Part shown: in pieces, positions 1 to 41,605 of the stretch
How positions within the stretch are numbered: position 1 is the first letter of the stretch
Layout: the number at the start of each line of letters is the position of its first letter
DNA from: a virus
DNA length: 41,605 nt
IMG/VR virus record: IMGVR_UViG_3300025117_000132
Location: 1-41,605 of that record
Reading direction: 5' to 3' (one strand)
The notes under the pieces: model-generated
What the model saw: the letters and a program-made list of their open reading frames with translations, nothing else
The model's database searches: none
What the model was told of the DNA's origin: nothing
Translations under genes and position numbers: made by a program

Positions 1-46
1 CCCATCTCCTCTCCCCCGGCGCGCCCATCGGACCGGACCACAAACG

Positions 47-742
47 ATGAACGCCCAGCCCAAGCCCCAGCCCCAGCCCCACGATGAGCCCCAAGAACCC
101 ACGGCGACCGAGGGCGATGATTGGGACTTCCCGGCCACACCCGAGCCCCCAGAACAAAAAAAAATAGTCAACAAACACCGCACAGTAGCTGTAAAACTAA
201 CACAACGCCAAAAAAACTTCTGTGCTGAATATGTGAGCGATCCGCTCCGTAATGCTACGCAGGCATATCTCCGAGCCGGATATAGCCCAGTGGGCGCGGA
301 TAAGGTATCTTATCGATTGTTGGATAATGTTGGGGTACAAGCGGAAATTCGCCGATTAGAGGCGAAATTAACCATAAAATCGCCCGTTTCCGCCGAAGAA
401 GTGATCGAGGGGATCCGAAACACGATCGACCTGGCCGTGCAAGCCGGGATGCTCAGTGTCGCGGTCCGTGGCTGGGAACTGTTAGGCAAAACACACGGAA
501 TCTTCCGGGAAGTGACAGAGACTATAGACAAAACCGACACGGCCAAGCGGTTAACTCGGGCTCACAGTAGATTAGAGAAAATGAAGGGGCAACTGATAGG
601 TAATCAGTTGGCCACCGGCGATAAAGTATTGAATATTCAAGACTTACAAAAGCCGAATAGCCTTGATGCAGCAATAATGCAGCATGATGATCCCGATCAG
701 GATGAATCGCCCGAGCCCGAGCATGTAGAATCGCCGGGCTGA
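47..742 (+). CDS. terS: Terminase small subunit (Terminase_2-like)
   Basis: Probable DNA-recognition subunit of the packaging motor. After a Pro/Gln/Glu-rich tail of about 50 residues comes the typical Terminase_2 opening LTQRQKNFCAEYVSDP, then NATQAYLRAGY and a predicted helix-turn-helix with RLLDNVGVQAEIRRLE. The C-terminus is acidic (DDPDQDESPEPEHVE), as expected of a region that could contact the large subunit. At 231 aa it is somewhat longer than usual because of both tails. No clear ribosome binding site precedes ATG 47. If the genome is circular, the start overlaps the stop of the gene that runs off the right end, so translation would be coupled. The large subunit lies 3.4 kb downstream, separated by accessory genes, which is unusual but known in phages. 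The family call rests on motif recognition only. Confidence 0.85.
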   Translation: MNAQPKPQPQPHDEPQEPTATEGDDWDFPATPEPPEQKKIVNKHRTVAVKLTQRQKNFCAEYVSDPLRNATQAYLRAGYSPVGADKVSYRLLDNVGVQAEIRRLEAKLTIKSPVSAEEVIEGIRNTIDLAVQAGMLSVAVRGWELLGKTHGIFREVTETIDKTDTAKRLTRAHSRLEKMKGQLIGNQLATGDKVLNIQDLQKPNSLDAAIMQHDDPDQDESPEPEHVESPG

Positions 743-1067
743 TCCTCCCCTCCCTCCCCACCACCACACCTAGACATGTAAAGTTTCCTGGACCGGGGCC
801 CCAAACGCACCCCCCACCCCCCTTGAAGGTACCATACCCCAGGGGGCCTCAAGGCCGGGCGGCTCGCCTGGAGATATACATACCTCACCGTATCCGCGTC
901 CTCCTACTTTTCCGTCACTATCAACCTTTTATTACACTGCTTACTATAGGTGACGCTGCCATATTTTTTATTTTTTCTCTGTGCATACTAGGTACAAAAA
1001 ATGGACCTCATGTTGTGGGTTTACTTTCCGGTTGGTTTTGGTGTAAGTTTGGGTCTTTGGGCGTAGC

Positions 1068-1301
1068 ATGTGCGTCCCAGCTTTTCTCCCGGGCGGTCTG
1101 GTGCCTCTACACTGGCCGCCCCTTCCCTTTGTGGGTTCATATTGCGGGGTTATTGCTACTTTTCTTGAATACCCATTGAAGTACGACTTGAAGTACTACT
1201 TGAAGCATAACGCTATGGTAGTGAGTTTTTACACCTATCTGGTTTGCGTTTCTGTGCTTGGTTTACTGTCCGGGTTTGCGTTTCTGGTTGAGTTCAAGTA
1301 G
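1068..1301 (+). CDS. Doubtful small membrane protein
   Basis: A 77-codon ORF with a hydrophobic C-terminal segment (YTYLVCVSVLGLLSGFAFLV) and a three-fold LKY(D/Y)/LKHN repeat encoded by the 12-bp tandem repeats. No ribosome binding site precedes ATG 1068. It begins one base after the stop of a 21-codon hydrophobic ORF (1001-1066), so coupled translation is possible. An internal ATG at 1212 would give only the membrane segment. All three forward frames here give hydrophobic peptides because the DNA is T-rich, so the ORF may be a compositional artefact. I do not recognise it. Confidence 0.25.
   Translation: MCVPAFLPGGLVPLHWPPLPFVGSYCGVIATFLEYPLKYDLKYYLKHNAMVVSFYTYLVCVSVLGLLSGFAFLVEFK
1176..1211. 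repeat. Three imperfect 12-bp tandem repeats
   Basis: TTGAAGTACGAC (1176-1187), TTGAAGTACTAC (1188-1199) and TTGAAGCATAAC (1200-1211) lie head to tail. The period equals four codons, so they may simply encode the LKYD/LKYY/LKHN peptide of the doubtful ORF. They could also be iterons for a DNA-binding protein such as the small terminase encoded just upstream. The sequence does not decide between the two. Confidence 0.7.
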
Positions 1302-1341
1302 TATTTTTTGGTAGGTGTAACGGGTAGGAAGGTAACGAGCC

Positions 1342-1689
1342 ATGAGTACAACAAACGTGACGGGTAGCACCCCACAACCCGGAGCCGTCGAGTCAGTTAT
1401 CGATAAACACATCGGTAGGCTTGATGAATTAACTGGAAAGTTATTGCGTCTTACGCGGGATCATTTTGAACGGTTGTATGGTCCTGGCCAGCCAACCACA
1501 GCGGGTTCTAAAAAGGAAGAGGTGCCTTGCTGGAATGGTATTTATGGCGGCTGGGAGGAGCGGTTAGGCTATTCGCTTGGTAAATTAAAGCAAGCCATTG
1601 ACGAGTTTAATCGTGATGGAAGCGAAGCGCTGGTCGTGCCTGAACCCCCGCTTGGTTTCGGTCGCGCGCATGAAGGTAGCGTGCGGTAG
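1342..1689 (+). CDS. Hypothetical protein, helical, accessory block
   Basis: A 115-aa soluble protein that I do not recognise. Residues 1-20 are Ser/Thr/Pro-rich and probably disordered. Residues 20-45 (DKHIGRLDELTGKLLRLTRD) look like an amphipathic coiled-coil helix. A second helix (LGYSLGKLKQAIDEFNRDG) lies near residue 85. The start at 1342 follows TAGGAAGGTAACGAGCC, which contains a usable Shine-Dalgarno. The same TAGGAAGG string recurs before the next small genes, and here its TAG forms this gene's stop. No enzyme motif or membrane segment is visible. It is the first secure gene after the long gap and opens the accessory cluster. Confidence 0.6.
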   Translation: MSTTNVTGSTPQPGAVESVIDKHIGRLDELTGKLLRLTRDHFERLYGPGQPTTAGSKKEEVPCWNGIYGGWEERLGYSLGKLKQAIDEFNRDGSEALVVPEPPLGFGRAHEGSVR

Positions 1690-1697
1690 GAAGGTGA

Positions 1698-1799
1698 ATG
1701 AAGATGGAGACGGATAATGAGAGGGAAGATTCTGGTGTAAATAATGGATCGGATATCAAATCCTTTGTAAAAGAGGCGGTTGGCGCGACCGCGCTGTAG
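1698..1799 (+). CDS. Possible 33-aa acidic peptide
   Basis: A short ORF (starting MKMETDNERED) with a strong ribosome binding site (TAGGAAGGTGA, touching the ATG) nine bases after the previous gene. It is acidic at the N-terminus and ends in a short helix-like stretch (IKSFVKEAVGATAL). It stops with TAG inside the duplicated segment at 1787-1823. Its spacing within a chain of similarly spaced small ORFs supports translation, but it is too short to be sure. Confidence 0.4.
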   Translation: MKMETDNEREDSGVNNGSDIKSFVKEAVGATAL

Positions 1800-1823
1800 G
1801 AAAGCGAAGGTGGAGCGATGAAA
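1787..1823 (+). repeat. 37-bp repeat, copy 1 (copy 2 at 28338-28374)
   Basis: The stretch from GACCGCGCTGTAGG to GCGATGAAA matches 28338-28374 at 34 of 37 positions. Both copies encode RPRCRKAKV(E/G)R followed by a TGA stop in one frame. Both provide the ribosome binding site and ATG of the next small ORF, and both are followed by related small proteins (1913 and 28369). In this copy the RPRCRKAKVER frame has no upstream gene, so it looks like a remnant. Confidence 0.8.
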
Positions 1824-1916
1824 TCAGCGGACGACCGGTGGTTCCCAATGGTGGGAACCCTCATAAAACGATTAAAGCCCCGACTGTATTTAGCGGGCTT
1901 AGGAGGTGAATTATGA
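1818..1916 (+). CDS. Possible 32-aa peptide
   Basis: A short ORF (starting MKSADDRWFPMVG) whose ATG lies in the duplicated ribosome-binding segment. It ends in an ATGA overlap with the gene at 1913, which suggests translational coupling. Its middle is basic (IKRLKPRLYLAG). No known family is recognised. In the 28-kb copy of this module the same ATG starts the related protein directly, so this ORF may be an insertion or leader peptide. Confidence 0.4.
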   Translation: MKSADDRWFPMVGTLIKRLKPRLYLAGLGGEL

Positions 1917-2101
1917 CGAAAAAGCACGATGACAATCAAGAGGTAATCGCAACGCTCACGGTTCACAACTGGGATAAATTCACGAAGCGGGAACGCGAGC
2001 GTTTCTATTTATGGATGAGAAATCAAATTCTCACCCTATCGAACGATGAGAATTCATTCAGCAAACGCTATACGGCGCGGTTGTTTAGGAAGGTGAAGTG
2101 A
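1913..2101 (+). CDS. Small protein with a paralogue at 28369
   Basis: A 62-aa charged, probably helical protein of unknown function. It has a paralogue at 28369-28545. The shared pattern is IATL-x2-H, then a basic helix with a Trp (LWM / IWL), and RYTA-x-L near the C-terminus. A strong ribosome binding site (TTAGGAGGTGAATT) precedes ATG 1913. It overlaps the preceding 32-codon ORF by ATGA and the kinase-phosphatase gene by TGATG. The small size and basic, Trp-containing core would suit a nucleic-acid-binding or inhibitor-like protein, but no function can be assigned. Confidence 0.65.
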   Translation: MTKKHDDNQEVIATLTVHNWDKFTKRERERFYLWMRNQILTLSNDENSFSKRYTARLFRKVK

Positions 2102-2883
2102 TGAACAGGTTAATCTGCACGGTAGGGCTTCCACGTTCTGGAAAAACAACTTGGGCTAAAGAGCAGGGGTATCCGATTGTAAATCCTGATTAGATCCGAC
2201 TGGCGCTTCATGGCAGGGCATTTGAAGCGTTGGCTGAAAAGTTTGTATGGGCGATTGCCCAAGTGATGGTTCGTGCCTTGTTTTTGTCTGGTCACGATAC
2301 GGTAATCATTGACGCCACGAACAACACCAAGAAGCGGCGCGACGAGTGGCAATCAAGCGATTGGGAAACCTTATTCAAATGTTTTGATGCTCCTGATTAT
2401 AAATGTAAGGAACGTGCTGTTAAATCTGGACGAGAGGATTTAATTCCAGTAATCGAGCGTATGTGGGCGACCAGAGAGCCCTTGGAGGGAGGTGAAAGAC
2501 AGATTTCTCAGTGCCACGATGAGCGTGGCTGGATTGGTGTTGATCTAGATGGAACTTTGGCAGAATATAATGGATGGCAAGGACCAGATAATATTGGTGA
2601 CCCTGTTCCGCTGATGGTCGATCGCGTTAAAAAATGGATCGCAGATGGAAAGCGAGTCAAGATTTTTACAGCGCGGTGCTATTACGGCGCAGAGGCTTCT
2701 GAGACTATCAAGAAATGGCTTGTTGATAGAGCCAGTCTTCCTCGGCTAGAGGTTACTAACGTAAAAGACTTTAAAATGATTGAACTTTGGGATGATCGTT
2801 GCCGACAAGTCGAAAAGAACACGGGGATGGAGGCGGTGGCGATAGAGAATGTTTCACGTGAAACACCGGAGGGTTACAGATGA
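2101..2883 (+). pseudogene. T4 Pnkp-like polynucleotide kinase-phosphatase, split by in-frame TAG
   Basis: Reading from ATG 2101 gives a complete P-loop kinase start (GLPRSGKT, residues 9-16) that runs to VNPD and then meets TAG at 2191-2193 (codon 31). The same frame continues as IRLALHG and onward through VIIDATNNTKKRR to a HAD phosphatase domain. In T4 Pnkp-like enzymes the kinase and phosphatase heal RNA ends, for example after anticodon nucleases cut host tRNA. TAG is an ordinary stop in this window (genes ending at 1689, 10442, 12156 and 13471), so wholesale recoding is unlikely. The options are a nonsense mutation, a sequencing error (CAG to TAG is one transition) or local suppression. 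The start overlaps the preceding gene by TGATG. Confidence 0.75.
2230..2883 (+). CDS. HAD phosphatase-containing remainder of the split Pnkp-like gene
   Basis: This is the open portion after the internal TAG (TTG 2230, or ATG 2266 as a later restart). It lacks the P-loop but keeps the rest of the kinase lid region (DATNNTKKRRDEW) and a full HAD-type phosphatase. The nucleophile motif is DLDGTLAE (residues 105-112 of this frame). KIFTARC is a motif II-like segment, and VKDFKMIELWDDRC carries the acidic motif IV. If it restarts translation it could act as a stand-alone nucleotide or polynucleotide phosphatase, while kinase activity would be lost. No good ribosome binding site precedes 2230. It overlaps the following HslV-like gene by ATGA. 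Confidence 0.6.
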   Translation: MAEKFVWAIAQVMVRALFLSGHDTVIIDATNNTKKRRDEWQSSDWETLFKCFDAPDYKCKERAVKSGREDLIPVIERMWATREPLEGGERQISQCHDERGWIGVDLDGTLAEYNGWQGPDNIGDPVPLMVDRVKKWIADGKRVKIFTARCYYGAEASETIKKWLVDRASLPRLEVTNVKDFKMIELWDDRCRQVEKNTGMEAVAIENVSRETPEGYR

Positions 2884-3401
2884 CGACAATTATTGTTGAC
2901 CGTCGCTCAATGTGCATGGCCGGGGATACGCAGATCGACCTCTGCGATGTTCCGTATCATGGCAAAAAAGTTTTCAGGCTCCCCCATCAAGACGGTGAGA
3001 TGCTTATCGGATTTACTGGGAACCTCTACATCATCGACGAGGTATTGAAATGGTTTCGCGATGGGAAGAATCCGAATGATAAACCGAAGGAAGATTGCGG
3101 CGGCCAGTTTTTCGTCTTGCATTCAGATGGACAGATCGAGATATTCAGTAAAACGTGGCAGAGTTTTTTTATCGACTGTGACTACACGGCGATTGGCGGG
3201 GGAAGAGATTTTGCAATCGCGGCCCTCTATCTCGGAAAATCACCCAAGGAATCAATCGAAATTGCATCGGCGCTCGACATTCATACCGGAGGGCCGGTCC
3301 AGATCGAGTACCTCGGGAATCACGAACATCCGCAGCACCTATGGGGAGCCACGGATCTGGCATCTGGAGCGCGGGGAGATTCAGGAGCGGGAGTATCTTG
3401 A
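2880..3401 (+). CDS. HslV/proteasome-beta-like Ntn hydrolase
   Basis: The N-terminus MTTIIVDRRSMCMAGDTQ closely follows mature HslV (TTI...RR...AGDGQ), so removal of Met would expose Thr2 as the Ntn nucleophile. Asp16 and the Lys29/Lys30 pair before VFRL sit where HslV has its conserved Asp and Lys. The stretch EMLIGFTGNLYIIDEVLKWF matches the HslV GFAG...D segment, and AIGGGRDFAIAALYLGKSP matches the IGSG...ALAAA segment. No HslU-type ATPase is encoded here, so it would need a host partner, work alone, or have a different role. The last 25 residues look non-native, and a plausible tail continues in the +1 frame to 3456, so a frameshift near 3310-3350 is possible. Confidence 0.7.
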   Translation: MTTIIVDRRSMCMAGDTQIDLCDVPYHGKKVFRLPHQDGEMLIGFTGNLYIIDEVLKWFRDGKNPNDKPKEDCGGQFFVLHSDGQIEIFSKTWQSFFIDCDYTAIGGGRDFAIAALYLGKSPKESIEIASALDIHTGGPVQIEYLGNHEHPQHLWGATDLASGARGDSGAGVS

Positions 3402-3488
3402 GTTACTGAACGAGATCCAGGGGGATGATAAGCGTCCCGCTATTGACATCCTGTAATGGTATGATGCAGAATATCGCGTGAGGTACCG

Positions 3489-3698
3489 ATGATGAAGAAA
3501 CATGTCTCGAAACCCAGTCCTAAGAAACCAAGCCCCAAGAAGTCGAGTGTGAAATCCATGGTGTCTTCCATGCCTGTGAATGAATCCGTTTCGATACGGA
3601 AAATCAGTAACGGGTTCATCACCAGTGCCTGGAATTCAAAAACCAACAAGAGTGTCGAGAAGTTCACTCCCGATAATCCGTTAGGAGGTCGATCGTGA
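3489..3698 (+). CDS. Small basic hypothetical protein
   Basis: A 69-aa protein that I do not recognise. The N-terminal half is Lys/Ser/Pro-rich with a repeated KPSPKK motif and is probably disordered. The C-terminal half (SVSIRKISNGFITSAWNSKT) looks like a short beta-hairpin found in small phage proteins. Start is at ATG 3489 or the adjacent ATG 3492, after GTGAGGTACCG. It overlaps the next gene by GTGA, and the ribosome binding site for that gene (TAGGAGG, 3682-3688) lies inside its coding end. Confidence 0.6.
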   Translation: MMKKHVSKPSPKKPSPKKSSVKSMVSSMPVNESVSIRKISNGFITSAWNSKTNKSVEKFTPDNPLGGRS

Positions 3699-4021
3699 TA
3701 CACAATCAAAACGGTACGTTTACGGCATCTTGTGATGCCTGCGGCGTGGTAGGTCCCACGGTGGTGCGGCCCGAGTCCCGTGCGGCGTTCCTGGCGTCTC
3801 TGGACGCCAGCGCCTGGCTGTGCCAGTCAACGCGGGCGGGGGCCAAGAATGCGAGAGTTTTTGTGCTCTGTCCCGACTGCGAGGCGGATGTCAGGGAGAA
3901 GTTATGTCCCGCTCCCCCGGTTCCCACTCCAGTTCTGGTTCAGCCAGAGATTCCGGTTGCGGAACTCGATCATCTGGAGCAAGAGACGCTTCCCCGGATC
4001 AGAAAACATTCCGGTAAATAA
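3695..4021 (+). CDS. CxxC protein, probable zinc-binding
   Basis: A 108-aa protein that starts with GTG after a strong TAGGAGG site. Two CxxC pairs (SCDACGVVG near residue 12, LCPDCEAD near residue 65) could bind one zinc ion. Between them lies a helical region with ARAGAKNARVFVLC-like character. The C-terminus is Pro/Val-rich and then acidic/basic, probably disordered. This is the last gene before the terminase leader region. Its precise role is unknown. Small CxxC proteins of this kind are common in phage accessory blocks. Confidence 0.65.
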   Translation: MIHNQNGTFTASCDACGVVGPTVVRPESRAAFLASLDASAWLCQSTRAGAKNARVFVLCPDCEADVREKLCPAPPVPTPVLVQPEIPVAELDHLEQETLPRIRKHSGK

Positions 4022-4037
4022 TCACAGGACTTGACAG

Positions 4038-4094
4038 ATGGGTTTATTCAGTCAAGAATTGATTGCAAATCTGGATTTAAACGCGGTACTCTAA
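4038..4094 (+). CDS. Possible 18-aa leader peptide before terminase
   Basis: The ORF MGLFSQELIANLDLNAVL has an AGGA element 8-12 bases upstream and stops at TAA 4092-4094, just where the strong hairpin at 4091-4149 begins. Its position between two genes and immediately before a hairpin is what an attenuator or translation-coupled leader would look like. It is too short to be confident, and no codon bias points to a particular amino acid. Confidence 0.3.
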   Translation: MGLFSQELIANLDLNAVL

Positions 4095-4162
4095 GTCAGC
4101 CGGGGCCGCCTGGCATGAGTTAATGTGGGGGTCGGCCCCGGCACCTTAGAATCCTGAGGTGC
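4091..4162 (+). promoter_or_regulatory. Hairpin leader with RBS-sequestering alternative, before large terminase
   Basis: GCCGGGGCCG (4099-4108) pairs perfectly with CGGCCCCGGC (4133-4142). A further CTAAG (4091-4095) / CTTAG (4145-4149) extends the stem past a small internal loop. A second pairing, GCACCT (4141-4146) with AGGTGC (4157-4162), would cover the terminase ribosome binding site (TGAGGT, 4155-4160). The two structures compete for 4141-4149. No T-run follows, so this is not a standard terminator. The layout suggests translational control or RNA processing; this is inference. Confidence 0.6.
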
Positions 4163-4166
4163 AAAC

Positions 4167-5654
4167 GTGGGGAAAAAACGGGTTGAAGATAAGGATTCGC
4201 GCGAGCAAATCCACCAGGACGTAGAGCGGTTCCTGTACGATCCCCTGGGATACGTCATTTGGGCGTTTCAGTGGGGGGAGCCCGATACCCCGTTAGCCGA
4301 GTTTCCGGACGGTCCCGATATTTGGCAAACCGAGTTCCTGGATTACGTAGGCAGAACCTGTCTGGACGCCGAATCCGCGGTTCAGCTGGCGGTGAAATCC
4401 GGGCACGGTGTTGGGAAATCCACGATGGCGGCCTGGATGATTCTCTGGGCCATGTCTACCCGCCCGTATCTGCAAGGGGTTGTCACGGCTAATACCGGAC
4501 AACAATTACGAAGCAAGACCTGGTCGGCCCTGAATAAGTGGCACGATCTGGCAATGAATAGGCACTGGTTTAAGTGGACGCCCACGAAGTTCTATCACGT
4601 TCAGTATCCCGAGACCTGGAAGGTCGATGCCGTGACCTGGTCGCCGGAGAACTCGGATGCGTTTGCGGGTACGCACGAGAAATACGTTTTGATGCTTTTT
4701 GACGAGGCGTCTCAGATCCACGACAATATCTGGGAAGTGGCGCACGGTGCGCTCACGAGCCCGAAAGCGATCTGGATGGCGTTCGGGAACCCGACCCGGA
4801 ATACCGGGGGGTTTCACGAGTGTTTTGGGACCGGGAAACAGGCGCATCGCTGGAAACAATTCACGGTCGATGCCCGTAAATCCGCGGTTGCGGACCATAC
4901 CGTTCACGACCACTGGATCGAGGACTATGGTCTGGATTCAGATTTTGTGAAGGTCAGGGTTCTCGGTGAGTTTCCGGGTCAGGCCTCGGATCAGTTCCTA
5001 GCCACGGAATACGTGCAGGAATCATTCAAAAGACGGTACCGGGACGAACAGATCCAGCACATGCCGATCGTGCTGGGAGTCGATGTCGCGAGTTACGGGG
5101 GTGATGAATCGGTCGTGACGGTCAGGCAAGGCCTGGTGGTCCACGAACAGATCGCGGATCGCGGGCTCTCGACGCCCGAGACCTCGGATATGGTCGAGCG
5201 CGTGATACTCCGATACCGGCCTGACGGCATCTGCATCGACTGCGATGGCATCGGCACGGCGGTGGCGGATGAGCTCGCCAAACGCGGGCATGAAATCCAT
5301 CGCATCTACGGGATGGAGAAAGCCCGGAACCCGAAACTCTATTTCAATAAGCGCGCACAGATGTGGGGCGATTGCCGGGAATGCGTGCATCGCGCGCTCT
5401 CAATCCCTAATTACGACCCGGTTCTTGAATCGCAATTAACCCAACAACAGTACCATACCCGGCGGGGCTCGATTCAATTGATCTCGAAAGCGGATATGCG
5501 GGCGGCGGGCATGGATTCGCCGGACCGCGCCGATTCCCTGGTCTATACCTTCGCAATCAATCCCCAGAAACGCGACGCCGATGATTACGATGAGATCCAG
5601 GGCTCCCGCTATGCCGTGAGCCAGAACACAAGCGTCGGCCTCCTTGGAGCATGA
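4167..5654 (+). CDS. terL: Terminase large subunit (ATPase-nuclease)
   Basis: Packaging motor that docks on the portal, pumps DNA and cuts it. The ATPase domain carries Walker A SGHGVGKST (residues 78-86), a Walker B with acidic pair VLMLFDEAS (D179/E180) and a coupling-like AFGNPTRNTG segment. The C-terminal RNase H-like nuclease shows GVDVASYGGDES (near 306), IDCDGIGT (near 353) and a late DSPDRADS (near 452), which could supply the metal-binding acids. At 495 aa the length is normal. The start is GTG 4167, six bases after TGAGGT, placed inside a possible hairpin. It overlaps the portal gene by ATGA. Confidence 0.93.
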   Translation: MGKKRVEDKDSREQIHQDVERFLYDPLGYVIWAFQWGEPDTPLAEFPDGPDIWQTEFLDYVGRTCLDAESAVQLAVKSGHGVGKSTMAAWMILWAMSTRPYLQGVVTANTGQQLRSKTWSALNKWHDLAMNRHWFKWTPTKFYHVQYPETWKVDAVTWSPENSDAFAGTHEKYVLMLFDEASQIHDNIWEVAHGALTSPKAIWMAFGNPTRNTGGFHECFGTGKQAHRWKQFTVDARKSAVADHTVHDHWIEDYGLDSDFVKVRVLGEFPGQASDQFLATEYVQESFKRRYRDEQIQHMPIVLGVDVASYGGDESVVTVRQGLVVHEQIADRGLSTPETSDMVERVILRYRPDGICIDCDGIGTAVADELAKRGHEIHRIYGMEKARNPKLYFNKRAQMWGDCRECVHRALSIPNYDPVLESQLTQQQYHTRRGSIQLISKADMRAAGMDSPDRADSLVYTFAINPQKRDADDYDEIQGSRYAVSQNTSVGLLGA

Positions 5655-7774
5655 TGGATACCTTGACCGCCAATCCTGATTTTAACGCCGCTGTGGCCGA
5701 AACCGAGAAACCGGAAGAGCCACGGAAACGCCGGTCCCTGGACCTCACGATCCTGGATCTCGTGGGCATGGAGAACATTGCGGTCATGCTCGACGAGCGG
5801 GGCGAAAACGGGTTAACAGCCATTGGGTCCCAGGTGGTCGAGGACTACGAAGCCGACCGCGGGAGCCGCCAGGAATGGGAGGATAAGGTCAGGAAAGCTA
5901 AGGAATTGGCGTCCTTGCAGGGTCCCATGACCAGCTCCTTCCCGTTTGTCGGGGCCACGAACCCCAAGATACCGTTACTGGCCGAGGCCTGCACGCAGTT
6001 CTCATCCCGCGCCATGCCAGGGATTCTGAAAGACGGGGACCCCGTGAAGGGTCGAGTCTGGGGAAACGATGAGGGGGGCAAGAAAGAGGCGCGCAAGAAT
6101 CGTATCCAGGCCTGCATGAATTACCAACTCATGGAGGAGACCGGCGATTGGGTCCGGGGTCTCGATCGATTACTGGTTGAGGAACCCATGGTCGGGTCCG
6201 GGTTCAAAAAAGTCTATTACGACCCGGTCTTGGGCCGGAACGTCAGCGAATTCGTGCCCAGTGAAGACCTCGTGGTCGATTACTACGCCCGGAGCCTGGA
6301 GCGAGCCGCCCGCGTCACGCACGTCTACTACCTGTATCCCTATGAAATTGAACAAAAAATGCGGTCCGGTGAATACCGGGAAACCGATCTCAAGACACTG
6401 GGGACTTGGGAGTTGCAGGATTCCAAGCCCCGGGACCAGATCCAGGGCGAGGGCCAGGATCCGGGGGGAACCGACGATCGTTCGAAACCCCATGAAATAC
6501 TGGAACAACACTGTTGGCTCGATTTGGATGAAGACGGTTTGTCGGAGCCCTACATTGTGTTTGTTCACCGGGAATCCCGGTTTGTGTTCCGGATCACGCC
6601 CAGGTTCCTGGAATCCGGTGTTGATATAGATGCCGCGACCGACAAGGTCCTGAGCGTTGTCCCCGAGCAGTATTTCGTACCCTTTATCTTCCTGGAATCG
6701 CCGGATGGCGGGTTCTACGGCATGGGCTGGGGCACGCAGTACGCATCGATCAATGAGACGATCAACGCTTTGTATAAACAATTGCTCGATGCCGGAATCC
6801 TGGCGAATGCGCCTGGGGGTATCCGTAAGAAGGGGATGCGGATCAAAAACAACGACATGACGATTGTTCCGGGCGAGTGGAAGGAAGCGGAAATCGCTGA
6901 AGGCACTAGACTTGGGGACTATTTCTTCCCATTGCCTGTTAAGGAGCCATCGCCGGTTCTGGCGATGCTGGTTGATAAGTTGATGCAGTACGGGCAGCGC
7001 GCGCTCTCGAACGTGAACGTCATGGCCGGTGAGAGTCCGGGCGCGAATGTCCCGGCCACAACGACTGTGGCTTTGATTCAACAGGCCATGCAGCAGTTCA
7101 CGGCGATTTACGGGAGGATTTACCGGGGGCTAGCACTGGAATACAAGCTCCTGGCACGGCTCAATTACCTGTACATGACTCCCAAGCGCTACCGGGAGAT
7201 CCTGGATATCCCGGATGCTGATCCGCAGCTGGACTTCAATAGCCAGGACTGCGATGTCATACCCGCCGCCGATCCCCGCTACGCCACAAACGTACAGAAG
7301 CTCTTCATGGCCCAGATTGTGGAATCTTTGTTAGGCAAGGGATACGACGACCAGAAACTCAGAAAACGATTACTGGAATACCTAGGTGTCGAGGATCACG
7401 AGGAACTGTTACCGAAACCTGATACGTTACCCGCGATTGATCCTAGGACGGAAATACAACTCAAGGAACTGGAACTGAAATCCGTGATGGCCCAGATCGA
7501 ACTCAAGCGCGTGGAGAACGATAGCATGCGGGTTGGGAACGAGATCGCGAATACCAAGAACAACATGGCGATCGAGATCGAGATGGCGCGCGCCAAGATC
7601 GAGGACATCCAGGCCGATGTCAGGCGTAAGGACCGCCAGTATTCCGTGAAGGACAAGGACGACCAGATTCTGCGGCTGAATGAGGTCCTGAACCAGGCGC
7701 TAAGCGCCATGCAGGACATGGGACTACAGAAACGGATACCGGGACCGGACGTTCCGGGAGCGGAGACAGCCTGA
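5651..7774 (+). CDS. Portal protein
   Basis: Ring-forming vertex protein through which DNA enters the head. At 707 aa it is of the large podovirus (P22-type) class. Supporting features are its place between terminase and scaffold, the PLLAEACTQFSSRAMPGIL segment, the aromatic wing/stem region around GFYGMGWGTQYASINETINALYKQLLDAG (split here by the usual loop), and a long charged coiled coil at the C-terminus (residues about 590-690, rich in K, E, Q), which would form the barrel inside the head. ATG 5651 overlaps the terminase stop. ATG 5654 is also possible, because GGAG lies at 5646-5649. It ends in a TGATG overlap with the next gene. Confidence 0.88.
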   Translation: MMDTLTANPDFNAAVAETEKPEEPRKRRSLDLTILDLVGMENIAVMLDERGENGLTAIGSQVVEDYEADRGSRQEWEDKVRKAKELASLQGPMTSSFPFVGATNPKIPLLAEACTQFSSRAMPGILKDGDPVKGRVWGNDEGGKKEARKNRIQACMNYQLMEETGDWVRGLDRLLVEEPMVGSGFKKVYYDPVLGRNVSEFVPSEDLVVDYYARSLERAARVTHVYYLYPYEIEQKMRSGEYRETDLKTLGTWELQDSKPRDQIQGEGQDPGGTDDRSKPHEILEQHCWLDLDEDGLSEPYIVFVHRESRFVFRITPRFLESGVDIDAATDKVLSVVPEQYFVPFIFLESPDGGFYGMGWGTQYASINETINALYKQLLDAGILANAPGGIRKKGMRIKNNDMTIVPGEWKEAEIAEGTRLGDYFFPLPVKEPSPVLAMLVDKLMQYGQRALSNVNVMAGESPGANVPATTTVALIQQAMQQFTAIYGRIYRGLALEYKLLARLNYLYMTPKRYREILDIPDADPQLDFNSQDCDVIPAADPRYATNVQKLFMAQIVESLLGKGYDDQKLRKRLLEYLGVEDHEELLPKPDTLPAIDPRTEIQLKELELKSVMAQIELKRVENDSMRVGNEIANTKNNMAIEIEMARAKIEDIQADVRRKDRQYSVKDKDDQILRLNEVLNQALSAMQDMGLQKRIPGPDVPGAETA

Positions 7775-8031
7775 TGGATGAACTGGAACAGGAATTCAGG
7801 GGCTGGCGCAGTCACGGAATGGCTCAGCTCTTTTTCCAAGCGCTGGCCCGGAAACGGGAGATTGAGGCCCAGGCCATCCTCAGCGGCGGGACCCTGGAAT
7901 CCCCGGCGTTCACGGCCCAGAAAATAGGATTCGTACAGGGTCTGGATTGGGTGCTCAATACCTGCGTGCCCGATAGCCCTGTCATCGACGGCGAGACCGC
8001 CGTTTATCTCAATCATGGGAGAAAATCATGA
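7774..8031 (+). CDS. Small hypothetical protein between portal and GroES
   Basis: An 85-aa, mainly helical protein starting MDELEQEFRGWRSHGMAQLFF. The pattern (acidic helix, then QALARKREIEAQAILSGG, then VQGLDWVL) resembles small helical proteins often found directly after podovirus portal genes, but I cannot name a family. It overlaps its neighbours on both sides (TGATG with the portal, ATGA with the GroES-like gene), so it is certainly within the head operon. A head-assembly role is only inferred from position. Confidence 0.65.
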   Translation: MDELEQEFRGWRSHGMAQLFFQALARKREIEAQAILSGGTLESPAFTAQKIGFVQGLDWVLNTCVPDSPVIDGETAVYLNHGRKS

Positions 8032-8336
8032 TTATACCCACGTTATATCGGGTCATTGTAAGGCCCGAAATCGTCGAGGAGACGAAAAAAGGAAGTTCGA
8101 TTATTTTGCCGGAAGAGGTCAGGGACCGGGAACAATTTGGTATCGACCGCGGCACGCTCGTCGCTTGGGGTCCCGAAGCATCGCTCGGTTCCGGGGTATC
8201 GTTCAACAAAGGCGAGCGAGTGATTTACGCCCGGTACGCGGGATGCCTCGTCACGGATGATGACGGCACGGACTACCGGATCATGAACGACAAGGAAGTC
8301 CTTGCATTGGTACGAGCCGAAGAAGGAGTTGGCTGA
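8028..8336 (+). CDS. Phage GroES-like co-chaperonin (Cpn10)
   Basis: Probably caps host GroEL to help fold phage coat or scaffold protein, as T4 gp31 does, although this one is recognisably GroES-like in sequence. LYRVIVRPEIVEETKKG matches the GroES opening (LHDRVIVKR...). SSIILPEEV corresponds to the mobile loop, with IIL in place of the GroEL-contacting IVL. GTLVAWGPEA, FNKGERVIYARYAG and YRIMNDKEVLALV match the remaining strands in order. The length of 102 aa fits. It sits between portal and scaffold, overlapping both neighbours by 4 and 1 bases. No GroEL gene is present. Confidence 0.85.
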   Translation: MIIPTLYRVIVRPEIVEETKKGSSIILPEEVRDREQFGIDRGTLVAWGPEASLGSGVSFNKGERVIYARYAGCLVTDDDGTDYRIMNDKEVLALVRAEEGVG

Positions 8337-9235
8337 TGGATACTTTGTTAAATGGGCTAGACGTCCGAAACCTGGAGCCTGAACCCGAGGACACGGATCA
8401 GGACCAGGATCAAGATCAGGATCAAGAGCCAGATCAAGATCAGGAGCCAGCGGGAGACCGCACGAAGGACCGGGAACCCACGGAAGTTGAGCGCCTGGCG
8501 CTTTCCATGAACTGGGACCCGACTTTGGAGAAAACCGCTGAGGAGTTCATTCGCGATCTCGATCAAGTGCATCGGGAGCAGCGCAAACGAATCCGGCAGA
8601 AAGACCGGCAGCACGAAGCGCAGATGCGGAAGATGCGCCAGCAACTGGATGATATTCAGGGTAACATGCGCAGCCAGCGTGAGGCCGAGCGCGCACGCGA
8701 GATCCAGAATCTCGAACGCTCCCGCCAACAAGCGTTTGATGAACAGGATGAAGCGGGATTCCGGGAATACGACCGGCGGCTCCGGGAACTGGAGCGCGGT
8801 CAGGCTCCGGGCCAGACTCGCGATAGCCAGTCGCAACAGCCGGAGATCGATCCCCGCGTTCAGGCCTGGAAAGAAAAGAATCCCTGGTACGATTCCGGCG
8901 AGAACCCGAGGGAAAAACACATGGCGGATGCCGTCTTTAACGAGAGCCTGGAAGCCGGGTTCTCCGTCACGGAGTGCTTGCAAGCGGTCGATGAGGAACT
9001 TAAGTATTTCAGGGGCCTCAATACTCGCGGGGGCCAGAAACCGAAACTCCCGCTTGTCGGCGGTGGCCGCCCTGGATCGAGCTTTAAACCCAGGGGGCAT
9101 ACCGTCGCGGACCTGCAACGTGATGATCCTCAAGCGTATGAGGTCATGCGCGCGTACGTGAAAGCCGGGACTCCTGATGGGAATGGCAAACCCATGACTC
9201 CTGAAGCGTATATTAAGGATTACTATGATGAATAA
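8336..9235 (+). CDS. Putative scaffolding protein
   Basis: A 299-aa, highly charged protein placed just before the coat genes, where tailed phages keep the scaffold. Residues 15-45 are a striking acidic DQDQDQ/EPDQDQ repeat. Residues 70-165 form a long coiled coil rich in Arg, Gln and Glu (REQRKRIRQKDRQHEAQMRK and onward). The C-terminal part ends with DDPQAYEVMRAYVKAGTPDG. This composition (disordered acid, coiled coil, compact tail) is typical of internal scaffolds that guide coat assembly and then leave. It starts in a TGATG overlap after the GroES gene. Assignment is by position and composition rather than by a family motif. Confidence 0.7.
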   Translation: MDTLLNGLDVRNLEPEPEDTDQDQDQDQDQEPDQDQEPAGDRTKDREPTEVERLALSMNWDPTLEKTAEEFIRDLDQVHREQRKRIRQKDRQHEAQMRKMRQQLDDIQGNMRSQREAERAREIQNLERSRQQAFDEQDEAGFREYDRRLRELERGQAPGQTRDSQSQQPEIDPRVQAWKEKNPWYDSGENPREKHMADAVFNESLEAGFSVTECLQAVDEELKYFRGLNTRGGQKPKLPLVGGGRPGSSFKPRGHTVADLQRDDPQAYEVMRAYVKAGTPDGNGKPMTPEAYIKDYYDE

Positions 9236-9809
9236 ACCAGTGGCGAGCAACCAGAAACCAGATCCGAGCAACGGAATCACTTTAAGCGGGACCCCCGGTC
9301 AGCAAGCCGAGGTTCCGGTGGTCCAGAACGAAGTTGTGTCCGGGAGTACGCCAGGGCGCGACCCCGACCGTCCGAAATACCGATTGGATGAAGAGCTACT
9401 CACCGCGCGTCCGCGCGTGATTCCTCTCTTCGTGATTCCGGGTTACAAGACCCATATCGTGGCCTACGACCCGAAGAATCCGGGAAGCGTCCAGCAATGG
9501 ATCGAGCACGGCTGGGAAGAGATCATGCCCGCGAATGCCGATCCAAGCCAGGCGGTCGAGGAAAACATTAACCGCGGATACGAAATGACCGGCAATCGCT
9601 GCGCTCTCGGCGGTGGTCTCATCGGTATTCCCATGAAACTACCCGAAAAATACTACCAGCTGAGCATGAGGAAACTCGAGGTTTTGAACGACTCCATGCT
9701 CGCAAATATCGACGGGCGAGGTTCGCTGAAAGAAGAGGCGAACGACGACGAATTTTACGGAACCCGCGAGACTAAAGGCCGCGGGGTCAAAATCACAAGA
9801 GCCCGATAA
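9225..9809 (+). CDS. Head-region hypothetical protein
   Basis: A 194-aa protein between scaffold and decoration genes. The first 60 residues are Pro/Gly/Asn-rich and probably flexible. The core (LFVIPGYKTHIVAYDPKNPG, then WIEHGWEEIMPA) looks like a small alpha/beta fold, and the C-terminus is basic. I recall similar unnamed proteins near podovirus coat genes, but no function is established here. Start is at ATG 9225 or 9228; the AAGGA at 9215-9219 favours 9228. It overlaps the scaffold end by 11 bases. It could be a minor head or head-completion protein. Confidence 0.6.
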   Translation: MMNKPVASNQKPDPSNGITLSGTPGQQAEVPVVQNEVVSGSTPGRDPDRPKYRLDEELLTARPRVIPLFVIPGYKTHIVAYDPKNPGSVQQWIEHGWEEIMPANADPSQAVEENINRGYEMTGNRCALGGGLIGIPMKLPEKYYQLSMRKLEVLNDSMLANIDGRGSLKEEANDDEFYGTRETKGRGVKITRAR

Positions 9810-9839
9810 CCCTATGTGGGATCGGGGGAGGATTCAATC

Positions 9840-10442
9840 ATGTCAAACACCAATCGACCCAATGGGTTCACGCCCATCGGTCGCAATGGCGGTGCCTATA
9901 CCGGGGAACTCACCCCGTATGCCGTGGCCTCGAACTACGCCACGGAAATCCGCCTGCGCGACCTCGTTAAATTAGCCGGTTCCGCCGATGCCGCGGGACT
10001 CCCCACGGTCGCAAAAGCTGGGGCTACGGATGTCCCGGTCGGTATCGTCTGCGGAGTCGAGAACTCCACGAGCTTGCAATTGGAACGCAAGAGCATCCCG
10101 GCCTCGACCGGCGGAATCGTCTACGTATGCGACGACCCCAACGCATTGGTCGAAGGCCAAATCTCCGGCGCGGTAGCCGCGACCAATTTCGGCCAGACCA
10201 TGAATTTGGTCGATGCCGCGACCACCACTAACGTCAGCGACATGCAGTTCGATTACGATTCGCTCTCGGCTGCGGCCGGAACGTCTGAGGACCGGGTGTT
10301 TCTCTTGGAACGCCTGGTACCGGAACCTGGAAATGAAATGGGCATCTACGCCCGAGTCATCGCAAGCTTCAACCTGCATCAACGCGGTCGCGGCGTTAAA
10401 GACGCGACTGTTGGCAACGTTGTCGGACAAATCGGCGTCTAG
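9840..10442 (+). CDS. Probable head decoration/minor structural protein
   Basis: A 200-aa protein immediately before the major coat protein. The start is set at ATG 9840 (MSNTNRPNGFTPIGRNGG), which follows GGGGGAGGATTCAATC. A GTG at 9816 would only add residues encoded by the ribosome binding site. The body is beta-rich and small-residue-rich (Ala, Val, Thr, Gly), for example KAGATDVPVGIVCGVENS and PASTGGIVYVCDDPNALVEG. This resembles the small jelly-roll or beta-tulip proteins that decorate capsids. It ends with TAG directly before AAGGAG, the coat gene's ribosome binding site. The role is inferred from position and composition. Confidence 0.65.
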   Translation: MSNTNRPNGFTPIGRNGGAYTGELTPYAVASNYATEIRLRDLVKLAGSADAAGLPTVAKAGATDVPVGIVCGVENSTSLQLERKSIPASTGGIVYVCDDPNALVEGQISGAVAATNFGQTMNLVDAATTTNVSDMQFDYDSLSAAAGTSEDRVFLLERLVPEPGNEMGIYARVIASFNLHQRGRGVKDATVGNVVGQIGV

Positions 10443-10456
10443 AAGGAGATTGAACT

Positions 10457-11371
10457 ATGCCACCAATTACTACCGGCTCAATGAGCAAACTATTGAAGCC
10501 CGGCGTTCAATCCTTCTGGGGCACCTACAAGGACCTGCCCAAGATTGCACGCCAGATATTCGACGTCCGACGTTCGGGTATGAAATTCGAGGAACTGGTC
10601 GAATTGATCGGGCTCGGTGCGGCACGCCGCAAGTACGAGGGACAGAGCATCGCCTTCGGTACCGCCGAGCAAGGAAATACCACCACGTTCCTGAACCTCA
10701 CCTACGGCCTGGGATTTATCATGACCCGGGAAATGATCGAAGACAATCAGTACCCGACCGAAGGGCCGCGACGCGCCCAGAGTCTCGCGCGGTCCATGGT
10801 CGTGACTGAGGAGACGCTGGGAGCCAACGTGCTGAATAACGCTTTCAGCAGCTCGTATCTCGGCGGAGACGGCGTCTGCCTGGGTTCGGCGTCGCATATC
10901 AATTCGGTTGACGGCAGTTTATGGAGCAACCTGCTCTCGCAATCGACCGATTTCAGCGAAGGTGGGATCGAACAGGCCTTGATCGAGATCGACGCCTTCA
11001 CCGACCCCCGGGGCCTACACATTAAAGTCAGCCCCAAACAGCTCGTCGTGCCACCCAGCAAGCAATTCATGGCCCAGAAGATTCTGACCACGATGACCAC
11101 GCCCTTTACCGGGAATCTGACGAAGAACATCATCGCCACCCAGAATCTCATTCCCGGCGGTGTCGTGAAGTGGAACTATCTGACCAATTCCGTGGCGTGG
11201 TTCCTCACTACGGACGCCCCGGACGGTCTGGTCATGTTCGTGCGCCGCCCGGTCGAGTTCGGTGCAGATAACGACTGGGATAACGAGAACGCGAAGTATA
11301 AGGCCACGATGCGTATCGTGTTCGGCTGGGCCGATCCGCGCGGAATCTTCTGCTCGGCAGGTATCCAGTAA
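10457..11371 (+). CDS. Major capsid protein (HK97 fold)
   Basis: A 304-aa protein with one of the best ribosome binding sites in the window (AAGGAG, eight bases before ATG), as expected for the most abundant virion protein. Features consistent with an HK97-type coat are an N-terminal arm, an E-loop-like segment (YEGQSIAFGTAEQGNTTTF), spine-helix-like residues (PRRAQSLARSMVVTEETLGA), and a C-terminal beta segment with RPVEFGADNDWDNENAKYKA. It has no protease-type delta domain. The position after scaffold and decoration genes fits. Its stop TAA overlaps the ATG of the next reading frame. Confidence 0.85.
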   Translation: MPPITTGSMSKLLKPGVQSFWGTYKDLPKIARQIFDVRRSGMKFEELVELIGLGAARRKYEGQSIAFGTAEQGNTTTFLNLTYGLGFIMTREMIEDNQYPTEGPRRAQSLARSMVVTEETLGANVLNNAFSSSYLGGDGVCLGSASHINSVDGSLWSNLLSQSTDFSEGGIEQALIEIDAFTDPRGLHIKVSPKQLVVPPSKQFMAQKILTTMTTPFTGNLTKNIIATQNLIPGGVVKWNYLTNSVAWFLTTDAPDGLVMFVRRPVEFGADNDWDNENAKYKATMRIVFGWADPRGIFCSAGIQ

Positions 11372-11388
11372 TGAAAGGAGAGAGAATC

Positions 11389-12156
11389 ATGAAACGATTA
11401 CCTATCCTTGCATTGCTACTCACCACGCTGTTGCTGGGATTCGCGCACGCTGAAGTCACACGATTCCCCGGTGGTGTCAGCACCGGCGATATCGGTAGCC
11501 TCTGGCAGAACTTTACGGTTCCCCAGTTCACGCGCGCGCATACCTACTTCGACGACTTCGATCGCTACAGTGCCGACGACTGGTCGATCACCACGACGGC
11601 CTATGTCTCGACACCGGGATCGACGCTCAGCGATGCCGATAAAGGCCTTCTGAACACCACAAATGTCAACGGCATCGGTGGCGTGCAGATTCACCAAGGC
11701 ACGGCCGAGACCTTCTTGTTTGAAAGTGGCAAGGAACTCTGGTTTGAGGCCCGTGCCTCGGTGGTCAACGTCACGTCATGTACCGCCGTGGTCGGTCTCT
11801 GCCAGACCTCTTCCTACGATTACATCGGCCAGCAGGTGGCTCTGTTCGTGAAACCCCCGACCACGTCCTCGACGCTGTTTGTCGTGCGTGCCGCGGACAA
11901 CACGAGCGCTGCCAGCACGACCGTTGCAACCGGTATCGACACGGTCGCCGAAGCGACGGCCGTGACCTACGGCTTCTATTACAACGGCGTCTCGACCATT
12001 ACCTACTATGTCGATGGCGTTCTAACCGGAAGCGTGGTGAACACCACGATGCCGACTCTGGAGGTCGCGCCAACGTTCGGCATTATCTCCGATGTCACGG
12101 GAAGCGCCACGAATCAGCTCAATGTTGACTACATCTTCGTAGCCAAGGAACGATAG
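11389..12156 (+). CDS. Predicted secreted protein, beta-sandwich (LamG-like?)
   Basis: A 255-aa protein in the head region but with a textbook Sec signal peptide: MKRLPILALLLTTLLLGFAHA, cleavage expected after AHA at about residue 21. The mature part has FDDFDRYSADDWSITT, ELWFEARASVVNV, GQQVALFVKPPTTSST and TYGFYYNGVSTITYYVDG. These resemble the strands of a concanavalin/LamG-like jelly roll of the kind used in fibres and carbohydrate-binding modules. ATG 11389 is chosen over 11371 because AAAGGAGAG sits just before it. A signal peptide on a protein encoded beside the coat gene is odd: it may be exported to the host surface or periplasm rather than assembled. Confidence 0.7.
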   Translation: MKRLPILALLLTTLLLGFAHAEVTRFPGGVSTGDIGSLWQNFTVPQFTRAHTYFDDFDRYSADDWSITTTAYVSTPGSTLSDADKGLLNTTNVNGIGGVQIHQGTAETFLFESGKELWFEARASVVNVTSCTAVVGLCQTSSYDYIGQQVALFVKPPTTSSTLFVVRAADNTSAASTTVATGIDTVAEATAVTYGFYYNGVSTITYYVDGVLTGSVVNTTMPTLEVAPTFGIISDVTGSATNQLNVDYIFVAKER

Positions 12157-12162
12157 GATAAC

Positions 12163-12197
12163 GGGAGTGGCGTGGCCCTCGCGGTTGCGCCACTCCC
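12163..12197 (+). promoter_or_regulatory. Intergenic hairpin, 10-bp perfect stem
   Basis: GGGAGTGGCG (12163-12172) pairs with CGCCACTCCC (12188-12197) across a 15-base loop, in the 59-base gap after the secreted-protein gene. No T-run follows, so it is not a classic intrinsic terminator. It may slow RNA decay or limit read-through between the head and tail gene groups. Confidence 0.6.
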
Positions 12198-12215
12198 TGA
12201 TTCCGGGAGTCGATC

Positions 12216-12536
12216 ATGGCCGGTCTGCCACAGACGCACTACGTGCCCGGAGACGCGAATTACAGCTGTCCGCGTTGCGGGTTCCAAGTCAAGCACTCGA
12301 CAACCAGACGGGAATGGACGAGAACCCGTGTATGTGCCCGGTGCTGGGACCCGATGCCGGTACAGTACAAGCCGGGGTACGGTTATGTCTATAACCGGAA
12401 TCGGATACTGGAACCGAGTCCGGAACCCGAACCACTGTACGTCGAGGACATCGTGGCCGCGGATGAACTGGAAGGCATTATCTACCCGGACGATCAATAC
12501 GTCGGGACGCCGGATGGCGATAGATTTGGCTGGTAA
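12216..12536 (+). CDS. Zinc-ribbon-like protein
   Basis: A 106-aa protein with CPRCGF (residues 18-23) and CARCWDPM (near 40), two CxxC knuckles that should bind one zinc ion in a rubredoxin/zinc-ribbon manner. The remainder has PVQYKPGYGYVYNRNR and an acidic, Pro-rich C-terminus (EPSPEPEPLYVEDI). It starts at ATG 12216 after GGGAG and ends three bases before the tail-adaptor gene. Position suggests a minor head-tail or assembly protein. No function is known to me. Confidence 0.65.
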   Translation: MAGLPQTHYVPGDANYSCPRCGFQVKHSTTRREWTRTRVCARCWDPMPVQYKPGYGYVYNRNRILEPSPEPEPLYVEDIVAADELEGIIYPDDQYVGTPDGDRFGW

Positions 12537-12538
12537 TC

Positions 12539-13471
12539 ATGGCAACTTCAGGCTCGACCGATTTTAAGATGACGTGTAGCGAGATCGTGCAGGACGCGAT
12601 GCAGAAGATTGGTGTCGTGGGAGCCACGGAAACGCCGAGTAACGCCGACATGGATACGGGCCGCAAGGTCCTGAACATGATGGTGAAGGCCTGGCAGAAC
12701 AAGGATGTCGGGATGTGGTTCCTACAGGAAGCGAATCTGTTCCTGCAATACGGGCAGCGGGCCTATTCCCTGGGACCATCCGGCGATCACTGCACGCTCT
12801 CTTACGTGCGGTCCGCGTTAGCGGAAGCGGCTGAAGCCACGGACACGACCCTGTATTTGGATGCCAGCGATATGAGCACCGGGGATTATATCGGCATCGT
12901 TCTGGACGACGGGACCCTGGATTGGAAAACTTTGGATACCACGCACACGGCTACGGACGCGGTCATTACCGAGGGCCTGTCCGGGGACGCGGCTGCCGGG
13001 AACTACGTGTTTGCGTACAGCACCAAGATTCAACGACCGGTCGATGTTTTGGACGCGCGGTTCGATGTCCTGGATGGGGGCCAGCAGCCGGAGATCGAAT
13101 TCGTCAACCGCTCCGATTTTTTCAAACTCTACGACCGGGTCGCGCGCGGTCAATTGATCCGCGCTTACTACGATCCGCAGCTCACCAATTCCCGTATCTG
13201 GGTCTGGCCGACGGCGGATAACGTGAACCATACCGTGAAACTCACACTTCAGGTCCGGGTCGAAGACCTGGACGCATTGACGGACGACATTCAGTTTCCC
13301 AGCGAATGGCTCGAAGCCCTGACGTACAACCTGGCGAAACGGCTCTGCCCGTATTTCCTGAAACCGGTTCCGCCGGACATCGACGAGTTTGCCCGCACGG
13401 CCTTTAACGATGCTTCGATGAAAGACGAGGACAGCTCGCCGTTTAGAATGGGGGTGCGCTGGGATGGCTAG
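12539..13471 (+). CDS. Head-tail adaptor, P22 gp4-like tail accessory factor
   Basis: This protein should sit under the portal and start the short tail. The N-terminal half (TCSEIVQDAMQKIGVVGATE, then NADMDTGRKVLNMMVKAWQN) is the helical pattern typical of P22 gp4-like adaptors, which also begin with a region that decides residue identity and gap spacing in packaged DNA. The C-terminal half has TADNVNHTVKLTLQVRVEDL and FPSEWLEALTYNLAKRLCPY, also characteristic of this group. At 310 aa it is longer than P22 gp4 (about 166 aa), and the middle has inserted beta-rich sequence. It overlaps the next gene by 8 bases. Confidence 0.78.
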   Translation: MATSGSTDFKMTCSEIVQDAMQKIGVVGATETPSNADMDTGRKVLNMMVKAWQNKDVGMWFLQEANLFLQYGQRAYSLGPSGDHCTLSYVRSALAEAAEATDTTLYLDASDMSTGDYIGIVLDDGTLDWKTLDTTHTATDAVITEGLSGDAAAGNYVFAYSTKIQRPVDVLDARFDVLDGGQQPEIEFVNRSDFFKLYDRVARGQLIRAYYDPQLTNSRIWVWPTADNVNHTVKLTLQVRVEDLDALTDDIQFPSEWLEALTYNLAKRLCPYFLKPVPPDIDEFARTAFNDASMKDEDSSPFRMGVRWDG

Positions 13472-15383
13472 GGCTGTTAAATCCAGTTGGAACATCATGG
13501 GCGGGGCCTATCAAGGCCAGTCCCTGGATGCCAATTCCCAGGAATGTGTGAATCTGTATCTGGAAACGGATCGCGCGGGAGGGCGCACGGCTCTGATCGC
13601 CACGCCTGGATTGCAGGGGAAATTCATTCTCTACGACGCGAACGGGATTTGCCGGACGCAGGCAAAATCAGGGGCTGGGACTCTCTTGTGTAACGGAGAA
13701 TTATACGGCCAGGGATTCGCCAACGACTTCTATCTCATGGTCCGGTCCACGGGAAACGATTCGGGAGTAACGTTCAGTATCACGGGGATCGATCGCGCCG
13801 GCGCCCAGGTCACGGACTCGTTCTTAGGGTCCGATAGCGGTGTCGCTTACAGCACAGAAACGTTCTATTCCATTGTCAGCATCTCGGTCTCGGGAGCCCT
13901 GGCGGGATCCGTCACGATCGGGGCCTCGGCGCTCGCCACGCTCCCGGCCTGGTTCAGGGGCACTGAAATTCGGTGTCTCAGGGATCTCGACGGCGTGCTC
14001 TATGCCGTGATTGGGAACCTTCTGGTCTCCATCACGACCGGCGGGATCGTCACGGCCTTAAACGACCATGCGATGAATACCTGGCAAGGGATTGTTACCG
14101 CCGACGACAACGGCCGTCAGATCATGTTCTGCGACGGAACCCTGCATCTCGCGTATCTCTACGATGCCAGCGACTCGACGTGGACGCGTTTGAACGAGAG
14201 CGACTACGAGTTTTTGGGTGGGGGCAGCGTCACGTATTTCAACGGCTATTTCCTAAGTCACGAACCCGGAACCAATAAAGTGTATTTCTCAGGATTCACA
14301 GACGAGTTGTCGGACGGCCTGGTGTGGGACGCCCTGGATTACCTGGAAGCGAATTCCAACAGTTCCGATATCGTCCGGGTCCTGACCGACCGCCGTGAAC
14401 TCTGGGTATTCAAGACCGATATCACGGAGATATTTTACAGCACGGGGGATGCTGATGCGCCTTTCGCGCGGCGGCCCGGCGGTTCGCTGGATGCCGGATG
14501 CCTGGCCGTGGGGTCCCCCGTGGTAGCGGACAACTCCGTGTTCTGGCTCGCACACGACAGGACAGTGCGGAGAGCCACGGGGTACAACCCGCAGGTCATT
14601 AGCACGCCGGGCATCGCGTACCGGATCGGGCAGTACCAGGATGCGAGCGATGCTGTCGGATACTCGTATTCCCTGAACGGGCGCATCCACTACATGCTGG
14701 TTTTCCCCACGGGAGACGATACCTGGAGTTTTGAGTCAGAGGCCGGGAACTGGATACGCCGGGCTTCGTACGTCACGGATACGGATCGAGACGGGCGGTA
14801 TCGCGGGAATGCCTACACGGAGTTTAATAACTGGAACCTGGTCGCCGATTACGAGAACGGCATTATTTACGAACTGCGTTCCGATGTCTATACCGAGAAC
14901 CTGAAACGCCGGAACTGGCTGAGACGCGCGCAGGTGATTCAGAGCCAGAACAATATGATTTTCTACGGGTCACTGGAAATCGAGTTTGAATCCGGTGTTG
15001 GACGCTCCACGGGCGTGAGGCTCCAGGATGTGATGGATACCTGGAATGAAGTGCTGACTGGTGAAAGCACGGGCACGGACTACACGGGGGACGGCTCAAT
15101 CACTTTAGACGACGTGACAGCGGCTTGGGCGTTGTACCAGATCAATAGCGCCGGTCCCTGTGCCCAGCCTCGTGCGGCGCTCCGGTACTCGAATGATGGG
15201 GGCCACACCTGGGTCAGCGAAGGGTGGCGTGAGATCGGCAGAACCGGGGAATACAGCCGGGGTGTCCGGTTCGATCGCTTGGGGTCCGCGAAACACCGGG
15301 TGTTCGAGATCCACGGCGGCGATCCGGTCAAAACCGTGATACTGGGCACGACCCTGCGGGCCGAAGGAGGCCTGGACTCATGA
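13464..15383 (+). CDS. Packaged-DNA stabilisation protein, P22 gp10-like, with dockerin-like loop
   Basis: Seals the tail after packaging. The opening SWNIMGGAYQGQSLDANSQECVN-type segment (NSQECVNLYLE) and GGRTALIATPGLQ are typical of the gp10-like stabilisation family. The core shows beta-propeller-like repeats such as ELWVFKTDITEIFYSTGDAD and FARRPGGSLDAGC, the usual family landmarks. At 639 aa it is longer than P22 gp10 (472 aa). Part of the extra length is residues about 515-565, which contain a 12-residue EF-hand loop of dockerin form (DYTGDGSITLDD, 539-550) flanked by a helix VTAAWALYQI. After this the family-like C-terminus RYSNDGGHTWVSEGW resumes, so the loop looks inserted. It overlaps both neighbours. 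Confidence 0.85.
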   Translation: MARAVKSSWNIMGGAYQGQSLDANSQECVNLYLETDRAGGRTALIATPGLQGKFILYDANGICRTQAKSGAGTLLCNGELYGQGFANDFYLMVRSTGNDSGVTFSITGIDRAGAQVTDSFLGSDSGVAYSTETFYSIVSISVSGALAGSVTIGASALATLPAWFRGTEIRCLRDLDGVLYAVIGNLLVSITTGGIVTALNDHAMNTWQGIVTADDNGRQIMFCDGTLHLAYLYDASDSTWTRLNESDYEFLGGGSVTYFNGYFLSHEPGTNKVYFSGFTDELSDGLVWDALDYLEANSNSSDIVRVLTDRRELWVFKTDITEIFYSTGDADAPFARRPGGSLDAGCLAVGSPVVADNSVFWLAHDRTVRRATGYNPQVISTPGIAYRIGQYQDASDAVGYSYSLNGRIHYMLVFPTGDDTWSFESEAGNWIRRASYVTDTDRDGRYRGNAYTEFNNWNLVADYENGIIYELRSDVYTENLKRRNWLRRAQVIQSQNNMIFYGSLEIEFESGVGRSTGVRLQDVMDTWNEVLTGESTGTDYTGDGSITLDDVTAAWALYQINSAGPCAQPRAALRYSNDGGHTWVSEGWREIGRTGEYSRGVRFDRLGSAKHRVFEIHGGDPVKTVILGTTLRAEGGLDS

Positions 15384-15985
15384 GCGCTCCTCTACCGTCC
15401 GTTCCGAATACGCCAGAGATGTTCGACGACAAAGGCCAGATGGTTCCGACCTGGCGCGGATTCTTTGATACCTGGCGCTCGGTTCTGAACCCTATTTACG
15501 ATGCGGTCCAGGCGCATTCCGGGAGTATCAGCGACCTGGATTCACTCCTGGGGTCCGTGAAACCCATGCCCGGCGGCGATATCGTGGGGACCACCGACGT
15601 GCAGACCGTCACGAACAAGACGATACAAGACTCCACGATTGACGCCTCGAACGCGATTGATCTTGGTGAAGGGATTACGGTAGTTAATCCTGATGTGCGA
15701 TGGAACTACGCATCGCATACCTATACGGCATCGCCCGAGACGTGGACGCTATCTGATACGGAATCGAGTGCCCTATTGCTACTGATTCCCATCGCACTTG
15801 CCGGGGCTAAAATCGTGGCTCCGTATGAAGAAGGACGTGTCTATATCGTGACTAATAATGGTGCCAATGATGTGTGGTTCTGGACCACGGCTGCCCAGAC
15901 TGCCCACGTGGTCGTGACGGCGGGTACCAGTATTATTATCTATCATAATGCCACGGCTTATGCCGCTGCGACCGGTACATTCTAA
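15380..15985 (+). CDS. Tail needle/fibre-like structural protein
   Basis: A 201-aa protein directly after the gp10-like gene. It has an N-terminal segment (FDDKGQMVPTWRGFFDTWRSV) often seen at the start of phage fibre or neck proteins. A short trimer-like stretch follows, TVTNKTIQDSTIDASNAIDL, typical of repetitive shaft sequence. The C-terminal domain is beta-rich (PYEEGRVYIVTNNGANDVWF). In P22-type order this is the needle slot. The C-terminal domain could be a capping knob. It has ATGA-type overlaps at both ends. The fibre/needle role is inferred. Confidence 0.6.
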   Translation: MSAPLPSVPNTPEMFDDKGQMVPTWRGFFDTWRSVLNPIYDAVQAHSGSISDLDSLLGSVKPMPGGDIVGTTDVQTVTNKTIQDSTIDASNAIDLGEGITVVNPDVRWNYASHTYTASPETWTLSDTESSALLLLIPIALAGAKIVAPYEEGRVYIVTNNGANDVWFWTTAAQTAHVVVTAGTSIIIYHNATAYAAATGTF

Positions 15986-16458
15986 TGAACGAAGAACGCT
16001 TGAACGAGATAGCCAGGGAGTTAATGCCGTTGCTCAAGAACGATGCCTGGGCGGTACGGTTCTGCGTGCAGTGGATCCGGGTCTGCCAGTTCTGGGACGA
16101 TCTCATTGATAAGGACTGTCCATTCGATAACGCCAGGATTCATCTGTGCATGGAAACGGCGGTTCTGGATATCCCCGAGAATCCATTCTTCCAAGCCCAC
16201 GCCCTGCAACTGCTACCGATGATGCGGAACGCCGTGTTGTGCTGGAAAGACAGCAACGATATGGAGCGCCGGGACTCGGAACACGCGCGGGTCCTCGCAT
16301 TCGGACTCCGATCCGCGTACACGGAGATACTGAACTATGTGGCGTATCTTGTAGGCGGCATGGACTGGGCCGAAAAAGTGGGACCGGCTCTACGGCTTTT
16401 GAACGACGAAACGATCCAGGATTACTGGGAGGATCACGACGATGTGCTTCAACGATAA
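15985..16458 (+). CDS. Helical hypothetical protein in ejection region
   Basis: A 157-aa, almost wholly helical acidic protein rich in Trp, Leu and Asp (for example WAVRFCVQWIRVCQFWDDLI and LQLLPMMRNAVLCWKDSND). Several Cys occur without a metal-binding spacing. I have seen similar unnamed proteins beside phage ejection genes, but cannot assign a role. The DDLIDKD string resembles a prenyl-synthase DDxxD, but nothing else of that fold is present. It starts one base into the previous stop (TAATG) and overlaps the next gene by 17 bases. Confidence 0.6.
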   Translation: MNEERLNEIARELMPLLKNDAWAVRFCVQWIRVCQFWDDLIDKDCPFDNARIHLCMETAVLDIPENPFFQAHALQLLPMMRNAVLCWKDSNDMERRDSEHARVLAFGLRSAYTEILNYVAYLVGGMDWAEKVGPALRLLNDETIQDYWEDHDDVLQR

Positions 16459-17101
16459 TACCGCTAAGGCGGCTGGAAAAGCCAAAAAAGAATATAAAAA
16501 AGCCATGGAGGAAATTCGTGGCTGGCTCTCCCCCTTCGTGACCGGTGGTCAAGCAGGATTCGAGGAGTTCGTGCGCCGGGCCTTTGCCGGTCCCGGAGAA
16601 TTCACGGCATCGCCGGGATACGAATGGGCCAAGAAAGAGGCTCTGGATTCCCTGAACGCCAAGGCGTACGCCAGCGGTACCGGGGGCGGCGCGCTCCAGA
16701 AATCACGGATGCGGTACGCTGAAGGGCTGGCTAGCCAGGAATACGGGAATTGGTTGAACGAACATTATGCGTCTTTAAATCCTTTCATGCAGATATCGCA
16801 GATCGGCCTCAATGCCGCGAACCAACTCAGCGGGTTTCGGCAGAACACGGCACAGGGCGTGGCCAACATGCTCCTGACCCAGGGGCAGGCGAAGGACGCG
16901 AATACGATGGGTTGGCTGAATACCGGGATAGGTCTTGCAGGGCTGGGTCTTGGAGTTGCCGGACTTGCCAAAGCCGCTCCGGCAGCCGCCGCTACGACTA
17001 CGGGCGGTGGGTTGAATAGTGCTTTTGCGCTTCCGGCCAATAGCGGGATATCGAACTTCACGCCACAGTTTTCACAGAATATCGGCCCCTCATTATTCTA
17101 A
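16442..17101 (+). CDS. DNA ejection (internal virion) protein
   Basis: A 219-aa protein resembling P22-like ejection proteins. An N-terminal Lys-rich helix (KAKKEYKKAMEEIRGW) is followed by the conserved-looking stretch EFTASPGYEWAKKEALDSLN and GALQKSRMRYAEGLASQEY. The C-terminal third is hydrophobic and Gly/Ala-rich (GWLNTGIGLAGLGLGVAGLA), as needed for passage into or across the membrane. Its place before two larger internal proteins supports the call. The start at ATG 16442 lies within the previous gene (17-base overlap). Confidence 0.75.
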   Translation: MCFNDNTAKAAGKAKKEYKKAMEEIRGWLSPFVTGGQAGFEEFVRRAFAGPGEFTASPGYEWAKKEALDSLNAKAYASGTGGGALQKSRMRYAEGLASQEYGNWLNEHYASLNPFMQISQIGLNAANQLSGFRQNTAQGVANMLLTQGQAKDANTMGWLNTGIGLAGLGLGVAGLAKAAPAAAATTTGGGLNSAFALPANSGISNFTPQFSQNIGPSLF

Positions 17102-17113
17102 CAGGAGTCCATC

Positions 17114-18031
17114 ATGCCTCAGTATTTTACAGGATTATCGCCAGAGCAATACACGGCCCCACTCTCCGCGTACGTCGAGGGGCGCAAGGCGCGGCAGGAT
17201 ATTCGTCTCGGTGAGAACCGCGTGAAATTAAGCGACTTGACCACCAAGTGGATGGAGGAGGACCGGCCCTACGAGGTCGAGAAGCTGAAGCGGGATAAAA
17301 CGCTTGGGGATCAGCAAGTCACACTCGGCGGGCTCGGCTTGAAACAAGCCGGGCGTGAAGAAGAAATCGGTGCCTCCACGTTCGAGAAGCAGAAAGAATA
17401 CGCGATCAATCTCCTGGAATCCCGGCTATCGAAACTCAATACCGATCAGAAAGCCGAAACCATTGCCATGTACGGAGACGCTGCCGGAATGTTGCAGAAA
17501 GCCTTGCCGTACATGGAAAAACTCGAACAGTACAATAATTTTGTGGACAAGATCAATGGTTTTATCGGCGACACGGGATTACCGACGTTTCAGAACTTCT
17601 CGGGGACACCCGAGGAATTTCCAACATTCAGAGACAGTCAGAATAAATTGATCTCCGAGGTTGGAGCACAGTTTCAGAAGTACGTGAAGCAGACCGACTA
17701 CATGACCGGGGCTTTGAAGACTCGGGAGGCGAATAAGACGGCGGAGATGAAGAAGCGTGGGGGCCAGGGCTCAGCGCCGAAAGCAGAAGACACGGTCAAG
17801 CAGCCGACCGTGAGCGAGCGGGCTTCGGCGCTCAGGCTGGCGAAGGATGAACTGACTCTCGATCCGCAGGTTCTACCCACAAAGGAAGATATCGAACGTC
17901 GCGCCCTCGAAATTCTTCAGGACCGATACCCGAATTGGAACCCCAAGGGCGTTCGGGTTGGCGGCAAAACGGAAGAACAACAATTGGCCGATGAGGATTG
18001 GCGCACCTGGAAAAAGCCACGGGGTATGTAA
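17114..18031 (+). CDS. Probable internal virion protein, coiled coil
   Basis: A 305-aa charged, helical protein with CAGGAG eight bases before its ATG. Residues 35-75 and 85-150 look like coiled coil (EKLKRDKTLGDQQVTL, ESRLSKLNTDQKAETIAMYG). A Lys/Ser-rich linker near residue 210 follows (MKKRGGQGSAPKAED), then a compact C-terminal helical part (ERRALEILQDRYPNWNP). No enzyme motif is seen. It lies between the ejection protein and the giant polyvalent protein and overlaps the latter by one base (TAATG). It is most likely the second ejection protein; this is inferred from position. Confidence 0.65.
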   Translation: MPQYFTGLSPEQYTAPLSAYVEGRKARQDIRLGENRVKLSDLTTKWMEEDRPYEVEKLKRDKTLGDQQVTLGGLGLKQAGREEEIGASTFEKQKEYAINLLESRLSKLNTDQKAETIAMYGDAAGMLQKALPYMEKLEQYNNFVDKINGFIGDTGLPTFQNFSGTPEEFPTFRDSQNKLISEVGAQFQKYVKQTDYMTGALKTREANKTAEMKKRGGQGSAPKAEDTVKQPTVSERASALRLAKDELTLDPQVLPTKEDIERRALEILQDRYPNWNPKGVRVGGKTEEQQLADEDWRTWKKPRGM

Positions 18032-21000
18032 TGCCTATTCAAGCTTATAAAAACTGGATGCTCGATCCTGAGTACCAACAACTCTCGATCAAAGAGCAGC
18101 GTCGTATTCTCGAAAACTATTTTAACGGCAAAATAGTTGACGATGAGTTTCGCTCATTACCAGAAAACGAGCAGATAGCAATACGCAATAATTTTCTTAA
18201 AGATCATTTTACACCAGACATTGAGAAGCGTCTTGGTATTGAAATACGCGAACCAATTAACACAAAGCCTAAAGACGCATCGGGACAAGGTGTTGTTGAA
18301 AACCTTGCTGCTGGGTTCATGCAAGGCGTAAAAGCGCCTACCGCTAGTGTTGTCGGTTTGTTTGATCCTGAAGTTGGCGCTGAGATGCAGCGTGACATCC
18401 AGGAACAGCATCCGTCTGAAGGTGCGGCTGGATTTGTTGGGCAATCCTTGGGTAGTGTTGTTCCATCGGTTTTGGCTTTACCTGCCGGTCCTGCTGCTGC
18501 GGCGGCTGGCCTTGCCGGTTACTACGGTGCGAGTGGTGCTGGTGAAGAACGCATCAAGGCATCTGAGGCGCGTAAAGCCGGAGAGGATATTCCGACAGAG
18601 CAAGAGTTTAAGGCTGCTATTGGAAACGCTTTAATTCAGGGCGGTGGAGAAGCCGCCATGGGTGCGGCCTATGCTAAACTGTTTGGTGCCGGCGGAAAAC
18701 TAACTGGTAAGTTATTACCACGAACGGCGAAGGGTGCCGGTTTAGGTGCAGTGGTTGAGGGTGGGGAGGAATCTATACAACAGACTGCGCAGAATGTTTT
18801 AGAACGCGAGACTGGCATTGATCCTGACCGTGGAGCGTTTGAAGACGTTCCAGAATCATTCCTGGGTGGTGCAATAGGCGGTGGTTTTCTGGGCGGTGCG
18901 GGTGGTGTCTTGACGCCACAACGCCAAGTTGAGGATGTGCAGCAGGATACTGCACAAGGTATGGAGTTTGCTCCAGTCGGCGTCACGGCAGAGGATATGC
19001 TATCCGGCATGGAGAACGCGACGGACGCTGATTTGCAGCAGGCACTCGGTCGCGCCCATGAAGCACTCGGGCAAGACCAAGACAACCAGGAAAAGAGAAA
19101 AGCGTTCATTGCCATCAAGCGGGAGATCGAGCGGCGGAACCAGCCACCCCAGCCAGATGTGTTACGAAACCAAGCCAACGATCTTCGCGTGCAACTGGTT
19201 AAGGAACCGGACGAGCAGAAACGCGCCGGGCTACTGGATCAACTGACCAAGGTGGAACAGAAACTCCAGGCGTCCGGGGTGCAGCGCACGGGCATCGGGA
19301 CTCCATTGCAGACGCCGGAGACGGTGAAACCAGATACTCGCCCGTCAGCGACCAGTGAACTGGATGTGTTGCGCCAGGAAAGCGAGCGTCTGAATACCGA
19401 ACTGGAGGACAGCCACAAGCGCTCTCGGGGGCTGCAGGAAAAAATCGCCGGGACGACCAACGATCACACCAAGCGCATAATCCTGATCGAGCAGCTGGCG
19501 GCTGAGGTCCAGGAATATAAAAGTAAACTCGCACGCCAGGCCGGAATCGAGCTTCGTGCCGGGGAACTCCGTGCTGCCGCAGCACGCAAACAGCTTCCCG
19601 CGCCACCGGAACCAGCGTTGCAATCCGCAGTCGATCCGAATCTGATTACTCCCACTCGCGGCTCCATGGCCGAATCCCAGGTCGAGGCCGGGATGGTCGA
19701 AAATCCCTTGGAGCGTGGCGGCGTCGAGGCCTCGACGGCCAGGGCCAGGCAACAGCGCACCGTGAGCCAGCCTTCAGCACCAGCCCTGGAAGCTATCGAT
19801 CTCGCAACTGATTACGGTGTCCGGGCCGAGACGGAAGCCAAGATTAACTCAATGCCGCGCAAGGAACTGAACGCTCTGGCGAAGTCGTTGGGCGTTGATT
19901 CTAAAGGGAACGTCGGCGAGTTACGCCAGCGGTTACTCAAACGCGGCGTCGATCCGGCAGTCCTTGGAATTGACCGCGACGCAATCCGACAGAAGGTCGA
20001 GGATGCGTTAAACAACCGCAAACCGCCTCCACCGCCCGCAGGACCCGCTGGCCCATCCGGCCCGGCTCCGACGAAGCCAAAGGGACCGGCACCGGTTAGT
20101 CCGAGTCCACAAGGCACGCTTAATGATGCAAAATCCGCATTAGAGCAATCCGATCTACAGCGTACAGGTATATCAAATATCAGCGGTTCAGAATACTTTG
20201 CAGTTGATCGTGATTATGCTGATAGGCCAGATTACCCAAGGTTACGTGTCTCAGATCATGCGACGACCGGACGAGGCCAATCTGCCGCTATTGAAGTTGG
20301 CGACCATCAAGATGCCGATTTTGGATTAAACGAGATACCCCAGGCAATAGAGCGGTTAAAACAACTCCATGAACAATGGCGGGAGGAAAATGGATTCAAT
20401 GAAGAGAAGGATGATGTAACAACGAATCATATTGAGGATGGAGAAACTCAGGGTACCAAGCGCGTATTAGTCAAGGATTCCGATGGCAAGGTTTTAGGTG
20501 AGCGCATCGTGGTAGTTAATGGCATTCCACTCAGTAAGCGTGATGCTCTGTATAAAAACGCACTACGAGAAATCAATCAGGAGATCAAATCTAAAACGCC
20601 AGTAACCCAGGAGACGATCAATGATACGCAAAACCAAGAGGGGGTACGTGGTGCAGTCCCGCGAGGGCAAGAACCTGGGAGGTCCGTACAAGACCAGGGA
20701 CCAAGCCGAGAAGCGCCTGCGCCAAGTGGAGTACTTCAAGCACCGGGACAAGGGGAAGTAGGCGAAGGCACCGTTTCCCGTACGCCCGAGACGACGCAAC
20801 GTAAACCTCGTGCGACCAAGCCGGGGAAGCCCCTGCACGACATGAAGTTTAGTACGTGGTTAGCCGACGCTCTTTACAGGATTACTGGCAAGAGAGGGTC
20901 CAAGATCGGTCTTCCGGCTCCTAATGTTCTTGGCAGCCACGAGTTTTGGGCGCACACAGATATCCTCGACCGATACAAACACAACGACGCAAACGCACGG

Positions 21001-24000
21001 AATAGGCGTAAGGGCGAGTTGTTTATCTCCCCAGCCAGAATCAGGGAATTCACAGGACTGTCGCCATCCCAAGCCAAGCGTAACGGCGATGTTGACATCC
21101 AGCGTATCTATGATGAGTTTCGCGCCGACTTCCCCGGATTCTTCCCCAATGTCGAATCCGAACAAAATTATGGAACGGATTACGAACGGGAAGCCATTAA
21201 GGCGTTCATGGACATCCTGAAGTCCAGTGCTCCGACAATACTTGACGCCGCCAAACAAAATCGTGTTACTATCCTGGATGAATCCATGCTGGCCGATGAG
21301 TTGCTTGCGAAGCACCAGTCGGAAGAGGAAGCAGAGTTTGAAGCGTGGCTCGATGAACACCCCGAAGCGCGCAAGAGGATTGAAGATGAAAAAGCCAAGC
21401 GATCGAGAGCTGAGAGTTTATCTGAGGAAGAAGCAGCTAAAGAAGGAGCTATTAACGAAGCTCTTGAAGCACTTCAATCAGAGGGGTATCCAGCCGACGC
21501 GATCGACAGAGACACGGTAGAGATTCTCGTTGACTACGGATACACGACGGATGAAATATTTGAGTCCTTTGCGCGGGATCAAGGAGAACTCGATGCAAGT
21601 CTTAATCCCGATGAATTTGAGGACGCTTTCTCACAAGCCGTCGATGCCTTTCTCGAAGAAAAGGCAAGCCCGAAGCCCGTAAAACCACAGCAAGAAACGC
21701 CTGAGCATCTTGAGCCTCCCGATGCTAAGGGGAATCAACAAAGTACGTTTGTGGATTACGAGGAGGACGATAAGGGACTTCTCGGCGGGCTCTTCTCCCG
21801 CACCAAGCCCGTGGCCGCTGAAACGATCCTCCAGGAAGCCAAGGATACGCTGGGCACGACGGAGAAACTGACCGAAGCCGGATTTGTGCTGCCTGACGGG
21901 ACGCTGATTGTTGTGCCCCAGCGGGGCGGTAAAAAATCGTGGTACACCGCAGGGCATAAATGGATTGCCAGTTTGATACCGAGTCTTCAGGACCGCGTAT
22001 CGGCACTCACCGACTTCATGGAAGCCGGGGCTATTCGTATCGACTATCAGCCCGGCGGCGGGAGTACGATCGAGATCAGGGGCGTGCCGACCGCCAAGCA
22101 ACAAGCGGTTCTGACGCGCATGATCGAGGGCTCCAAGGGTGCCATCCCGGTTGATATGATCCGCACGCTCCCTGACGGGTCTCTGGATATGTATAGCGGC
22201 TGGTATACCGATTCCAAGACACTGGCTGCCGACGCCAAGAGTTTCGCATCCGGGCGCTTGAAGATGACCGGGAGTTTGATTCAGCAATTCCACCAGTCTG
22301 ACGGGACGCACTGGGCCGGGCGGCGGAACAAAGTTCAGGGCATGGGTGTACTGAAGACTGCGCGTGCCGTTGCCCCGCTTGGTTACGAGCTGGAGGTTGT
22401 GAAAACGATTAACGATCTGCCTCCCAGGATGCGGAAGCGTGCTGCGAAACTATCGAGGGATGGCTTCAATATCGAGGGCGCTTACGATCCCGAGACTGGC
22501 GTAGCCTACTTGGTCGCTTCTAACATTTCGAGTGCCAAGCGTGCGGTGGAAGTGGCTCTGCACGAGAGCATTGGTCACGGTGGTTTGCGTGGGGCATTGC
22601 GTGGGAAACTGAATACATTTTTGTCGCGCATGGCGTTGAGTAAAGAGTATCGTGATAAGATCAAATCGCTGTCGAAGGAACTCAAGATTGACCGTCTGGA
22701 AGCGGCAGAGGAGTTTTTTGCCAAGAGCGTTGAAGACGGGACGATTGACCAGTCATGGTGGAGCAAGTTTGTAGGGGCTTTCCGTGCTGCACTGAGGGGT
22801 ATCGGGATTGAGTTAGAGTTTACGTCTCAGGACCTGAAGCGTCTGGTCCGCATGGCTCACAAGGCGGCGCAGCTACGGGGGGATACTCGTACCAGTGGTG
22901 CGAGATTTAGCGCCACGAAGCCAGCGACGGAGTACGATCGTCTGTATAACGGCCTGCTGGAGGGTGGCGCGACGCCTGATGAAGCCGCACGCTGGGTTGA
23001 GGAGATGGGCGTTACCAAAGACACCCCGCTCAGCAAACCGGCAGAGGCGACGGAGACAACGGGATTTTCAATACCGGAACAAACGGCGTTACAAAAACTT
23101 GGGCAGACGTTTTGGAATAAGTTTAATCGCCTAGAGCAAATTCAAGACATCATTGGCAAGGTCGCAGAAGATCAAGATGCCGTGATGGCTAATGAGTTAT
23201 TGCCTGGGCGTTCCGGCAATGAAATCCTCGACTTTAGCAAGAAAGTTATCGACCCGATTCTGAAGCGTCTCGCGCACGCTAAACTAACACTCGATGATCT
23301 AGGCGTATTTCTCTATGCCAAGCACGCCAAGGAACGCAACGAGCACATTGAACGTAAATGGGCTGATATTGAAAAGATTCCCAAGAAGTACCGTGAAATC
23401 ATTGATGTCATACGGACTCAGGGTTCTGGTATGACCAATGAGGAAGCTCAGGCCATTCTTGACCTGTATAAAGATGACAAGGTTATACAGGAGTTAGCTA
23501 AAGAGGTTTGGGCCTACGAGCAAAAGAATAGGGATCGTCGTCTGGATGCCGGATTGTTGACGGAAGAAGAACACCATGTTTTGAGTACGATGTTCGATTT
23601 TTACGTTCCGCTCAAGCGGGACAAAAACGGCAAGAGTCGTATGCGTACCGGAAAGGGATTGTCGGTTTCCGGTCCCGAGATCATTCAAGCGTGGGGGCGC
23701 ACGACACCGGCACAGAATCCATTCGTGCAATCAACGCTCGATACTGTTGAAGCCATTGTCCGGTCTGAGAAGAATCAGGCCATCGAATCGCTTGCAAAAT
23801 TGATCGAAGCGAATCCTAACGAAGATTTATGGACGATCCACGAGCAGAAGTATATCCCATATTACAATGAGGGTGGCGAGTTTCAGGGTACGCACCCATC
23901 GCACATTATCAATGAGAATCAAGATGTTGAATTTAAGCGGAATGGCAAGCAGTTTATCATCAAAATTCACGACGAAGCGTTGGTACGTGCATACAAAAAT

Positions 24001-25659
24001 CTTGGAGTGGACCAAGTCAAAAAGTGGATACAAGTTTTACAAAAGTATAATGGTTTATTACGTAAGTCAATCACGACCTGGAGCGTGCAGTTTGGGCTGA
24101 CGAACTTCGAGCGAGACTTTCAGACCGCGATGATTCACTTAGCCGGTGAGATCGACCCCAAGATTGCCAAGGCTGTCGCTAAAGATATTCGTAAAGCCAT
24201 GCGTGGTGTATGGCGCAACGTTCGTGATAAATCCACACAGGATGAATGGTCTAAAGCTTATGACGAACTACGAAAACTTGGTGGTGTGACCGGATGGTTT
24301 GCTTACGATAACTTCGAGCAAAAGGTAAAGCGACTTGAAAACGAACTGAAACAATTTAACGAAAGTCCCACAAAGGCCATACCTCGAAAGCTATTAAAGC
24401 CGCTGGGGCAATTGCTTGAAGATTATAACCAGAGTATTGAAAATGCGGTTAGGTTATCGGCATACGTTCATCTGGTAAAAAATGGGTACAGCAAACAGAA
24501 AGCCGCGCAGTATGCAAAAAACGTCACAGTAAACTTTGATAAGAAGGGACTGGCAACCAACACCAGTGGAGCGCTGTATCTCTTTTCTAACGCTGCAATC
24601 GGTGGGGCAATGAGAAGCTTACTGTCTCTTGCAAAACACAAGGGGACCCGAAAGATTGTTGCGGGCATCACGGCCACGGCGTTCCTGTCTACTCTATTGA
24701 ATCGCTTGGTTGATGACGATGACGAGTACGATAAGATCACTCCATATAACCGAGATATGAATCTTTTGATTCCTGTGCCTGGCTTGAAGAAGCATGTTGC
24801 TATACGGGCTTCATACGGCTACAACGTGTTTAATGCGCTTGGTAACGTCATGGCCGATATGCTGGTTGGTAAAGAAACTGTAATGGGTGGGGCAAAACGT
24901 GTTCTGCGGTCCGTGGATCAGGGATTTAATCCGCTGGGGGCCGGTAGTTTGATACAGACTGTTATTCCCACGATTGGCGACCCATGGGTCCAGATTTTAG
25001 AAAACAAGAACTTTGCAGGCAACCCAATTTATAAGGAACAGCCTCCCTACCAACCCAAGGTTCCTGATAGCGAACTGTACTTCAAATCGGCCAGAACGCA
25101 GACAGTCGCGCTAACCAAATGGCTCAACGCTGTCACTGGCGGAAGTGAGAAAGTCAGTAAATTTATTGACATCAATCCAGAGGTATTAGATCACTTGCTG
25201 GATTCCTATACCGGTGGAGTCGGTAAACTTATGGGTGATACTGTCGATACGTTAGCTACCTTTGCGAAGATGGAGCTGCCCGAAGCGCATAAGGCTCCCA
25301 TTCTGCAAGTCATGGTTAAAGGTCCATCGGCCTCGTTCGCACGTAGCCGGGCGCTGGATACGCTGGCGGAATCGGGCCGCACGATCTTCGGCGAGATCGA
25401 CACCCAGCGGTTCCGGGATGATATGAAGTATGCGTTTGAAAAGAAAATTATAACCGCCGAACAGTATTCCAATTACTTGAGGCGATTCACTAAAAACCAA
25501 GCTGAAGCGAAAGCCAGCCTGGGTAAAATCAAGAGCGAGCGCAAACAAGAACGTCCGGCACAGCCTGAGCGCACGGAGCGCCGGGACCGTCCCGAGCGTC
25601 CCACGAGAAAGATCGGTCTCGGCATGAGGCCGCCCGTTACAATCGGATCGTTTGCATGA
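18031..25659 (+). CDS. Giant polyvalent/ejection protein with SAP, HExxGH peptidase and LPD38-like regions
   Basis: A 2,542-aa protein, by far the largest gene. Start is ATG 18031 (MPIQAYKNWML); an upstream TTG only adds residues from the previous gene's end. Order of parts: Ala/Gly-rich hydrophobic stretch (about 145-180); coiled coils (330-560); a SAP-like DNA-binding helix pair (SMPRKELNALAKSLGVD, about 604-641); a Pro/Gly linker (670-700); another linker (865-925) that overlies the nested gene; an unnamed globular domain (934-1070); an acidic coiled coil; a zincin-type motif LHESIGHGGL (H1511, E1512, H1516) with a downstream EE pair near 1560 as possible third ligand; and a C-terminal LPD38-like helical region (about 2011-2280). 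Such proteins are packaged in the head and injected with the DNA. Confidence 0.85.
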   Translation: MPIQAYKNWMLDPEYQQLSIKEQRRILENYFNGKIVDDEFRSLPENEQIAIRNNFLKDHFTPDIEKRLGIEIREPINTKPKDASGQGVVENLAAGFMQGVKAPTASVVGLFDPEVGAEMQRDIQEQHPSEGAAGFVGQSLGSVVPSVLALPAGPAAAAAGLAGYYGASGAGEERIKASEARKAGEDIPTEQEFKAAIGNALIQGGGEAAMGAAYAKLFGAGGKLTGKLLPRTAKGAGLGAVVEGGEESIQQTAQNVLERETGIDPDRGAFEDVPESFLGGAIGGGFLGGAGGVLTPQRQVEDVQQDTAQGMEFAPVGVTAEDMLSGMENATDADLQQALGRAHEALGQDQDNQEKRKAFIAIKREIERRNQPPQPDVLRNQANDLRVQLVKEPDEQKRAGLLDQLTKVEQKLQASGVQRTGIGTPLQTPETVKPDTRPSATSELDVLRQESERLNTELEDSHKRSRGLQEKIAGTTNDHTKRIILIEQLAAEVQEYKSKLARQAGIELRAGELRAAAARKQLPAPPEPALQSAVDPNLITPTRGSMAESQVEAGMVENPLERGGVEASTARARQQRTVSQPSAPALEAIDLATDYGVRAETEAKINSMPRKELNALAKSLGVDSKGNVGELRQRLLKRGVDPAVLGIDRDAIRQKVEDALNNRKPPPPPAGPAGPSGPAPTKPKGPAPVSPSPQGTLNDAKSALEQSDLQRTGISNISGSEYFAVDRDYADRPDYPRLRVSDHATTGRGQSAAIEVGDHQDADFGLNEIPQAIERLKQLHEQWREENGFNEEKDDVTTNHIEDGETQGTKRVLVKDSDGKVLGERIVVVNGIPLSKRDALYKNALREINQEIKSKTPVTQETINDTQNQEGVRGAVPRGQEPGRSVQDQGPSREAPAPSGVLQAPGQGEVGEGTVSRTPETTQRKPRATKPGKPLHDMKFSTWLADALYRITGKRGSKIGLPAPNVLGSHEFWAHTDILDRYKHNDANARNRRKGELFISPARIREFTGLSPSQAKRNGDVDIQRIYDEFRADFPGFFPNVESEQNYGTDYEREAIKAFMDILKSSAPTILDAAKQNRVTILDESMLADELLAKHQSEEEAEFEAWLDEHPEARKRIEDEKAKRSRAESLSEEEAAKEGAINEALEALQSEGYPADAIDRDTVEILVDYGYTTDEIFESFARDQGELDASLNPDEFEDAFSQAVDAFLEEKASPKPVKPQQETPEHLEPPDAKGNQQSTFVDYEEDDKGLLGGLFSRTKPVAAETILQEAKDTLGTTEKLTEAGFVLPDGTLIVVPQRGGKKSWYTAGHKWIASLIPSLQDRVSALTDFMEAGAIRIDYQPGGGSTIEIRGVPTAKQQAVLTRMIEGSKGAIPVDMIRTLPDGSLDMYSGWYTDSKTLAADAKSFASGRLKMTGSLIQQFHQSDGTHWAGRRNKVQGMGVLKTARAVAPLGYELEVVKTINDLPPRMRKRAAKLSRDGFNIEGAYDPETGVAYLVASNISSAKRAVEVALHESIGHGGLRGALRGKLNTFLSRMALSKEYRDKIKSLSKELKIDRLEAAEEFFAKSVEDGTIDQSWWSKFVGAFRAALRGIGIELEFTSQDLKRLVRMAHKAAQLRGDTRTSGARFSATKPATEYDRLYNGLLEGGATPDEAARWVEEMGVTKDTPLSKPAEATETTGFSIPEQTALQKLGQTFWNKFNRLEQIQDIIGKVAEDQDAVMANELLPGRSGNEILDFSKKVIDPILKRLAHAKLTLDDLGVFLYAKHAKERNEHIERKWADIEKIPKKYREIIDVIRTQGSGMTNEEAQAILDLYKDDKVIQELAKEVWAYEQKNRDRRLDAGLLTEEEHHVLSTMFDFYVPLKRDKNGKSRMRTGKGLSVSGPEIIQAWGRTTPAQNPFVQSTLDTVEAIVRSEKNQAIESLAKLIEANPNEDLWTIHEQKYIPYYNEGGEFQGTHPSHIINENQDVEFKRNGKQFIIKIHDEALVRAYKNLGVDQVKKWIQVLQKYNGLLRKSITTWSVQFGLTNFERDFQTAMIHLAGEIDPKIAKAVAKDIRKAMRGVWRNVRDKSTQDEWSKAYDELRKLGGVTGWFAYDNFEQKVKRLENELKQFNESPTKAIPRKLLKPLGQLLEDYNQSIENAVRLSAYVHLVKNGYSKQKAAQYAKNVTVNFDKKGLATNTSGALYLFSNAAIGGAMRSLLSLAKHKGTRKIVAGITATAFLSTLLNRLVDDDDEYDKITPYNRDMNLLIPVPGLKKHVAIRASYGYNVFNALGNVMADMLVGKETVMGGAKRVLRSVDQGFNPLGAGSLIQTVIPTIGDPWVQILENKNFAGNPIYKEQPPYQPKVPDSELYFKSARTQTVALTKWLNAVTGGSEKVSKFIDINPEVLDHLLDSYTGGVGKLMGDTVDTLATFAKMELPEAHKAPILQVMVKGPSASFARSRALDTLAESGRTIFGEIDTQRFRDDMKYAFEKKIITAEQYSNYLRRFTKNQAEAKASLGKIKSERKQERPAQPERTERRDRPERPTRKIGLGMRPPVTIGSFA
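20621..20761 (+). CDS. Nested 46-aa protein inside the giant gene (+1 frame)
   Basis: ATG 20621 has an AGGAGA ribosome binding site at 20609-20614 and opens a 46-codon frame ending in TAG 20759-20761, out of frame with the surrounding gene. The peptide begins MIRKTKRGYVVQSREGKNLG, continues GPYKTRDQAEKRLRQVEYFK and ends in a Lys-rich tail. This is the pattern of a widespread family of small phage and plasmid proteins (beta-hairpin then helix: basic start, G-x-W/Y-x-V, DGK-x-LG, T-x-x-EAEKRL-x-x-IE-x-F). In the outer frame the same bases encode a low-complexity Gly/Gln/Pro/Arg linker. That is the expected outcome if the small gene is the constrained one and the giant protein reads through it. 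Confidence 0.75.
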   Translation: MIRKTKRGYVVQSREGKNLGGPYKTRDQAEKRLRQVEYFKHRDKGK

Positions 25660-25668
25660 GAGGTCATG

Positions 25669-26985
25669 ATGGCTGATACCAATATCACCGCACGTTTTGT
25701 CCCGAATCCCGTCCCACAGTTCTTTGCCACTGACGGCACTCCAGCCGCGGGGTATAAACTGTACCATTTCAATACGGGGTTGACGACCGACAAAGATATT
25801 TGGACCGAGGAAGTCGATACCAGCGATGAGGCTCACAAGCACGCGCAGCCGATTGTCCTGAACTCCCGTGGGGAGGTTCCGGGCGGCATGTTCGGGACCG
25901 GGAAATACACGTTCGTGCTCATCCCCCCCACTGGCCCAGCAGATGATGATTACAGCGACGCGATCTGGACGATCAACGATGTTGATGCCGTTACGATCCA
26001 GGACTACGTCAGGGAGACGATCTTCGCCTGTGCGGACGCCGCTGCGGTTCGATCCGCTCTCGGCTTAAACGATGCCGCGCTTTTGGATGACGTGCAGGGC
26101 GAGGCTGGCAATGTCGTGGTCTACGATGAGAATGGGCGATACCCGGCAGAGGATGGGCGGAATATCGAGAATGTGGTCACGGTCGTTAGTGGTACTTGGA
26201 CTCCGACGCCGCCTTTGCCACGATCCTATTTGGCGGGATTGAAGATCACGCGGGCGAGTGCTGTGTCTATTACCGTTGAGGTCGGGGTCTGCCGTGACGT
26301 CGATGATGGCGCAAACATTGAAGTGACGACCCCGATCACGAAATTAACGAATGCCGTGTTTGCCGAGGGGAATAATGCGGGAGGAACATTGGGTGGGGCG
26401 GCAGGTGCGGATACCTGGTACCACGTGTTCCTGATTAAAAAGAGTTCCGACGGTACGGTCGATGTTGTTTTCTCCAGTAATGCGACACTTCCGACGCCAC
26501 CAACGGGATTCGACATCAAGCGCCGGATCGGCGCGTTCATGACCGACGCCACGCCAGAAGTGCTGGATTTCACACAACGCGGGGATTATTTTTGGTTTAA
26601 TGCGATTCAGGAAGACGAATCCGCAAAAAGTGTTGGTACTAGCGACACGACAATCACGCTAGATTTTGTTCCAACAACCGTATTGTGTGATGCCATATTA
26701 AATGTACTGCTAGATAAAACTGCGTCTGCTGATATATCTTTAATGGTGTTTCCAACCACGATGACTGCCGAGACGCCATCTGGAATTTCGACTACTGCAC
26801 CTGATGCCCATGTATCGCCTGGATTCACCTTTAGTTCGGATACAACTGGAGATCAGCCATGCGGAGGACAAATTATTATTCCATTAAATTCCAGTAAGCA
26901 ATTTACTGTCCGTGCATCTGAAGCGAGTTGTTATTTTTATGTCTGGACACTCGGCTGGATCGACCGCCGGGGCCGGGACGATTGA
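25669..26985 (+). CDS. Tailspike/fibre protein with P22-like head-binding domain
   Basis: Probable receptor-binding appendage. Residues 1-110 match the P22 tailspike head-binding domain style: FVPNPVPQFFATDGTPAAGYKLY, then IVLNSRGEVPGGMFGTGKYTF. The C-terminal part is beta-rich (GTWTPTPPLPRSYLAGLKIT, WYHVFLIKKSSDGTVDVVFS), with no beta-helix enzyme signature and no catalytic residues that I can identify. From about 26,590 to 26,940 the DNA is visibly AT-richer than the N-terminal half, as if the C-terminus was exchanged. ATG 25669 is preferred over 25666 because GAGAGG at 25658-25663 is better spaced. It follows the giant gene after 9 bases. Confidence 0.75.
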   Translation: MADTNITARFVPNPVPQFFATDGTPAAGYKLYHFNTGLTTDKDIWTEEVDTSDEAHKHAQPIVLNSRGEVPGGMFGTGKYTFVLIPPTGPADDDYSDAIWTINDVDAVTIQDYVRETIFACADAAAVRSALGLNDAALLDDVQGEAGNVVVYDENGRYPAEDGRNIENVVTVVSGTWTPTPPLPRSYLAGLKITRASAVSITVEVGVCRDVDDGANIEVTTPITKLTNAVFAEGNNAGGTLGGAAGADTWYHVFLIKKSSDGTVDVVFSSNATLPTPPTGFDIKRRIGAFMTDATPEVLDFTQRGDYFWFNAIQEDESAKSVGTSDTTITLDFVPTTVLCDAILNVLLDKTASADISLMVFPTTMTAETPSGISTTAPDAHVSPGFTFSSDTTGDQPCGGQIIIPLNSSKQFTVRASEASCYFYVWTLGWIDRRGRDD

Positions 26986-26997
26986 GGAATTATCAAA

Positions 26998-27813
26998 ATG
27001 AGAATCTTCAATGCCTTACTGATCCTGCTTCTTACTACCGGACTGTCGTTCGCGCAGATCCTCAAGATTGATGACGCGACGACGGCTGAGGGGGTGGATG
27101 GGACAGAAAACATCCCAATCTCGAAACTCCCGGCAGGCGGGAACAAGCGGGTGCCGCGTAAGATGACGCCCCAGCAGATTCTCGATGCGGGACTCGACGC
27201 CACATTCGGCGATCTCGATCTCCAGGATCTTACCGTTGCGGGGCTCCCGTATAACGCCACTTATTTTACCGAGTTAATCAATGGATCGACCACAACGCTT
27301 CATGCTCACGATTTCAGGTCCCAGGTTGAGGCTGATGTTACTTCTTATGTCGATTCACTTAACTTGAGTTCTTTGTACGTCCAACGATGGTTAATACTTC
27401 CGGGAGTCTCTACCTTCACGGGGGTGCTGAACGACAGTACGCAGCGGATCAAATACGCCTGGCTTTCGATCTATGGCCGGGAATTCGATTACGACGATCT
27501 GTCAAAACCGCGAGCCTCTAACGACTCGGTCTTCCAGGCGCTGGGGCCGGGCAATGGTACGCATTTCGGGGTCCAGGTCTCGATGGATTACCCATGGTTG
27601 AGTACCGACGCATCGACACGTCAAACCCTGGGGCAACCCGAGTATATTCTGGCTACCCTGATCTATGCGCTACAAGGTGCTGGTGAACCGGATTACGGGA
27701 CGGTATTCTGGCTGTCGTCCCTATCGACAATCACGGTATCCGGTAGTACTATCGAGGTTGATAACATGCAGCCCTTTACATTCTGGAGCCAGGAAACGAT
27801 GAGGTTGTACTGA
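26998..27813 (+). CDS. Predicted secreted protein, fibre-like
   Basis: A 271-aa protein with a clear Sec signal peptide (MRIFNALLILLLTTGLSFAQ, cleavage expected after SFA). The mature N-terminus (ATTAEGVDGTENIPISKLPA, then GGNKRVPRKMTPQQILDAG) looks like the start of phage fibre proteins, where similar GTE-x-IP-x-SK strings occur. The C-terminal part is beta-rich (FGVQVSMDYPWLSTDAS, VFWLSSLSTITVSG). GAGGA precedes ATG 26998. It sits 12 bases after the tailspike-like gene and overlaps the next gene by one base. A signal peptide on a fibre-like protein is unexpected because tails assemble in the cytoplasm. Confidence 0.7.
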   Translation: MRIFNALLILLLTTGLSFAQILKIDDATTAEGVDGTENIPISKLPAGGNKRVPRKMTPQQILDAGLDATFGDLDLQDLTVAGLPYNATYFTELINGSTTTLHAHDFRSQVEADVTSYVDSLNLSSLYVQRWLILPGVSTFTGVLNDSTQRIKYAWLSIYGREFDYDDLSKPRASNDSVFQALGPGNGTHFGVQVSMDYPWLSTDASTRQTLGQPEYILATLIYALQGAGEPDYGTVFWLSSLSTITVSGSTIEVDNMQPFTFWSQETMRLY

Positions 27814-28157
27814 TGAAAAATCCATTACTACGCATTTTATTCCAATATCTGCTCGTGCTCTGTGTATGGGACGTTCTCGCTGTCGCGGTTTTTGCCGACG
27901 AACCCACGACCATCGTACGCCATCGCGGCAAGGCCGGACTGGCGGAGCGTGTTGAGTCGAAAGGCAAGAGCGCGAAGGAAAACACGGTGCGCGTCCGCTT
28001 TGGCAAGACTATCGGCGACGTGGTGATTCAGGAGCGAGTGGTGGTGAAGGGCGTGGATGTTTTCGAGTCCAAGCCGACGAAAGAACGAAAAGAAACGGCG
28101 AAAGAGCGACCGCAACCGGCGAGCGTTAAGCCTCTGAAAGCGAAGGTGCCAAAATGA
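27813..28157 (+). CDS. Predicted secreted basic protein
   Basis: A 114-aa protein with an N-terminal hydrophobic segment (NPLLRILFQYLLVLCVWDVLAVAVFA) that is a probable signal peptide or membrane anchor. It is followed by a very Lys/Arg/Glu-rich region (GKAGLAERVESKGKSAKEN) and a Pro/Lys tail (ERPQPASVKPLKAKVPK). The centre (TVRVRFGKTIGDVVIQERVV) could form a small beta-hairpin. It starts in a TGATG overlap and ends in an ATGA overlap, so it is embedded in the secreted-protein operon. I do not recognise it. Confidence 0.6.
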   Translation: MKNPLLRILFQYLLVLCVWDVLAVAVFADEPTTIVRHRGKAGLAERVESKGKSAKENTVRVRFGKTIGDVVIQERVVVKGVDVFESKPTKERKETAKERPQPASVKPLKAKVPK

Positions 28158-28372
28158 ATATCAATGGAGACCTTATATATATTCAGGACTCAGCCCAGCC
28201 CTTGTTGGATTCACCGTCTGAAACTCTCACCAACCTTACGAAGGGATTCAACCGGCGGGAAAGGCGGCTGTCCGAGCGAGGGCGTGAAATTATATCAGAC
28301 TGCAAGGGTTCTACTGAGTTTGCACCAAGACCAAGTAGACCGCGATGCAGGAAAGCGAAGGTGGGGCGATGA
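28154..28372 (+). CDS. Small hypothetical protein ending in repeat copy 2
   Basis: A 72-aa ORF starting MNINGDLIYIQDSAQPLLD in an ATGA overlap with the previous gene. It ends in RPRCRKAKVGR, encoded by the second copy of the 37-bp repeat. The body is Arg/Glu-rich (GFNRRERRLSERGREIISDC). Codon-level support is weak, and a second frame is also open here, but the ATGA junction on one side and the 4-base overlap with the next gene on the other favour it. A remnant of the same C-terminus at 1.8 kb shows that this module has been duplicated. Confidence 0.45.
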   Translation: MNINGDLIYIQDSAQPLLDSPSETLTNLTKGFNRRERRLSERGREIISDCKGSTEFAPRPSRPRCRKAKVGR

Positions 28373-28374
28373 AA
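28338..28374 (+). repeat. 37-bp repeat, copy 2 (copy 1 at 1787-1823)
   Basis: Matches 1787-1823 at 34 of 37 positions. It contains the end of the 28154 gene (RPRCRKAKVGR stop) and the AAGGTGGGGCGATGAAA that starts the next gene. Together with the related proteins downstream of each copy, it marks a duplicated module. Confidence 0.8.
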
Positions 28375-28545
28375 CCAATAGCAACATTAATTATCCACGG
28401 ACTTCCTGAGATGAAGAAGTCCGAACTAAAACGTTTACTGATTTGGCTTTCTACGCAAGCTGAAGCAGTTGTATCGAACCCAAAGGAGTATAACAGGCGC
28501 TATACGGCGCAGTTGCACCACAGTAAAGCGCAGGTGAGCCGATGA
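28369..28545 (+). CDS. Small protein, paralogue of 1913-2101
   Basis: A 58-aa protein starting MKPIATLIIHGLPEMKKSEL. It aligns with the 62-aa product of 1913: IATL-x2-H, a charged helix with Trp (RLLIWLSTQ versus RFYLWMRNQ), and RRYTAQL versus KRYTARL near the C-terminus. The start follows AAGGTGGGGCG within repeat copy 2. It overlaps the large secreted protein gene by ATGA. Function is unknown. Two diverged copies in one genome, each in a small-gene string, suggest an old internal duplication or independent capture. Confidence 0.65.
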   Translation: MKPIATLIIHGLPEMKKSELKRLLIWLSTQAEAVVSNPKEYNRRYTAQLHHSKAQVSR

Positions 28546-31337
28546 CCAATCGAACCATAATTTTATTTGTTTTTACAATTTTATTTGCATTAGCCACGCT
28601 GGTGCATGAGGTCTCAGCCGCTCCCGTCCTGCTCGAATCCCAAACGATCAACAACGGCGATGGCACAAAAACTTTTATGACCAGATCTGGCGGATGGTGG
28701 CGCGATGATTCCGGTGCTATCCATGAGACCGTGAGCGAGTTAATAGCAAGCGACGGCGTGTGGGACATTGAGAACATCAGTGCCCCGCACAAAGTCTTTG
28801 CGGCCACGGACGAACCGCGTTGGCGAGTCGATCCCCCGGCAGGTGAAGCCGCTGGGATGGAGATCGCATTCAGCACTGTATCACTCTATTTATTCGACGA
28901 GGTCAATGGCGATGTCGAGAAAACAATCCCATGGACGAGAGCCGGATTGGCCACTACCTACGACGGGACAACCATTAACTATCCTCTGTTTGCAGATACC
29001 AACTTGTATGTCCTTTCGACTCCCGAAGGATATAAAACAAACTTCTTTGTTGGAGCACCATCCGCAATTCCATCTCCAACCAGCGCAGAGTACTTTGGAC
29101 CTGCTGTAGATGTCTCAGATGTTTATTTTGCGATTCGTTACTCGGTATCGAAGTGGCCAGAATCCGCGATGCTCGTAGATGGTGAGCCGTTCGGACCTGG
29201 TTCCATCACGGATGGATATAGCGCCACATTTGGCAATGATCTCTGGATGCTGCCAACCAAAGCCTACCGAAATGTCGAAGGCTTCACTGGTGAGTCGTGG
29301 CGTGATGCAGAGGACGAATCATACGTTTACTATGTATTCGATCGACTGGCTCAAGAGATTCTTGTCCTCGCGCCCTACACGCTGTTTGTAGGCGCTCAGA
29401 ATGTAGTCATTGATCCAACGACCTGGACCAGTGGGCAGACGAGCGCTGATGATATGAATGCCTTGAATAGCAACACCACCACGACAAATTACGGAACAGG
29501 GGCTTGGTATGTTGGGTACAATGCATCGGGGCATGAGTGGATAGGGTTGTGTAGATTTTCATCTGTCCCAACGCATTCATACGTTGAGGATGTATCGGCA
29601 ACATTGATATTGAAATATCTAAGTCAGGCTGATACCAGTACGCCTAGTTATCGGTTGAATAGATTGTTGAGGGATTGGTCAGAAACCACATCGACCTGGA
29701 ACATCTATTCAACAGGTAATAACTGGGGTACGGCTGGAGCAAAAAATTCAACGACAGATTATGATGGTGCGGTTTCTAAAACAGGTACGTTTGGAAATGC
29801 CACGAACTTTGAATTATCAGATGATGCTACGTTCAATGGAATTGTAGAGGGGTGGTTAAATGGGACATACACCAATAATGGATTTGTTATGGCAAACACG
29901 TCTGGTGGCACGAATAATTACAAGAATTTTGGGGCCGACGATGACGCAACATCAACGAATCGCCCTTATTTATCAATCACGTATCGGCGTGGTGCGGGCC
30001 TTGCACAATTTCCTGCCTCAACCAATTTGGACGTTGTAGGAGGATCGCTTGGTTGCAGCATCGTGCTCGATAGTACAACCACTTATTATACTGTTGCCGA
30101 AATTGCCGATAATGTTTCGGCAACAGTCATAGCATACGATGGTACAGAGTCTCTGGTTGGGGATGGCGCCGATGCGGATTATGCATGGACGGGGCAGTTT
30201 GAGGCAGCGACGATTGCATCAGGCACACAGTATTTTTTGGTCTCCGATATTACGATCAGTGACATTGTATCAGTAGTGCTATCGAACGTTGGTGATATCA
30301 CAGAGGACCGTATGTTTGCTATTTCACCAGGTGGCGGGGGCGCAGTCGATCTATCTACGGTAGCTAAAACAACGGAACTAACCGCGGTGCACGATGCGAT
30401 CCAATCCGTCACCACTGATGGCACGTGGGGACTGCCGGCAATCGCTACCCTGGTAGGCAACGCCAGCACGGCGCTAACAGACTGGACTCGATACCAACCG
30501 CAGTCAACTAAGTATCCAATCGTGTGCTATCCCACTGATACCGACATCGGCACGCTGTTTGTGCCCGAGGGCGTGTACTTGCAAGAGGACGCAAGCCTGG
30601 AACTGCTCGCCTCATTCTCCGCCGATGCCGCTACGCCGGATATGGAAATCAGTGTCAGGAACGATGCGGGAAACGCATTAATTTCATTCAATGCCCGTGA
30701 TGCCTATCACGCCGGATCGTGGTCATTCAGCCGTGAGTCCCTGGCGCAGATCGACTCGACGACGCGCTACATCCTGAGAATGCGTTACGAGATTCCATCA
30801 TCGGCCTTGACCGCCAGCGGGACCGGAGCCCTGCACGTGATTGGGACGTACCGGAATCCGATGTACGGGACACAGCCGATCAACAACACGGTAGCGATGT
30901 ACTCGAAGCAGCTGGAGGGTTCGGAACTCGATGCGGTCCAGGCCTCCATTACCGCCGTCGATGTATCCCTGGCTAGCCTGGATACCGAGATCAATAAGAT
31001 TAACCCGTCGAGCTCGGTAATTTATATGGCGTCCGGTGTGGAGATTCGCGGCGCGACCTGGACGGGTACGCGCTACGAAGCCGCACCGGGGTACTGCAAC
31101 GTGGTTACCGGGTGTCCTGCGGTGATCCAGAAGACTTTGGACGATGGTACAAAATGGAATCTGTTCCTGCACTATGAGGAAACGAACCTGAACGTCCCGG
31201 TCCCCGTGGCGTTCGTGGAGGATGGGGCCTGGACGGTGAGCGCCGGAAAAGTTACGGCGGCCAATGCGACCGATGCCGTCCGGGCGACGGGGCAATCGGA
31301 AGACGTGCTCTGGTACACGGAAGTGAGCGGATTCTAA
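28542..31337 (+). CDS. Large secreted protein with DNRLRE-like domain
   Basis: A 931-aa protein with a signal peptide (FVFTILFALATLVHEVSAAP, cleavage expected after VSA near residue 27). Residues about 300-480 show the DNRLRE pattern: NTTTTNYGTGAWYVGYNASG, LCRFSSVP, ATLILKYL, WSETTSTWN-like, then an IVEGWLNGTYTNNGFVMAN segment. This is a beta-sandwich of surface and secreted proteins. The C-terminal half has DNVSATVIAYDGTESLVGDG and SLELLASFSADAATPDMEIS, beta-rich. No catalytic motif is seen. The first 1.5 kb of the gene is AT-richer than the rest. It may be a fibre-like adhesin or a protein displayed by the infected cell. The ribosome binding site is CAGGTGA. Confidence 0.65.
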   Translation: MTNRTIILFVFTILFALATLVHEVSAAPVLLESQTINNGDGTKTFMTRSGGWWRDDSGAIHETVSELIASDGVWDIENISAPHKVFAATDEPRWRVDPPAGEAAGMEIAFSTVSLYLFDEVNGDVEKTIPWTRAGLATTYDGTTINYPLFADTNLYVLSTPEGYKTNFFVGAPSAIPSPTSAEYFGPAVDVSDVYFAIRYSVSKWPESAMLVDGEPFGPGSITDGYSATFGNDLWMLPTKAYRNVEGFTGESWRDAEDESYVYYVFDRLAQEILVLAPYTLFVGAQNVVIDPTTWTSGQTSADDMNALNSNTTTTNYGTGAWYVGYNASGHEWIGLCRFSSVPTHSYVEDVSATLILKYLSQADTSTPSYRLNRLLRDWSETTSTWNIYSTGNNWGTAGAKNSTTDYDGAVSKTGTFGNATNFELSDDATFNGIVEGWLNGTYTNNGFVMANTSGGTNNYKNFGADDDATSTNRPYLSITYRRGAGLAQFPASTNLDVVGGSLGCSIVLDSTTTYYTVAEIADNVSATVIAYDGTESLVGDGADADYAWTGQFEAATIASGTQYFLVSDITISDIVSVVLSNVGDITEDRMFAISPGGGGAVDLSTVAKTTELTAVHDAIQSVTTDGTWGLPAIATLVGNASTALTDWTRYQPQSTKYPIVCYPTDTDIGTLFVPEGVYLQEDASLELLASFSADAATPDMEISVRNDAGNALISFNARDAYHAGSWSFSRESLAQIDSTTRYILRMRYEIPSSALTASGTGALHVIGTYRNPMYGTQPINNTVAMYSKQLEGSELDAVQASITAVDVSLASLDTEINKINPSSSVIYMASGVEIRGATWTGTRYEAAPGYCNVVTGCPAVIQKTLDDGTKWNLFLHYEETNLNVPVPVAFVEDGAWTVSAGKVTAANATDAVRATGQSEDVLWYTEVSGF

Positions 31338-31349
31338 TCCCGCATGTGA

Positions 31350-31655
31350 ATGGATAAGAAAATGAATGCTGTGGGAAACCGTCGGTCTACGGATAAAAGC
31401 GGTTCAATGATCCGCGAGTGGATCAAAGTGCTGTGGCCGATTATTCTCGTCGGAGCGGCAGCCTATCACTGGATGGGCAGTACCGAGGAACGCCTGACAA
31501 ATATCGGGTTACAGGTCAACGATATCAGTAAACGGCAGATCGAGTTCCTGACCAGTATCGAGCGCTTGAAGACCGATGTCGAGTACCTGAAGAACGATAC
31601 GGTACGGCGTGGAGAGAAATCTGAATTTCAAGCGGATATATCTCCGAAAGGGTAA
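31350..31655 (+). CDS. Small membrane protein with coiled coil
   Basis: A 101-aa protein with one membrane span (VLWPIILVGAAAYHWMG, about residues 29-46) followed by a coiled coil (ERLTNIGLQVNDISKRQIEF, TSIERLKTDVEYLKND). This topology is shared by i-spanins and by several phage holin-associated proteins. The start is uncertain: ATG 31350 lacks a good ribosome binding site, and later in-frame ATGs at 31362 and 31407 are possible. It sits within the run of secreted-protein genes rather than in the main lysis group. A lysis or membrane-anchoring role is inferred. Confidence 0.55.
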   Translation: MDKKMNAVGNRRSTDKSGSMIREWIKVLWPIILVGAAAYHWMGSTEERLTNIGLQVNDISKRQIEFLTSIERLKTDVEYLKNDTVRRGEKSEFQADISPKG

Positions 31656-31660
31656 TGGTA

Positions 31661-32137
31661 ATGAAACAGAGCGTCGCGCTTATCGGCATTCTCGGGTTTG
31701 CGGTCTTCTTGATTGCGGCCAACGAGCAGGTCGAGGCACAGTGGAAAAAGCTCTTCTGGTCGGTCGATGGCAATCTCGGCGGGTACGGTGGGCTTCGCGA
31801 AGGGCGGGACGATATTGACTACAACTTCGGCGGGGATGCCGTGCCGTATTTCAAAGCCTATCAGTTTGGCGAAGTTGAGTCCTCGACGGATGCCATTCAA
31901 TCCGCGAGTTTGGAGACGCCGATACTGTTCGTGCCATCCGATTCATTCATCGGATCGGCGACCCCCGATTTCTGCAACCAGTTCGGTCTCTCGGCGGTGG
32001 TGACGGCCTCCACGACGGACCCGGTGGATATCGAGTCCTGGCCTACGGTGCCGCCGCGCCTGGTGCTCCTGGTCCCTGGAGACGAACCGGCTTACTATCT
32101 GGTGTCGTGCGTCACGGAATACGAGGTGGGGCTGTAA
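31661..32137 (+). CDS. Predicted secreted protein
   Basis: A 158-aa protein with a signal peptide (MKQSVALIGILGFAVFLIAA...EQVEA, cleavage expected near residue 26). The mature part includes KKLFWSVDGNLGGYGGLREG and a PRLVLLVPGDEPAYYLV segment. I do not recognise the fold. Start is at ATG 31661 after GAAAGGG; an ATG six bases earlier is the alternative. It shares TAATG with the next short gene. It is part of the run of secreted-protein genes. Confidence 0.6.
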   Translation: MKQSVALIGILGFAVFLIAANEQVEAQWKKLFWSVDGNLGGYGGLREGRDDIDYNFGGDAVPYFKAYQFGEVESSTDAIQSASLETPILFVPSDSFIGSATPDFCNQFGLSAVVTASTTDPVDIESWPTVPPRLVLLVPGDEPAYYLVSCVTEYEVGL

Positions 32138-32286
32138 TGGACGCAGTTCCGGCGGACGAGCGGCTACAGGATATCCGCGACCTTGCGGTTGAGGTCGAAA
32201 CCGAAGTGCGCGAACCGGATGCGCCGATCCCGCCTCCCGATGATGGGCCAGCCGAGACCGTCCCGCCTAACCCGGTATCCCCATGA
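32137..32286 (+). CDS. Small acidic Pro-rich protein
   Basis: A 49-aa ORF (starting MDAVPADERLQDIRDLAVEV) that begins in a TAATG overlap and ends in ATGA with the next gene, filling the gap exactly. The second half is Pro/Asp/Glu-rich (EPDAPIPPPDDGPAETVPP). The junctions on both sides make translation likely despite the small size. No function is recognised. Confidence 0.55.
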   Translation: MDAVPADERLQDIRDLAVEVETEVREPDAPIPPPDDGPAETVPPNPVSP

Positions 32287-34025
32287 AACGCTGGCTAACC
32301 GCATTCATATTACTTATCCCGGTTTATAGTCATGCAACTGATCCCAATGCAACGATCCTGGGATGGTATTGGTCTGATGGCGGAGAGATGGAGGCAGGTT
32401 ATGTGAATGACCACATGACTCCTGCCGACCCCAACTCGTGGCATTCATTAACAGATTTTACCCCACTAACCACATGTACATTTGACTATGATTCGGCTCA
32501 CGCTGCTGGAGATTATGTTTATGACTCTCCATTACCTGGTGGAGTGCAATACATTGGCGCAATTATAATCGCCCAAGTTTCTGTTTCGATATTCCCTGAC
32601 CCAGGCGCAACATTCCGCAACATCCAGATATTTGAAGATATGTCTATTGGAGCGGCTACAAGTTGCGTGACGATAACCACATTCGGGGAATTGGAATACA
32701 ATGATTGGGAGATTGATAGTATTGGTGGAAGAACAGGATCAGGGTTAGGGGACTTTATATTCTACGTTGCTGTCCCAACCTATGAAAATGATGCGTCTAT
32801 AGCCTTGGCGGCTTCTGTCTTCATCTCCATCCACTATACAGGATATGCCGGGGGGGATTTTGATCGAACGATTTACGCCGGATCATGGTCGCCAGTCGTT
32901 CGGTTCGACGATGTAACTCCTGAGCCTCCAGCAAACACACCTACTCCAACACAGACCGTTACTCCGACGCCGACCCTCACGCCGACGAGAACCCCGACGC
33001 CGACCAATACCCCGTACCCGCAGCTCGATACGCCGATAGTGGGAGTTGCCGGAAACCTCAACGTGGATATATTAAAAAATGCCAGTGTTCATTACGACAC
33101 AACACAGTACGGATTTGTTCAGTTTGCCTATTATGTTTCGACTGATGGAGGATATACTTACGGTTCGCCTTCATACACAACGTTAACATCATTTACGCTC
33201 GGACCATATTGGGGCGGTTCTATTTGTGTAAAAGTCATCGCAAAGACAAGCGCGAGTTTCCCTGTTTTTGATAGCGATCCTGGCGTGGGGTGCATGACAG
33301 TCAATACGCCGACCCCGACCTCAACTCCTACCTCCACCAACACCCCGACTTCAACCTCGACTGCGACGAATACCCCGACCTCGACTTTGACGCCAACTCC
33401 AACTCCTACCGTTCCGCCGATCTATACCCCGACGTGGACACCCACCAGCACGAGCACCCCAACTTCAACGAGCACGTCAACTCCGACCTCGACGAGCACC
33501 CCAACTTCGACGAGCACGGACACTCCGACCTCGACCAGCACCAACACTCCGACCTCGACCAGCACCAGTACCCTGACTCCGACGCCAACCCCAACGCTCG
33601 CGCCGGGCGCGGATACCCCGACTCCGACTCCGACCTCAACAGTCACGCCAACCAGTACCAGCACCTCAACCCCCACTTCGACTTCAACACCAACGAACAC
33701 CAGCACCAGTACCAACACCCCGACCTCCACCAGCACGAGCACGAATACCCCGACCAATACCCTGACTCCGACTCCAACAAACACCCCCGTGGTCATAAAC
33801 ACTCCCACGAACACGCCCGTGGCGACCTCAACCCCGACCATGACCTCGACCCCGACAAGCACGTCAACGCCCACTTCGACATTGACTCCAACCCCAACCT
33901 CAACGGGGACGCCTCTGCCGACCTCCACGCCAATCCGCGAAGTATTCGGCTATATTGTTAAGAAGGTCACGGATACCTGGTGGTTATACAAAGTCGAGGG
34001 ATACCGACCGACGCCAACGCCGTAA
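32283..34025 (+). CDS. Secreted protein with Thr/Pro-rich mucin-like stalks
   Basis: A 580-aa protein with a signal peptide (MKRWLTAFILLIPVYSHA, cleavage expected at residue 18). A first globular part (19-215) is followed by a short PT-rich linker (TPTPTQTVTPTPTLTPTRTP). A second globular part follows (about 243-338, including FVQFAYYVSTDGGYTYGS), then about 210 residues of nearly pure Thr/Pro/Ser (340-549). The short C-terminal domain EVFGYIVKKVTDTWWLYKVE ends with YRPTPTP. Such stalks are common in surface and secreted proteins, and might carry O-glycans or hold the domains away from a surface. The globular parts are AT-richer than the repeats. It starts in an ATGA overlap. Confidence 0.65.
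   Translation: MKRWLTAFILLIPVYSHATDPNATILGWYWSDGGEMEAGYVNDHMTPADPNSWHSLTDFTPLTTCTFDYDSAHAAGDYVYDSPLPGGVQYIGAIIIAQVSVSIFPDPGATFRNIQIFEDMSIGAATSCVTITTFGELEYNDWEIDSIGGRTGSGLGDFIFYVAVPTYENDASIALAASVFISIHYTGYAGGDFDRTIYAGSWSPVVRFDDVTPEPPANTPTPTQTVTPTPTLTPTRTPTPTNTPYPQLDTPIVGVAGNLNVDILKNASVHYDTTQYGFVQFAYYVSTDGGYTYGSPSYTTLTSFTLGPYWGGSICVKVIAKTSASFPVFDSDPGVGCMTVNTPTPTSTPTSTNTPTSTSTATNTPTSTLTPTPTPTVPPIYTPTWTPTSTSTPTSTSTSTPTSTSTPTSTSTDTPTSTSTNTPTSTSTSTLTPTPTPTLAPGADTPTPTPTSTVTPTSTSTSTPTSTSTPTNTSTSTNTPTSTSTSTNTPTNTLTPTPTNTPVVINTPTNTPVATSTPTMTSTPTSTSTPTSTLTPTPTSTGTPLPTSTPIREVFGYIVKKVTDTWWLYKVEGYRPTPTP
33300..33930 (+). repeat. Thr/Pro/Ser codon repeat tract
   Basis: About 630 bases of ACC/ACG/CCG/TCG/AGC-type codons encoding TPTST repeats. 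The order is irregular, so the tract has no single fixed unit. It leaves other frames open by composition alone (a +1-frame ORF and a minus-strand ORF span it). Such tracts change length easily by slippage. Confidence 0.85.
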
Positions 34026-34040
34026 TCGGGAAAGCAGAAT

Positions 34041-34361
34041 ATGATGGATGAACGCGGTACAGGGAGCAAGGAAATTGAATTTGGCAAGTTACTTCAGAAG
34101 GTCGATACGATTGGAGATTCCATCGACGATATCTGGTCAAGCCTTAAATCGTATCACTGTGAGTTTCACGCGGGCCTCGACGCCATGGACAAGCGGCGTT
34201 TCGACGGAGATGAGAAATTGAATAACGAGATTGAGAAAATTAAAACCGAGATGTGGATTCAAAAACTATCGTTGGGTAAAATCATCGGGATACTGATCGC
34301 GGTACAATCCGTACTTTTGATCGCTATCCAACTCTGGTTAGGCGGGAAGATCAATGTCTGA
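34041..34361 (+). CDS. Tail-anchored membrane protein, XhlA/holin-like
   Basis: A 106-aa protein with a cytoplasmic charged and coiled N-terminus (FGKLLQKVDTIGDSIDDIW, DEKLNNEIEKIKTEMWIQ) and a single C-terminal membrane span (IIGILIAVQSVLLIAIQLWL). This topology is that of haemolysin XhlA-type lysis proteins. It lies directly before the endolysin and overlaps it by 8 bases, which fits a role in membrane permeabilisation or control of lysis timing. ATG 34041 or 34044 may serve as start; the ribosome binding site is weak (GGGAAAG). Confidence 0.6.
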   Translation: MMDERGTGSKEIEFGKLLQKVDTIGDSIDDIWSSLKSYHCEFHAGLDAMDKRRFDGDEKLNNEIEKIKTEMWIQKLSLGKIIGILIAVQSVLLIAIQLWLGGKINV

Positions 34362-34905
34362 TTCGATCCAGGGAATGATAGCGGCTCTGATCGAGCGGGA
34401 AGGTGGGTTCTCGAACCACCGGGCCGACAAAGGCGGTCCCACGAAATACGGGATCACTCAGCGGACGCTCAGTATCTATCTGAAACGCCCGGTATCGATT
34501 GATGAGGTCCGGGGCCTCACAAAAGAAAAAGCCGCTGAAATCTACGAACGATTCTATTACCTCGATCCGCATATTGACTTACTGCCACCGGGCTTCCAAG
34601 CACAGGTGATGGACATGGCCGTGAACCACGGCGCTCCGGATGGAATTCGATACTTCCAGCAGTTCCTAAATACATTCGGCAGCGGATTGAAGGCGGATGG
34701 GATCATTGGGCCGAAGACCGCAAAGGCTTGTGCGGTGGTTATCAAGCAACTCGGCAAGATCGAGGCAAACAACAGGCTCGCCGAATTCAGACAAGGTGTT
34801 TACCTCGGAATCGTCGAAAACGATCCAACCCAGATCGGTTTCAGGAACGGGTGGTTGAAACGAGCCAAGGAATTCATCACCCAGGAAGAAGAGGTCTTTG
34901 CATGA
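34354..34905 (+). CDS. Endolysin, GH108 muramidase with C-terminal binding domain
   Basis: Cuts the glycan strands of peptidoglycan at the end of infection. Residues 8-90 are typical GH108: MIAALIEREGGFSNHRADKG, with Glu16 in EGGF as probable catalytic residue, then GGPTKYGIT and AAEIYERFYYLDPHIDLLPP. Residues 95-180 (DMAVNHGAPDGIRYFQQFL, DGIIGPKTAKA) match the peptidoglycan-binding domain that normally accompanies GH108. The length of 183 aa is usual. No signal peptide is visible, so a holin must let it out. It overlaps the membrane protein upstream and the protease-like gene downstream. Confidence 0.9.
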   Translation: MSDSIQGMIAALIEREGGFSNHRADKGGPTKYGITQRTLSIYLKRPVSIDEVRGLTKEKAAEIYERFYYLDPHIDLLPPGFQAQVMDMAVNHGAPDGIRYFQQFLNTFGSGLKADGIIGPKTAKACAVVIKQLGKIEANNRLAEFRQGVYLGIVENDPTQIGFRNGWLKRAKEFITQEEEVFA

Positions 34906-35999
34906 GCGTCTCCTGGTACACGGATCGCCGGGCACAGCTCTATAAGCGGCGAAACGAATACATTGCGAGCCTGGCTCAGTGCCAGTCCCGGTACCTGGAT
35001 ATCCTGCAAAGCATTGGGCTCCCACCTCTGATCGAGCGCTACGGGAAAGATTCGACGTTTCAGACCAACGGCTGGGTATCGCCATGCCCCCGCCTGTTTA
35101 TTAAAACTCACGCTCCGATAGGGGTGCAGGACTCGAACCTGGTTTCGGCACACCTGATATACGCCCAGGAAGTCGAGGGTGTGAACGACCATAACCGGAA
35201 TACACTCAGGATTCTGAAGTCCGGGGACATCTATCAACCCGGATACGGGTTGTTCTGGGCGGGGATCGCCCCATATATGCCAGTCCAGGTTCTGCCGTTC
35301 CCCGTGGACCAGGATGGAGACCTTGCGTTCAATGAGCAGCCTCTAGCGGGCTCCTGGCAGCATATTGCGGAGCGGATCGGACACCCTGGGTATCCAATCA
35401 GGCCCGGAGACGTGATCTGTGCGGAATCCGTCACGGCTCTATTGCGGAAACCTGGCGCGTCAATCTCGTATCCCCCGTGGGTTGAGGGACCCCAGGACGC
35501 AGGAGATGAACAGGCGTTCATCCGGCAGATAACGGACGCCGGGGTGTTCGTGGTTCTTCCGGCGGGGAATGATTATCTATGGGAACAGCCGGATATGGAG
35601 CGGTATCGATCGTTTATCCCCGATGATTATGGGTATCAATCCAGCGGGGCACTTATCGCAACCTGTAACGGCGAGCAACTGATGTACGGTGGCAAGCCCT
35701 TTGGGTGCCGACCCTCTCACTCCCGGACCGTGACAACCCCCATGCGCTATCCCTGTGGGGCGCAAGGCTGGCTCCGGGGCCAACCCGTGGGAACTTCCTG
35801 GTGCGCGCCCCTCGTGGCCGGGACCTTGGTGATGGTCGCCCGTATCTATCAAATCACCCAAGGAACTATTCTTCCGGTCCCAGACTTGCTCCGGGCCGTG
35901 ACCTCCGCCCTGACCGTGCAGGAAACCAGTTGGAAGGGCGGGCTGCATCCCGTGGGCCGCCAATGGCGACCGGATCGGATACTGGAATGGTTATTGTAA
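34902..35999 (+). CDS. Subtilisin-like (S8) protein beside the endolysin
   Basis: A 365-aa protein starting MSVSWYTDRRAQLYKRRNEY, overlapping the endolysin stop by ATGA. The C-terminal half follows the S8 fold: GVFVVLPAGND (Asn223 as possible oxyanion residue) and GTSWCAPLVAG (Ser299 in the GTSxxxPxxAG nucleophile motif). The catalytic His and Asp are not obvious; the usual HGTHVAG is replaced by GYGLFWAGIAPYMPVQVLPF-like sequence, and DHNRN near residue 96 is one candidate. It may be an active protease of unusual form or a degenerate one. There is no signal peptide. Coupling to the endolysin suggests a part in lysis or in clearing host surface proteins. Confidence 0.65.
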   Translation: MSVSWYTDRRAQLYKRRNEYIASLAQCQSRYLDILQSIGLPPLIERYGKDSTFQTNGWVSPCPRLFIKTHAPIGVQDSNLVSAHLIYAQEVEGVNDHNRNTLRILKSGDIYQPGYGLFWAGIAPYMPVQVLPFPVDQDGDLAFNEQPLAGSWQHIAERIGHPGYPIRPGDVICAESVTALLRKPGASISYPPWVEGPQDAGDEQAFIRQITDAGVFVVLPAGNDYLWEQPDMERYRSFIPDDYGYQSSGALIATCNGEQLMYGGKPFGCRPSHSRTVTTPMRYPCGAQGWLRGQPVGTSWCAPLVAGTLVMVARIYQITQGTILPVPDLLRAVTSALTVQETSWKGGLHPVGRQWRPDRILEWLL

Positions 36000-36009
36000 A
36001 TAATCGCTA

Positions 36010-36039
36010 TTGACACTCGTTTTAAAAGAGAGTTATTAT
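36010..36039 (+). promoter_or_regulatory. Sigma70-type promoter before the holin-like gene
   Basis: TTGACA (36010-36015) and TATTAT (36034-36039) are separated by 18 bases, in the 88-base gap after the protease-like gene. A small stem GAGGC/GCCTC (36058-36074) follows just before the ribosome binding site AAGGAG. This would allow the holin gene to be expressed apart from the long late operon. Confidence 0.6.
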
Positions 36040-36087
36040 ATTCTCGACCAAGTTAGAGAGGCGCGTAGAGCCTCGAAGGAGAACGCA

Positions 36088-36336
36088 ATGGATGGTTGGA
36101 AAAATACCCTGAAAAGCAAAACGGTTCTGGCGGGTATCGTCACGCTGGTCGCTAGCGTCATCGGCATCTTCTGGAAGATCGATCTGACGGAAGACTTGCA
36201 GCAAGCAATTGTCGATCAGATTGCTCTCATTATTACGGCGGTATCCGGTATCGTAGCGATTTACGGGCGCATCACCGCTAAGGCCAAACTGGGCACGCCA
36301 CCGGAAACAAATTCGACCACGAACGCAACGGATTGA
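36088..36336 (+). CDS. Holin-like membrane protein
   Basis: An 82-aa protein starting MDGWKNTLKSKTVLAGIVTL, with two membrane spans (VLAGIVTLVASVIGIFWKI and IALIITAVSGIVAIYGRI) and a short charged tail. This matches small class II holin-like proteins. ATG 36088 is chosen because AAGGAG sits just before it; an upstream in-frame start at 36010 would overlie the promoter. The holin would form the pores that release the GH108 endolysin. Confidence 0.75.
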   Translation: MDGWKNTLKSKTVLAGIVTLVASVIGIFWKIDLTEDLQQAIVDQIALIITAVSGIVAIYGRITAKAKLGTPPETNSTTNATD

Positions 36337-36358
36337 TCTACGAAAGTTGGAACATATT

Positions 36359-37042
36359 ATGAAATTACTGACCTTCATATTAACACTTTTCCTGTGCATC
36401 CCAGCATGGCCTGATGCCGATGGGCCGGGGGTGGATACAACTAAGGCCTGGTTCCCCGGATCGGGATATAGTCTGGATGGCCTCGGCCGATTGAAAGCCG
36501 ATACCGCGCAGTCCCGCCAGAACCTCAATGTGGCACATTACGTGATTGGTAGTGCATCTTCCTACGGCATCCAGGGCTGGTTTGTTGCAACTGTGCCCGG
36601 ATCAGTCACGAGTGCTACCGTCACATCGGGAGATATATTGTTTGATTTATCCCCCTACGATCTTGGAAATGACGAACGTGTAACGGTTCAAATCTACGGA
36701 GAGTCTCCTGCTGGCACGATCTTTAGCTCGACCACCGGGACAATCCCCACAATCACGGCCAAGGGGACGCCATTCAATCGGTACTATGGAGATGATGCAA
36801 ATCTACCCGCTGCATTGATTGCCGACGCGACGCCTCTGAAGTGTGGAATCAGTCGCATTGATACGCACGGTCTCGCATCCCTTGTACTGAATGTCTCGGC
36901 AGCGGCAGCCTACAGCCAAGTGTATTCAACGACGAACGGGGCTTTGCTTCCAGACACACCGGAAACATTTAGTACGGCACCGGCTTACGTCCCGATGCCT
37001 GCAACCTATCACGTCTTAATCAGCAATCCGAGGTATCCTTAA
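36359..37042 (+). CDS. Predicted secreted protein in lysis region
   Basis: A 227-aa protein with a signal peptide (MKLLTFILTLFLCIPAWPDA; a Cys near residue 13 does not fit a lipobox). The mature part opens with TTKAWFPGSGYSLDGLGRLK and has beta-rich segments (VAHYVIGSASSYGIQGWFVA, DDANLPAALIADATPLK). It has the small-residue, beta-rich look of a fibre or adhesin. Start at ATG 36359 (GGAACATATT upstream) rather than TTG 36347. I do not recognise it. Confidence 0.55.
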   Translation: MKLLTFILTLFLCIPAWPDADGPGVDTTKAWFPGSGYSLDGLGRLKADTAQSRQNLNVAHYVIGSASSYGIQGWFVATVPGSVTSATVTSGDILFDLSPYDLGNDERVTVQIYGESPAGTIFSSTTGTIPTITAKGTPFNRYYGDDANLPAALIADATPLKCGISRIDTHGLASLVLNVSAAAAYSQVYSTTNGALLPDTPETFSTAPAYVPMPATYHVLISNPRYP

Positions 37043-37045
37043 AAT

Positions 37046-37276
37046 ATGGCAATAAGTACGTGGGTGGGTTTGCTAACGGTTTTAGCATCGCTTGGTGTGG
37101 CGGTATTTACATGGTGGGCCTCTCCGACGAGACGGAGAAAGGACCAAGTGTTAGATATTAGCCGCATTGAGGATGAACATGAGAAAAAACGAATTCACGT
37201 CCGGGATTTGCTGGACAAAGATAAATCAGCGTACACTCAAGAGAGGCTCAAGGGCTTCATACGGAACGATAAATAG
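37046..37276 (+). CDS. Possible i-spanin-like membrane protein
   Basis: A 76-aa protein with an N-terminal membrane span (WVGLLTVLASLGVAVFTWWA) and a charged helical tail (DISRIEDEHEKKRIHVRDLL). The next gene, a lipoprotein, starts out of frame inside it, which is the Rz/Rz1 arrangement. It is short for an i-spanin (usually about 100-150 aa), so the identification rests on topology and nesting only. Confidence 0.55.
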   Translation: MAISTWVGLLTVLASLGVAVFTWWASPTRRRKDQVLDISRIEDEHEKKRIHVRDLLDKDKSAYTQERLKGFIRNDK

Positions 37277-37568
37277 GCTCCTGCGTCGTCGAGGTCTATT
37301 CTCGACGTATTCTCCTATCCTATTCTGCTTGGTCGTGGCCGCACTTATCATGGGGTGCGGCCACGCCACTGTCCGGCCCGTTCTCCCCGCCTTCCCCGAT
37401 CCAGCCAACGACCTGAGCGTCACACCCATTGAATCCGAACCAGGTTACTGGAGAATCCATCTCACCGATCTGGATTCTTTGGTGCGCCGGTGCCAGAATG
37501 CCGAGCGCGACCTGGCAGTGTGCCGAAAACTGCTTGAAATAAACCACATTGAGTATGGAGGAAAGTAA
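37167..37568 (+). CDS. Possible o-spanin-like lipoprotein, overlapping gene
   Basis: A 133-aa ORF with a lipoprotein signal around residue 64: RRRGLFSTYSPILFCLVVAALIMGC, where Cys64 follows I-M-G. After it comes a Pro-rich stretch (VRPVLPAFPDPANDLSVTP) of the kind found in o-spanins, then a coiled C-terminus (DLDSLVRRCQNAERDLAVC). The ORF begins within the membrane-protein gene in another frame. The 40 residues before the signal are unusual, and the true start may lie closer, although no ATG, GTG or TTG is well placed there. Together with the preceding gene it could join inner and outer membranes for the last step of lysis. Confidence 0.6.
   Translation: MRMNMRKNEFTSGICWTKINQRTLKRGSRASYGTINRLLRRRGLFSTYSPILFCLVVAALIMGCGHATVRPVLPAFPDPANDLSVTPIESEPGYWRIHLTDLDSLVRRCQNAERDLAVCRKLLEINHIEYGGK
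37287..37307 (+). promoter_or_regulatory. 7-bp hairpin over the lipoprotein signal region
   Basis: CGTCGAG (37287-37293) and CTCGACG (37301-37307) form a perfect stem with a 7-base loop, beginning 10 bases after the stop of the membrane-protein gene and inside the lipoprotein signal sequence. It may influence translation of the overlapping gene. It may also be chance. Confidence 0.4.
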
Positions 37569-37837
37569 TGAATAAAAATAACGTGTTTCTGAATTGGTTT
37601 ATTCTATTCGTCGTCCTGTGTCTCATGTTTTTAACCGTGTTCTATAAGATCAATTTAATGATTAAGGATCACGAGCACCGCACCGAGAACCGCGAGAGGA
37701 TTATAATCCCCCCAGATTCAGAGCGGCTGGACTGGCTCATGGATAATATGGTGTTCAAGCAGGATGGGGGAACTAAGACTGCGAACGAATTATATGAAGA
37801 GCATATTGCCAGCGCGACGGAAACGGAGAAGCAGTGA
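37568..37837 (+). CDS. Small membrane protein
   Basis: An 89-aa protein with one N-terminal membrane span (FLNWFILFVVLCLMFLTVFY) and a charged soluble domain (EHRTENRERIIIPPDSERLD, then ELYEEHIASATETEKQ). TGGAGGAAAG precedes ATG 37568, which overlaps the previous stop (TAATG). It may belong to the lysis group or be an envelope-located regulator. It is not recognised as a known family. Confidence 0.6.
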   Translation: MNKNNVFLNWFILFVVLCLMFLTVFYKINLMIKDHEHRTENRERIIIPPDSERLDWLMDNMVFKQDGGTKTANELYEEHIASATETEKQ

Positions 37838-38418
37838 TGAATCTTACTGAACGGCAGAAGTGCGCGACGTTGTTTTACAACGAAGTAAAAAACTTGGTTA
37901 GCGAAATCGAGTTTCCGATTGATACTCATGTGGTATGGGAAGAAGCAGATATGAATATGGATGGTTTATGTCGAGGCACCAAGTCCTATCCATGCCGCAA
38001 AAATCTTCAGTATTTAGCGAAGTGGCTTGTGTGTCTTGCCAAACAATACGGCCTTGCCGACATCGACCCGTTTATCGACAACGCCTTGGCTGAGATGGAA
38101 CGGAAGGGGCACGACTACGCTGACGACGACAACGCATATCAGAACTTCGAGGAGACCGCTGAGATGCTTGGGCTCGCGGTCCCGCAAGTCATCATGGTGT
38201 CCATGCTCAAGCACTGGGCGGCGCTCAACAACTATAGGAACGGCAAGATCATGCAGGGCGATCCGATTGTGACCAAGTTCATGGATGTCTGTAACTATTG
38301 CGCGATCCTTGACGCCTGGCTCCGAGAGCAATCGGCGAAGGAAAAGAGCCTCTCTTTTTTTGACAGGCCAGGATTGTGCGATACCATGGGAGATGGAGAT
38401 GGAGAACATGAATATTGA
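37837..38418 (+). CDS. DUF1599-like (nucleotide-modification-associated) phage protein
   Basis: A 193-aa protein whose second half follows the pattern of phage DUF1599-type proteins: MERKGHDYADDDNAYQNFEE, then AEMLGLAVPQVIMVSMLKHW, NYRNGKIMQGDPI and a DVCNYCAILDAWL helix. The acidic and His residues of such helical folds suggest a nucleotide- or metal-binding site, but the biochemical role of the family is poorly known. The N-terminal half (TERQKCATLFYNEVKNLVSE) is less clear. The start is ATG 37837, preceded by GGAGA. Confidence 0.6.
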   Translation: MNLTERQKCATLFYNEVKNLVSEIEFPIDTHVVWEEADMNMDGLCRGTKSYPCRKNLQYLAKWLVCLAKQYGLADIDPFIDNALAEMERKGHDYADDDNAYQNFEETAEMLGLAVPQVIMVSMLKHWAALNNYRNGKIMQGDPIVTKFMDVCNYCAILDAWLREQSAKEKSLSFFDRPGLCDTMGDGDGEHEY

Positions 38419-38668
38419 AACGCAGCATAGGATTACCCTAGAACTTCCATTTAAATTCGGAACGTTATTATTTGGCGTAACCAAATTTTTCCACAACCAC
38501 ACCCCGCACTATCAGACCGTACCGTTACATTTCTGGTCGTATACATTATCAAAACATGGTCTGATGATTCTGGTTGATGAGGATAGATTTACGCATAAGT
38601 ATCCGATACAGGATTGCTTTGTAGATCAGGATGAAGCTGATGCGGAGTGCGAGCGCCGAAGCAGATAA
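38408..38668 (+). CDS. Small hypothetical protein before integrase
   Basis: An 86-aa protein starting MNIETQHRITLELPFKFGTL. The sequence LPFKFGTLLFGVTKF, then PHYQTVPLHFWSYTL, and the end GLMILVDEDRFTHKYPIQDC resemble a small beta-rich phage protein of a type I have seen unnamed in phages. It overlaps the previous gene by 11 bases, with GGAG at 38395-38398. An earlier in-frame ATG at 38393 is possible. It lies 17 bases before the integrase start. Confidence 0.55.
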   Translation: MNIETQHRITLELPFKFGTLLFGVTKFFHNHTPHYQTVPLHFWSYTLSKHGLMILVDEDRFTHKYPIQDCFVDQDEADAECERRSR

Positions 38669-38685
38669 ACGTGCAGGAGAGAACC

Positions 38686-39879
38686 ATGAGCCTCAACAAA
38701 AAACGCATCGAGAGCCTGGAGCCGCGTAGTCGCGCTTATATTGCCTGGGATAGTTTGATTCCCGGATTCGGTGTTATCGTCTACCCCAGCGGTCGTAAAT
38801 CATTTTGCATTCAGTTCCGGGACCGCTCCCGTAAATCCAGAAAACACGTTATCGGATCCTGTAGCGTGATGCCGGTAGACGATGCCAGGGCTGAGGCCCG
38901 GCGATGCCTGGCACTTGCAACGCTGGGCAACACGACGTTCCTGAGGCAGGAGACGGCAACCGGAACCCTACTCTCTGACGTATGGGCGCGGTACGAGCGG
39001 GAGCACGCACAGAGTCTCAAATACAGTACGCGAAAAGAGAACGCTCGTCTCTGGGTTGCCAACATCAGTGACGTGCTTGGTGGTCGGCCCGTGGCAACGA
39101 TCCAGAAGCGCGACGTGGCCGATATCCACAACCGTTATTTCGATCACCCGTATCTTGGAAACCGGCTCCTATCGTTGCTGAGTCTCTTGTTTGGCCTCGC
39201 AGAACGCTGGGGGCTCCGGGACGAGGGGACCAATCCATGTGTAGGGATTCAGAGGTACGGCGAAAAATCCAGAGAGAGAGTTCTGACGGATCGGGAACTG
39301 GAAGCGATCGACCGGGATCTCACATCTGGCCGATACCATCAATCCGTGGTTCTAGCGATCAAACTCCTGTTTGTAACCGGATGTAGGCTCCGGGAGATAT
39401 TGAATATGAAGTGGGAGTACATCGACTGGGATGCCCGGTTGATACGGTTGCCGGATTCCAAGACCGGGGCCAAGACCGTGGATATGAACCCAGCCGTTCA
39501 ATCCCTCTTGGCTGATGCCCAGCGATTGGAGGGCAACCCGTATGTGTGTTGGGGATCCGTGCATAGCCAGCCACGAATTCAGATACACCGGCCATGGAAG
39601 AAACTCTGTGAAGCATGTGAAATCCAAGATGTCCGACTGCACGATATTCGCCATACTTTTGCCAGTACGGCCATCTCTCATGGTGCGAATCTGATTGAGG
39701 TCCGTGATTTACTGGGCCATAGCGACGTTCAGACCACACAGCGCTACGCTCACCTGGAGACCGAGGCCCGGCGAGAGGCGTCCAGGAAAATATCGGGGGT
39801 AATACAGAGCGCCATGCAGAGACAGCCAACCGGGACTGAGGGCAAAGTCATCAATCTTAAGATTAACAATCACGATTAA
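38686..39879 (+). CDS. int: Tyrosine-family integrase
   Basis: Catalyses site-specific integration into the host chromosome. It is 397 aa, with an N-terminal DUF4102-like arm-binding region (RSRAYIAWDSLIPGFGVIVY, KSFCIQFRDRSRKSRKHVIG), a SAM-like core-binding domain (about 90-180), and a catalytic domain with all expected residues. These are Arg234 (TGCRLREIL), His319-x-x-Arg322 (HDIRHTFAS), His345 (LLGHSDVQT) and nucleophile Tyr354 (RYAHLE). Start is ATG 38686 after AGGAGA; the upstream in-frame ATG has no ribosome binding site. No excisionase is evident. An AT-rich, palindrome-rich stretch follows and is a good attP candidate. Confidence 0.92.
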   Translation: MSLNKKRIESLEPRSRAYIAWDSLIPGFGVIVYPSGRKSFCIQFRDRSRKSRKHVIGSCSVMPVDDARAEARRCLALATLGNTTFLRQETATGTLLSDVWARYEREHAQSLKYSTRKENARLWVANISDVLGGRPVATIQKRDVADIHNRYFDHPYLGNRLLSLLSLLFGLAERWGLRDEGTNPCVGIQRYGEKSRERVLTDRELEAIDRDLTSGRYHQSVVLAIKLLFVTGCRLREILNMKWEYIDWDARLIRLPDSKTGAKTVDMNPAVQSLLADAQRLEGNPYVCWGSVHSQPRIQIHRPWKKLCEACEIQDVRLHDIRHTFASTAISHGANLIEVRDLLGHSDVQTTQRYAHLETEARREASRKISGVIQSAMQRQPTGTEGKVINLKINNHD

Positions 39880-39980
39880 GTTTGCAAACGTAAGTTATTA
39901 TATCGGGCAAACTTAGGATAAGTATACCTATAACCACAAATCAGGACTTTAATTTAATTTTAAGATTTTTTTAAGAAAGG
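39853..39980. other. Candidate attP: palindromes and AT-rich DNA after int
   Basis: This stretch holds AATCTTAAGATT (39853-39864, perfect palindrome at the int end), GTTTGCAAAC (39880-39889, perfect palindrome) and the inverted pair TAAGTTTGC (39877-39885) / GCAAACTTA (39907-39915). AT-rich DNA with A/T runs (39945-39975) follows. Integrase arm sites and IHF-type bends usually look like this. No tRNA-like core sequence is visible, so the exact crossover point is unknown. Confidence 0.5.
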
Positions 39981-39982
39981 TA

Positions 39983-40010
39983 TTGACAGACTCTCGAATC
40001 GGAGTATGAT
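39983..40010 (+). promoter_or_regulatory. Strong sigma70-type promoter of the HTH gene
   Basis: TTGACA (39983-39988, perfect consensus) and TATGAT (40005-40010) with a 16-base spacer. ACTC...GAGT half-sites lie in the spacer and could be part of an operator. The transcript would start near 40017, leaving a leader of about 14 bases in which GAGG (40020-40023) can serve as ribosome binding site. Confidence 0.75.
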
Positions 40011-40030
40011 TTAGGCAATGAGGCAATGTG

Positions 40031-40288
40031 ATGCAGAAGAAAAAAACAATCTCCTTGTTAGGTGCATGGCTTGAAGACAAACGGAAAGCCATGGTGGTGG
40101 GACGGGTCGTGTTCTGTATGTGGCTCGGCGTTTCCTACCCCACATATAGCAAGATTCTAAAACCAAAATCCGAGATCAGTCCCAGCACGGTTCGTAAAGT
40201 ATTTGCCAGGTTCGGCATGGAGCCGGAAACTGGGATGCTGGCGGTTAAGAAAACGCGGCCACGAAAGCGGAAATCCAATGGTCGATAG
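40031..40288 (+). CDS. Small HTH regulator (Cro/CI-like)
   Basis: An 85-aa DNA-binding protein. LGVSYPTYSKILKPKSEISP reads as the turn and recognition helix of an XRE/Cro-type HTH, then STVRKVFARFGMEPE. The C-terminal tail is basic (KKTRPRKRKSNGR). It is the only clear transcription regulator here. It has a strong promoter directly upstream and is co-oriented with all other genes, so there is no divergent lambda-type switch. Start is ATG 40031 (MQKKKTI). It overlaps the next gene by 11 bases. Whether it acts as repressor or Cro cannot be told. Confidence 0.65.
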   Translation: MQKKKTISLLGAWLEDKRKAMVVGRVVFCMWLGVSYPTYSKILKPKSEISPSTVRKVFARFGMEPETGMLAVKKTRPRKRKSNGR

Positions 40289-40472
40289 TCACTCATCCGT
40301 GCTCATTTTTTTTGCCGGGTTTGCGCTCGGCCAACTCGTTAGTACGATCTCAATCGGCGCGCTGCTCCAGCGCGATGCCGAACATCTCACATCCAGCGGG
40401 GGGACCGAACCACATTCCCCTCCCGAGCCCGACCCCAGTCGGTCCCCCCGCAACGTGGAGCCTTCGCCATGA
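40278..40472 (+). CDS. Small membrane protein, early region
   Basis: A 64-aa protein starting MVDSHSSVLIFFAGFALGQL, with one membrane span (VLIFFAGFALGQLVSTISIGALL) and a Pro/Ser/Glu-rich tail. It starts within the HTH gene (11-base overlap) and overlaps the next gene by ATGA. It is the second gene of the transcript from 39983. A role in exclusion or lysis control is possible but not shown. Confidence 0.55.
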   Translation: MVDSHSSVLIFFAGFALGQLVSTISIGALLQRDAEHLTSSGGTEPHSPPEPDPSRSPRNVEPSP

Positions 40473-40789
40473 ATAAAAAACAGAATTCAACGAGCGGTTC
40501 CATCGCTCGATCATACCCGAGGCCGGGGGGCGCTCCCCTTTCAGATTCCACACATCGCGCTCGTCCCCCGGTCTCACTCCTCCCTATTGACGAGCACCTG
40601 GGTGCGGCCCAGGAGGCGGCGGACATTGGCGATATTGTTGAGACGCTCGCGAATATCCTCAACGCGTTGGATTGCGAAACTGAGCGGGCGATGCGCGAAT
40701 GGGAATCAGGTAATCAAATCGAGGCACTGCGCAACGTGGCACAGACGTGCCGGACATGCGAGAAAATCATACAGGAGGCATGCGGATGA
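40469..40789 (+). CDS. Hypothetical early protein
   Basis: A 106-aa protein with a disordered N-terminus (Ser/Arg/Pro-rich, residues 1-40) and a helical C-terminus (EAADIGDIVETLANILNALD, then QIEALRNVAQTCRTCEKII with a CRTC pair). I do not recognise it. It has ATGA overlaps at both ends, and the AGGAGG for the next gene lies in its last codons. Confidence 0.6.
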   Translation: MNKKQNSTSGSIARSYPRPGGAPLSDSTHRARPPVSLLPIDEHLGAAQEAADIGDIVETLANILNALDCETERAMREWESGNQIEALRNVAQTCRTCEKIIQEACG

Positions 40790-41046
40790 ATACTGCGCAT
40801 GAAAATTTAATAGCGCTCTGCCGGGAGCGTGGCGTTGAGATCGCGGACGATAACACGTTTCTCGTGCCGTCGTCCGATGGCACGAGAAAATACACGGTAC
40901 GCGAAAAACCAAACCCGGATGCGATGGATACGGACATTCATTTATGGGATTGTAACTGCATGGCCGGGCAGCACGGGCGAATGTGCAAGCACGTTCGTCT
41001 CGTTTCGGAGATCGTTGAAATCTACGACGAAACGGCAGGGTTCTAA
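40786..41046 (+). CDS. SWIM zinc-finger-like protein
   Basis: An 86-aa protein with DCNCMAGQHGRMCKHV (near residue 60), which fits the SWIM zinc motif CxCx(n)CxH. SWIM fingers bind DNA or proteins. The rest (ENLIALCRERGVEIADDNTF, SSDGTRKYTVREK) is a short alpha/beta lead-in. ATG 40786 is chosen because AGGAGG at 40773-40778 is correctly spaced to it; ATG 40780 is too close. It lies in the early operon downstream of the HTH gene. Confidence 0.7.
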   Translation: MNTAHENLIALCRERGVEIADDNTFLVPSSDGTRKYTVREKPNPDAMDTDIHLWDCNCMAGQHGRMCKHVRLVSEIVEIYDETAGF

Positions 41047-41047
41047 A

Positions 41048-41212
41048 ATGATTGTCTGGCTACTCGTCGCCGTGGCCGCCATTGAGGCCATCGTAATAAG
41101 ACATCTATTACGGGAGCTCCACGAGAGTTGGAGCAATCAAAATATATTATTGAAACGTATTCGTGCGTTTCAATCCACGGTCGATGAGTTGACAAAAAAA
41201 GATGGCCCGTAG
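41048..41212 (+). CDS. Small membrane protein
   Basis: A 54-aa protein with one N-terminal membrane span (MIVWLLVAVAAIEAIVIRHL) and a charged helical tail (LHESWSNQNILLKRIRAF). It starts one base after the previous stop (TAAA ATG). The stop lies inside the first of two hairpins that follow. No function is recognised. Confidence 0.55.
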   Translation: MIVWLLVAVAAIEAIVIRHLLRELHESWSNQNILLKRIRAFQSTVDELTKKDGP

Positions 41213-41238
41213 AACCGGGCCAATAAGCTGAGGCTTAT
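41203..41238 (+). terminator. Two adjacent hairpins at end of early small-gene group
   Basis: TGGCCCG (41203-41209) / CGGGCCA (41216-41222) with a 6-base loop, then ATAAGC (41223-41228) / GCTTAT (41233-41238) with a 4-base loop. The first overlaps the stop of the preceding gene. No T-run follows, so termination would not be of the simple intrinsic type. They may instead protect or process the transcript. Confidence 0.45.
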
Positions 41239-41304
41239 AACATCATCACTACGAGCATCCTGGCACAGATCAGGATTCCCGTCAACGGCGGGACAGGAGA
41301 GATC

Positions 41305-41605
41305 ATGACTGCAACCAAACCAACCAAACCAACTGAAAAACCAGCGGAAACAAAACAGGAAACGAAACCCCTCACGAGCGCAACCGCACCCGTGAGCGTC
41401 CGGCCCGGCACGGAAATCGTGGAGATGCCGAACTCGAATCTCCAAATCAAACTCGGGCCGGATCACTCATTGATCCTCAGGCACAGCGCGGACGGTACGG
41501 TAAAAAAGGCCGCTTACGCCACCGTGCGGCTGAATCAATCGACCGGCGACATCGCGCAGATCGGCTACGGAGATAAAGCTTCGTGCATGATTTGTGAGAG
41601 CGGAT
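41305..41605 (+). CDS. Early protein, runs off the end (wraps to 1-50 if circular)
   Basis: ATG 41305 with AGGAGA upstream opens a frame of 100 codons to the window end. The N-terminal 30 residues are Lys/Thr/Pro-rich (MTATKPTKPTEKPAETKQ). The core (VEMPNSNLQIKLGPDHSLIL, then DGTVKKAAYATVRLNQSTGD) is a small beta-rich domain. CMICE near the end holds a CxxC. Joined to base 1, the frame adds SHLLSPGAPIGPDHKR and stops at TGA 48-50, overlapping the small terminase start (ATGA). The full product would be 116 aa. Function is unknown. Confidence 0.7.
   Translation, partial: MTATKPTKPTEKPAETKQETKPLTSATAPVSVRPGTEIVEMPNSNLQIKLGPDHSLILRHSADGTVKKAAYATVRLNQSTGDIAQIGYGDKASCMICESG

Follow-up and report, generated by a model that had tools for sequence, protein, structure and literature searches.

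A probable small-protein gene of a conserved phage family nested out of frame inside a giant polyvalent-type gene

Embedded spanin genes of the lambda Rz/Rz1 type, in which a small phage gene lies wholly inside a larger one in the +1 frame and is often missed by annotation, are by analogy the nearest precedent for the arrangement described here; in the accessible text of the paper describing them, the loss of a stop codon extending one gene over the next is considered by the authors (PMC6139136). Spanins differ in that Rz1 is an outer-membrane lipoprotein and both spanin genes work as a pair, whereas the present locus has a single small family that occurs in many different giant genes and often free-standing elsewhere, and its 46-residue peptide contains no cysteine and hence no lipoprotein signal of the Rz1-like o-spanin kind. 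The larger partner recalls the polyvalent proteins, which are predicted to be injected with phage DNA and whose hallmark domains are found in five of the 11 outer proteins that we scanned, including the one studied here; no out-of-frame gene inside such proteins is described in the accessible text of that work (Iyer et al., 2017; PMC5512222). In the openly accessible literature we found no report of a small gene that recurs nested in giant phage genes.

The DNA analysed, hereafter the window, is a viral stretch of 41,605 nucleotides (IMG/VR record IMGVR_UViG_3300025117_000132). The 46-codon frame that a first-pass annotation had picked out inside a giant gene is borne out: the nested gene occupies positions 20621–20761 on the plus strand, from an ATG start to a TAG stop, with a ribosome-binding-site-like AGGAGA at 20609–20614 on the same strand, 6 nt ahead of the ATG. 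It lies wholly within an outer ORF of 2553 codons (17998–25659, plus strand, where the TTG start at 17998 is uncertain), spans approximately outer codons 875–922 in the +1 frame relative to the outer ORF, and is read through by the latter. The proposal that the outer frame here encodes a Gly/Gln/Pro linker also holds, as the outer reading is rich in these three residues and the order-promoting residues W, C, F, I, Y, V, L and M make up 12% of the nested stretch versus 27% elsewhere in the outer protein. A switch in codon-position GC marks the nested gene: the small frame has a GC3 of 0.87 there, and the outer frame has GC1/2/3 values of 0.67/0.44/0.50 before it and 0.61/0.41/0.53 immediately after it. 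The encoded protein is basic (K+R minus D+E = +10) and is predicted to adopt a beta-beta-beta-alpha fold.

The outer gene has the features of a polyvalent protein: it is very long, stands in a virion context and carries a polyvalent-associated domain, LPD38 (large polyvalent protein associated domain 38), at residues 2241–2436 (24718–25305, plus strand, E = 2.3e-41), and its C-terminal part matches phrog_14770 (E = 1.5e-145) and phrog_616. A DNA-ejection-type gene upstream (phrog_598, 16442–17101, plus strand, E = 3.9e-18) suggests a virion or ejection setting; the gene for the terminase large subunit (phrog_2, 4167–5654, plus strand, E = 3.5e-43) lies some 15 kb away from the small gene. An integrase-like ORF at 38647–39879 of the window (phrog_1, E = 2e-63) raises the possibility of a temperate phage. 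Searching IMG/VR with the entire giant protein yielded a single relative, a contig of 60.8 kb from the same virus with one mismatch in 17,659 bases, and a DNA search for the outer gene among isolated phages was empty. The protein matches from isolated phages, 60 of 133 being listed, cover only approximately residues 1473–2465 at 28–29% identity, so that the nested site has no counterpart in these listed matches. The small gene is absent from nine records linked to the window through the portal gene, six of which are under 15 kb.

The nested ORF is very probably a real gene. A chance ORF is rejected on the existence of homologues and on the open-frame test considered below, the peptide having a relative in Aeromonas phage 1233 at 71% identity (tblastn, E = 1e-11) which is a free-standing unannotated ORF downstream of ORFs of 618, 812 and 89 codons. 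Just 28 features are annotated in that 67 kb record (OR359403.1; the locus, 5280–10132, is our L001), where the 618- and 812-codon ORFs are unannotated as well as the small gene. The nested pair may likewise escape usual gene callers, as the first-pass annotation proposed. The resemblance to known small phage proteins that had been suspected from the peptide is confirmed by abundant relatives in phage records, IMG/VR and genome contigs: 332 phage records match at E ≤ 10, of which 110 align across 80% or more of the query, the best 80 of 283 and the best 80 of 248 confirmed loci were kept from a first profile search of IMG/VR and from a second profile search, and 26 genome contigs contain family members. 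These contigs (L104–L129) are binned as Omnitrophota, Acidobacteria, Micrarchaeota, Bathyarchaeota and Patescibacteria groups. A plasmid search gave no matches, and among the isolated-phage matches inspected no copy is nested.

Together these sequences define a conserved family of approximately 43 residues, with identity of up to 79% and a core, MI(K/R)K...GY.V.S..GKNL....A..RL..VEYFKH, which the window peptide shares (84-sequence alignment, window first). A widespread phage small-protein family is uncovered by this comparison, since matches of the 84 members to existing Pfam and PHROG profiles are either weak or embedded in larger ones. DUF2188 matches four of the 84 at E ≤ 0.01 (best E = 0.0024) and reaches 18.2 bits with the fusion protein L080, for which the curated cut-off is 22, while DUF6316 matches the window peptide weakly (E = 0.0093), all scores, where given, being under the curated Pfam cut-offs; the DUF1508 model matches none of the 84 at E = 0.01. 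The best PHROG match has an E value of 1.9e-6, and the two commonest sit inside profiles of 262 and 740 positions. A search of the PDB by sequence, in which the fusion proteins L053, L080 and L070 were included, returned nothing significant (best E = 0.2). An in-frame copy at 46–51% identity forms the N-terminal ~41 residues of ~470-residue proteins in the two records opened, those of Klebsiella phage RSU-F4K5 and Salmonella phage PJN025; one of these is annotated as DUF2213, and the DUF2213 match of the RSU-F4K5 protein is just under the cut-off. In such DUF2213-type head proteins of enterobacterial siphophages the family domain is thus fused N-terminally in frame rather than nested.

The 186 loci collected, window included, reduce to 140 nonredundant ones, comprising 78 stand-alone copies (with one residual near-duplicate, L182 of L179), 12 copies in frame within an ORF of at least 120 codons and 50 overlain by an out-of-frame ORF of 200 codons or more. 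Requiring an outer ORF of at least 500 codons with at least 100 on each side leaves 41 of the 50, and hence 41 of the 140, as strictly nested; the nine loosely nested loci dropped (L029, L032, L034, L051, L104, L115, L116, L126 and L166) have an ORF under 500 codons or fewer than 100 on one side. L175 was retained but is ambiguous, as its small frame runs open through 228 codons and chance alone would leave its outer frame open in 17% of draws. Broken down by source, the nested loci comprise the window itself, 15 of the 64 loci from the first IMG/VR scan, 25 of the 47 that the second scan added, none of the 26 genome contigs and neither of two annotated phages. Such counts are not population frequencies, because the lists stop at the best 80 and nested copies served as seeds for the second scan; nor are the loci independent of each other. 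Nine of the 12 in-frame copies given by the mechanical rule were used; L028, L043 and L109 were omitted, as they have an ATG at the family start and look like stand-alone copies with chance-open frames.

The outcomes that would have counted against the first-pass reading are not seen in the relatives: homologues are abundant, and the nested copies retain a start. All 41 nested loci have a start codon no more than one codon away from the family start, as do 72 of 78 stand-alone copies, the remaining six having an ATG or GTG two codons earlier, whereas it is found in only three of the nine in-frame copies (six of 12 with L028, L043 and L109 added). This contrast bears on programmed frameshifting, by which the outer N-terminus would be joined to the small domain and the small frame would be a C-terminal tail and not a separate gene. 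The same domain does occur in frame in larger proteins, at the C-terminal end in L037 and L053, yet loss of the start in six of the nine in-frame copies and its retention throughout the nested ones argue against a tail, as does a small-frame stop at most two codons upstream of the start in 10 of the 41 nested loci, which leaves almost no room for a shift. The AGGAGA of the window, at Shine–Dalgarno spacing, points the same way, and frameshifting is in our judgement very improbable. Motifs of this type precede only eight of the 41 nested starts, the window's among them, which counts against separate translation of the others; for comparison, an AGGAG-like site stands ahead of only 14 of the 476 remaining +1-frame ATGs when L095 and the eight outer genes having such a site are taken together.

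When the codons of the peptide are redrawn with the usage of the outer gene, the outer frame of the window is open in 1.1% of draws, and the mean over the 41 nested loci, which were picked for being open, is 1.2%; for the 78 stand-alone copies the codon-redraw model expects 4.5 open frames versus 5 seen. The register is identical in all 41 nested loci, with none in the other register. This constancy was dropped as evidence because an ATG followed by ATN creates a TGA in one alternative frame, so that only the other can be open. The second codon is ATT in 34 of 78 stand-alone copies versus none of the 41 nested ones, and the single frame permitted by the small-gene sequence would stay open provided that T-ending codons are avoided before AA, AG and GA. 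On the strength of homology, retention of the start in nested relatives, purifying selection in the small frame and recurrence in giant ORFs, all read from sequence, we regard it as likely, with good confidence, that the nested ORF is functional, is translated in its own right and belongs to this conserved phage family.

To see which of the two frames is constrained, substitutions were compared within five groups whose members are related nested loci that can be aligned in their flanks (28 non-independent pairs, from loci other than the window's pair); flanking stretches with local identity below 40% were disregarded. Nested segments differ at outer positions 1/2/3 by 0.21/0.08/0.04 per codon, as opposed to 0.23/0.16/0.45 upstream and 0.15/0.11/0.40 downstream. 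The outer third position is thus nearly frozen, because it is the second position of the small frame, and the first is the most variable, opposite to both flanks. The fastest nested site, the third position of the small frame, changes at about half the third-position rate of the flanks, which would follow from additional restraint by the outer frame. For the two large groups, identity is 0.91–0.92 between the small proteins and 0.75–0.76 between the outer-frame translations of those bases. The five groups show purifying selection on the small frame, although in the L076/L086 group the flanks have no third-position excess, this pair being too similar or too short. In each of the 41 loci the nested stretch has a lower share of order-promoting residues than the remainder of the outer protein (mean 0.18 versus 0.28).

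The reversal of positions relative to the flanks is difficult to reconcile with an untranslated small frame whose DNA is kept for the outer linker or for an RNA element. Recurring outer-linker patterns such as GQEP and GGVLQA might be taken in favour of this explanation; they recur, however, because the underlying small-frame codons are conserved. The same peptide is moreover found stand-alone elsewhere with other codon choices, and there are outer homologues without the segment, which together make the explanation extremely improbable. The earlier suggestion that the small gene came first or is the more constrained of the two is supported, since nested substitutions follow the small frame and the family occurs free-standing in many phages. 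The data support a small frame that would be the constrained one and an outer frame that would tolerate it as a linker, in effect overprinting in reverse.

By the usual account of overlapping viral genes, as given in the accessible text of PMC8227390, a new protein is born inside an old gene, and here the small gene would have arisen within a giant gene with the stand-alone copies as later escapes. A tree of the family cannot tell gain from loss, which leaves room for such an origin. It is nevertheless very improbable, since 78 of the 140 loci are free-standing, conservation of the peptide far exceeds that of the outer sequence and the giant ORFs have no detectable similarity around the site. 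In overprinting in reverse it is the nested gene that looks older and conserved and the outer sequence that looks like the newcomer.

The outer proteins themselves are diverse. Among the 11 scanned (the window's and ten others, with L034 from outside the 41), the polyvalent domains are LPD38 in the window, ART-PolyVal in L030 and L066, ddrB-ParB in L072 and InPase in L103. The outer protein of L040 matches a sliding clamp, just under the Pfam cut-off and strongly in PHROGs, that of L095 has a PHROG match only, and those of L060, L100, L074 and L034 have no Pfam or PHROG matches. With the nested segment masked, the 41 outer proteins fall into 11 groups at a summed score above 100 bits, seven when any link at E = 1e-6 is accepted and four at E = 1e-3. 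When only the 150 residues to each side of the nested site are compared, the proteins split into 14 groups with no link between them at E = 1e-3, and the window is alone in one of them. The weak links of the window join residues 1475–1618 to L066, through a domain of ~149 residues, and residues 1280–1422 to L184, with the nested gene at residue 875. A description of the outer proteins as eleven unrelated groups is weakened by such single-domain links, which merge groups, the window with L066 included, so that 'unrelated' is fully valid near the site only. Next to the nested site the giant-ORF sequence is not detectably related between these groups. With four to 11 groups overall versus 14 near the site, the giant proteins are mosaics, in which the small gene persists while its surroundings change.

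Two fragments without the small gene, L231 (26.6 kb) and L232 (29.6 kb), can be aligned with L072 both before and after its nested site, which indicates that the outer protein is continuous across the site. In L231, residues 93–550 and 599–716 align to residues 74–552 and 846–974 of L072, whose nested gene is at residue 623, and the L072 linker at this site is about 245 residues longer than in L231 or L232. An N-terminal search found three outer homologues in records without the small gene (L231, L232 and L234), and flank searches returned known carriers only. Searching the 41 outer proteins by tblastn against the available flanks of the other 99 loci gave two matches, to L166, itself loosely nested, and to L043, with no split intermediates. 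In L043 (6001–8356) the small gene lies ~1.3 kb upstream of a relative of residues 53–382 of the L066 outer protein.

The location of the L072 site in a linker absent from its homologues, together with flanks that vary between loci while the small gene stays, would fit recombination that carries the small gene, like a cassette, into linkers within giant genes. The extra linker of ~245 residues is far longer than the gene, which weighs against a simple cassette. This explanation differs from overgrowth of a free-standing gene in route only, and we hold it to be possible rather than probable. The family tree, built on 46 columns, is poorly resolved and requires 18 label changes versus 34 in shuffles, only two of the 18 being forced by starred (well-supported) branches. 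The 14 different surroundings are a stronger argument for repeated origin than the tree, with the reservation that exchange of flanks by recombination could reduce the number of events.

In the reading that we prefer, the ancestor of the small gene would have been a free-standing late gene, which giant ORFs grew over or took in more than once. One ribosome would then translate the segment as part of the giant protein, in which it would form a disordered linker, and another would start at the internal ATG and make the small protein. More speculatively, and with considerable doubt, giant polyvalent genes of different phages may have repeatedly grown over the same ancient small late gene, which kept working in the linker since a small protein made from the cargo message would help to load, protect or eject cargo or DNA. 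Recurrence at many places in giant genes would offer a natural experiment on the growth of polyvalent genes and on their tolerance of dual coding.

An AlphaFold2 model built from 84 sequences is beta-beta-beta-alpha with a mean pLDDT of 91.2, which agrees with the hairpin followed by a helix that had been guessed from the peptide, with three strands in the model. The best match among solved structures, PDB 3bid (NMB1088), which we take to represent the DUF1508/UPF0339 fold, superimposes over 43 residues at 2.3 Å (Z = 4.5, TM 0.51–0.54). With a Foldseek E value of 2 and 14% identity this match is weak and may reflect a common small arrangement; the modelled resemblance is too weak for membership of DUF1508/UPF0339. 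Among the predicted viral structures of BFVD there were no matches at E = 0.001, the top ten having TM scores of 0.77–0.87 and an XkdF-like protein ranking 17th (TM 0.86, E = 0.5).

Around the stand-alone viral copies, 90 of 107 candidate neighbour ORFs gave counts, which may overlap, of nine for phrog_2 and five for phrog_38 (terminase), seven for phrog_332 (adaptor) and four for phrog_156 (portal). TerL is present in 26 of 50 stand-alone records (50 of 56 being covered), within 1 kb in nine of the 26 and within 3 kb in 14, and on the same strand in 25, a context that would fit expression late in infection. It is present in five of the 43 records of nested carriers (40 of the 41, L170 being left out, plus L034, L075 and L166), so that a packaging-module neighbourhood is not established for nested copies. 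The neighbours, the charge and the in-frame fusions, with fold matches that are weak, lead us to propose tentatively that the product may be a basic accessory protein that binds nucleic acid or sits inside the head and serves head assembly, packaging or ejection, an assignment that is plausible without being probable. Interpretation of L053 as a portal fusion was unsupported on comparison with the portal of the window. In L087 (5950–8031) an in-frame fusion places the small domain ahead of a LigD-type DNA ligase, and the C-terminal end of RB43 gp57B (L208, 337–960), relatives of which are annotated as RNA ligase or anti-CBASS protein, partly matches the family in frame.
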